A stretch of 42,673 bases of DNA. Source: an uncultured Bacteroidota bacterium. GTDB lineage: Bacteria > Bacteroidota > Bacteroidia > Chitinophagales > Chitinophagaceae. The notes under the pieces were generated by a model, which saw only the letters and a list, made by a program, of their open reading frames with translations, was not told the DNA's origin and ran no database searches. Where the stretch lies: assembly GCA_903881585.1 (NCBI GenBank), contig CAIRTW010000036.1, positions 1-42,673 of the forward strand, given 5' to 3'. The position numbers and the translations under genes were made by a program. Of the stretch, positions 1 to 42,673 are shown piece after piece; the first letter of the stretch is position 1, and every line of letters begins with the position of its first letter.

Positions 1-74
1 CCTGACCTCCAAAAAGATATTTTCCGGCAAAGCCCAAGTCTCTTTCAGTAAAATCAGGCTTTCCCAGAGATATT

Positions 75-866
75 TTGCCCTTTTTGAAAAAGTTCCGTAT
101 GTTTATGATACCATCTTATAAAAAAGTATTTGAGGAGGCAGGCAATCAGGTGTTGTTCATGTTGCGGTTCTTCCGCAACATCTTCCGTCTTGATTTTGAG
201 TGGAATGAACTGGTGCGCCAATGTTATATGATCGGCTACAAGTCGTTCCCGCTGGTGGCTATTACGGGCTTTATAGTGGGCTTTGTAATGACGTTGCAGG
301 CAGAGCCCACCATGAAAGAATTTGGCGCTGAAAGTTATATACCACGCATGGTGGCCGTATCGCTCATACGTGAGATATGCCCTGTGATCATTGCGTTGAT
401 ATGCGCCGGTAAAATGGCATCAGGGATAGGCGCTGAGTTGGGCAGTATGAAAGTGACCGAACAGGTAGAGGCAATGGAAGTATCGGGCGCAAACCCGGTA
501 CAATATCTTGTAGTGACCCGTATCCTGGCATGTGTATTTATGGTGCCGCTGCTTACCATTGCAGCAGAAGCTCTTGGCCTCGCGGGCAGCTATGCCGGAG
601 TAAATGTTTCAGCCCATGTAAGCACTACATTATTTTTCAACAAGGCCTTTACCAGTATAGATTTTGGTGACCTCATCCCCTCCTTTGTCAAAACAATATT
701 TTTTGGCTTTGCCATCGGGTTTGTGGGTTGTTATAAAGGTTACAACTCTGACCGCGGTACAGAGAGCGTTGGCATTGCGGCCAATTCAGCGGTGGTAAAT
801 GCTTCGTTGTGGATCATTGTGATAGATGGAATAGCAGTGCAGCTTACTAATGCCCTAGGGTACTAA
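75..866 (+). CDS. mlaE: MlaE/YrbE-type lipid ABC transporter permease
   Basis: Inner-membrane permease of an MCE (Mla-type) lipid transport system, which moves phospholipid or other lipid between inner membrane and periplasm. The 263 residues show the family hallmarks: a hydrophobic core with the stretch around IREICPVIIALICAGKMASG, followed by ELGSMKVTEQVEAMEVSG, the coupling-helix region that docks on the ATPase, and several C-terminal membrane segments. The proposed start is TTG at 75, because the protein from there (MPFLKKFRMFMIP) reads like a normal MlaE N-terminus; ATG codons at 99 and 105 are alternatives. The frame is open upstream only to a TGA at 3-5. It is followed 11 bases later by the ATPase gene and then the MCE protein gene, so it is the first visible gene of a three-gene operon. 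Family assignment is secure; the exact lipid substrate is not visible. Confidence 0.93.
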   Translation: MPFLKKFRMFMIPSYKKVFEEAGNQVLFMLRFFRNIFRLDFEWNELVRQCYMIGYKSFPLVAITGFIVGFVMTLQAEPTMKEFGAESYIPRMVAVSLIREICPVIIALICAGKMASGIGAELGSMKVTEQVEAMEVSGANPVQYLVVTRILACVFMVPLLTIAAEALGLAGSYAGVNVSAHVSTTLFFNKAFTSIDFGDLIPSFVKTIFFGFAIGFVGCYKGYNSDRGTESVGIAANSAVVNASLWIIVIDGIAVQLTNALGY

Positions 867-877
867 CAAAAAAAGAA

Positions 878-1645
878 ATGAGCAACGAAACCAAAACGAA
901 AAGCAAGGCAGAAGATAGCGGCTCAGTGATCAAAATAACCGGCCTCGCAAAGTCGTTTGGCACAAACGAAGTACTGAAAGACATTAGCCTCGAACTCCGC
1001 AAAGAAGAGAACCTGGTTATACTTGGCAAGTCGGGCACCGGGAAATCTGTTACCATTAAATGTATTGTTGGGTTACTGACGCAGGACAAGGGCGACGTTA
1101 AAGTATTTGATGAAGAGGTTGACCAACTCTCCGAAGAAAAGCTGAAAGCGCTGCGCATAAGAATTGGCTTCCTGTTCCAAAGCGGCGCTCTTTATGATTC
1201 AATGACCGTGCGTGAAAATCTTGAATTCCCGTTGAGAAGAGTGCTTAAGCTGAGCGACAAAAGTGAAATAGACAAGCGAGTGAAAGAAATACTTGATGGT
1301 GTGGGCCTGCCCGATGCTATAGATAAAATGCCATCGGAACTATCGGGCGGGATGCGCAAACGTATTGGCCTGGCCCGAACAATGATATTGAAGCCTGAGA
1401 TCATGCTGTATGACGAGCCCACCACAGGACTGGACCCCATCACATCAAAAGAGATCAGTGAACTGATACAAAGCATGAAAAAGAATTACCACGTTTCGTC
1501 GATAATAATAACTCATGATATAGCCTGCGCTAAGATAACCGCTGACCGCATACTGGTTATGGACAGTGGCACCGTCATTGCAGAAGGCAGCTTCGATGAG
1601 CTGGAAAAGTCAAAAGATAAATTAGTCAACTCTTTTTTTAAATAA
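878..1645 (+). CDS. mlaF: MlaF-type ABC transporter ATP-binding protein
   Basis: Cytoplasmic ATPase that powers the MlaE permease. The 255-residue protein has a complete nucleotide-binding domain: Walker A GKSGTGKS at residues 50-57, a Q-loop glutamine at about 101, the ABC signature LSGGM at 155-159, Walker B IMLYDE at 175-180, a D-loop TGLDP just after it, and an H-loop in IIITHDIA. Length is normal for MlaF. The first ~15 residues are polar and rich in Lys, Glu and Ser and precede the conserved fold. It begins 11 bases after mlaE and ends 6 bases before mlaD, so the three are almost certainly co-transcribed. No key residue is missing. Confidence 0.95.
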   Translation: MSNETKTKSKAEDSGSVIKITGLAKSFGTNEVLKDISLELRKEENLVILGKSGTGKSVTIKCIVGLLTQDKGDVKVFDEEVDQLSEEKLKALRIRIGFLFQSGALYDSMTVRENLEFPLRRVLKLSDKSEIDKRVKEILDGVGLPDAIDKMPSELSGGMRKRIGLARTMILKPEIMLYDEPTTGLDPITSKEISELIQSMKKNYHVSSIIITHDIACAKITADRILVMDSGTVIAEGSFDELEKSKDKLVNSFFK

Positions 1646-1651
1646 CATTTT

Positions 1652-2434
1652 ATGAAAGCAACATTTGGACAAAAAATAAAGACCGGCATCTTCACATTTA
1701 TAGGGCTTGGGCTGCTTATCGGGGCAATTTTCCTGATAGGGAAAACGAAAAATATGTTTGGTGATACGTTCCACATCTATGGTACGTTTAAAAGTGTAGG
1801 CGGCCTGCAGGTAGGCAACAACGTAAGGTTTGTGGGTATCAACGTTGGCACTGTAGAAAACATAAGCATTATCTCAGACACACTTGCCAGGGTGGATATG
1901 ATCATAAAAGACAAGGTGCATCCATTTGTAAAGAGTGATGCTGTTGCCAGCATAGGATCTGACGGCCTTATGGGCGATAAACTCATTACCATATCAGCGG
2001 CATCAGACAATGCCGTGGTAATAAAAAACGGAGGCAAGATAGCAACAGTTGACCCTGCCGACTTTGGCAAGGTGATGGACAAAGTAAGCCGTGTTGCAGA
2101 CAATGCAGAAGTGATAACCGCACAACTTGCAGGAATAGCTACGCAGATAAACACAGGTAAAGGCAGTATAGGCACCCTGCTTTATAGCGATAATGTTGCC
2201 AAAAACCTGGAAGGCAGTGTAAATAATCTGAAACAAGGCACGGCAGGTTTCTCCCAGAATATGACCGCGTTAAAGCACAATTTTTTACTCAAGGGATATT
2301 ATAAAAAGAAAGCCCGCGCGCAGGAAGCCAAAGATGAGGAAGCACGGCAAGGCATAGACACCACAGGCCAGAACCTGACGAAGAGGCAAGAACGCAAGAT
2401 AGAGAGGAAAGCTAAAAAGGAAAATAAGCAATAG
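1652..2434 (+). CDS. mlaD: MCE (MlaD-type) domain protein
   Basis: Periplasm-facing, membrane-anchored substrate-binding subunit of the Mla-type transporter. One N-terminal transmembrane helix lies at about residues 10-28 (FTFIGLGLLIGAIFLIG), followed by a single MCE domain at about 33-115 containing the typical VGGLQVGNNVRFVGINVGTV segment and a GSDGLMGDKLI segment. The middle region is helical, and the last ~45 residues are highly charged (Lys, Arg, Glu rich), a tail frequently seen in Bacteroidota MlaD proteins. Its position as third gene after permease and ATPase matches the canonical order. It ends one base before the stop codon of the convergent mtgA, so the two transcripts must run into each other's 3' end; no terminator fits between them. 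Confidence 0.92.
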   Translation: MKATFGQKIKTGIFTFIGLGLLIGAIFLIGKTKNMFGDTFHIYGTFKSVGGLQVGNNVRFVGINVGTVENISIISDTLARVDMIIKDKVHPFVKSDAVASIGSDGLMGDKLITISAASDNAVVIKNGGKIATVDPADFGKVMDKVSRVADNAEVITAQLAGIATQINTGKGSIGTLLYSDNVAKNLEGSVNNLKQGTAGFSQNMTALKHNFLLKGYYKKKARAQEAKDEEARQGIDTTGQNLTKRQERKIERKAKKENKQ

Positions 2435-2435
2435 A

Positions 2436-3161
2436 TCAGGGAGTCCTTATCACGTCTTCCACATCATCATCGCCTTCCAGGTTGTCCATCTGTGCCAATA
2501 TCTGCGGGTAGCGCCACTGCACTCTGTGGCTCATAGGTTTTACCGTAAATTCCTTGGGGTTTGGCAGACAGGCTATGATCATTGCGGCCTCGGTACGTGT
2601 AAGGTCTTTAGCATGTTTATTGAAGTAAGCTTTTGATGCTGCCTCAATACCGAAAATGCCGGGCCCCATCTCTATCACGTTCAGATATACTTCCATTATG
2701 CGTCTTTTGCCCCACGTCCATTCTATAAGCTGGGTAAAATAAAATTCAGGAGCCTTTCTTACATATCTGCCCCAGCCGCTCCCCTGCCACAGGAATACAT
2801 TTTTTGCGGTCTGCTGGCTTATGGTGCTGGCGCCGCCGCCGCGCTCCCGCTTCTTCTTACGGGGCTTGGCATTCATACTTTTATCTATCGACTTCCAGTC
2901 GAACCCATTATGCTCCGGGAACAACTGGTCTTCGCTGGCTATTGCCGCCAGCTTCACATTGCGCGGAATGTCCTTCCAGCTTACATAGCTCCGTTTCAGG
3001 CCGTAGCCACCTGTAAGCCCACCTATCTGTGTTAGTGTTATGGGCGGCATCAGCCACTTGCACAAAACAAGATATAGCGACGAGGACACAAAAAGAATAA
3101 GAATAATGCGCAGGATGTATCTGAATATTTTCCTTGCGCCGGAAGGTTTTTTTGTAGCCAT
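2436..3161 (-). CDS. mtgA: Monofunctional biosynthetic peptidoglycan glycosyltransferase
   Basis: GT51-family glycosyltransferase that polymerises lipid II into glycan strands at the outer face of the inner membrane, without a transpeptidase domain. The 241-residue protein has one N-terminal membrane anchor at about residues 13-35, then the GT51 motifs: EDQLFPEHNGFDW with the catalytic Glu, GASTISQQTAKN, and KRRIMEVYLNVIEMG. Between the first two motifs sits a very basic insert (PRKKKRERGG). Length is normal for MtgA. The ATG at 3159-3161 gives the anchor a Lys/Arg-rich cytoplasmic start. It is convergent with and directly adjoins mlaD, and is divergent from the small membrane protein gene at 3290. 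Confidence 0.93.
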   Translation of the reverse strand: MATKKPSGARKIFRYILRIILILFVSSSLYLVLCKWLMPPITLTQIGGLTGGYGLKRSYVSWKDIPRNVKLAAIASEDQLFPEHNGFDWKSIDKSMNAKPRKKKRERGGGASTISQQTAKNVFLWQGSGWGRYVRKAPEFYFTQLIEWTWGKRRIMEVYLNVIEMGPGIFGIEAASKAYFNKHAKDLTRTEAAMIIACLPNPKEFTVKPMSHRVQWRYPQILAQMDNLEGDDDVEDVIRTP

Positions 3162-3250
3162 TGAACGGGCAAAATTAGCAACTATCGGGAGAATTCATGT
3201 TCTATTGCATTTTGTTCATACATTTTTCAGCTATATTTAGAAAAATGCGG

Positions 3251-3268
3251 GCAAAAGTTTACTTTTGC
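3251..3268 (+). promoter_or_regulatory. Candidate promoter -7 box inside a perfect inverted repeat
   Basis: The sequence GCAAAAG-TTTA-CTTTTGC is a perfect 7-bp inverted repeat. The Bacteroidota -7 consensus TAnnTTTG is matched by TACTTTTG at 3260-3267, inside the right half. It lies 22 bases upstream of the ATG at 3290, so a start site would leave a very short leader. No good TTG box is found about 19 bases further upstream, so the promoter call is moderate. The symmetry could be an operator or chance. Confidence 0.45.
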
Positions 3269-3289
3269 ACAACTACAAAAAAGTAACTC

Positions 3290-3553
3290 ATGGGTCACGA
3301 TACAAACCAAGGACATCCAAAGGAAAACAAGACTATAATATCTTTCAAGAATTCTTTCTGGCTGGTAATTATTATTGTCGGCCTTTTTGTTGCGGCACTC
3401 AATTTCGTTAAGGCTGAAAGCGGCGCAGAAGAAGGAGAAGGCAAAGCAACTTCTGAGATGAAGGCAACTCCTGCCGGAGAAAATGGCGAAAAGAAAGCTG
3501 TAGAAGCTCCAAAACCGGAAGCTCCGAAAGAGGCTGAAAAGAGCGCCAAATAG
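3290..3553 (+). CDS. Small single-pass membrane protein of unknown function
   Basis: I do not recognise a named family. The 87-residue product has a polar N-terminus with His, Gln and Lys, one strongly hydrophobic helix at about residues 23-41 (FWLVIIIVGLFVAALNF), and then a low-complexity tail of about 45 residues made mainly of Glu, Lys, Ala, Pro and Gly. The topology is probably one transmembrane helix with a flexible charged tail. It has its own plausible promoter at 3260 and ends 13 bases before hldD, so it may be co-transcribed with the heptose epimerase. The gene is supported by ATG start, promoter spacing and composition; the function is not inferable. Confidence 0.7.
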   Translation: MGHDTNQGHPKENKTIISFKNSFWLVIIIVGLFVAALNFVKAESGAEEGEGKATSEMKATPAGENGEKKAVEAPKPEAPKEAEKSAK

Positions 3554-3566
3554 TACCAAATCACCC

Positions 3567-4553
3567 GTGCAAATGCAGCAAAATGATGTGATCGCCGTAA
3601 CAGGCGCCGCCGGTTTTATTGGCAGCTACCTTACGGGCTACCTTAACCGTCTTGGCTATCACCAGCTAGTACTGGTCGATGACTTCTCTGACCAGGAGAA
3701 GTCTGCTAACCTCGCCGGGAAAAAATATATCCATAAAATACACCGGGAGCAGTTCTTTGATTGGGCACAAGCAAACCCGGGGTTGATAAAATATGTTTTT
3801 CACCTGGGCGCCCGAACAGACACCACCGAAATGGACTATGAGGTGCACAAGAAGTGGAACCTGGATTACTCCAGGCAGATATGGGAGTTGTGTGCGGCTG
3901 GTAATATCCCGCTGGTATATGCGTCCTCCGCAGCCACTTATGGCAATGGCGAACATGGTTACAATGACGACCATGACGTGGTAACAAAGTTGCAGCCGCT
4001 GAACCCGTATGGTGTATCAAAAAATGAATTTGACATATGGGCATTGCAACAGAAATCAGCGCCTCCCTTCTGGGCAGGGCTGAAATTCTTCAATGTCTTT
4101 GGCCCCAATGAGTACCATAAAGCGCGAATGGCTTCGGTTATTTTCCATGCCTACAACCAGGTGAAGGAAAAGGGAGCAGTGAAACTATTCCGTTCCCACA
4201 TCCCTGATTATAAAGACGGCGAGCAAATACGCGACTTCATTTATGTAAAAGATGTGGTGAACATTTGTTTTTGGCTCATGGAGCAACAACCCGCCAGTGG
4301 CATGTATAATTGCGGCACCGGCATAGCCCGTACATTCAAAGACCTGGTAAAAGCAATTTTCGATACGCTGGGCGTACCTGAAAAGATCCAATTCGTGGAC
4401 ACTCCTATAGACATCCGCGACAAATACCAATACTTTACTGAAGCGAATATGGATAAGCTGCATCATGCAGGCTATACCCTGCCTTTCTACTCTCTTGAAG
4501 AAGGTGTGAAAGAATATGTAAGCGACTACCTGAAAGAGGGGAAATATTTTTAA
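3567..4553 (+). CDS. hldD: ADP-L-glycero-D-manno-heptose 6-epimerase
   Basis: Epimerises ADP-D-glycero- to ADP-L-glycero-D-manno-heptose, the last step of the nucleotide-activated heptose pathway for the LPS inner core. The 328-residue extended-SDR fold shows the NAD(P)-binding VTGAAGFIGS at residues 11-20, the family-typical HLGARTDTTEMD at 79-90, catalytic S120/S121 and the Y148-GVS-K152 pair, and later KFFNVFGPNEYHK and RDFIYVKDVV. These segments separate HldD from other epimerases. An internal ATG at 3573 would remove two residues and is equally possible. The gene closes with TAA and is followed by the hairpin at 4557-4589. Confidence 0.93.
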   Translation: MQMQQNDVIAVTGAAGFIGSYLTGYLNRLGYHQLVLVDDFSDQEKSANLAGKKYIHKIHREQFFDWAQANPGLIKYVFHLGARTDTTEMDYEVHKKWNLDYSRQIWELCAAGNIPLVYASSAATYGNGEHGYNDDHDVVTKLQPLNPYGVSKNEFDIWALQQKSAPPFWAGLKFFNVFGPNEYHKARMASVIFHAYNQVKEKGAVKLFRSHIPDYKDGEQIRDFIYVKDVVNICFWLMEQQPASGMYNCGTGIARTFKDLVKAIFDTLGVPEKIQFVDTPIDIRDKYQYFTEANMDKLHHAGYTLPFYSLEEGVKEYVSDYLKEGKYF

Positions 4554-4556
4554 AAC

Positions 4557-4589
4557 AGGTGTGGCACACTTTTGAAGTGTGCCACACCT
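4557..4589. terminator. Bidirectional hairpin terminator between convergent genes
   Basis: Two perfectly complementary 15-base arms (4557-4571 and 4575-4589) flank a TTG loop. The hairpin sits 4 bases after the hldD stop and 6 bases after the stop of the minus-strand FG-GAP gene. In the minus direction it is followed by CTGTTTTAAAAA, a modest T tract, while the plus side has none. It most plausibly terminates the minus-strand gene and blocks read-through of hldD. Confidence 0.7.
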
Positions 4590-4594
4590 AAGTG

Positions 4595-6961
4595 CTACCT
4601 GATCACCGTAAATTTACTGTAATACCTGTTCACGCCGCTTTGCAGCACACATACATACATACCTGATGGTAAGGCTGATAACGAAATGGACGTATGATTC
4701 TGCGATGACTGAGCCGATGAAGTAAACAGGTATTGCCCTTCCATATTTACAACACTTATCTGCACTGCGGATTCTAACACACCACTCCACGACACATTAA
4801 GTACATCGGTTGCCGGATTAGGATATACGATCACCTTGCCATGTTCGTTAGCTATCACTGGTTCGTGCTCGGTATTCACTTTAAGTTTATACAATTCCAC
4901 GCCTCCCTTTTCCTCACCAACCAGCAGTTCATAACTGCCGTCACCATTAATATCACCAACTACGGGGGCAGTGCGAATGTTCTGATAAACCCCTGAAGCA
5001 TTCCCCGCATAATAATTATTATACCAGTTGTGTATAGAGTCTATGTAGGAAAACTGAGCATTGACCATTGTATAAGTAGCCGCAGTATCTCCTGTTTGAA
5101 AGCCCGTGAACTTATAGATATTGCCCGAGTTGCTGCCCACAAGCAGGTAGTCAACTCCGGTGGTATCTACTTTCCCAAAGAAAGGCGTGCTGTAAGTTCC
5201 ATAGAACTGGTTAGTATCCACTCTTACATTACCAACTGCCGTGTTGATTAGCTTCAGCCTGATGGATCCGGCAGTGGTGCTTACATTCTGATAGTACTCA
5301 AGGGTGCCATACACATTACCAATGATAAGATCAGGCTTGCCGTCTTTGTCCAGGTCATATATCGCGGGCGCTGAGCTGCCGCCCGTATTTATGGTGTCGC
5401 CATTCATATCTGTCAGTACGAGCTCCATCAGTTGCCAGTCAGGCGTTACCGATTCGCTTGCCGCCATATTCTTGTAATAAGAGAGTGTACCATCGGTATG
5501 GCCTAAGATAAGGTCCGACTTGCCATCGTTGTCAATATCACCTATTGCAGGCGCTGAACCAACGAAATTTTGCGAAAATGTGCCGATAAAATCAGATGTC
5601 TGCAAAGTAAAGGCTGGGCTTGATAGCGTACCGGTATTCTGGTAGTAGGAAATTTTACTTCTCAGCAGCCCGTCTGTCTGCCGGTATCCTTCAGAACCAA
5701 TGAAAAGGTCGGGCTTACCATCTTTATTATAGTCAAAAAGAACAGGGTATGATCCACTGCCGAGGTCTATGGACTCATCTACCAGGAAGGAATCGGACTG
5801 AAACCGCCAGTCTGCCACCCCCACAGTAGAGAAATTTTTATAATACCAGATATTGTTGTAGTTCATGCATGTCTGGCCGATGTTAGGAGCAATAAGCAAG
5901 TCTTTCTTTCCGTCCTGATCTATATCCACATTAAAAGCCGCCGGCCATATCGGCATTTCGATCTGAACGTTTGGGAAACCGGTAGGGCCTACACCTACCC
6001 CACCGTTTTGCCACAAAGTGTCCTGGTAGACCATACTGTCGGGGCCGGTAGGGTTATCCTCCATCCTTCCGTTCTTTAGAAAGGTCATTTCATTAAACGA
6101 AATGCTGCCATCCAGGTAATCATAATCACCATCCATGTCGTAGTCAAACAGGCATGGCGTATTGCCACTGTGAGTTTTCCTTTCCATCCCGCCGGTGCCG
6201 GGGTCTCTTGTCAGTGATGAATTATCGCAGGTCTGCGCGAGGATATGTGTACGCCAGTATTGCTGATATACTTTACCCCAGCACTCATCCCATAGATCTA
6301 TACGAATGCTATCTGTAGGAAGCCCATACTCTACTTGCATGTTTCTGTAATAGTTCATATACCCCCCAAGGATGTTGTAGGAAATAAAGTCAATATCGCC
6401 GTCATTGTCCACATCAACTATTCCCGGAATATCACCAGGATTATTGAACGCGTTAGCTGCGCCATGAGTAGAAACATCGTTGAAGTAGAAGAGATCCTGG
6501 TAGAAAGTAAAACAAAGCTGGTTGGAACCGTTGTAATATCCTTTATATACCGAAAAGCCATAGGAACCCTGATGAATAAGATCGGGCACGCCATCGCGGT
6601 TGTAGTCAGCGAGCACACAGTAATCATATATGGGCGGGAAATTCAGCGCATATTCCGGTGCATACCTGTAGTTGGGATGGCCGGCAGTACCCATATTTAT
6701 GAAAGTCCGTAAGCTATTGTAAGATTCAAAAACGACAAGGTCCTGCAAGCCATCGTGGTTGAGGTCGCCCATTGCAAATTGCGGATTGTTAAATCCGCCG
6801 CACCATGCCAGCACCTGCTCCTGCCCACCGTGAGCGAAAACCTTGATGCTGGAATCGGGTAGAAATATTTTTGTTTGTGCGTTCATTGCCGCAGGTGCAA
6901 GCAATACAAAGACAAAAACAAGGGTACAGGCTATGTAGCGCATGAGTAAAGAATTATACAT
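4595..6961 (-). CDS. Secreted FG-GAP/VCBS-repeat protein with T9SS type A sorting domain
   Basis: A 788-residue secreted protein. The N-terminal signal peptide is clearest if translation starts at the second ATG (6943, MRYIACTLVFVFVLL...AQT), although ATG at 6961 is also open. The body contains nine calcium-loop motifs of the DxDxDGxxD type, for example DLNHDGLQDL, DVDNDGDIDF, DYNKDGKPDL, DIDNDGKSDL and DLDKDGKPDL, consistent with FG-GAP/VCBS blades forming a beta-propeller. The last ~80 residues (VIVYPNPATDVLNV to SKFTVIR) are a T9SS type A C-terminal domain, which directs export across the outer membrane and is cleaved during surface attachment. No catalytic domain is recognised; an adhesive or ligand-binding role is likely. 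The gene follows an SDR gene by 78 bases and ends at a strong hairpin. Confidence 0.88.
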   Translation of the reverse strand: MYNSLLMRYIACTLVFVFVLLAPAAMNAQTKIFLPDSSIKVFAHGGQEQVLAWCGGFNNPQFAMGDLNHDGLQDLVVFESYNSLRTFINMGTAGHPNYRYAPEYALNFPPIYDYCVLADYNRDGVPDLIHQGSYGFSVYKGYYNGSNQLCFTFYQDLFYFNDVSTHGAANAFNNPGDIPGIVDVDNDGDIDFISYNILGGYMNYYRNMQVEYGLPTDSIRIDLWDECWGKVYQQYWRTHILAQTCDNSSLTRDPGTGGMERKTHSGNTPCLFDYDMDGDYDYLDGSISFNEMTFLKNGRMEDNPTGPDSMVYQDTLWQNGGVGVGPTGFPNVQIEMPIWPAAFNVDIDQDGKKDLLIAPNIGQTCMNYNNIWYYKNFSTVGVADWRFQSDSFLVDESIDLGSGSYPVLFDYNKDGKPDLFIGSEGYRQTDGLLRSKISYYQNTGTLSSPAFTLQTSDFIGTFSQNFVGSAPAIGDIDNDGKSDLILGHTDGTLSYYKNMAASESVTPDWQLMELVLTDMNGDTINTGGSSAPAIYDLDKDGKPDLIIGNVYGTLEYYQNVSTTAGSIRLKLINTAVGNVRVDTNQFYGTYSTPFFGKVDTTGVDYLLVGSNSGNIYKFTGFQTGDTAATYTMVNAQFSYIDSIHNWYNNYYAGNASGVYQNIRTAPVVGDINGDGSYELLVGEEKGGVELYKLKVNTEHEPVIANEHGKVIVYPNPATDVLNVSWSGVLESAVQISVVNMEGQYLFTSSAQSSQNHTSISLSALPSGMYVCVLQSGVNRYYSKFTVIR

Positions 6962-7039
6962 AAAATTAATGGAAAAAACTGTAACAGTACTAATTACTTA
7001 GCCTTGCCCGGAATAAATCTATTGGACTTAAACCAAAAG

Positions 7040-7852
7040 TTAATGGAACTTTTTCAACGGAGAATCCGGCTCGTTGAGGAAGTGTTTATACACGAGTTTA
7101 TCGGCAAGGCCGGGTAACAGTTTATTGAGCCATACGGCCAGTTTGCCCTGGCCGGTCATTATAATTGTGCGTTTTCTGTTTTCGATCCCTTTTATGATGA
7201 TGTGCGCACACTCTTCTGCTGTCATTAGTTTCTGTTCGTCCAGCGGGGTCTCTGCCTGTGCAGAGCCATCTTTGCTTCTTGCTACGTTCCGTATGTTCGA
7301 GGCGGTAAAGCCTGGGGCCACCCACATCACATGTGCCCCGCTATATAACAGCTCTGTACGCAGTGCCTCTAAAAAACCCTGCATGGCAAATTTGGATGCC
7401 GAGTAGCCGGTGCGGCCCGGCAAACCCCTGTAGCCAGCGATCGATGAAACACCCACGATCACGCCTTTGCTTTTCAGAATGGCTGGAAGCGCATATTTAG
7501 TGCAATGAACCGTTCCCCAGAAATTCACATTCATAAGCTCCCGGAGCACCGCGAGGTCCACATCTTCAAACAAGGCACGCATACTGATGCCCGCATTATT
7601 GATGAGCACATCTACTCCGCCCCATCGCTTTATTGTTGTTGCTATGAATGCGGAACAGTCGCTTTCTATGCTCACATCTGCCTGGCAGCAGAATAAGTTG
7701 TCTGAAGGTGTAAACAGGCCTTCCAGCTTCTCCAGGTTACGGGCACACACAGCAACCTTTGCGCCATGTACCAATGCAGCCGCAACCAGGGCTTTCCCTA
7801 TGCCCGACGAGCCACCGGTAATTACAACAACTTTATCTTTTAACCTGAGCAT
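7040..7852 (-). CDS. SDR-family NAD(P)-dependent oxidoreductase
   Basis: Classical short-chain dehydrogenase of 270 residues. Visible motifs are the cofactor-binding TGGSSGIG at residues 12-19, NNAG at 85-88, the catalytic Ser at about 137 in VSSIAG, and Y150-SAS-K154. R38 (in VCARN) after the second strand suggests NADP(H) preference, but this is inference. The C-terminus (LNKLLPGLADKLVYKHF) is typical of the DHRS7-like/acyl-type SDRs, whose substrates are often lipids; the actual substrate cannot be read. The start ATG directly precedes the Rossmann strand. It lies between the M1 peptidase and the FG-GAP gene on the same strand, with intergenic gaps of 107 and 78 bases, so co-transcription is possible but unproven. 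Confidence 0.9.
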   Translation of the reverse strand: MLRLKDKVVVITGGSSGIGKALVAAALVHGAKVAVCARNLEKLEGLFTPSDNLFCCQADVSIESDCSAFIATTIKRWGGVDVLINNAGISMRALFEDVDLAVLRELMNVNFWGTVHCTKYALPAILKSKGVIVGVSSIAGYRGLPGRTGYSASKFAMQGFLEALRTELLYSGAHVMWVAPGFTASNIRNVARSKDGSAQAETPLDEQKLMTAEECAHIIIKGIENRKRTIIMTGQGKLAVWLNKLLPGLADKLVYKHFLNEPDSPLKKFH

Positions 7853-7859
7853 ATCCTTT

Positions 7860-7910
7860 CAAATTCCAAAGCAAAAAATCCAAATTCCAAAGTAAAAAAA
7901 TCCAAACTCC
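7860..7910. repeat. Short tandem repeat, about 22-base unit
   Basis: Two near-identical units occur back to back: CAAATTCCAAAGC followed by an A run and TC (7860-7880), and CAAATTCCAAAGT followed by an A run and TC (7881-7902). A third decayed start (CAAACTCC) follows. A related AAATTCCAAG occurs at about 7948. The array occupies most of the spacer between the M1 peptidase stop and the SDR start. Confidence 0.7.
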
Positions 7911-7959
7911 TCCCAATAGCCATAGAGACCAAAACAAAGTCAAAACTGAAAATTCCAAG

Positions 7960-10593
7960 TTACTCAAAAGTATCTTTCATCATTTTTTTATACTCCTTCA
8001 GCGCTTCGGGATCTTTCTCCGCCGCCATGAATTTCTGCACTGCATCCTTTACCATGTCCGTTCTTTTTTGGCCGGTTGCCGCCAAGTCTTTATTATCCGA
8101 TTTGATATTCCCTTTTTGCTCAGCGCCCACCTGGAACACGAAGCCGGCAAGCGCAGTTTTATATTGCTTCATGTTTTCGTTAGTAACCATAGTAGCGAAT
8201 ATGTCGAGGCCTCGTTTAAAAGACGCATCGCTTTTTACATTTTTAAGGTAGTTGTTCATACTTAGCGCAAAGGAGAATTTCTTTGTACCCGATACATAAG
8301 GGGCCTTTTTCTCAAAAAGGGCAATATCGCCATCAGCGCCCTTTTTACCTAAAATGGACCAGACAGCTCCATCCAGCGCGGCTTTGGGGTCTTTGTCCAC
8401 CAATGTCTTGGCAAACACATATGCCGTGTCTTTGTCTATTTTATTCAGGCCCGAAAGTGCATTGCCGGCAACTGCATAAGAGCTGTCGTTTAACACCGCT
8501 ATCATTTCCTTCTCTGCCTGTTTTGCTTTCCACTCACCCAAAACCTCGAAAGCGGTAGCACGAACTTCATTTTGCTTATCACCGCTGGCCATAGCGATCA
8601 CTTTGGCCAACCACTTTTTGTGATACTTCTCGTTAGGGGTGTTTTGTAGCTGGGCCAATGCGTTCCGCCTTATGGAGTACAGACTGTCATCGAGCGCAAG
8701 GGTAATAACTGCCTGGGCTGCCGAATCTGAAAGTTGCCGCCCGGCTGCCGATACCGCCAGCTTTTTACTGATGTAGTCATCAGCACGTATCAGCTGTTCC
8801 AGCCACTGGGCCGGCTTCTTGCCGTCTTTCATTTCTCCGGGCAGCACATGGTTGCAATCTGGAATAACAACTGGCCGTCGTCCGTTCTTGTATGCGTAAA
8901 CAAATGTTTCTTTCTTTTTGGTCAGATTCCAGTCCACGATCGTTTTGTCATCACCATACATAACCTTTGCTTTCAAGGGCAACTGATAGACAAAAGCGCT
9001 GTCGCTCTGCGATTCACTTTGCGCCTGGCTTACGGTCACGGTCAGCTTCTGCGTAGTATCATTATAATCATACGCCACGCGCAGCACCGGATGGCCTGCA
9101 TGGTAATACCATTCATTAAAAAACCAGTTCCAGTCCTGCCCTGTTGCTTCTTCCACCGCCAGCCGCCAGTTGTGCGCCTCACCGGAGTGAAGGGCATTCT
9201 TTGAAAGGTAGAGATACATTGCCCGGTCAAAAGCATCATCGCCAATAAGGTCATTCAAATACCTGAGTGTAGCGCCCCCCTTGTTATAAGAGATCGCATC
9301 GAACACATCCTCGCGGCTGTCATAATGGAAGCGTACGAGCTGCGGGTCATTGAGCTGCGATGCGCCTATGTAACCCTGCAGGTCATTGTAGGCAAGCTCA
9401 TCGCCGGCAGCCTTACCATACTTATGCGCCCGCCACAACTGCTCTCCATAATTTGCAAAGGATTCATTAACCGTAATATTGCTCCACGATTCGCAGGTAA
9501 CGTAATCACCAAACCACATATGAAAAAGCTCATGCGATACCACATCTTCCGAATTCTTATCTGCTATCTCCCGCGCGTTCTGGTTCATGAATTCACCGAA
9601 CAGTGAGGCTGTAGTATTTTCCATAGCGCCCGATACATAGTCGCGCACCACAACCTGGTCATATTTATTCCATGGGTATGGCACGCCGGTACGTTGTGAG
9701 AAATAATCTATCATCTCCGTAGTGTTTCTAAACATAAGCCTCGCAAAGGGTTCGTACTCCGGCTCTACATAATAATTCACTTCCTTATTTTTCCAGTGAT
9801 CTTTAACAATGCTGTATTTTCCTATGGAGAACATTACTGCATAAGCCTGTATAGGCATATCCATTTTCCAGATGTCGGTACGCTTGCCATCTTTGCCGGG
9901 TACCTGCTTTATCATAGCGCCATTGCTGAGAGTCGTCATTTCATTCGGCACGGTCAGTTCTACCTGGGTGGTAAAGCGGGTGTTGGGCTTATCAATAGTT
10001 ATCATCCAGTGCGAATTGGCCTCCGATTCGCCCTGTGTCCATATCTGGGCTGGTTTATGCGGTACCTTATTATCGGTGTTGATAAAATACAATCCTCTGT
10101 CATCGGTGATCGCGCCGCTGCCGCCCGACTGTTCGGCATATGGCATAGCAGTGTAAACCAGGTACAACTCTACCGTATCGTTCATTTTATATTGCTTGCC
10201 AAAGCGGATCTTCAATGCATCCTTTTCATAGGAGTAGTTCAGTTTTGTGTTTCCTTTCTTTCCCACCAGCATCACACTGTCAATATGCATGCTTTTGGCA
10301 TCCAGCTCCAACGTGTCTGTAGCATAGAAATAGGGGCGCAGCTTTATCCACTCATGTACCCCGGCAGTTTTTTCCTGCCAGTTGAATGTAAGCGCCACCC
10401 GCGTATTTTTTATCTCCCAAACCTTCGTGGCTGAGGCACGGTAAACAGGAGCTCCAGCCGTTGCGCTCACCACCAGCGTGTCCATATTCACCTGTGCTGT
10501 GTCTTTTTGAGCGCGGCAGATAACTGCGGACATCATCAGCACAGCAAAGCAAGAAAAATTCTTCATCAACATTTTATTTTCGGTAAGAGGCAA
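7960..10593 (-). CDS. M1-family zinc metallopeptidase (aminopeptidase N-like) with HEAT-like C-terminus
   Basis: Exported zinc aminopeptidase of 877 residues. The gluzincin signature is complete: GAMEN at residues 322-326, HELFH at 354-358, and the third zinc ligand E377 exactly 18 residues later in NESFANY. The N-terminus carries a signal peptide; of the starts available, ATG at 10566 (MKNFSCFAVLMMSAVICRAQ) gives the cleanest one, while the longer form begins at 10593. Residues ~45-250 form the N-terminal beta-saddle domain. Residues ~620-860 are a string of helical HEAT-like repeats, as in other bacterial M1 enzymes. It probably acts in the periplasm on peptides. All catalytic residues are present. 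It is the first of three same-strand genes running toward 4595. Confidence 0.93.
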   Translation of the reverse strand: MPLTENKMLMKNFSCFAVLMMSAVICRAQKDTAQVNMDTLVVSATAGAPVYRASATKVWEIKNTRVALTFNWQEKTAGVHEWIKLRPYFYATDTLELDAKSMHIDSVMLVGKKGNTKLNYSYEKDALKIRFGKQYKMNDTVELYLVYTAMPYAEQSGGSGAITDDRGLYFINTDNKVPHKPAQIWTQGESEANSHWMITIDKPNTRFTTQVELTVPNEMTTLSNGAMIKQVPGKDGKRTDIWKMDMPIQAYAVMFSIGKYSIVKDHWKNKEVNYYVEPEYEPFARLMFRNTTEMIDYFSQRTGVPYPWNKYDQVVVRDYVSGAMENTTASLFGEFMNQNAREIADKNSEDVVSHELFHMWFGDYVTCESWSNITVNESFANYGEQLWRAHKYGKAAGDELAYNDLQGYIGASQLNDPQLVRFHYDSREDVFDAISYNKGGATLRYLNDLIGDDAFDRAMYLYLSKNALHSGEAHNWRLAVEEATGQDWNWFFNEWYYHAGHPVLRVAYDYNDTTQKLTVTVSQAQSESQSDSAFVYQLPLKAKVMYGDDKTIVDWNLTKKKETFVYAYKNGRRPVVIPDCNHVLPGEMKDGKKPAQWLEQLIRADDYISKKLAVSAAGRQLSDSAAQAVITLALDDSLYSIRRNALAQLQNTPNEKYHKKWLAKVIAMASGDKQNEVRATAFEVLGEWKAKQAEKEMIAVLNDSSYAVAGNALSGLNKIDKDTAYVFAKTLVDKDPKAALDGAVWSILGKKGADGDIALFEKKAPYVSGTKKFSFALSMNNYLKNVKSDASFKRGLDIFATMVTNENMKQYKTALAGFVFQVGAEQKGNIKSDNKDLAATGQKRTDMVKDAVQKFMAAEKDPEALKEYKKMMKDTFE

Positions 10594-10675
10594 AAGTAAT
10601 TAATGTACAAGATATTATATCACCCACAGCAGGGTAAATATCGCCTGGCATCAGGTTTCTACGGACCTAAATGTA

Positions 10676-10705
10676 AAGAGGCTGCTACTTACGTAACAGC
10701 CTCTT
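10676..10705 (-). terminator. Hairpin downstream of the ompA-family gene
   Basis: Nine-base arms AAGAGGCTG (10676-10684) and CAGCCTCTT (10697-10705) pair perfectly. After one mismatch, three further inner pairs close a four-base loop. It lies 21 bases past the minus-strand stop at 10727. The following minus-strand sequence (TACATTTAGG) is only weakly T-rich, so termination strength is uncertain. Confidence 0.6.
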
Positions 10706-10726
10706 CATATATTTAACCAATGTCAT

Positions 10727-12703
10727 TTACTTGCTGCGTTCATTGAGTGTCATTACTACGCGACGGTTCTTAGCGCGGCCTTCGGCGGTTTCATTGGTCG
10801 CTATCGGCATTCTTGCACCACGGCCCACGGCTATGATCCTATCCGGGCTTACCCCTACTTTAATAAGATATGCTTTAACGGCCTGTGCACGTTTAAATGA
10901 CAGCAACTCGTTGCGCTCAACAGTACCCCTGCTATCGGTATGGCCTTCACAGATGATATAGAAATTATTATTTCTGCCCACTTCCAGCACCGCTTTTTCC
11001 AGTACCGGGTAAGAAGAAGGATGTATAGATGTTTTGCCAAACTCAAATAAGATAGGAGCTGTAATATCTGCTAATGGCGCCTGTTTGTTCTCAGTTGCAG
11101 CGGGTGGTGGCGGCGGTGGCGGAACAACCAGTGTAACGTCATTACCATTTCCTTTGCAATCGTTAACACCTACAACTATACCTGTATACGCGCCTGCACA
11201 CAAACCGGAAAGCGTCACCGCATTATCAGAACTTACAATGCCATGATAAGGCGTTTTTGGCGACCCGTTGTAGTTATAATTTACGGTCACCTTTTGGCCG
11301 GCTTTCAGGCCATTAATTGCAATTGCGCCGTCACATGCTTCAACCGATGTAGGGTTGGTCGTTGTTTCAGATATGTTTATTGGCGGGTTCACCAGTGTAG
11401 CCGGGGCAATGTCAACATGACGTTTGCCCATTGTAACGAACATTCCGGTATAAGCTCCTGCTCCCAGTTTTTCAATTTTCACTGTACCCTTCGGATCAAC
11501 AACCAGATCAGTAACCAGGCTGTTTGTCTTTCCATCCACGGTATAATTTACAGTCAATGGCTTGGCAGGAGGTAATCCGCTGAACGTGATGCTGCCATCT
11601 TTCGAGCCACAAGCCGTTGGGTCCACAGTGTTAACAACAGGATTGATCGGCGCTGCTTTTTTACCACCAAACAGGATGCGGATGCCTATATTACCGCCAT
11701 AAGACATGTCATTGCTCTTCGTAACATTATTCAGCACAGAGCTGTAATCGCCAACATTGTTTGTAAGGCGATAGTTGTTTGCCTGGCTATTATTAAATGG
11801 CTGGTATTGCAGATAACCACCAACAGTAAGCGCTACATGATCAGAAAAAAAGTAGTTAATGGCTGGTCTCACAATGAAGCCCACCGAGCCGCTGGTATAA
11901 GAAACAGTTCCTGATTTTTTGGTCGGGGCTTGGGCCAGTCCAACATTATAACCAAGGAGCTTTTCTGATGCAAAATATTGCTGTATCGTTTCGCCCTCAT
12001 GGCCGGTAGTGTTATTAAAGTGATTCTGCGTTATCTGCAGGTCTGTACCTGTAGGCGTTGCTGCATTATCGTAAACTGTGATCGTACCACCACTTGCCGT
12101 TGTTACATGCTGCACTATTTCTTCGTAGTCAAAAGTAGCATTGGTGTTATACATGTTCTTGATGCTCACATTGTACAACACGCCCAGATCGGCAGTAAAG
12201 CCAAATCTCTTTGAAAACCTGTCCTTATATTTCAACACTATCGGTATGTTCACATTTGTGATCTGCAACGACTCTTTCACAGGCTGATTGGCAGTGATCA
12301 CCTGCCGCGATACTTCACCTGTCTGGTCTGTGGACTGGAACTGAACATGAAACTGATCCAGTGTAGCATCGCCGCTTTGGGCCAGGTACATAATACCCGC
12401 GCCAATGCCAAAATGATTACTGTTGCCAAAGAAATAACCCAACTGCAGATCACCACCAAAGGACGTGCCATTGGTGAACTTCAAGTTGCCCAGGTTCACA
12501 TCACCCAGCGCGTTAAGGTAGCTGCCGAGTGAATTTCCTGTTGTCATGTTCCTTGTCAGCACACCTCCCATCAGGTTCAGATCAATAGCCCACTTGCCCA
12601 TTTCGGCATCTTTTGGGTATTGCTTTTTTGTTGAATCCTTCATTTGGGCAGTGGCCGATAACATCCCATTGGCTGCTATCAACACGAAAAGTAATTTTTT
12701 CAT
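10727..12703 (-). CDS. OmpA-family outer membrane protein with Ig-like repeats
   Basis: A 658-residue outer membrane protein. The signal peptide is MKKLLFVLIAANGMLSATAQ. Residues ~35-350 look like a large beta-barrel (alternating hydrophobic strands, GxGxGIMYL-type segments). Two related ~80-residue Ig-like units follow, each with a CxxxDGxI start and an LxAGAYTG centre. A Pro-rich linker (VVPPPPPPPAA) leads to a C-terminal OmpA peptidoglycan-binding domain at ~555-655, with ILFEFGKTSIHPSSY, CEGHTDSRGTVERN, LSFKRAQAVKAYL and GRGARMPIATNETAEGRAKNRRV all present. It should anchor the outer membrane to the cell wall. The gene starts 24 bases after the stop of the Gly-rich surface protein, so the two are probably one operon and may be functional partners. 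Confidence 0.88.
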   Translation of the reverse strand: MKKLLFVLIAANGMLSATAQMKDSTKKQYPKDAEMGKWAIDLNLMGGVLTRNMTTGNSLGSYLNALGDVNLGNLKFTNGTSFGGDLQLGYFFGNSNHFGIGAGIMYLAQSGDATLDQFHVQFQSTDQTGEVSRQVITANQPVKESLQITNVNIPIVLKYKDRFSKRFGFTADLGVLYNVSIKNMYNTNATFDYEEIVQHVTTASGGTITVYDNAATPTGTDLQITQNHFNNTTGHEGETIQQYFASEKLLGYNVGLAQAPTKKSGTVSYTSGSVGFIVRPAINYFFSDHVALTVGGYLQYQPFNNSQANNYRLTNNVGDYSSVLNNVTKSNDMSYGGNIGIRILFGGKKAAPINPVVNTVDPTACGSKDGSITFSGLPPAKPLTVNYTVDGKTNSLVTDLVVDPKGTVKIEKLGAGAYTGMFVTMGKRHVDIAPATLVNPPINISETTTNPTSVEACDGAIAINGLKAGQKVTVNYNYNGSPKTPYHGIVSSDNAVTLSGLCAGAYTGIVVGVNDCKGNGNDVTLVVPPPPPPPAATENKQAPLADITAPILFEFGKTSIHPSSYPVLEKAVLEVGRNNNFYIICEGHTDSRGTVERNELLSFKRAQAVKAYLIKVGVSPDRIIAVGRGARMPIATNETAEGRAKNRRVVMTLNERSK

Positions 12704-12727
12704 TTATGCGCTTTTAAATGGTGCTAT

Positions 12728-15700
12728 TTAATTTTTAATGAATTTCGCAGCAGCTATTTTTATTCCACCTGAGTAGCATTCTATCATATACATACCTGTT
12801 GGTAAGCCCGCCAGGTCTATCGCCGCATTGTTACCGGTAACCTGTGCACTGCTCACTTTCTGGCCAAGCATGTTGGTCACTGTAATGCTTGCGCTGTTTC
12901 CAGGTAAATTCAGCAATTGTACGTTTATAAATTCTTTGGCCGGGTTAGGAAATACTTTCATCTCCGGCTGGCTGTCATTCACACTGGTTATACCAGTGGT
13001 TGATGCAGGCGCATTGTAGTAGCTCTTTTGGGTGCACCCGCTGTGATTAGTGATCACCCAGTAATGCTTATTGGCGGTATCAAGATCTGTAATGGAATAA
13101 TTTTGATCGTTGGCTCCGGCGATCGCACTGGAATCCAGCGTGACCATATCATCATATCCCCACTGGTAGTTATCCACATCGGCATCCTTGCAGATAAGCT
13201 GCTGGTTAAAATAGATCACCTCCGGGTTAATATTGGCCGCCGTGCTTACCGTTACGGCAAAGCCGTTGTTGGTTCCACAACCAACCGAATCATTGATCAG
13301 CAGGTAAACAACAGCATTACCAGGAGTATTAAAATTGACAACACAATACTGTCCCCCTTCGCCTATCGCCCATACATAACCATTTTCGGCAACCCAATTG
13401 TAATGTACTCCCGGCGCAGGTGGCACCGACGTGCCAAAGTTCTGAAACATAGTATTGTCACAGGCTGTATTGGAAGGATGAGTCGTAATATTAACTATAG
13501 ATGGCCTAGGATTTACAGTTACCACCACATTTTCAGTATTCATACATCCATATGCCGTCAATGTATAAGTATATACAACAGTGGCTACACTAGTAAGTGT
13601 GCTGGTCAATACTGCATTTACACTACCCGCACCACTTACCCCGGTTGGTGAAACACCCGTCACAGAATTGTTGCTCCAGGTATAAGTTGTTGTAGGTGTG
13701 TAGCTGTCGGGGTAATAATTGAATGAAGATCCGCTGCAGGTTGTTGCCGTTGTGTCGGACGATAACATCGGATCCGGGTGAACAGTGAGCACTACATTTT
13801 CTGTATTTGTACAACCATTTGCTGTAATAGTATAATAATAAGTAGTGTTCACATTCACATAGGTCGTGTTATCGAGCGCCTCATTTATCGTACCTGTACT
13901 ATCCGTGCTGGTTGATCCGAGGTTATCAATTCCCGCTACATATAAACGCACCCATGAGTAGGTGGCGCCGGCGGTGCTGCTGGTTGGCGTAAAACTATAG
14001 GCTATGTTATCACATGTAGTGGCTACCGATGGGTTGTTATTCAGCACCGGCGTAGGGTTTACTTTAACTACAACATTCTGAACATTTGAACAGCCCTCAG
14101 CGGTCAACGTATAAACATAAGTAACCGGTATTATTCCGGATTGTGTATTGATAAGTATTTCTGTTATTGCTGCATTCATTGCTGAGTCAGCAGATTCCGT
14201 TATGCCGGGTACTGAGTCACGCACCCATGCAAAAGAAGTGCCTGTAGTAAGGCTGGTAGCAGTATAGCTGAATACTGTATTATTACATATAGAATCAGGT
14301 GTAAGTGTACTGCTGAGCACTGGTGTCGGTTTCACGGTATCCGTTACGGTTTGTGAGTTCGGACAGCCATTCGCGATCAGGAAATAGGTATAAGAAACGA
14401 CAACAGGATACGTATTCGGATTGACAAGCAATTCATGTACGATGCCGCTATCGCTGGCGCCGGTATTGCTAAGCCCGGGATTTTCCTCACGGCTCCAGGT
14501 AAATGCAGTACCCGTGGTATAGCTTCCTGGTATATAAGTGAATGTATCACGTGTGCAATTAGCGCCTGCATTAAGCGGAGTATTAAGCACGGGTGTAGGA
14601 TTTACTATTACGGTCACGGTATCTGTATAGTTGCAAGTGCTGCCGGTAGGCGTGAGCGTAAACACGTAACTAACCGGCACAGGGGAAAATGTGGTATCTG
14701 TCAGTTCTTCTTCGGGGCCACCGCCACCGCCGCTGGCAGGATTGCTGATACCCGGCTGAATAGCACGGCTCCATGCGAAATCTGTTGACTCAACATTGGA
14801 TTCCGGCACATAGCTAAAAGTATTTCCGCTGCATATAGACGACGGTGTCATTGTGCTGGTCAAAAGTGGGTGCGGGTAAACGATCACCACAACGTTTTGC
14901 GTATCCCCACATCCCCTGAAATTCAGTATATAGTTATATACAACAGATACAGTCGAAGCAGAAGTATTGTCCAGTATTTCATTAACGCCACCGACCCCAG
15001 AGGTACCGGGGCTTGCTATTTCTGGCATTGTTGCCCTGCTCCATGTATAGTTGGTGGTCGTATCCGTTTCGGTACTGGTCGGGTTATAAATAAACAGGGT
15101 ACTGTCGCAGATCGATGGAGGCCGCGTCGTGCTATTAAGTGCCGGTATCGGGTTGTCAATGATCTGAAAGCTCATTGGAGTGCCCGCGCAACCTGAATCC
15201 ACTGGTGTCACGGTAATAGTAGATGTATCGGGACTTGGGAGTGGGTTAGTAATGAGGAATTTGGCGATCTTACCGGACCCATTCGGGCCAAGACCTAAGT
15301 CAGTATTACTATTAACCCACTGGAACACAACACCGGCAGGTCCGCCGGAGAATGTGATATCATTTGTCGAATCACCCGTACACCACGCGGTCTTCCCGGT
15401 ATAGGGCGCTACCGAAGGTATCGGTTTCACTTTTACGCTAAATGGATTCGCTACGCTGGTGCAGGTCGCGCTGCTCACAGTAAGCGTTCCTGAATAAACT
15501 CCAGCAATCGCAGTAGTCGGAATTGCAAGGGGAAATGCGAAAGCAGGTATTGAGTCCACGGTCGTGTCTACAAATCCTTGTAAATGGGCCGCATCACTCC
15601 AAACGATGGAGTAAGAACCGGGTATCACATACGTAACAGTAATGATCCCATTGGTGGTATCGTAACCGGCAGTATGCGTAAACGAAGTCACTAAAGTAGG

Positions 15701-16909
15701 ATCGGTATAAGATGATCCGCCGCCGCCGCCTGTCCATACACCGCCGCCACCGCCATAAAAGCCGCCACCGCCGCCGCCTGAAATACCCTGGCTGCTACCG
15801 TTACCTCCCTGGACGCCTGAACCATCAGAACCAGGTGCCCAACCGGGATACGTAGCCCCGGCACCACCGGCCACCTGGCTACCACCTGCGGCATAGTTTG
15901 ACGCTGCGCCGCCACCGTTGATCGCACTGTTGCCTGCGGATAACCCGCCACCGGCACCACCGGCACGATCGCCGGTAGAATCCCATCCATCGCCGCCGCC
16001 ACCGCCGGCAACCACCAGATAAGTACCATCAAAAGAAATGTCAGAAGCACCGCCGCCACCGCCGCCGGACCCGTAAACGAAATTACTTGCGCTGCCACCG
16101 CCGCCAATGCCGCCAGAAGCGCCACCGGCACCGCCATCGCCACCAACGCCGCCAACCATAAACAAAAGTTGTTCGCCTGCTGTTACAGACAAATTGCCTT
16201 GCACCCTACCACCAGACCCTGGGAAATATGGGCCAGGTGTTGCATTCTGCCGTCCGCCTCTCGCACCCTGGGCGTCAAAATTCAGTGATGATACGCCTGC
16301 AGGAACGGTCCAGGGCTCTGCATTGCCGGAAAAATTAAAGGTTTTGGTACCAGGACCCACGTTTGCAAGACCGGAGTATGTGATCGATGCGCTGTCCGTT
16401 CCGGCGCATATAGCCGGATTGGCACCCAAAATAACAGATGGCTGTGGATTCACAGTAATAATAAGAAAGAGTGTTGCTGTTCCACCTACGGTTCCATCGG
16501 ATACATCTATCTCGATAAAATCATTGGTAACGCCAACGCCGGGGGTATAAAAGACGCCTGTCGGCGCCACGGTTCCGCCTGAAGGAGCAGATGTGGGCAA
16601 TCCCGTAACTGGCCCTCCAGGGGTCGTCCATATTTCCGTCTGCCCTTCATCGAGGTCAGTTACTGCCAGCCAGGCGCTGATATCATTTGGCACTCCTGCA
16701 CAAACTGTAATGGAATGGCTAGGGCCGTAAACGAAAACAGGAATGTTGGCTAACGCTTTTCCGTGGCTACCTAATAATAAAGCAAACACAAAAAACAGCC
16801 CCACCAGTCTAAAACCATTAACCCTCATTTTGTTATTTGCTTTTTTTGTGTAAAACAATCCTGATCTCATATCAATATAGTTTATGAAATAATTCCGAAA
16901 AATAATCAA
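12728..16909 (-). CDS. Gly-rich, PKD-like repeat surface protein with T9SS type A sorting domain
   Basis: Secreted protein of up to 1393 residues. The best start is ATG at 16828, which gives the signal peptide MRVNGFRLVGLFFVFALLLG...ALA; the longest frame begins at 16909. After an N-terminal Ig/cadherin-like part (~55-165), residues ~180-430 match the bacterial Gly-rich domain, opening with FNFSGNAEPWTVPAGV and filled with GGxGGG runs. Six ~90-residue PKD-like units follow, each with a Cys near its start, a central YTWSR/FAWVR strand and a second Cys in a motif such as ANGCTNTENV. A seventh, diverged unit precedes the C-terminal T9SS sorting domain (MKVFPNPAKEFINV to AAAKFIKN). It is probably exported to the cell surface or biofilm matrix. 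It sits between the giant repeat protein gene and the OmpA-family gene on the same strand. Confidence 0.87.
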   Translation of the reverse strand: MIIFRNYFINYIDMRSGLFYTKKANNKMRVNGFRLVGLFFVFALLLGSHGKALANIPVFVYGPSHSITVCAGVPNDISAWLAVTDLDEGQTEIWTTPGGPVTGLPTSAPSGGTVAPTGVFYTPGVGVTNDFIEIDVSDGTVGGTATLFLIITVNPQPSVILGANPAICAGTDSASITYSGLANVGPGTKTFNFSGNAEPWTVPAGVSSLNFDAQGARGGRQNATPGPYFPGSGGRVQGNLSVTAGEQLLFMVGGVGGDGGAGGASGGIGGGGSASNFVYGSGGGGGGASDISFDGTYLVVAGGGGGDGWDSTGDRAGGAGGGLSAGNSAINGGGAASNYAAGGSQVAGGAGATYPGWAPGSDGSGVQGGNGSSQGISGGGGGGFYGGGGGVWTGGGGGSSYTDPTLVTSFTHTAGYDTTNGIITVTYVIPGSYSIVWSDAAHLQGFVDTTVDSIPAFAFPLAIPTTAIAGVYSGTLTVSSATCTSVANPFSVKVKPIPSVAPYTGKTAWCTGDSTNDITFSGGPAGVVFQWVNSNTDLGLGPNGSGKIAKFLITNPLPSPDTSTITVTPVDSGCAGTPMSFQIIDNPIPALNSTTRPPSICDSTLFIYNPTSTETDTTTNYTWSRATMPEIASPGTSGVGGVNEILDNTSASTVSVVYNYILNFRGCGDTQNVVVIVYPHPLLTSTMTPSSICSGNTFSYVPESNVESTDFAWSRAIQPGISNPASGGGGGPEEELTDTTFSPVPVSYVFTLTPTGSTCNYTDTVTVIVNPTPVLNTPLNAGANCTRDTFTYIPGSYTTGTAFTWSREENPGLSNTGASDSGIVHELLVNPNTYPVVVSYTYFLIANGCPNSQTVTDTVKPTPVLSSTLTPDSICNNTVFSYTATSLTTGTSFAWVRDSVPGITESADSAMNAAITEILINTQSGIIPVTYVYTLTAEGCSNVQNVVVKVNPTPVLNNNPSVATTCDNIAYSFTPTSSTAGATYSWVRLYVAGIDNLGSTSTDSTGTINEALDNTTYVNVNTTYYYTITANGCTNTENVVLTVHPDPMLSSDTTATTCSGSSFNYYPDSYTPTTTYTWSNNSVTGVSPTGVSGAGSVNAVLTSTLTSVATVVYTYTLTAYGCMNTENVVVTVNPRPSIVNITTHPSNTACDNTMFQNFGTSVPPAPGVHYNWVAENGYVWAIGEGGQYCVVNFNTPGNAVVYLLINDSVGCGTNNGFAVTVSTAANINPEVIYFNQQLICKDADVDNYQWGYDDMVTLDSSAIAGANDQNYSITDLDTANKHYWVITNHSGCTQKSYYNAPASTTGITSVNDSQPEMKVFPNPAKEFINVQLLNLPGNSASITVTNMLGQKVSSAQVTGNNAAIDLAGLPTGMYMIECYSGGIKIAAAKFIKN
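15715..16160. repeat. Low-complexity GCC/GGC-rich segment coding for the Gly-rich domain
   Basis: The coding stretch for the Gly-rich domain is dominated by CCGCCGCC/GCCACCGCC triplets (GGC and GGT glycine codons on the coding strand). It stands out in base composition from both neighbours and generates long spurious open frames on the opposite strand. It is a functional coding repeat rather than an intergenic element. Confidence 0.75.
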
Positions 16910-17131
16910 TTAACATCACTATTGTAGCCACATGCGGCCTATTTTTTTTAAAAAATATATTTTAATAATGCCTTGTTATTAAGTTGTAAACGATTTGTTT
17001 ATAAAATACGTATGTAAAACAACAAAAATATTCAAGTTGCTGATATAAATGACTTAAGGCAGTTGAAAAATTTCAGAGGAGAAATAACAGGGATTGTCTT
17101 TACATATTGAAAATTAAATAATGAGGCCAGA

Positions 17132-20100
17132 TTATTTCCGGACCACAAAATGCAAAACATGTTTTTTACGCTCGAGGGAATCGGGAACGTCACCTTGAGA
17201 AATAGTAAAAAGGTAAATGCCATTGGCCAATGAATTGGTAAGCTCTACCTGTTTGCTGAACCGCCCATTCGATACTTTAATCAACTCGTTATGAACAACT
17301 TGACCAAGCATATCGGTAATTTCAATGGAGATAAAACTATCTTCGTGACCAGTACGTCCGGCAATAGTAAATTTTCCGTTATTGGGGTTGGGGACAAGCG
17401 TCAGTTCGCCGATATCATTTGTAACCTCGTTAACATCTGTATTATTAACATGGACGATCACTTGCGCAGTTCCTGATACCTCGCCACAAAGACTTCCGCC
17501 CGACGTTACACAGGAAACCGTATCATCATTTGCGAGGGTACTGATGATAAATGTATCCGTCACAGCACCGGAAACTGCAACACCATTTATTTTCCATTGG
17601 TAGGTAACTCCGGTACCACCGCTCGTAACTGTGGCAACAAGCGTATCCGGTTGTCCTGCTGCCAGAAGGGTGCCGGGATATGAAGCTATACTAACTGAAG
17701 GAGTGAGCAGCGGAATCACGGTTATGTTTACGTTATTGCTGCTAAACGCAGTATCTATAGAAAGACAATGATAATTACTGTGGATAACACAAAATATATT
17801 ATCGCCGTTGGAAGGAACATAAACAAAGGTACTTCCCCACCCTGCGTTAATACCATTCTTTATCCATCTGTAGGTGGGGAGCGAACCGCCGTTCACCGGA
17901 TCAGGAATAACCGTAGCCAGGTGTGTAGCACATACAGAGTCACCAGGGCTGACCGAGATCGATACGGAAGGTGCAACATCAGGCGTGGTGACAACTGTAA
18001 AGCTTGCAGTTGCTGTGGCGGGCATCGCACAAACAGCATCACTGGTCATCGTTACGGAAATGACATCTCCGTTTAGCGGCGAGTAACTGTATGCGCTGTC
18101 GCTACCGGCGATTCCCGCACTAACGCCATTCACATACCAATGGTATATCGGTGTGCTGCCGCCCGATGCCGGCAGTGCTTTAAAAGTAGCAACAGATCCG
18201 TTACACACTGTATCCCCGATGGTAGTGGTAACGGTAACAGAAGGAACCGAGACCGGGGTGACCCCAATAACAGCCGAGTCTGACATACTGCTGCTGCACC
18301 CGGTAATAATATTTACGGCAAGAACAGTATAAGTGCCTGCAGGAATAAGTGGCCCGTATATAAGGGCCGTGCCGGTTCCTGTATCGGCAGTAACGAATGA
18401 AGTACCATTATATAATTTATAGGTGATCCCTGTATCGGAACCATTTAGTTCTACTTCCTCACCCGTACCTCCGGCGCAATAATTCCCGCCACCTGTAACG
18501 TAAAAAGACACCGGCAACCCATTGACGGTAACAATAGCGGCGGCACTGCAGCCACTGGGCAATGAATAAGAAAGAACAGTTGTTCCTGACGCTACAGCAT
18601 TTGCATGACCGGATGCCGAACCGACACTTAGAACAGTTGTGGTACTACTACTCCAGGTACCACCGGGCGCAAGATCGCTGAACACATAGGATGATCCAAC
18701 GCACAAACCAGTAATTCCGGTTATAGGAAAAAGTGGGTTTACCGTTACTGTCTTTGTCACAAAACAACCGGTAGGCATTGTATAACTGATAGTGGTACCA
18801 CCACCCGAAACGCCCGTAACGATCCCGGTGGCTGAACCTGCACTGGCTATTGCCGGGTTATTGCTGCTCCATGTGCCGCCGCTGGTGGCATCGCTCATGT
18901 AAATAGAATAGCCCTGGCAAACGAGTGACGATCCGGTTATAGCTGCCGGGTATGAGTTAACTGTGATAACAGTTGACGTTGCACAACTGGTAGGCAACGT
19001 ATAGGTAATAGCAGTAGTACCAAGGGCGATACCTGTGGCAATACCCGACGAAGAACCAATAGTGGCTATAGCGGTAGTTGCAACACTCCACGCACCGCCA
19101 ACCAAAGTATCTGTAAAATGAGACACAGACCCGAGACAGACACTTCTGTTACCGGCGATGACTGATGGCAATGGGTTTACTACAAACAGCGCAAGAGTGG
19201 TGCAGCCTGTCGGCAATTCATAAGTAACAGAAACAGACCCCGCCAGCACACCAGTTACAATACCGGAACCGGAACCAACTGTTGCTATAGTATTATCGCT
19301 GCCGCTCCACGCGCCGCCTGCCGATACATCGGACAGGGTAACTGCTGCGCCTGCACAAACATGGGCCACGCCCAATATACCTGCAGGAGAAGCATTAACA
19401 GTAACATCAACAGTATTGATGCAACCAGTAGACAGCATATAAGTGATAACCGCATTGCCTGTTGACAGGCCGGTCACCAGCCCGGTGGAAGCGTTAATGG
19501 CAGCAACGGTTGGCGTTCCCGAGCTCCAGCTCCCGCTGCTGACACTATCACTCAAAGAATAACTGACCCCGGTACACAGCCAGGAGGGGCCGGAAATAAT
19601 GGCCGGCAACGGATCTATGGTAACAACTTTGACAGCAAAACAACCTGTGCCTAATGTGTAGCTGATAACACTGGTGCCGGAAGATACACCTGTTACAACT
19701 CCGGTTGTTCCGCCAACAATAGCGGCGATGGTATTGCTGCTGGTCCAGGCGCCACCCGCAGTTGCATCTGTGAGGGGCGATGTGAGACCGGCGCAAATGG
19801 CGAGGGTACCCGTTATGGATGATGGTGACGCAAAAACAGTTTCTGTAGCGGTAGCTATGCAACCGGTGGGCAAGGTGTAAGTAATAAGCGTAGTACCTGC
19901 TGCGATGCCCGTAACAATGCCGGTGGAACTGCCTATAGAAGCAATGCCTGCAGGAACAGTAATGCTCCAGTTGCCGCCGCCGGTTATGTCGCTCAAAGTA
20001 ACGGCGCTGCCTGTACACACATTCAGAACACCGGCAATGCCGGCAGGAAGCGGGTTAACCGTCACTATGGCCGTTGCACTGCATCCGGTCGGAAATGTGT

Positions 20101-23100
20101 AGGTGATGATAGCCGTACCGGCAGCTATGCCGGTAACAATACCCGACGTGCCAATGCTACCTGTAGCGGGAGAACCACTGCTCCATGCACCACCACCTGA
20201 GAGGTCGCTAAGCGCAACAGTCAACCCGGCACAAACATGCAGGGTACCTGATATCGCCGCCGGCAGTGGATTGACAGTGACCGTAGCCGCAACTATGCAA
20301 CCGGTGCCGAGTGTATAAGTAATACCTGCCACACCTGCGGTCATTCCGGTGATAACACCAGTACTACCGCCGATCGTTGCAATACTTCCCGCTCCCGGGC
20401 TCCATGTACCGCCGGCAGTCACATCCGAATAGATGGTGGTAGCGCCTACACATAGAGCTGAAGCCCCGGTAATCAGGGCCGGCAGCGGGTTTACGGTGAT
20501 CACAGTTGTATTGATACAGCCAGTGCTTAAGGTATAAGTAATTGTTGCAGTTCCGGCAGACATACCGGTCAAAGTGCCAGTCGCCGACCCGATGGTTGCA
20601 GTACCCGGCGTTCCCGAGCTCCAGCTGCCACCGGCAAAGGCATCGCTTAAGTTGATGGTAAGGCCCGCACAAACATCTGCAGCGCCTGTAATGGCCGCAG
20701 GCAGGGGGTTTACAGTTACCGGGCTTATGATAATACAACCTGTGGGCAATGCATAAGTGATAATGCCGACACCAGTCGCCAATCCGGTAACAATACCCGT
20801 TGAAGAGCCGATAGATACTATTCCGGGAGAGCTGCTGCTCCAACTGCCGCCAGTCGAAGGATCGGATAAATCAGTGGTCTGCCCTAAACAAACGGAACGT
20901 ATGCCGCCTATGGCCAGTGGTAATGCATTCACGGTAACGCCGGCTGTTGCAACACAACCCGTAGGCAGCATATACGTGATAACCGCTGTACCGGCAAGCG
21001 CCCCGCCAACTGTTCCGGTCCCTACGCCAACTACCGCAACTGAACTATTGCTGCTCGACCATACACCGCCTGTTGTAATATCTGTAAGGCTTGTGGTAGA
21101 TCCGGCGCAGACGTTTGTGATGCCGGTGATAATAGCTGGCAAAGGACTCACCGTGACGATTGCCGTTACCCGACAGCTGGTTGGTAAAGTATAAGTAACG
21201 AGCGCTGTACCCGTACTTATCCCCGTTACGATGCCCGTGCTACCGGCAACAGACAATACACCGGCACCAACGCTGCTCCATGTTCCGCCGGGTATGGCAT
21301 CAGTCAATGTAGTTGTAAGCCCGGCGCAGACCTGCGTAACGCCGCTGATAGCTGAGGGTAACGGGTCCACAAGAAACGCAATAGAATTTAAACAGCCAGT
21401 TGGCAAAGTGTAAGTAATTATAGCGCTCCCCGCTCCTGCCCCGGTCACAACACCTGTCGATCCGATCGAGGCAACCGAGGTATTACTGCTGCTCCAGGTG
21501 CCACCGCCGGTAATGTCCGTTAATGTGGTTGCCAGGCCATGACATATTTCTACCGTGCCGCCTATATTTGCAGGCAGCGGGTTCACCGTTACATTGGCGA
21601 ACGTGGTACAACCCGTACCTATAGTATAAGTAATGATCGTAGTACCCGCAGATATGCCCCTTACAATTCCGGTCACAGCATCTACAGTACCAACTACCAG
21701 GTTACTGCTTGACCAGCTGCCTCCCGCAAAAGCGTCGCTCAAAGAAGTTACAAGCCCGGTGCAGACAACCTTAGTCCCGGCAACAGAAGATGGCAATAAA
21801 TTGACTGTGATCACCGTAGTGGCTACACAGCCTGCGCCCAGCACATAAGATATGGTTGATGTACCCGAGGTGATGCCGCTTACCAAACCAGTGAGGGACC
21901 CTACAGTGGCTACGCTGGCAGTGCTGCTGCTCCATATACCGGCTCCGGTAACATCGCTGAGCGTGGTAGTATATCCCGAGCAAACATTGGGGTTGCCGGT
22001 GATGCCAGCCATGGTATTGACCGTAACCGTGACGCTGGCAATGCAGCCTGTGGGCAGCATATAAGTAATGTTATCCGTGCCCGCTGTGACACCGGCGACA
22101 ACCCCTGTTGCTGCAGCCACAGTTGCTATTGCGGCATTTCCACTGCTCCATGCGCCACCGGGAGTTACATCACTGAGGTTAGTAGTAAGCCCGACACAAA
22201 ATACCGGGTTCCCTGTTATTACTGATGGTAGCGGGTTGACCGTAATCATGGTAGTGACATAGCAGCCTGTAGATAAGGAATATGTAATGACGGCTGTACC
22301 TGCTGATGCGCCGGAGAGCAGTCCGCTAACCGAGTTAATAGTCGCTATGATAGGATCGCTGCTTGTCCATGCACCTGTGCCGGCGGCATCGCTCAATGTA
22401 AGAGCCGAACCCACGCACACCTGTGCAGGGCCCGAAATGGCAGCAGGCATTGGGTTCACCGTGATCACCTGCGACGCGATACAACTGGTAGGCAATGTAT
22501 ATATAATCGTTGCCGTTCCTGCAACATTGCCATTCACGGTACCGGTCACCGATGAAACACTGGCAACACCAATGTTCAGGCTACTCCACGTGCCTCCGGC
22601 TGATGCATCTGATAAATTTGTTGTTGAGGTGGCACAAACAAAGAATGTGCCTGTAATGACAGACGGCAATGGGTTCACTGTTACAATCGCGCTCGCAGAG
22701 CATCCGCCGCCAGTTGGGGCTGGAATAGTATAAATGATAGTAGCCGTTCCTGCAGAACCGCCGGTAACAATGCCAGTTGTGCCAACTGCTGCAATACCTG
22801 CATTGCTGCTGCTCCATGTACCACCACCGGTGGCATCAGTTAAAGCCGTTGTTAAACCCAGACAGACAGTTTTGCTTCCCGATACAATAGCAGGAACCGG
22901 GTTCACCGTAAGGGCATAAAAAGTGCTGCACCCGATCCCCGGCGCTATCGGCACTGTATATGTGATATTGGTTGTACCGGCAGTAACACCCATCACGTTT
23001 CCGGTTGCCGACCCTATCGCCGCAACGCCCATATTACTACTTGCCCACGTTCCCGGTGCAACAGCGTCGGTTAAGACAACTGTTGCACCCACGCATATTC

Positions 23101-26100
23101 CCGCAGGTCCGCCAATGGTGGGAGGCAATGCGCTAACCGAAACGGTTATCGTATTGATGCATCCCGTGCTTATCACAAAAGTGATCACAGCACTACCACC
23201 CGACACACCTAATAAAAGTCCGCTCCCGCTTACCATCAATGCCACTGCTGAGTTGCTGCTGCTCCAGGTACCACTCGCTGTTGCATCGCTCAGAGTTATT
23301 GTTGATCCAACACAAACATTCGCACCGCCTGTAATTGCTGCCGGAATTGGCTGAACCGTAACGACAGCAGTGGTGATACAGCCTGTTGGCAACGTATAAG
23401 TGATGTTAGCAGTTCCTGCGGCAACGCCGGTTACAATACCACTTCCTGAAGCAACGATGGCAACTGTAGTATTGCCGCTGGTCCATGCCCCGCCCGGTGT
23501 GCCGTCGGTAAGGTTAGTGGTCGTGCCCGCGCAGAGCAGCCCGCTTCCGGTGATGCCCGGCGGCAACGGATTCACTGTGGCTGCAATGCTCACGCTACAG
23601 CCTGTGTTCAGTACATAACTGATCGTTGCTGTGCCGGCGGCCATGCCGCTCAGCAAACCCGTGGCAGAGCCAACGGCCGCTATCAATGAATTGCTGCTGC
23701 TCCAGGCGCCACCGCCCGTAGCATCGCTAAGCGTTGTTGTTAAGCCGGTGCAGACAAAAGGCGTACCGGATATACCCACCGGCACCGGATAGACAGTAAC
23801 CACCGAGGTAGCGAGGCAGCCGGTGCCTAGTTTATAAGTGATCGTCACAGTTCCTATTGCACTGCCGGCAATAATGCCTGTAGATACTCCTATTGGCGCT
23901 ACCAGTGGGTTACTGCTGCTCCATGCCCCGCCGGATGTAGCATCGCTCATAACCGTTGATGAGCCGTAGCAAAGATTGGCAGCTGCTGTAATTACAGCAG
24001 GCAGCGGGTTCACCGTCACCACTGTAGCCAGCGTGCAGCCAGGCCCTAAAGAGTAGGTTATCGTAACCATACCCGCGCCGACCCCGTTTACTACTCCGGA
24101 TAATGACCCTACTGTCGCTATTGTGATATCACCGCTGCTCCACGTGCCGCCGCCGCCGAAAGCATCACTAAGGCTTGTGGAAAAACCCTGGCACACAAAC
24201 GCCGTCCCTGAAACCGATGAGGGCAAGAGGTTCACCGTAACAATGGTTGTAGTAATACAACCGGCGCCAAGTGAATAGGTAATAATTGAAGTACCGCCAC
24301 CGGCGCCAGATAACAACCCAGTGCTGGAACCGATCGTTGCAACTGCCGTATTGCTGCTGCTCCAGTTGCCGCTGCCTATGCTGTCTGTAAGCGTGGTAAC
24401 GCTGCCTGCACAAATGCTGGTAGTACCGTCAATGACCGATGGTTGTGGATTGCTGAAAAGAGTTCTTGTAGCAGCGCAGCCAGACGGAAACGAATAAGAA
24501 ATTGTTGTTGACCCCACCGATAGTGTATTCACGAGCCCGGTAGAGCCAATTGCTGCGACACCCACGTCGCTGCTGCTCCAGGTACCGCCAACCGAACCAT
24601 CGCTGAATGAAGTGGTAAACCCAAGGCAGACATTTGAATTTCCGGAGACAGGCGCTGGCTGGGAGTTCACCGTCACGCTAGTCATTACCCGGCAGCCTGT
24701 GGCATACCCATAGGTAATAGTAGTAGTGCCAATACCAACGCCGGTAACAACACCGGTAACCGACCCAACTGAGGCCACGCTGGTATTGCTGCTGCTCCAG
24801 CTGCCGCCGGCTACCGCATCAGTCAGATTTGAGGTGAGCCCCTGGCAAATAGTTGCCGGTCCTGTTATCGCAGCAGGCATAGTATTTACCGACATAGTAA
24901 ATCCCGCGGCACAACCATCGGTAAGTGTATAAGAGATAATGGTAACACCTGTGGACAAACCACTCACAATGCCGGATGCCGGGCCAATACTTGCCGCTAC
25001 TGTGTTACTGCTGGCCCACGAGCCGCCGCCAATAGCATCAGTCAAAGTAGTTAGTGACCCGGCACATATAGAGCCGGCGCCGCTGATCGCACCGGCTGCC
25101 AGGTTGACGGTCATTACAATGCTCACCACGCATGCGCCCGCAAGTGTATAAGTAATATTGGCCGTTCCGACAGACAATCCCACCGCAACACCGCTGCTTG
25201 CGCCGATCAATGCCACAGAAGTATTGCTGCTTGTCCAGGTACCACCGCTATATGGATCGCTCAGGATCGCAGCAGTTCCCTGGCAGATGCTCATGTTACC
25301 TGTCATAGCAGACGGAGTCTGATTAACAGTCAGTATTTTAGATGCAGTACACCCGGTTGGCAACGTATAAATAATGGTAACCGTTCCGGGAGTGGCTCCG
25401 GTCACGGCCCCACTTGATGCCACAGTAGCTACCGATGCGGCGCTACTGCTCCATGTGCCGCCACTCATGCCGTCCGATAATGTTATCGTAGCGCCGGTGC
25501 AAACATTTGACGCTCCCGATATCGTAACCGGCAGCGGGTTGATAGTGACTACAACGGTAATGACACAGCCTGTAACGCCATCAGTATAACTAACATTAGA
25601 AGTACCTGAGCTTACCCCTATCACAAATCCGCTGGAAGAACCGATAAATACGGTTGACGTATTGCTACTCAGCCATGTGCCTCCGGTTGTCGCATCGGTA
25701 AGCGTAGTTGTAGCGCCCTGACATATGCTCTTTGTTCCGGAAATTGCCGGGGGCAACGTATTCACCGTCACGTTAGTAAATGTAATACATCCTGTAGCGG
25801 CCGTATAGGTGATGTTTACGGTACCGGCAATAATACCCGTTACCGTGCCTGAGGAAGAACCAACTGTGCCCACCAGCATATTACCGCTGGCCCATGTACC
25901 ACCGGCAGTTCCATCACTCAGTGTGGTAGTGAGGCCGGCACAGACAGCCAGGTTACCGCCAATCGTCATCGGCAATGGGTTTACAGTTATTGTCTTTGTT
26001 GCAGTACAAGTGGTAGGCAAAGTATAGATGATCGCAACCGTGCCGGAAGCAATTCCCGTCACTATCCCGGTAGTGCCATCTATGGTGGCCATCAGCAGGT

Positions 26101-29100
26101 TTCCGCTGCTCCACCCGCCGCCGCTGCTGGCATCTGTAAGGTTTATCGTCAAGCCCGCACAAACCGCATTCGCGCCATTGATCACACCGGGCAATGGATT
26201 GACGGTAACTGTTGCCGTAATAAAGCAGCCAGTTACCAGTGTATAAGTAATGATAGTTGTCCCCGCACTGACGCCTGTTACAACGCCCAGGCCAGAGCCA
26301 GTTATTGTAGCCACAGAACCGTTACTGCTCGACCATGTTCCACCCGGTGAGGTATCGCTAAGGCCTGTCGTTCCGTTCACACAAACCTGCAGGTTGCCGA
26401 GAATTGCTGCCGGGAGTGGATTTACGGTTACAATGGCAGCTGCGATGCAACCTGTTGGCAAAGTATAAGTGATCCCGGCAGTATTAGCTGCAACCCCCGT
26501 TACGAGACCGCTGCCTGATGCTACTGTCGCAATAGTAACGTCACTACTGCTCCATGTCCCGCCTGCAGGCAGGTCACTTAACGAAGTAGTCAACCCGGCA
26601 CAGACCGTGCGGGTGCCGTTTATTGCTGATGGCAGCGGATCAACGGTCACGATGCGGATGATCTGGCAACCTGTGGCCGACAATTGGTAGGTAATAATTG
26701 AGGTACCGGCAGACACCCCTGCAAGGGTACCCGATGCAGGGCCTATTAATGCGATGCTGGTGTTACCGCTGCTCCACACGCCGCCGCCAGTGGCATCGGT
26801 GAGCGTAGTAACCGCGTTCACACATAACTCGGCATTGCCACTTATGGCAACAGGAAGTGGGTTAACTGTAAAATTTGCTGTAGCTGTACAACCTGTAGAG
26901 AGCACATAAGATATAGTTGCCACACCTTGCGCCAAGCCCGAGATCACCCCTGTTCCGGCTGCGGTTGCTACCGGCAGGTTATTGCTGCTCCATGTACCGC
27001 CTGACACCGCATTTGTGAGATTCGTTGTTAAGCCGGCGCATACGCTCATCACCCCGGTGATGGGGTACAAAGGATTAACGGTAACCACCCGGCTTATAAT
27101 ACAGCCTGTGCCGATGGTATAGGTAATAATTGCTGTTCCGGTAGACACCCCCAAAACGGTGCCGGAACCGGAGCCGGTTGCCGCAACCGCGGGCGAACCC
27201 GAACTCCAGGAGCCGCCGCTGGTGGCATCACTCAGATTAGTAGTCTGTCCCATGCACACAGTTGCCGTGCCCAAAATAGAAGTGGGAAGCGGGTTTACAG
27301 TTACTACAGTTGTCGTGAAGCAGCCAGCGCCTATCGTATAAGTTATCGTTGCGGTTCCGGCAGTTACGGTATTAATGACACCACTGCCTGTTCCTATTGT
27401 GGCTACCCCGGTGTTACTACTGGTCCATATGCCACCGCTTGTAGATGGGTCACTGAGGCTGCCAGCCGCGCCCAGGCAAATACCTCTCGCACCGGATATT
27501 GCTCCGGGCGACAGATTAACGGTGACTAAAGTTGTTACTGCACATCCTGAGCCAAGCGCATATGTGATCGTGTCTATGCCCGGGGCAACGCCACTGATAA
27601 CACCTGTACCGGCAACAGCAGTTGCTATACCCGCGTCTCCGCTGGTCCACGTGCCGGGCGTTGTAATATCACTCAGGGTTGTAAAAGTTCCGACACAAAT
27701 ACTCATGTTGCCGGTTATCGGTGACGGAGATGGCGTAAAATTAACGGTACTGTGGGCAATGGCTGCGCAGCCGCTGCTCGTAGCGGTGACGGTATAAACG
27801 ATCGTCCCTGTAGTCGTTATGCTGGGTGGATGCACATACACCGTATCATCTGTGGTACCCGCCGAATAAGGGATCGTTAGTCCTGCATCTGCAAAAAGAT
27901 CTGTGCCTGGTGACCATGTCGGCATTACGACCGACGAAATTCCCGTGATCAGAACGTTGTCGAGCGCCCAGAAATCACCCCAGTGGGTATAATAATAGTA
28001 TCGTATCCTTAAATTCGGCTGCCCGAGGTAGGCATTAAGCGAAAATGTCTCGCCCACGAAACCGGTAGCCGTTCCTATGCTCGGCCCTACAAAATTCTGT
28101 ATGGTAGCCCAGCTGGTGCCGCCGTCTGTAGAAATATCGAGATCTACATTGAAGTCACCGGAAGGCCAGTATTGATAGGCCTGCTGAAATGTAAGTGTGG
28201 CTCCCGAATACCCGGCCAATGAAAAAACCGGTGAGATCAGCTTCGAGGAAGTAAACGAGGTAGAAGGAGAAGTATCGGCATTTGACATGGCAAAGGCGCT
28301 ATAGTCAGGAGAAAAGAAAGCGCCGAACACATTAGTATAACCGTTGCCGCACACTTTCCATCCTCCGCCGGGCAACATGCCGCTGCCTCCGGAATTGTCA
28401 ACCGTCCACAGGCCAAGCCCGCTGTTAAAAGTCTGTGCTAATACCGTAGCGGGCGCAGGTGTCCCGGTTGCAACAAGCGTTGCCACCCCACCGCTGCACA
28501 GCGTGGCAGCTGTAGCAGAAAGCACAGGGGCCAGTGGCGGATTATTAACCGTAAACGACATCGCGGACGGGCACCCGGCAGCTGTATATGTTATTATCGC
28601 AGTTCCCACTGCTACGCCCGAAACATTGCCCGAGGCATCTACCGATGCAACTCCGGTATTGCTGCTGCTCCATGTACCACCGCCTGTAGCGTCGCTGAGC
28701 GGGGTTGTTCCGCCTATGCAGGTGGCTGAAGAGCCTGCAACCGGCGGCGGGTCGGGGTTCACAACCATAGTGATCGTACCTGAGGTGCCTGTAGTTGTGG
28801 TAACACAACCGCTTGATGTAGTCATTACACAATACACCGTATTCCCGTTCGTCAGGCTGGTATTGGCGTAAGTAGCGCCCGTAGCCAGGCTCGTTCCGTT
28901 CAGGTACCACTGAAAAGATGGCGTCGCTCCGCCGTTTACCGGATTTGGTGTGAAAACAACATTTGTCCCGGCACATATAGGGCCACTCGGCGATGGGGTG
29001 ATGCTTACAGACGGCGTAACTGGAGTCGTTAATGAAAGACTACCGAAATTCGGAGTGCCTGAGCCGGGTATAACCCCCGCGATCGTGCCACCGGTTACCG

Positions 29101-29617
29101 ACGTACATAAAATACTCCCCGCGCCCGATCCGCCAGATGTAGCCTGTACCTGCAGCCCCATGATCTGCACCACATCATATCCATCTATGCCATTTACACT
29201 TATGTTTACCGTTAATGTTGTACTGGTAACGCTGCCAGTTATCGTATATACATTTGAACCGGTGATAAACCCGAACGTAACCGGCGACGCCGGATTGAAC
29301 TGCCAGCCCGCCGGAGCAGTAAGCACTACAACATCAGTGCCTGGCCCAAAAATATCGGCGGTGTTCCCTTCCGTAATTGTAATTGCTCCCAGTGTAGTGT
29401 AACCAGGTGCAGTGCCACCCACGGCTTTGCTGCTGCATATAGATGTGCCGCCGCTAGCCGGAGTAACGGTCACAGCAGCGTAGCCCTCGCCGCAAATACA
29501 GCAAAGAATAACCAGCAAAAGGAACCTTATAGCTTTAATACGGTCATTCTTACCTGCAACTACAGCTAAAAATGATCGTAAAGAAAGTTTTCTCATGAAT
29601 AAATTGTTTATAACCAA
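17132..29617 (-). CDS. Giant Ig-like (BIG2-like) tandem-repeat surface protein with T9SS sorting domain
   Basis: A 4161-residue protein in one uninterrupted frame. ATG at 29596 (MRKLSLRSFLAVV...) is the likelier start, giving a long-n-region signal peptide ending near CGEGYAA; 29617 is the longest frame. The N-terminal 635 residues hold a secreted beta-domain, an Ig-like unit with QWYLNG, one isolated copy of the main repeat, and a jelly-roll-like domain (FNSGLGLWTVDN...WALDNVLITG), a fold often used for carbohydrate or protein binding. Residues 637-3709 are 42 tandem ~73-residue repeats. Residues ~3710-4060 hold further Ig-like units with HWYVNG, YRWIKNG and YQWKING. The last ~85 residues (LTLVPNPNNGKFTI to LHFVVRK) are a T9SS type A domain. 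The repeats are Ser/Thr/Gly-rich and nearly uncharged. The likely role is a surface adhesin or extended stalk; no enzymatic domain is seen. Confidence 0.88.
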   Translation of the reverse strand: MVINNLFMRKLSLRSFLAVVAGKNDRIKAIRFLLLVILCCICGEGYAAVTVTPASGGTSICSSKAVGGTAPGYTTLGAITITEGNTADIFGPGTDVVVLTAPAGWQFNPASPVTFGFITGSNVYTITGSVTSTTLTVNISVNGIDGYDVVQIMGLQVQATSGGSGAGSILCTSVTGGTIAGVIPGSGTPNFGSLSLTTPVTPSVSITPSPSGPICAGTNVVFTPNPVNGGATPSFQWYLNGTSLATGATYANTSLTNGNTVYCVMTTSSGCVTTTTGTSGTITMVVNPDPPPVAGSSATCIGGTTPLSDATGGGTWSSSNTGVASVDASGNVSGVAVGTAIITYTAAGCPSAMSFTVNNPPLAPVLSATAATLCSGGVATLVATGTPAPATVLAQTFNSGLGLWTVDNSGGSGMLPGGGWKVCGNGYTNVFGAFFSPDYSAFAMSNADTSPSTSFTSSKLISPVFSLAGYSGATLTFQQAYQYWPSGDFNVDLDISTDGGTSWATIQNFVGPSIGTATGFVGETFSLNAYLGQPNLRIRYYYYTHWGDFWALDNVLITGISSVVMPTWSPGTDLFADAGLTIPYSAGTTDDTVYVHPPSITTTGTIVYTVTATSSGCAAIAHSTVNFTPSPSPITGNMSICVGTFTTLSDITTPGTWTSGDAGIATAVAGTGVISGVAPGIDTITYALGSGCAVTTLVTVNLSPGAISGARGICLGAAGSLSDPSTSGGIWTSSNTGVATIGTGSGVINTVTAGTATITYTIGAGCFTTTVVTVNPLPTSILGTATVCMGQTTNLSDATSGGSWSSGSPAVAATGSGSGTVLGVSTGTAIITYTIGTGCIISRVVTVNPLYPITGVMSVCAGLTTNLTNAVSGGTWSSNNLPVATAAGTGVISGLAQGVATISYVLSTGCTATANFTVNPLPVAISGNAELCVNAVTTLTDATGGGVWSSGNTSIALIGPASGTLAGVSAGTSIITYQLSATGCQIIRIVTVDPLPSAINGTRTVCAGLTTSLSDLPAGGTWSSSDVTIATVASGSGLVTGVAANTAGITYTLPTGCIAAAIVTVNPLPAAILGNLQVCVNGTTGLSDTSPGGTWSSSNGSVATITGSGLGVVTGVSAGTTIITYTLVTGCFITATVTVNPLPGVINGANAVCAGLTINLTDASSGGGWSSGNLLMATIDGTTGIVTGIASGTVAIIYTLPTTCTATKTITVNPLPMTIGGNLAVCAGLTTTLSDGTAGGTWASGNMLVGTVGSSSGTVTGIIAGTVNITYTAATGCITFTNVTVNTLPPAISGTKSICQGATTTLTDATTGGTWLSSNTSTVFIGSSSGFVIGVSSGTSNVSYTDGVTGCVITVVVTINPLPVTISGASNVCTGATITLSDGMSGGTWSSSAASVATVASSGAVTGATPGTVTIIYTLPTGCTASKILTVNQTPSAMTGNMSICQGTAAILSDPYSGGTWTSSNTSVALIGASSGVAVGLSVGTANITYTLAGACVVSIVMTVNLAAGAISGAGSICAGSLTTLTDAIGGGSWASSNTVAASIGPASGIVSGLSTGVTIISYTLTDGCAAGFTMSVNTMPAAITGPATICQGLTSNLTDAVAGGSWSSSNTSVASVGSVTGVVTGVGIGTTTITYGYATGCRVMTSVTVNSQPAPVSGNSNVCLGFTTSFSDGSVGGTWSSSDVGVAAIGSTGLVNTLSVGSTTISYSFPSGCAATRTLFSNPQPSVIDGTTSICAGSVTTLTDSIGSGNWSSSNTAVATIGSSTGLLSGAGGGTSIITYSLGAGCITTTIVTVNLLPSSVSGTAFVCQGFSTSLSDAFGGGGTWSSGDITIATVGSLSGVVNGVGAGMVTITYSLGPGCTLATVVTVNPLPAVITAAANLCYGSSTVMSDATSGGAWSSSNPLVAPIGVSTGIIAGSAIGTVTITYKLGTGCLATSVVTVYPVPVGISGTPFVCTGLTTTLSDATGGGAWSSSNSLIAAVGSATGLLSGMAAGTATISYVLNTGCSVSIAATVNPLPPGITGSGLLCAGTTTNLTDGTPGGAWTSGNTTVAIVASGSGIVTGVAAGTANITYTLPTGCITTAVVTVQPIPAAITGGANVCVGSTITLSDATASGTWSSSNSAVALMVSGSGLLLGVSGGSAVITFVISTGCINTITVSVSALPPTIGGPAGICVGATVVLTDAVAPGTWASSNMGVAAIGSATGNVMGVTAGTTNITYTVPIAPGIGCSTFYALTVNPVPAIVSGSKTVCLGLTTALTDATGGGTWSSSNAGIAAVGTTGIVTGGSAGTATIIYTIPAPTGGGCSASAIVTVNPLPSVITGTFFVCATSTTNLSDASAGGTWSSLNIGVASVSSVTGTVNGNVAGTATIIYTLPTSCIASQVITVNPMPAAISGPAQVCVGSALTLSDAAGTGAWTSSDPIIATINSVSGLLSGASAGTAVITYSLSTGCYVTTMITVNPLPSVITGNPVFCVGLTTNLSDVTPGGAWSSGNAAIATVAAATGVVAGVTAGTDNITYMLPTGCIASVTVTVNTMAGITGNPNVCSGYTTTLSDVTGAGIWSSSTASVATVGSLTGLVSGITSGTSTISYVLGAGCVATTVITVNLLPSSVAGTKVVCTGLVTSLSDAFAGGSWSSSNLVVGTVDAVTGIVRGISAGTTIITYTIGTGCTTFANVTVNPLPANIGGTVEICHGLATTLTDITGGGTWSSSNTSVASIGSTGVVTGAGAGSAIITYTLPTGCLNSIAFLVDPLPSAISGVTQVCAGLTTTLTDAIPGGTWSSVGAGVLSVAGSTGIVTGISTGTALVTYTLPTSCRVTAIVTVSPLPAIITGITNVCAGSTTSLTDITTGGVWSSSNSSVAVVGVGTGTVGGALAGTAVITYMLPTGCVATAGVTVNALPLAIGGIRSVCLGQTTDLSDPSTGGSWSSSSPGIVSIGSSTGIVTGLATGVGIITYALPTGCIIISPVTVNPLPAAITGAADVCAGLTINLSDAFAGGSWSSGTPGTATIGSATGTLTGMSAGTATITYTLSTGCINTTVITVNPLPALITGASALCVGATTIYSDVTAGGTWSPGAGSIATIGGSTGVITGMTAGVAGITYTLGTGCIVAATVTVNPLPAAISGTLHVCAGLTVALSDLSGGGAWSSGSPATGSIGTSGIVTGIAAGTAIITYTFPTGCSATAIVTVNPLPAGIAGVLNVCTGSAVTLSDITGGGNWSITVPAGIASIGSSTGIVTGIAAGTTLITYTLPTGCIATATETVFASPSSITGTLAICAGLTSPLTDATAGGAWTSSNTIAAIVGGTTGVVTGVSSGTSVISYTLGTGCFAVKVVTIDPLPAIISGPSWLCTGVSYSLSDSVSSGSWSSGTPTVAAINASTGLVTGLSTGNAVITYMLSTGCINTVDVTVNASPAGILGVAHVCAGAAVTLSDVSAGGAWSGSDNTIATVGSGSGIVTGVLAGSVSVTYELPTGCTTLALFVVNPLPSVIAGNRSVCLGSVSHFTDTLVGGAWSVATTAIATIGSSSGIATGIALGTTAITYTLPTSCATSTVITVNSYPAAITGSSLVCQGYSIYMSDATSGGTWSSNNPAIASAGSATGIVTGVSGGGTTISYTMPTGCFVTKTVTVNPLFPITGITGLCVGSSYVFSDLAPGGTWSSSTTTVLSVGSASGHANAVASGTTVLSYSLPSGCSAAAIVTVNGLPVSFYVTGGGNYCAGGTGEEVELNGSDTGITYKLYNGTSFVTADTGTGTALIYGPLIPAGTYTVLAVNIITGCSSSMSDSAVIGVTPVSVPSVTVTTTIGDTVCNGSVATFKALPASGGSTPIYHWYVNGVSAGIAGSDSAYSYSPLNGDVISVTMTSDAVCAMPATATASFTVVTTPDVAPSVSISVSPGDSVCATHLATVIPDPVNGGSLPTYRWIKNGINAGWGSTFVYVPSNGDNIFCVIHSNYHCLSIDTAFSSNNVNITVIPLLTPSVSIASYPGTLLAAGQPDTLVATVTSGGTGVTYQWKINGVAVSGAVTDTFIISTLANDDTVSCVTSGGSLCGEVSGTAQVIVHVNNTDVNEVTNDIGELTLVPNPNNGKFTIAGRTGHEDSFISIEITDMLGQVVHNELIKVSNGRFSKQVELTNSLANGIYLFTISQGDVPDSLERKKHVLHFVVRK
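18491..27709 (-). repeat. 42-copy tandem repeat array (about 219 bp, 73 codons per unit)
   Basis: I counted 42 consecutive units between GNMSICVG and FYVTG. The consensus runs VCxGxTTxLSD, GGxWSSSN, VAxIGSxTGxVTGV, AGTAxITYTLPTGC, then VTVNPLPxxITG. All 42 units keep a Cys near the start, a Trp after the GG, and a second Cys about 45 residues later; the Asp in [ST]D is kept in 41 and is Asn in unit 4. Unit length varies by only a few residues; units 22 and 23 carry small insertions before the second Cys (PIAPGIGC, PAPTGGGC). Units are clearly diverged from each other in sequence, so this is not a recent duplication or an assembly collapse. The fold is probably a bacterial Ig-like (BIG2-like) beta sandwich with one disulfide. 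Confidence 0.88.
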
Positions 29618-29671
29618 ACATTAAACACTGTCTGGCCCACCACCACATAACCCTATCGTTACATACCGCCA

Positions 29672-29679
29672 CAAAGATA
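29672..29679 (-). promoter_or_regulatory. Candidate -7 promoter box for the giant repeat protein gene
   Basis: On the minus strand TATCTTTG matches the Bacteroidota TAnnTTTG consensus. It would leave a leader of roughly 50-75 bases before the ATG at 29617 or 29596. No convincing TTG element lies 19 bases upstream, so the call rests on the -7 box and position alone. Confidence 0.45.
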
Positions 29680-29899
29680 GCAAATTAAGTAATACGATAT
29701 ATAATCCGACCTATAAATATATCAGCAAATATTCAGCCAGAAAAATGGTGAACGGCTGCACAACATCTACCCTGCCATAGTGGAAATTAAAAACTGCGAT
29801 AAACATCCTAAAAACCACCCATCCTGAAAATCTTACTCACGATTAACCTTTATTAACCTCTCTGCGCCCAAAAATAAATGGTAAACTGCCAACTTTTGT

Positions 29900-29907
29900 T
29901 ATTTTTG
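29900..29907 (+). promoter_or_regulatory. Candidate -7 promoter box for the DUF2723 gene
   Basis: TATTTTTG matches the TAnnTTTG consensus 20 bases before the ATG at 29928, implying a very short leader. The -33 TTG element is not evident. Confidence 0.45.
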
Positions 29908-29927
29908 TCGCTCTCTAATAATATATC

Positions 29928-32900
29928 ATGAACTATCGTAAAATCAATAACATCACAGGTTGGATCACCGGTGCAATCGCTTTTATTGTTTATTTAAAAA
30001 CTATGGAGCCCACCGTTAGCTTTTGGGACTGTGGCGAATTCCTCTCCTGTGCATACAAACTGGAAGTAGGCCACTCACCGGGGGCGCCATTCTTCATGAT
30101 GATGCAGCGCGTATGCTCACTATTTGCACCGGGCAGCACTGCCACCGGCGCGGCATCTGTAAGTACGCTGGGCACTGTTGGCGCAGCAACCATGATCAAC
30201 GCATTTTCTGCGCTCACCAGCGCACTGTCGATACTCTTCCTTTTCTGGACTATCTCCCATTTCGCTAAAAAGCTCGTAGTTGAAGGCAAAGCTGAGCCGG
30301 ATAACAACCAGATCACTGTTATTATGGGTGCAGCCCTGGTTGGCGCACTGGCTTACACTTTCTCAGATACATTCTGGTTTTCAGCAGTTGAGGCGGAAGT
30401 ATATGGTACTTCTTCTTTCTTTACAGCCATTACCTTCTGGGCGGTGCTCAAGTGGGAAGACGTAGCAGATAATAAACATGCCGACAGGTGGCTGGTGCTC
30501 ATCGCCTATCTCGTAGGTGTATCCGTATGTGTTCACCTGCTCAACCTTCTTACTATTCCGGCGGTAGCAATGGTCTATTATTTCAGGCGCTACCAGGCTA
30601 CATGGCTGGGAACCATACTGGCTTTTATAGTTGGCTGTGTCGTACTTGGTTTTGTTCAGTTTGGTGTTATACAGTATATTCCCCGGCTGGCATCTGTTTT
30701 TGATGTTGCCTTCACAAATAATTTCGGAGCTTCGTTTGACACCGGCGCCGTTTTCTTCCTGGTGCTTGTTACGGCTGTACTTGTTTTTCTGTTGTTCCTT
30801 GCCAAAAAGAAATCGTGGCCCGCACTGCACACCAGCACATTGTGCATTATATTTATAATTATAGGATATTCAGCTTACTTTTCAGCCATTATCCGTTCCC
30901 GTGCCGATGTTCCGATCGACATGACAAACCCCGACAACCCCATCAGCTTCCTTGATTATGTGGACCGGGAGCAGTTTGGCTCGCAGCCACTGTTCTTCGG
31001 CCAGTATTACAATAGCAACTATACTGAACTGGATACATCTAAGAAACTATACGCCCAAAACAAAATAAATGGGAAAGATGTATACGAAACAGTTGGTAAG
31101 AAAATGGAGGCTATCTATGGTACCGATCAGAACGGAGTTAGCCAAAGCCATTTCTTCCCTCGTATCTATGATGGTAACGACCCCGGACACGTAAGGTTTT
31201 ACAAGAGCTTCCTGGGGCTGGATGACAAAGACGAGCCCGGCTTCAGCGATAATATGAAGTATTTCTTCGGCTACCAGATGAACTGGATGTGGTGGCGCTT
31301 CTTCATGTGGAACTTCGCTGGCCGCCAGAATGACGTGGAAGGCCAGTGCGACCCGCAGCGTGGCAACTGGATTTCCGGTATCACTTTTATTGACCAGATG
31401 AGGGGCCTCGGTGATTCAGACAAGATGGGCTCCGGTTTAAGTGACAATGATGCACATAATAAGTTATACTTCCTGCCATTTATACTTGGCGTCCTTGGCC
31501 TGGTGTTCCAGTTCAACAAGAACAAGAAAGACGGTATTGTTGTCATGACCATGTTCTTCTTCACAGGTGCGGCAATAGGTATCTATCTGAATATGCCGCC
31601 ATTACAGCCCCGCGAACGTGATTACGCATTCGCAGGATGTACCTATACATTCGCTATATGGATAGGGCTTGGTGTGCTAATGGTGCATCAATGGTTCCGG
31701 AAGCTAACGCAAAGTCCTGCGGCTGCCTATGGCGCTATTGCCCTGTGCCTGGTTGCGGTACCAGCGCTTATGGCCAATGTAGAATGGAAAGACCACGACC
31801 GCTCTAAGAAAACCCTGGCCCGTGCAGTGGCCTTTAATACACTGTCTTGCTGTGCGCCAAATGCGGTGCTGTTCACCTTTGGTGATAACCAGACCTACCC
31901 GCTATGGTACATGCAGGAAGTGGAAGGATTCCGTAAAGACGTCCGTATCATCAATACCAGCCTGCTGGGCATTGATTGGTATATCGATCAGCTCAATTAC
32001 AAGGTTAATGACGCAGACGCCGTACCCATGATCTGGAAAAGAGAAGATTACATAGGCGACAGGCACAACTACGTGCAGTATTATGATAATCCGGCTAAGA
32101 AGATACCGAAGGACCAGTTTTTCAATCTTAGCGAGGTTTGCAACTTCATTATCAGCAAAGACCCGCAGAATATGGCGGGCCGCAGAGGCGGAGATGAGGT
32201 GAATTACATTCCGCTGAAGAACTTCTTTGTACCATCACTTAGCAAGGAAGAGTTAGTAAAGAGAGGCCTCATAAACGCCGCCGATTCAAACCGCGTTGTT
32301 TCTGAAATGAAGTGGGCTTATCCTAAGTCTGCGGCACAGAAAGGCGACCTGGCTATATTGAATATCATTGCAGCAGTTGCAAATGAAGGCTGGCAGCGCC
32401 CGCTGTATTTCGATGCAGGTCTGCGCACAGGCGATTATGGTGGCACCGGCTATTACCTCCATATGGAAGGACTGGTTTACCGCCTTATGCCATTTAAGTA
32501 CAATGACTCGGTGAAAGTGAACGCCCAGGTATTGGGAAGCATCAACACCCAGAAGGGTTATGATATGTTCATGAACAAATTCATCTGGGGCGGCGCCGAA
32601 AGGAACGACGTTTATTTTGATGAGCCTAACCGCCATGAGTTTGTGACCTACCGTATGGATGGTGCATTCCTGGCCAACCAGCTCGCAGCCGACGGTCAGA
32701 AAGACAAGGCAGTACAGGTACTGGATAAGGTGATGGCAGGCATCACAGAACACTCTTACTCATACGATTATACAGGCTACTTCATTGCAGCTTCCTACTA
32801 CAGGGCTGGTGCCCTGGCCAAGGCCGACAGCCTGAGCAGCAAAATAATGCGCAATGCAGATGTGGACCTGGCTTGGTGGGCTACCCTGCCCGATGGCAGC

Positions 32901-33269
32901 AAGATGGCGCAGAACGATGACGTAAGGCAGCAATTCCAGATCATGCAGTCGCTCGCGCAAATGGCTTCGCAAAATGGCGATGCAGCCACCGCAAAGTCAC
33001 TGGCAAACAGGATAGTAGGCCACGCAGAAAACTACGTGAGCTGGGTTGGTGGCCTTTCTGCGGAAAGCAGGGGGGCTATGGCTGATGATGTAAAACAAAA
33101 ATTCTATGTCATGCAGTCGCTCGCGCAAATGGAAGCCATGTCTGGCGACACCACATCTGCAAAACAAATAGGTATGAAGATGCAGAACCTTGCCCCTAAA
33201 GTAAGGGAGCTGCTCAATACCAAAAACAGCGGTGGAGGCCCCCAGCAGCAACAAGATGATGAACAATAA
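29928..33269 (+). CDS. DUF2723 (TMEM260-like O-mannosyltransferase family) membrane protein
   Basis: Large polytopic protein of 1113 residues. Residues ~10-620 contain about eleven hydrophobic segments and begin with the DUF2723 signature EPTVSFWDCGEF (27-38) followed by VGHSPGAPFFMM. The acidic residues D34 and E37 lie in the first external loop, where GT-C glycosyltransferases place catalytic carboxylates. The family (Pfam DUF2723) includes vertebrate TMEM260, which O-mannosylates Ig-like IPT domains; activity of bacterial members is inferred. A soluble C-terminal half (~640-1113) includes a TPR-like region with two ~56-residue repeats, and the protein ends in a Gln/Asp-rich tail. Length is normal for Bacteroidota members. 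It is divergent from the giant Ig-like repeat protein and is followed by a strong intrinsic terminator, so it is probably monocistronic. Confidence 0.88.
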   Translation: MNYRKINNITGWITGAIAFIVYLKTMEPTVSFWDCGEFLSCAYKLEVGHSPGAPFFMMMQRVCSLFAPGSTATGAASVSTLGTVGAATMINAFSALTSALSILFLFWTISHFAKKLVVEGKAEPDNNQITVIMGAALVGALAYTFSDTFWFSAVEAEVYGTSSFFTAITFWAVLKWEDVADNKHADRWLVLIAYLVGVSVCVHLLNLLTIPAVAMVYYFRRYQATWLGTILAFIVGCVVLGFVQFGVIQYIPRLASVFDVAFTNNFGASFDTGAVFFLVLVTAVLVFLLFLAKKKSWPALHTSTLCIIFIIIGYSAYFSAIIRSRADVPIDMTNPDNPISFLDYVDREQFGSQPLFFGQYYNSNYTELDTSKKLYAQNKINGKDVYETVGKKMEAIYGTDQNGVSQSHFFPRIYDGNDPGHVRFYKSFLGLDDKDEPGFSDNMKYFFGYQMNWMWWRFFMWNFAGRQNDVEGQCDPQRGNWISGITFIDQMRGLGDSDKMGSGLSDNDAHNKLYFLPFILGVLGLVFQFNKNKKDGIVVMTMFFFTGAAIGIYLNMPPLQPRERDYAFAGCTYTFAIWIGLGVLMVHQWFRKLTQSPAAAYGAIALCLVAVPALMANVEWKDHDRSKKTLARAVAFNTLSCCAPNAVLFTFGDNQTYPLWYMQEVEGFRKDVRIINTSLLGIDWYIDQLNYKVNDADAVPMIWKREDYIGDRHNYVQYYDNPAKKIPKDQFFNLSEVCNFIISKDPQNMAGRRGGDEVNYIPLKNFFVPSLSKEELVKRGLINAADSNRVVSEMKWAYPKSAAQKGDLAILNIIAAVANEGWQRPLYFDAGLRTGDYGGTGYYLHMEGLVYRLMPFKYNDSVKVNAQVLGSINTQKGYDMFMNKFIWGGAERNDVYFDEPNRHEFVTYRMDGAFLANQLAADGQKDKAVQVLDKVMAGITEHSYSYDYTGYFIAASYYRAGALAKADSLSSKIMRNADVDLAWWATLPDGSKMAQNDDVRQQFQIMQSLAQMASQNGDAATAKSLANRIVGHAENYVSWVGGLSAESRGAMADDVKQKFYVMQSLAQMEAMSGDTTSAKQIGMKMQNLAPKVRELLNTKNSGGGPQQQQDDEQ
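32941..33132 (+). repeat. 24-bp direct repeat inside the DUF2723 gene
   Basis: The same 24 bases (beginning TCATGCAGTCGC) occur at 32941-32964 and 33109-33132, spaced 168 bases or exactly 56 codons. They encode MQSLAQM in both copies, within DDV(R/K)Q(Q/K)F...GD..(T/S)AK units. This marks an in-frame duplication of a helical TPR-like unit. Confidence 0.8.
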
Positions 33270-33288
33270 AATAACGAATTGAAATACG

Positions 33289-33320
33289 AATACCCTCGCA
33301 AGTGCGGGGGTATTTTTTTT
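33289..33320 (+). terminator. Intrinsic terminator after the DUF2723 gene
   Basis: AATACCCTCGC (33289-33299) pairs with GCGGGGGTATT (33304-33314) with a single G-T wobble and a four-base loop, and the T run extends to 33320. It lies 19 bases after the stop. This is a textbook Rho-independent terminator. Confidence 0.88.
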
Positions 33321-33331
33321 GCATCTTACAT

Positions 33332-33355
33332 AGGGGCTGTAAATTTTCAGCCCCT
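33332..33355. other. Hairpin between convergent genes
   Basis: AGGGGCTG (33332-33339) and CAGCCCCT (33348-33355) pair perfectly around an AT-rich 8-base loop. It lies 33 bases downstream of the stop of the minus-strand beta-barrel gene. It lacks a T run on the minus side, so it is either a weak terminator or an mRNA 3'-end stabiliser. Confidence 0.5.
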
Positions 33356-33388
33356 GCGTAGCGCACCGCCACCACCAATGGCAAATGC

Positions 33389-34093
33389 TCACTCACTACG
33401 ATTCAACCTACGGCGTTTTATCTTATCATGCAGTACAACACTAAGCCATGGGGTAACAAGATTCCCGCTGAGGCCGGACTGGTAATGGTAAATATTATTA
33501 CTTTGTTCTTCAACAGTGACATAATACGTATTGTATCCAGACAACAACAATGTGTATTGTATATTCAATTCCAGCGTCACATAGAAGTCTTTGTCAGTCT
33601 GCCCACCGAAACACCAGGCCACTCCTAAATTCATTTCAGGGAATAGCTTCCTGATATTTGCGGTGGAATCAATGGTAGTTTCCCTGATTTGGTTGCCGCT
33701 GGGAGCAGTACCCGTTGCCATACAGTAACATAAACCAATTCCCCCGCTGATCAACCAATGTCTGCCATTTGAAATATCTGGTATAAAATGCTCCGACACA
33801 ACGGCCCTAAACTGGTTTACATTAAGAGCGGCTATATTATTCCCGGATTCTTGTAGTGGTAATCTTACCCGGTCATACCCTATCGCCAGTCCTGGGAAGA
33901 ACTGCAGGTCTTCAGGCTCATAGGATACCTCCACATGCCCGCCAAAACTTAACTGCCCCGAATTAAGAATTTTACTCCTTGCCAGAACCTCAGGATAACC
34001 TAATCCGCCACCGGAGGCTATTTCTATTTGCGCTTGACAAATAGTGGAAAAACAAAAAAATAATGCATTCAACGAGCACACATATTTTGTCAT
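33389..34093 (-). CDS. Putative outer-membrane beta-barrel protein, function unknown
   Basis: A 234-residue exported protein. The N-terminus (MTKYVCSLNALFFCFSTICQAQ) is a signal peptide ending in a typical AQ cleavage region. The remainder alternates short hydrophobic/aromatic strands with polar turns (FFPGLAIGYDRVRL, HWLISGGIGLCYCM, DFYVTLELNIQYTLLLSGY, LVTPWLSVVLHDKI), as in small outer-membrane barrels. The end is unusually basic (KIKRRRLNRSE) rather than a terminal aromatic strand. No named family is recognised. It is convergent with the DUF2723 gene, separated by two hairpins, and its upstream side holds a dispersed repeat copy at 34172. Confidence 0.65.
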   Translation of the reverse strand: MTKYVCSLNALFFCFSTICQAQIEIASGGGLGYPEVLARSKILNSGQLSFGGHVEVSYEPEDLQFFPGLAIGYDRVRLPLQESGNNIAALNVNQFRAVVSEHFIPDISNGRHWLISGGIGLCYCMATGTAPSGNQIRETTIDSTANIRKLFPEMNLGVAWCFGGQTDKDFYVTLELNIQYTLLLSGYNTYYVTVEEQSNNIYHYQSGLSGNLVTPWLSVVLHDKIKRRRLNRSE

Positions 34094-34171
34094 ACTCTTC
34101 AGTAAACGGTTTTATTATCTTTTTGTTGCAAAACACGAATTGTGCTTTATTGACAAAGCACTATACTTGTT

Positions 34172-34196
34172 TGTCATGCTGAGGCACGAAGCATCT
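34172..34196 (+). repeat. Dispersed 25-nt intergenic repeat, copy 1
   Basis: Begins TGTCATGCTGAGG and ends GAAGCATCT. It is the reverse complement, with two mismatches, of the copy at 34704-34728. It matches the TGTCATGCTGA-type intergenic element I know as widespread in Bacteroidota genomes. Confidence 0.75.
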
Positions 34197-34250
34197 TTGC
34201 TCACGCATACGCCGTCCTTATCGACGCGTGAACACCCCCACTTACCTGCA

Positions 34251-34559
34251 TCACCATTGCAGATTTAAAAAATCCCACTTTGGATTAACGCTCGTTATCA
34301 GCGTTTCCTTCTTAGCCCTTGTCCAGCCCTTTATTTCCTTTTCACGGGCAATAGCATCCTGGATGTATTGAAACCGTTTTACATAAAGAACATAAATGCA
34401 ATTATACTTACCCGCAAAAGTTCTCTTTTCTCCATATGCATCAGCTTTATGTTGTTCAAGCCGGTTCTCTATGGAGTTGGTAACACCAGCATAGAAAACA
34501 TTTTTGTTTACATTAGTGATGATGTAAACGTAGTAATTATGAGTACCTAATGCCTTCAT
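34251..34559 (-). CDS. GIY-YIG nuclease family protein
   Basis: A 102-residue single-domain GIY-YIG protein of the short UPF0213/COG2827-like type. Visible landmarks are YYVYIITN (residues ~9-16), VFYAGVTNSIENRLEQHK with the conserved Arg at about 33 and His at about 37, and an E in the REKEIKGW segment that supplies the metal-binding Glu. Canonical YIG is replaced by YAG. Proteins of this size are probably single-strand-specific or structure-specific endonucleases, but most are uncharacterised. It stands alone between two unrelated genes and is flanked on both sides by copies of a 25-nt repeat in opposite orientation. Confidence 0.85.
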   Translation of the reverse strand: MKALGTHNYYVYIITNVNKNVFYAGVTNSIENRLEQHKADAYGEKRTFAGKYNCIYVLYVKRFQYIQDAIAREKEIKGWTRAKKETLITSVNPKWDFLNLQW

Positions 34560-34614
34560 ATGTTTTTAGCATCATACTTGAGCATACAAATTAAACAACT
34601 TTCACATTGCATAC

Positions 34615-34639
34615 AGATGCTTCGTGCCTGCCAATGACA
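34615..34639 (-). repeat. Dispersed 25-nt intergenic repeat, copy 2 (inverted)
   Basis: Begins AGATGCTTCGTGCC and ends ATGACA. It equals the reverse complement of copy 1 except for four bases in its centre. Confidence 0.65.
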
Positions 34640-34703
34640 AATATTTTAGGTACATAATAATCAATGTATTTTGTGCCCATCAGAATTTACCCCGTGCGAG
34701 TAT

Positions 34704-34728
34704 AGATGCTTCCTGCGTCAGCATGACA
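34704..34728 (-). repeat. Dispersed 25-nt intergenic repeat, copy 3 (inverted)
   Basis: Begins AGATGCTTCCTGCG and ends CAGCATGACA. It differs from the reverse complement of copy 1 at only two positions. Confidence 0.7.
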
Positions 34729-34929
34729 AAACGTATAGTGTAACTTTCCTTAAGTGTTGGCGCTGTCATTTTCAAAGAGCTTTTGCGCAACAAATTGTTT
34801 ACTCAGTATGAAAAACGCAAGTAATTCAAATGCAGAAATAGAATACGGTCTCTAGCTAGCCGGAATTTGCAAGCGCATTTAAAATGAAAAAACTGTCTCC
34901 TATTACGCCGGAAACATTAATTTTAACCC

Positions 34930-35523
34930 GTGAAAAAAATAACCGTTTACCATTTCATCTTCCTGGTGTCGCTATCCGCTTTTGCGCTCCAGTCTTGCAA
35001 AAAAAAGAAAGCAGAAGCAGACCAGTATGCTGATGTTAAAGGCCATTACTTTTCCGTGAGACAGTTCACCCTTGATGAGTGGCAAACCTTTCATGGTTCT
35101 GCGTTTACAATTTTAAAAACTGTGCGCGAGGACAAGAAAAAAGCAGACAGCAGCTATACCACTTCCGATACGCTCAACTGGGGCAATATATTCAAAACCT
35201 TTTTTGAAACGGAGATCAGCGACCGGAAATACCTCGGCAAATACACATACAACCAGTTTGAAGACAACGAAGAAGGCTCCCGGAACTTCTATTACAAAGC
35301 GAATGACGACGAGATGTTCACCCAAAAACTGCTGATAACGGTAGATCAGGTTAACAACAAGATAAAGGGCATTTACATTGAGACATTCAAGAAAACATTG
35401 TGGGGTGAGACAAAACAAAATCTATACTACAACCCCATGAAAACCATCCAGATCCAAACGGATGAAAAACCCATGGTTGGCGCCCGGAAATACAAAGTGG
35501 TACAATATTATTTTATGCTGTAA
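34930..35523 (+). CDS. Putative lipoprotein of unknown function
   Basis: A 197-residue protein with a GTG start (34930), a lipoprotein-type signal (MKKITVYHFIFLVSLSAFALQSC) and a Lys-rich stretch right after the lipidated Cys (KKKK). The mature part is hydrophilic, with many Tyr, Phe, Asp and Glu residues and paired strands such as YADVKGHYFSVRQFTLDEW and YFVM-like ends, suggesting a small beta-rich domain. No family is recognised. The stop lies 8 bases from the convergent anti-sigma factor stop. The GTG start is favoured because it alone places the signal peptide at the N-terminus. Confidence 0.72.
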   Translation: MKKITVYHFIFLVSLSAFALQSCKKKKAEADQYADVKGHYFSVRQFTLDEWQTFHGSAFTILKTVREDKKKADSSYTTSDTLNWGNIFKTFFETEISDRKYLGKYTYNQFEDNEEGSRNFYYKANDDEMFTQKLLITVDQVNNKIKGIYIETFKKTLWGETKQNLYYNPMKTIQIQTDEKPMVGARKYKVVQYYFML

Positions 35524-35531
35524 GTGTGCAT

Positions 35532-36365
35532 CTACACCTTGCCCATTACATAGATATTCTGCATAGTAGGCGTCGGGCTTCCACCCTCTTTTTCAAGTGA
35601 TATTGCAAATGCCTGCCCATCAGTAACAGGCTTTGTAACTTTTTGCATTGCCGGCGTATTGGCAATACTATTAGGCAGCACACCCATATCTACGGGCTTG
35701 CCGTTTTCCATTACCCATAGCTGGTACTGCATTCCTTTAGGAGGCGCTGGCAGCCCATCTACACTTACATAGGCTTCGCCCTTATTCTTGCTCCAGTAGA
35801 GTGTTGCAGCCATGGGGTGCCCAGGTTGTACGGTGTGCATCACTATTGTCTGCATACCTGTATCTGCCATCATGGTTTTGTTTTTCTGGTAGTCTGTCAG
35901 CAATTCTGCAACATCTTTCTGCTGGTGCTCCAGCACAAACACTTTGCCGCTAAGAGCCGCAACATCAGATTTAGAATTTTCTTTGCCCATCCACAGAAAG
36001 CCATTTAGCAAAACGCTCCCCACTAATCCTGCCCACAGTGCCGCATACTGCCATTTCATTGGCTTCCGGTATTCTGGCTGAAAAGGTATTGTCCTGGGCG
36101 TATTAACCTGCCGGCTACCGATGTTACCAGTCTGAGGTGAAGCATATTGCAGGGCACTCCATATTTTTTCTTCAGTGCTTGCCGGGGGAACCATAGCCAA
36201 TTTAGTTGCAAACATTTGCATGGTTGTTTCTATCCGCGCCATTTCTTCAGCCAGCTCAGTATACATAGCGACATCAGCCTCCACCTGTCCCGCCTCGTTC
36301 GCAGAGAGCGCTCCAAGTATATAAGCTTCTAAAATGCCCGATTCTATGTATTCCCTTGTGTTCAC
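35532..36365 (-). CDS. RskA-type anti-sigma factor
   Basis: A 277-residue membrane anti-sigma factor. The N-terminal ~90 residues form the cytoplasmic sigma-binding part (YIESGILEAYILGALSANEAGQVE...), without a zinc-binding HxxxCxxC motif. One transmembrane helix is at about 128-147 (ALWAGLVGSVLLNGFLWM). A short coiled region follows, then the periplasmic RskA domain with YWSKNKGEAYVSVDGLPAPP and YQLWVMENGKPVDMGVL. It holds the cognate sigma factor inactive until a signal triggers release. It starts one base after the sigma gene ends, so the pair is translationally linked. The inducing signal is not visible. Confidence 0.88.
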   Translation of the reverse strand: MNTREYIESGILEAYILGALSANEAGQVEADVAMYTELAEEMARIETTMQMFATKLAMVPPASTEEKIWSALQYASPQTGNIGSRQVNTPRTIPFQPEYRKPMKWQYAALWAGLVGSVLLNGFLWMGKENSKSDVAALSGKVFVLEHQQKDVAELLTDYQKNKTMMADTGMQTIVMHTVQPGHPMAATLYWSKNKGEAYVSVDGLPAPPKGMQYQLWVMENGKPVDMGVLPNSIANTPAMQKVTKPVTDGQAFAISLEKEGGSPTPTMQNIYVMGKV

Positions 36366-36366
36366 T

Positions 36367-36918
36367 TTAATTGCTGAATATTTCCCTTAATTGTTTAATA
36401 GCATGACGCATACGGGTCTTTACCGTGCCAAGAGGTATTTCAAGTGTTTTTGATATTTCGTCCAGTGTATATCCCTTAAAATAAGCAAGGCAAATGATCG
36501 TTTCATATTCCGGTTTCAGGCCGGCAACCATTTTACGCAGGCCTATAGTATCCGTAGCCTGCTCCGTTTTCATCCCCTGCTGCAGGTTATTTACGATATC
36601 TTCACCCGTTTGGATTTTACCCTTCATTATCTCCCCTTTCGAGCGCAGCTTATCTATGCTGGCATTACGGGCTATATTGATCATCCAGGTATAAAGGCGG
36701 CCTTTTTGCGGACTGTACTGGTCTATATTGTTCCATATCTTTACAAACACGTCCTGGAGTACATCCTCTGCTGTTTGCTCATCATAAACAACTTTATTGA
36801 TAACACCATACAATACCGCTCCATACTGTCGGTACAGGTAGTTGAAGCCCTCCCTGCTCTGCTGTTTTAGCAGCAGTATCAGTTCTTCTTCATTATATAT
36901 GGTTGTTGTAGAAGGCAA
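36367..36918 (-). CDS. ECF-type RNA polymerase sigma factor
   Basis: A 183-residue sigma-70 family factor of the ECF (SigK-like) type. Region 2 is at about 22-90 with YRQYGAVLYGVI, DEQTAEDVLQDVFVKIWNN and RLYTWMINIARNASIDKLR. Region 4 is at about 125-180 with LKPEYETIICLAYFKGYTLDEISKTLEIPLGTVKTRMRHAIKQLR (helix-turn-helix in the middle). The start is TTG at 36918: the in-frame codon two positions upstream is a TAA stop, and no ATG lies before region 2. It directly precedes its anti-sigma factor gene and lies 94 bases after peptide deformylase on the same strand. Confidence 0.9.
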   Translation of the reverse strand: MPSTTTIYNEEELILLLKQQSREGFNYLYRQYGAVLYGVINKVVYDEQTAEDVLQDVFVKIWNNIDQYSPQKGRLYTWMINIARNASIDKLRSKGEIMKGKIQTGEDIVNNLQQGMKTEQATDTIGLRKMVAGLKPEYETIICLAYFKGYTLDEISKTLEIPLGTVKTRMRHAIKQLREIFSN

Positions 36919-37012
36919 CTGTTAAAAGTGTGTGTTAGATAATGTATTGGCTCAATAAAATATCATGCCACGCATTCAAATATATAAAGTAAACCTTGAA
37001 CTGCAAAGTAAT

Positions 37013-37591
37013 CTAGCGTGGGAACAGCATCCTGTAGTCAGTCTTCACCTTGCCGGCGCTTATATCGTCCAGCTTTTTCTTGATGAGCCGCTTCTTCAAT
37101 TGCGAGAGATAATCAATAAACAACTTACCCTCGATGTGGTCATACTCATGCTGGATGACACGGGCAGTAATACCATGAAATTCCTGCTCATGCTGCACAA
37201 AATTCTCATCCATGTAGCTGATGCGCACCTTACTGGTGCGCTGAATATCTTCGCGCACCTTGGGAATGCTGAGGCAGCCTTCGTTATAAGCCCACATATT
37301 TCCGGTTTCCTCTATTTTGCGGGCATTAATGAATACCTGCTTTACCGGTTTTTCGTTGGGATATTTTCGCTTGTCCTCGTCATTAAAATCTTCCACTATC
37401 TGCAGCGTATCTATAATGAACAACCGGATCGGCTTGTTGATCTGAGGAGCAGCAAGCCCTACCCCGTTACTGTTATAGACTGTATCCCACATATCTGCCA
37501 ACAGCTTTTTAAGCTCCGGATATTCGGGGGTAATATCATCACATACTTTACGCAATACGGGGCTACCATATGCTACAACCGGAAGGATCAT
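37013..37591 (-). CDS. def: Peptide deformylase
   Basis: Removes the formyl group from the N-terminal Met of new proteins. The 192-residue enzyme shows all three motifs: GVGLAAPQ at 43-50, EGCLS at 104-108 (C106 is a metal ligand), and HEYDH at 148-152 (two His ligands and the catalytic Glu). Length and the extended insert around 60-95 are usual in Bacteroidota. ATG at 37591 immediately precedes the first conserved residues (MILPVVAYG). It is upstream of the sigma/anti-sigma pair on the same strand and divergent from a small lipoprotein gene. Confidence 0.95.
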   Translation of the reverse strand: MILPVVAYGSPVLRKVCDDITPEYPELKKLLADMWDTVYNSNGVGLAAPQINKPIRLFIIDTLQIVEDFNDEDKRKYPNEKPVKQVFINARKIEETGNMWAYNEGCLSIPKVREDIQRTSKVRISYMDENFVQHEQEFHGITARVIQHEYDHIEGKLFIDYLSQLKKRLIKKKLDDISAGKVKTDYRMLFPR

Positions 37592-37741
37592 TTATTAGCT
37601 TTGGTTAAAGTCGGCAAAGGTAAGGGATTTTATATTTTATACATTGATTTGCAAACAATAGAACCACATACGAATTTTATCTTTTGCAGCGTTATACCAA
37701 TATACAATCGCACTCCACTGGCTATTTTTCAATACCGGATC

Positions 37742-38218
37742 ATGAAAAGACTTCTTTTGCTCGCTGTAATTATGTTTACTGCGCACTACTTTATCTCCTG
37801 TTCCTGCCACGGGCTCGTTCAGTGCGGCGCGGGCAGCCTGGTCTTTCGGACTGTAGGCTTTACTATGACAGACATAGACTCTATATTGCTTGTGTCCTAT
37901 CAGGCAGATGGCAATTTTGATAAAGTCATAGATACGCAGAAAATGTACGCCGATAACGGCGGATATGGACTAAGTCACGATACTTGCTACCTCGATGTCG
38001 CTGCACCATACGGCTATGACTATAAGATCATTTTCCCAACTGTGGGGGTAACTTACAATATCTCCCAGATGCAGGTATCAGGGCCTTCATCGGAGGATTT
38101 TCCCTATAAATGCGAGGAGGGTTCGCCGCAGCAGTCATGCTTCCGGAGTGTCTCTTCATTCAATCTTAACGGGCAAGCATATGCTCCCGGTAATTCAGTT
38201 TTTACTATTGTCAGGTAG
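37742..38218 (+). CDS. Putative lipoprotein of unknown function
   Basis: The frame is open from 36965, but everything before 37742 overlaps def on the other strand and is not a gene. From ATG 37742 the product is 158 residues with a lipoprotein-type signal (MKRLLLLAVIMFTAHYFISC). The mature part has further Cys residues (SCHGLVQCG, DTCYLD, YKCEEGSPQQSC) and a beta-rich appearance (GFTMTDIDSILLVSYQADG). No family is recognised. A near-match to a -7 box (TATCTTTTG, one base too long) lies at 37678-37686. It is divergent from def and convergent with the HxlR gene. Confidence 0.72.
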   Translation: MKRLLLLAVIMFTAHYFISCSCHGLVQCGAGSLVFRTVGFTMTDIDSILLVSYQADGNFDKVIDTQKMYADNGGYGLSHDTCYLDVAAPYGYDYKIIFPTVGVTYNISQMQVSGPSSEDFPYKCEEGSPQQSCFRSVSSFNLNGQAYAPGNSVFTIVR

Positions 38219-38240
38219 CGCTCATAATTTGAGAAGCTAT

Positions 38241-38645
38241 CTATTGTAGTTTCTTTTTTATCTGGCTTAAAAGTTCCGCACGGTTGGCTGTAGCAGCAGC
38301 TACGAAATCTTTGTCTGCGGCGGTTTTTTTATCATATTTAGCGCTCCAAACGATTATTTCCACCAGCAATGGCGCAAGGTCTGCCCCTTTTTTAGTCAGC
38401 TGGTACAGCCATTTGGAACCATGCGCCGGGTCTGGTTTCTTTGAGATGATATTGTTTTGCTCAAGTATTTGCAGCCTGTCGGCAAGTATGTTGGTTGCAA
38501 TCTTCTCTTCCGAAGTAAGAAACTCACCATAGTGGCTTTTACCCTTGAACATCAGGTCCCGTATGATAAGCAGCGCCCACCGGTCGCCAAATATCTCCAT
38601 AGCGTAGTTAATAGGGCAATCCGATTTTCGTACTGACTTTGCCAT
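38241..38645 (-). CDS. HxlR-family transcriptional regulator
   Basis: A 134-residue winged-helix regulator. The HxlR signature begins at SDCPINYAMEIFGDRWALLIIRDLMF (around 8-33) with the conserved CP and GDRW. It is followed by the recognition region SEEKIATNILADRLQILEQNNII and the wing SKWLYQLTKKGADLAPLL. Such proteins bind as dimers to palindromes, often their own promoter and that of a divergent gene, and may sense redox or small electrophiles through the N-terminal Cys (C9). It is divergent from the SRPBCC gene across a 90-base spacer holding two inverted repeats. Confidence 0.9.
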   Translation of the reverse strand: MAKSVRKSDCPINYAMEIFGDRWALLIIRDLMFKGKSHYGEFLTSEEKIATNILADRLQILEQNNIISKKPDPAHGSKWLYQLTKKGADLAPLLVEIIVWSAKYDKKTAADKDFVAAATANRAELLSQIKKKLQ

Positions 38646-38663
38646 GCTGTAAAAATAATAAAT

Positions 38664-38690
38664 AAACTACTTGCAAAACACAAGTAGTTT
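38664..38690. promoter_or_regulatory. Palindromic operator, probable HxlR binding site
   Basis: AAACTACTTG and CAAGTAGTTT are perfect 10-bp arms around a 7-base spacer. The TTG at 38671-38673 sits 19 bases before the -7 box of the plus-strand promoter, so a dimer bound here would block both directions. Confidence 0.75.
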
Positions 38691-38692
38691 TA

Positions 38693-38700
38693 TATTTTTG
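38693..38700 (+). promoter_or_regulatory. Promoter -7 box for the SRPBCC-TfoX operon
   Basis: TATTTTTG fits TAnnTTTG and has a TTG element 19 bases upstream (38671-38673), the expected Bacteroidota spacing. The start codon is 36 bases downstream. Confidence 0.7.
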
Positions 38701-38702
38701 CA

Positions 38703-38717
38703 CTTGCAATTCGCAAG
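38703..38717. promoter_or_regulatory. Second short inverted repeat in the HxlR-SRPBCC spacer
   Basis: CTTGC (38703-38707) and GCAAG (38713-38717) flank AATTC. The CTTGC core also occurs in the larger palindrome, so this may be a secondary half-site pair for the same regulator, overlapping the likely transcription start. Confidence 0.5.
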
Positions 38718-38735
38718 CACTAAAATTATATAATT

Positions 38736-39182
38736 ATGGCAACCATAAAAAACGAGATAACGATAAATGCCCCTATTGAAAAGATATGGAGCATAATGTC
38801 AGATGTGTCGATGCTGGAAAAGTATGATCCAACTGTAAAAAGATCGCTGCTTATATCACCACAAAAAACCGGCATTGGCGCAAAGCGAAAAGTGGAGATG
38901 CTGGACGGCAAAAACTGGTTTGAGGAAACTACCACCGTTTTCAAAGAAAATGAAGCACTGGAGTTTCAGCTTACAGCCTGTTCATTTCCTATTAAAAGTC
39001 TGGAGCATACCTACAGTTTTCGCATTGCCGGACCACAAATAACCGTGTTCCAGGTAATGAAATACCAGGTTAAGTTCGGGCCACTAGGCAAACTTATGGA
39101 TGCACTGATGATACGCAAACAAAGTGATGCGGGAATTAAGAAATTCTTTGCAGGGCTAAAAGAATACTCGGAAAAACGCTAA
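38736..39182 (+). CDS. SRPBCC (START/Bet v1-like) family protein
   Basis: A 148-residue single-domain protein of the polyketide-cyclase/dehydrase-type SRPBCC superfamily. It begins with the typical KNEITINAPIEKIWSIMSDVSMLEKYDP strand-helix segment, continues with GIGAKRKVEMLDGKNWFEETTTVFKENEALEFQL, and ends in the long C-terminal helix (DALMIRKQSDAGIKKFFAGLKEYSEK) that closes the ligand pocket. It probably binds a hydrophobic small molecule; the ligand is unknown. It is regulated with, and divergent from, the HxlR gene, and runs into the TfoX-like gene 9 bases later. Confidence 0.85.
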   Translation: MATIKNEITINAPIEKIWSIMSDVSMLEKYDPTVKRSLLISPQKTGIGAKRKVEMLDGKNWFEETTTVFKENEALEFQLTACSFPIKSLEHTYSFRIAGPQITVFQVMKYQVKFGPLGKLMDALMIRKQSDAGIKKFFAGLKEYSEKR

Positions 39183-39191
39183 TTTGCTTCC

Positions 39192-39536
39192 ATGGCTTTT
39201 AATGAAAAACTCGCGGACAGAATACGTGAAGCGATCGTGGATGTTCCCAAAGTGGAAGAGAAATTCATGTTCGGCGGTGTATGTTTTATGGTTGACGGCA
39301 AGATGTGCATTGGTGTTGTAAAGGACGAAATGATGTGCCGCATAGACCCGGAGCTGGATGACATCGTTCTGGAAAAAACAGGCTGCCGCAAAATGGACTT
39401 TACCCACAAACCAATGAAGGGTTATGTATATGTGAGCGAAGAAGGAATGAAAAAGAAAAAAGACTTCGACTACTGGGTGAGCCTTTGCCTGGAGTTTAAT
39501 TCAAAAGCCAAAGCGAGTAAAAAGAAAAAGAAGTGA
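39192..39536 (+). CDS. TfoX N-terminal domain-like protein
   Basis: A 114-residue protein matching the TfoX/Sxy N-terminal fold: EEKFMFGGVCFMVDGKMCIGVVKDEMMCRI is the family core (MFGG, then a GK/C strand), followed by PMKGYVYVSEEGMKKKKDFDYWVSLCLEF. Only the N-terminal domain is present, as in many non-competence homologues, and the protein ends in a Lys-rich tail. The function is uncertain; competence regulation should not be assumed in Bacteroidota. ATG at 39192 lies 9 bases after the SRPBCC stop, so the pair is an operon under the HxlR-controlled promoter. It is convergent with the MBL-fold gene with one base between the stops. Confidence 0.82.
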   Translation: MAFNEKLADRIREAIVDVPKVEEKFMFGGVCFMVDGKMCIGVVKDEMMCRIDPELDDIVLEKTGCRKMDFTHKPMKGYVYVSEEGMKKKKDFDYWVSLCLEFNSKAKASKKKKK

Positions 39537-39537
39537 G

Positions 39538-40284
39538 TTACAATACAGATACCGGGCATTTCACATCATGATAAAAAAGAAATTGCCAGCCCTCCCTCTT
39601 GCCCTGTTCTGCATACTGCTCGCGTAATGCCATTGCCTTCTTGCCATCGAAATCATACTTGGCTACATACTTCATCTTCATTTGCTTTAGTTGCGGCGCC
39701 TCGTCCCCGCCAAAGAATATTTTGTCCTCACCATCGTCTATCAGATATACAATATGCTGGGGACAATGCCCCCCTGAATGCGTGAAGCGGATATAGCCAT
39801 CTATCAGCCCTTGCTCACCATCCAGCCACTTCACCTGGTTAGTTGCCAGCAATGGCTCTACATCCTCGGGGTGGTAAGATGGGTAACCTGTGCTTAATGC
39901 GAAATCTGCTTCTGCCCTATATATATGATAGTCCGCATTGGGGAAAGTTGTTTTTACAAGCCCGTTATTATCTTTAAACACAAGGCAGCCCGCATGGTCT
40001 TTATGCAGGTGAGACAGCAGCACCTTTGTCACTGCTGCGGGTTCACAACCATGCTGCCGCAGGTTATCATGTATTTGAAGCACCCCATCGCTATTATTAA
40101 AACCCAGGCCCGTATCCAGCACGATCACATCCTTATCAGTTACGACAAGAAATGGCTGCACCTCCACCAGCAAAGATCCCGTTGGCCGGTCATTCAGCTC
40201 ATCTTTTCCCAGGCTGAAGGGAACAAATTGCTTATCATGCCCAACCGTAAAAACCCCTTCTGATAATGGATAAATTGATGCCAT
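39538..40284 (-). CDS. MBL-fold metallo-hydrolase
   Basis: A 248-residue metallo-beta-lactamase-fold hydrolase. The metal motif SHLHKDHAG supplies H92, H94, D96 and H97. Further ligands are H173 in THSGGHCPQH and D194 in FGGDEAP, and a last His near 239 is in FYHDVKC. The dinuclear zinc site therefore looks complete. The arrangement resembles lactonase or glyoxalase-II-like members, but substrate cannot be assigned. It starts at ATG 40284 and is convergent with the TfoX-like gene. Upstream begins the AT-rich island region. Confidence 0.88.
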   Translation of the reverse strand: MASIYPLSEGVFTVGHDKQFVPFSLGKDELNDRPTGSLLVEVQPFLVVTDKDVIVLDTGLGFNNSDGVLQIHDNLRQHGCEPAAVTKVLLSHLHKDHAGCLVFKDNNGLVKTTFPNADYHIYRAEADFALSTGYPSYHPEDVEPLLATNQVKWLDGEQGLIDGYIRFTHSGGHCPQHIVYLIDDGEDKIFFGGDEAPQLKQMKMKYVAKYDFDGKKAMALREQYAEQGKREGWQFLFYHDVKCPVSVL

Positions 40285-40618
40285 GGGGACAAAGTTAACC
40301 CCCGGCCCCTAAAGGGGAGCACTTTGTGAATATATTTTCAACTAAGGATCTTTGCTCAAAAATAATTTTGCTCATTATAGTTCCTATGCTCATTATTTTT
40401 TTGATGAAGCTAAATGGATGGTTCCCCTTTAGGACAACATTTCGCCTTTTCTGCCGTTTTTCGCTTTTACCTAAATTAGCCTTAAATCCTTTACTGGTAA
40501 GCGTTTCAAGATACAGCGGAATTAAAGCCCGTAAAGCAAAATTAAGTCGTTCCGTCCCCTGTGCCGTCCCCTTTTGTTGATTTAAACACGTACCTTCGAG
40601 GCTCAAAATCTTCAAATT
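40285..40618. other. Gene-free 334-base spacer at the island edge
   Basis: The spacer holds a small palindrome CCCCT-AA-AGGGG (40306-40317), a direct repeat TGCTCATTAT at 40369-40378 and 40387-40396, and the CCGTCCCCT pair listed separately. No open frame with coding character is present. These short repeats may be recombination or regulatory sites of the adjacent integrase, but this is speculation. Confidence 0.5.
40552..40572 (+). repeat. Direct repeat CCGTCCCCT upstream of the integrase fragment
   Basis: CCGTCCCCT occurs at 40552-40560 and 40564-40572, spaced 12 bases, 47 bases before the integrase start. It could be an arm-type recombinase site or simply a decayed repeat. Confidence 0.45.
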
Positions 40619-41281
40619 ATGGCCAGTAGCACACTCGTTTTAAAAGAACCAAAAGCAGAATCACCAACCCTCATTTATCTGCTATTCCGGTTCAGCAACC
40701 AACGTTTAAAATACTCTACCGGGCAAAAAATTCATCCTAAGTTCTGGAACGAAGATAGTCAAACAGTAAGAAATACACGGGCATTTTCCGGGGCTGCCGA
40801 ATTGAATACTTTGCTAAAAAATCGCATGGCCGTGGCGCACGACATTTACCGCACCCTGATTAATGATAAACAAATCCCAAGCCTAAAGAATATAAAAAAC
40901 GGTCTTGACGAAGTTTTTAAAATACCATTAGAAAATAGTAGCCCCAAAGATTTTATGGGATTTATTGACCACTTTATTAGTAATACTACAAAAAGTCCCT
41001 CCACCAAAAAACAGTACAACCACACTTTTAAAATGATAAAAGACTTTCAAGAAGAAAAGAGATGCGCTCTAACTTTTGATAGTATTGATTTAGATTTTTA
41101 CGACAAATTCACCGCCTACCTTGAAAATGAGGGATATTTGGAATATAAATCGAAAATACAACTCTATTTGTACGCTACTATAATTACGTTTAAATATGTT
41201 CAAAAAGCAATCACAACTTTATTTACCAAACTAAGCACTATTTTTACCCCATGTAGAGACAAAAAAGAAACTGAAAATTGA
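40619..41281 (+). pseudogene. Tyrosine recombinase/integrase fragment lacking the catalytic domain
   Basis: The 220-residue product matches the N-terminal half of Bacteroidota phage-type integrases. An arm-binding domain at 1-90 includes PTLIYLLFRFSNQRLKYSTGQKIHPKFWN and the R/NTRAF segment. The SAM-like core-binding domain at 100-190 includes DFMGFIDHFISN, SPSTKKQYNHTFKMIKDF, and LTFDSIDLDFYDKFTAYLENEGY. Full-length enzymes run to about 400 residues and carry an R...HxxR...Y catalytic domain; none of it is present here. From about residue 185 the sequence no longer follows the family, which suggests replacement of the 3' part. The gene is AT-rich compared with the core genome to its left. 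Confidence 0.75.
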
Positions 41282-41348
41282 CATAATTAGCGTTAGCTAA
41301 ATCGGGCAAAGAAAAACTGGTAATTTTTAAAGCAACCTGAGAATAGTT

Positions 41349-41459
41349 GAACGCTCACGCAACGGCGTGGGCTTCGGTTATTCGGGTTGCAGGTATACCA
41401 GTACCTTCTTTGCCTGTGGCTGAATGTCCCACGCTGGTTATTTAGACACATTCGCGTTC
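41349..41459. other. Structured GC-rich segment upstream of the PLD gene
   Basis: GAACGC (41349-41354) pairs with GCGTTC (41454-41459), and inside it GCGTGGG (41365-41371) pairs with CCCACGC (41428-41434). Local elements include the palindrome GGTATACC (41392-41399) and an alternative hairpin of CACGC with GCGTG. It may be a recombination site or structured leader. It does not satisfy integron attC core-site rules. Confidence 0.5.
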
Positions 41460-41489
41460 CGGGGCATTGGCGAAAACAATACGAAAAAA

Positions 41490-42311
41490 ATGGCAAGGTT
41501 CTTAACCGGGAATAATCTAAACGCAGAGATAGAGAATATTTTTAGAGATGCGGCAAGTATGCTAATATTAATTTCACCCTTTATTAAATTACATGATCGT
41601 TATAAAGCTTCTCTTCTCTCTCATAAAGAAAACGACAAGCTTGCAATGATTGTAATTTTTGGAAAGAATGAAGAAAATTTAAGCCGGAGCATGTCCCTGG
41701 ACGATCTAAATTTTTTCAAGCAATTCCCGAACATTGAGATAAAGTATGAAAAAAGGTTGCACGCTAAATACTATGCAAATGAATTTGCAGCTATAATTAC
41801 GTCTATGAATCTTTATAGTTTCTCGCAAGACAATAATATTGAAGTTGGTGTTTTAGCTGAATATTCTTTATTTGGCAATAATTCACTTGATGCGGATGCG
41901 GAAAAATATTTCTCGGAGGTAATAAACCTCTCAGAACCGATTTTTAAAAAATCACCTCAATATGAAAACACGTTATTGGGTTTAAAGAAAAAATATTCTC
42001 AATCCAAAATAGAAATTGACAAAATTGCCGATTTCTTTTCTGATAGGCCGGATAAAAATAATGTTGTAAAAAATAATGTTCAAAACCAAAAGCAAACTGG
42101 CTTTTGTATTCGAACTGCGGCATCAATACCTTTCAATAAGGACAAGCCGCTAAGCCCGGACGCTTATAAACAGTGGAATAAAAACCCGAATAACCCTGAA
42201 AATTTTTGCCATTTTTCGGGTGAACGCTCAAACGGAGAAACGAGTGTAGCAAAACCAATTCTTTATAAAAATTGGAAAAAAGCATCAGAAATATTCGGGT
42301 TAAAGTCCTAA
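41490..42311 (+). CDS. Phospholipase D-like domain protein with CxxC-poor ribbon-like tail
   Basis: The frame is open from 41424, but ATG 41490 (MARFLTGNNLNAEIENIF) is the better start because the earlier part overlaps the structured leader. The 273-residue product has a PLD-like nuclease domain at about 1-150 with one HKD-type motif in variant form, LHAKYYANE (Glu where Asp is usual), followed by SMNLYSFSQDNN. A charged linker follows. The ~65-residue tail has the layout of a zinc-ribbon-like module known from PLD-like proteins (FCIR...IPFN...PLS.DAY..W...FCHFSGE..NGETS...PIL), but only two Cys remain. A single HKD implies dimerisation. The gene is very AT-rich and lies in an acquired segment; a role in defence or DNA processing is possible but unproven. 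Confidence 0.75.
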   Translation: MARFLTGNNLNAEIENIFRDAASMLILISPFIKLHDRYKASLLSHKENDKLAMIVIFGKNEENLSRSMSLDDLNFFKQFPNIEIKYEKRLHAKYYANEFAAIITSMNLYSFSQDNNIEVGVLAEYSLFGNNSLDADAEKYFSEVINLSEPIFKKSPQYENTLLGLKKKYSQSKIEIDKIADFFSDRPDKNNVVKNNVQNQKQTGFCIRTAASIPFNKDKPLSPDAYKQWNKNPNNPENFCHFSGERSNGETSVAKPILYKNWKKASEIFGLKS

Positions 42312-42673
42312 CTCTATAGCGCCGCAGGCAATCAAATAGCCTCCCGCCTCGGGCAATTAACCTTACTATGAAACACCTATCTGGGAGTCCGCCACCGGAC
42401 TGTCCCGCCGTGACAAGACGGCTATCTAATAAACGGGCGTATGCCCAAGTAAATACCTACTGAATCCATTTGAGATAGGCTGATTTGTTCGTAGTTTTAA
42501 AGATGGAAAACATATACACGGAACAAAATAAAATTAACTGCTTATCTGCTTTAGGTGAGTGGTTTTTTAGGGGTTATTATGTCGTTGAGCGGCACTGGAG
42601 TTGTTACCATTGCTTGCTGAATCATCCGATAGAATAGTTTGCCTCGGTAGGTTGACATCTTTCTATTAAACCG
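42312..42673. other. Gene-free 362-base tail of the window
   Basis: The first half is rich in hairpins and holds the multi-branched element at 42376-42479. The second half is AT-rich. A 45-codon frame from ATG 42503 to about 42640 lacks coding character or family resemblance and is not called. Confidence 0.5.
42376..42479 (+). ncRNA. Candidate structured RNA: 7-bp stem enclosing three hairpins
   Basis: CCTATCT (42376-42382) pairs with AGATAGG (42473-42479). Inside are hairpin 1, AGTCCG-CCAC-CGGACT (42386-42401) with GGG/CCC flanks; hairpin 2, GCCGT/ACGGC (42407-42411 and 42418-42422); and hairpin 3, GGGC-GTAT-GCCC (42435-42446). A further CTCCC at 42341-42345 can pair with GGGAG at 42383-42387. 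It is not a tRNA: there is no T-arm or GTTCRA loop. A HEARO/omega-RNA-like element is possible on general appearance, but no IscB-type gene is visible. Strand is inferred from direction of the upstream gene. Confidence 0.4.

Follow-up and report, generated by a model that had tools for sequence, protein, structure and literature searches.

We consider a predicted protein, encoded in the window (the whole stretch of 42,673 nucleotides of DNA that was analysed), whose 42 consecutive Ig-like units each carry two cysteines. We think it likely that the first cysteine of each unit (C1) is bonded to the second cysteine (C2) of the next unit, in the stalk of an adhesin secreted by the type IX system. 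We compared each unit n with its successor: of 6162 such pairs in 240 proteins, all but 3 agree in the presence or absence of C1(n) and C2(n+1).

Domain layout, composition and age of the array

The features of the gene, and the two genes downstream of it, are located in the window as follows.

17132..29617, minus strand: gene for a protein of 4161 residues, with a TTG start in the open reading frame
29477..29596, minus strand: signal-peptide-like N-terminus (residues 8-47), judged by eye
29033..29476, minus strand: domain N1 (residues 48-195), with C61 in 28/28 aligned proteins and C171 in 5/28
28754..29032, minus strand: Ig_7-like domain, with C215, C263 and C271 each in 28/28; Pfam Ig_7 at 21.2 bits, below the cut-off of 27.3
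28535..28753, minus strand: U0, a lone array-type unit upstream of the array (residues about 289-361), with C300 and C349
27731..28534, minus strand: Ig-like domain (C374, C617) with an inserted jelly-roll (about 27935-28459), a candidate for the MAM / gingipain cleaved-adhesin fold
18518..27730, minus strand: array of 42 Big_2-type units, U01-U42 (residues 630-3700), with 41 proposed C1(n)-C2(n+1) staples inside it
17420..18517, minus strand: four C-terminal Ig-like domains, the last one without the first Cys
17189..17392, minus strand: type IX secretion C-terminal sorting domain (PF18962)
12728..16909, minus strand: protein of 1393 residues with a type IX tail and an ALK_LTK glycine-rich domain
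10727..12703, minus strand: OmpA-family protein with a sub-threshold match to an outer-membrane barrel

A start at the in-frame ATG at position 29596 is more probable and gives a protein of 4154 residues, as in the database copy (P0004). The sorting tail is of type A, with PF18962 scoring 34 bits against a threshold of 27 and TIGR04183 falling just below its own (22.8 against 23), and the protein is predicted to be exported by type IX secretion and attached to the cell surface. The jelly-roll insert at the tip has no Pfam match above cut-off.

The 42 contiguous units of about 73 residues follow the pattern C-x(15-16)-W-x(33-38)-C, and successive first cysteines are 72-74 residues apart, save for 77 and 76 at two places. 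All 42 units keep both cysteines, the Trp and two Gly; the Asp is present in 41/42, with Asn instead in U04. An earlier reading of the DNA, made from the sequence only, had described such an uninterrupted array with an invariant Cys-Trp-Cys, and the per-unit alignment (18518-27730) confirms it. The same reading pictured a neutral rod in which a single Asp is often the only charged residue of a unit. The low charge is borne out, as D, E, K and R make up 82 of the 3071 residues (60 D, 4 E, 8 K, 10 R), but Asp can be the lone charged residue in at most 13 of the 42 units (exactly one charged residue in 13, none in 1, two in 17, three in 9, four in 2). With a net charge of -46, the array is poorly charged and mildly acidic, and "neutral" is only approximate.

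The Big_2 profile (PF02368) scores 261.3 bits on the array against a gathering cut-off of 22.8, and the Ig_NUP210_16th profile (PF25354) scores 320.3 bits against 27, which excludes a chance origin of the pattern; the name of PF25354 is read as that of its seed, with no nucleoporin role implied. An AlphaFold2 model of three units (input: 40 overlapping triples from the window) has a pLDDT of 93 and a pTM of 0.74. The solved structures that match it include Big_2 domains, NUP210, LigA, S-layer proteins and intimin, together with GhpA of Aureispira, which is among the top Foldseek matches of both structure models. The array units have the Ig-like beta-sandwich of Big_2 and, as modelled, are Big_2-type Ig-like domains; the view of a BIG2-like stalk of great length, each unit having two Cys, is supported.

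Identity between units of the array averages 47% and reaches at most 64%. At 4-fold sites of shared residues, the codons agree in 29.5% of 17640 unit comparisons against the 28.0% expected from codon use, and the synonymous sites between units are saturated. There is no clear excess of identity at any repeat lag (lags 1 to 21 compared within the array), and a search for recent duplication among the array units found none. The duplications behind the array are ancient and the pattern is held by selection, as the divergence of the units had suggested to the earlier reader.

Which cysteines are likely to pair

We compare the units of two sets of homologs. Set 1 is the best 120 of the 1391 proteins of a first search, the window's own copy included (5080 units, of which 13 gapped ones are left out), and set 2 is the best 120 of the 2776 shorter proteins of a second search (1475 units, 27 left out). 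C1 is counted as any Cys in match columns 9-15 and C2 as any Cys in columns 58-68, a definition that allows for shifted cysteines and that was made after viewing set 1, then held unchanged for set 2. Under fixed alignment columns, C1(n) and C2(n+1) are lost together in 90 pairs of set 1 and 63 pairs are discordant, for example in P0035, where the Cys is shifted by merely one or two positions. With shifted cysteines allowed, both are kept in 4763 pairs of set 1 and both lost in 84, and none is discordant; the corresponding numbers in set 2 are 1251, 61 and 3. One of the three exceptions (P0239) lies at the cut-off start of its protein, while P0192 and P0145 stand without explanation. Other arrays in the window's own genome (five stretches, 169 units) give 159 pairs with both, 1 with neither and 0 discordant.

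The clear cases, in which unit n lacks only C1 and unit n+1 lacks only C2, number 75 in 40 proteins of both sets, and clustering reduces them to 30 groups at 60% identity and to 7 at 50%, about the level at which any two units resemble each other. Because related sequences share losses, p-values for the covariation overstate the independence of these events. The remaining losses of C1 only (23 in set 1, 31 in set 2) all occur at places that are followed by no recognised unit at a distance of 64-88 residues. Those of C2 only occur without a recognised preceding unit in 4 cases of set 1 and 35 of set 2, and otherwise in 2 cases of set 2.

The sequence-only reading had placed the disulfide within each unit, with the two cysteines facing each other as in an ordinary disulfide-bearing Ig repeat. 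Both cysteines are indeed kept in most units, and their losses are associated in set 1 (both in 4933 units, one only in 25 and 42, none in 67); the set-1 units without either Cys, among those listed, come mainly from P0025, P0075 and P0110, which have long Cys-less runs. However, one Cys only is found in 67 units of set 1 and 195 of set 2, and set 2 has no association (both in 1250, one only in 96 and 99, none in 3). The covariation pairs C1(n) with C2(n+1) and lends the facing arrangement no support.

Mean-field direct coupling was calculated without P0025, P0075 and P0110, which left 5990 distinct unit pairs. Of 10153 column pairs, C12(n)-C63(n+1) ranks first, while the C12-C63 pair of the same unit has a z of -0.8 and rank 8867. 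When the Cys columns are masked and same-column pairs left out, the inter-unit pairs are headed by S15(n)-I64(n+1) (z 6.0, rank 47), both neighbours of the paired Cys columns, followed by N72(n)-T61(n+1) (z 3.9, rank 92). Within a unit, the couplings 9-67, 10-72, 11-69, 11-71 and, weakly, 12-72 point to strand A' lying beside strand G in parallel, so C12 would be near residues 70-72 of its own unit, with about 7-9 residues of strand separating it from C63. This would place the cysteines of one unit at opposite ends of strand G and of the fold, the kind of separation that the earlier reading had itself named as speaking against its view. We reject same-unit pairing on covariation and coupling and judge it highly improbable for this array; the disulfide would have moved to the joint between units and would not have been lost.

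A bond across the linker, C2(n)-C1(n+1), would join the cysteines that are nearest in sequence (22 residues apart), and its columns are coupled more weakly (C63(n)-C12(n+1), z 5.5, rank 52 of 10153). Yet C1(n) and C2(n-1) are discordant in 58 pairs of set 1 and 112 of set 2, and this bond, to which we give next to no chance, is rejected.

Covariation alone cannot tell pairing within a chain from pairing between chains, and the covarying cysteines could act between chains: neighbouring rods offset by one unit could be bonded laterally, or the cysteines could bind a metal where two units join. The non-Cys couplings argue against this, as they suggest that the A'B turn of unit n meets the FG turn of unit n+1 at the joint of one chain, although these too could be between chains. 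Further points against it are that each site has only two Cys and the whole array of 3071 residues only 5 His, and that one Cys is lost in units without a recognised neighbour. We consider an arrangement between chains very unlikely, and we infer that the cysteines are oxidised and bonded as C1(n)-C2(n+1) within one chain.

A C1(n)-C2(n+1) chain needs particular ends, which would explain why the last Ig-like domain lacks the first Cys and why N1 has a single invariant Cys. Four cysteines have no partner in the proposed chain (C263, C423, C3943 and C4036), the strand-F Cys of flanking Ig domains among them. The repeat family of the ALK_LTK neighbour shows few Cys losses, and 13 of its 558 pairs keep the first Cys while the next second Cys is missing, against the rule; in 12 of the 13 cases no following unit is recognised, and we suspect misalignment.

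The proposed stalk and the number of its units

In the preferred arrangement, the first Cys, at the end of strand A', would be bonded to the second Cys, in the FG turn, of the next unit. Consecutive bonds overlap and would therefore make two interleaved covalent rails, one odd and one even, built from G-linker-A' segments of 22 residues, which skip the greater part of each domain. Since the domains could not unravel without breakage of disulfides, the rod would be nearly inextensible and its joints locked, and the loss of one bond would cost little. The calculated taut length would be about 177 nm with next-unit bonds, against 354 nm with same-unit bonds and 1105 nm with no bonds. The term "inextensible" depends on the native rise per domain. 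The stalk would hold the jelly-roll of MAM/cleaved-adhesin type, near the N-terminus, away from the cell; this domain is probably adhesin-like, the fold and the layout being what points to adhesion.

We see an even chance that giant surface rods of Bacteroidota are generally built on overlapping inter-domain disulfides; their taut length would then be about the folded length, and a load would neither unfold nor lengthen the stalk. With the same A'B/FG pair of cysteines in the flanking Ig_7-type domains, and perhaps in GhpA, the principle would reach beyond Big_2 units. At E 1e-8 the unit profile matches 14 of 198 genomes in the phylum (own included). At E 1e-3 the jelly-roll domain matches 29 of 147 genomes in the family; matches below 1e-50 are confined to the own genome and one other, and the one same-genus genome shown has no match.

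The next question is whether the number of units is a molecular ruler maintained by selection. Among 28 homologs picked by total length (4100-4260 residues), 7, counting that of the window, have 42 units and 21 have 43; the set reaches down to about 44% identity and the spacing of the flanking domains hardly varies, which would favour a ruler; picking by length, however, favours equal unit counts. When homologs are picked by architecture, with the jelly-roll domain plus a C-terminal Ig profile as the criterion (33 of 362 proteins, own included), there are 42 units in 7, 43 in 20, 39 in 1, 38 in 1 and 35 in 4. One 43-unit protein (P0033) is found by length only and is missed by the two profiles. 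The N1-domain profile was dropped as a criterion because it matched none of the 33 members, its own source proteins included. With 35, 38 and 39 units found in this way, strict constancy falls. A tree of the non-array parts needs 5 changes of unit number, the least possible being 4, and the number is conserved within clades, not fixed. Units this diverged would hardly recombine, so their number could freeze without selection. A selected ruler seems doubtful to us.

The relatives' loci come from Chitinophagaceae, Taibaiella, Flavipsychrobacter, Sphingobacteriales, Bacteroidia and uncultured Bacteroidetes. Arrays of 42 units are at L024, L025 and L028, those of 43 at L027, L029, L030, L031, L033, L034, L035 and L038, and one of 39 at L036; L026 is frame-broken and others are partial. 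The two downstream genes keep their order in the three 42-unit loci and were not found in the other 15 loci of that comparison, several of which are short. Within the 42-unit group, units at the same place have mean identities of 0.77 to 0.56, against about 0.48 over all unit pairs. Between the 42- and 43-unit groups no general unit-to-unit correspondence is found, the diagonal identity being at or near the overall mean in seven 43-unit proteins; a unit alignment of 42 against 43 exceeds 100 shuffles for P0033 and does not for P0053.

Comparison with known systems

The array units differ from the Big_2/BIG2 stalk domains of intimin, LigA and the S-layer protein SbsC by their two Cys that covary with the neighbour. 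To our knowledge, these stalk domains are usually without such Cys. The cleaved-adhesin domains K1-K3 of Kgp are 18-21% identical to the tip jelly-roll.

Periscope proteins share with the array protein a single-chain rod stalk of tandem domains; their length varies through highly identical repeats, for which recombination has been proposed (PMC9704523). The array does not belong with them, as its units are diverged and stable in number within clades whereas periscope repeats are highly identical and number-variable. In described stalks, the joints owe their stiffness to short linkers or intimate contacts (PMC9704523). The RTX adhesins likewise have a long tandem beta-sandwich stalk with stiffened joints, and there the stiffening comes from Ca2+ in the linkers (PMC7493085), where disulfides are proposed here. 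Disulfides are reported to join SprF and PorG to GldK, and SprB to be about 200 nm long (PMC12635249); those bonds are other than the proposed inter-unit staples. The word disulfide occurs 0 times in a survey of fibrillar adhesins (PMC8286594), and our search of the open-access literature, under the spelling "disulfide", found no account of a ladder of inter-domain disulfides, which is weak evidence of novelty.

The corrected bond pattern is in our view more interesting than a same-unit one, since domains would be bolted to one another. If true, a disulfide to the next domain repeated dozens of times is a different mechanical solution, which is redundant, inextensible and redox-sensitive. The rule also allows a prediction, from the sequence by itself, of the Cys that each unit must have, chain ends included, and can be applied to many proteins and to structures that are already deposited.

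A further comparison is with GhpA, the grappling-hook protein of Aureispira (PDB entries 9flp, 9fls, 9flu, 9flv, 9flw, 9flx, 9fly and 9g8b), which is also a giant Bacteroidota protein of Ig-like repeats. GhpA gives no match to the unit profile at E 10, and 14 of its stretches match the tip-region profile (E 2.2e-5), with Cys at matching places in the part of the alignment shown. GhpA may be the most likely place where an inter-domain ladder is already visible.

Unit and cysteines outside the array

A single array-type unit stands ahead of the array.

28535-28753, (-): lone array-type unit (U0)

In all 28 aligned proteins, which were chosen by total length (4100-4260 residues), it precedes the array by 340-343 residues, measured start to start. 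The Ig domains that flank the array carry strand-F cysteines at residues 263 (28/28), 3943 (26/28) and 4036 (28/28) in P0001 numbering, that of the array protein, with an additional strand-F position at 3855 (21/28). For these four cysteines, a partner is not evident.

Neighbouring genes

Two genes near the array gene are considered.

12728-16909, (-): repeat-bearing protein that also has a glycine-rich domain
29928-33269, upstream and divergent: TMEM260-like protein O-mannosyltransferase gene (PF11028)

The repeat family of the first has an early cysteine in 659 of 660 units and a late one in 643 of 660; the first domain of the protein, as judged by eye, has the early cysteine alone. A search of the 18 homologous loci L024-L041 did not find the transferase gene.

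Type IX tails and variant arrays

The window's own genome contains at least 150 type IX tails, and its contig 353 holds a 10,216-residue open frame bearing such a tail. In the homologous locus L026 (9956-25025), a frame change, which may be genuine or a sequencing error, splits the array gene in this record, and the units are found in two pieces, 26 + 16.

Three other proteins (P0025, P0075 and P0110) have array-type units in runs without either cysteine, and many of the copies listed look near-identical. This likeness suggests that the cysteine-less runs may still be duplicating, while the units with proposed disulfides are diverged.
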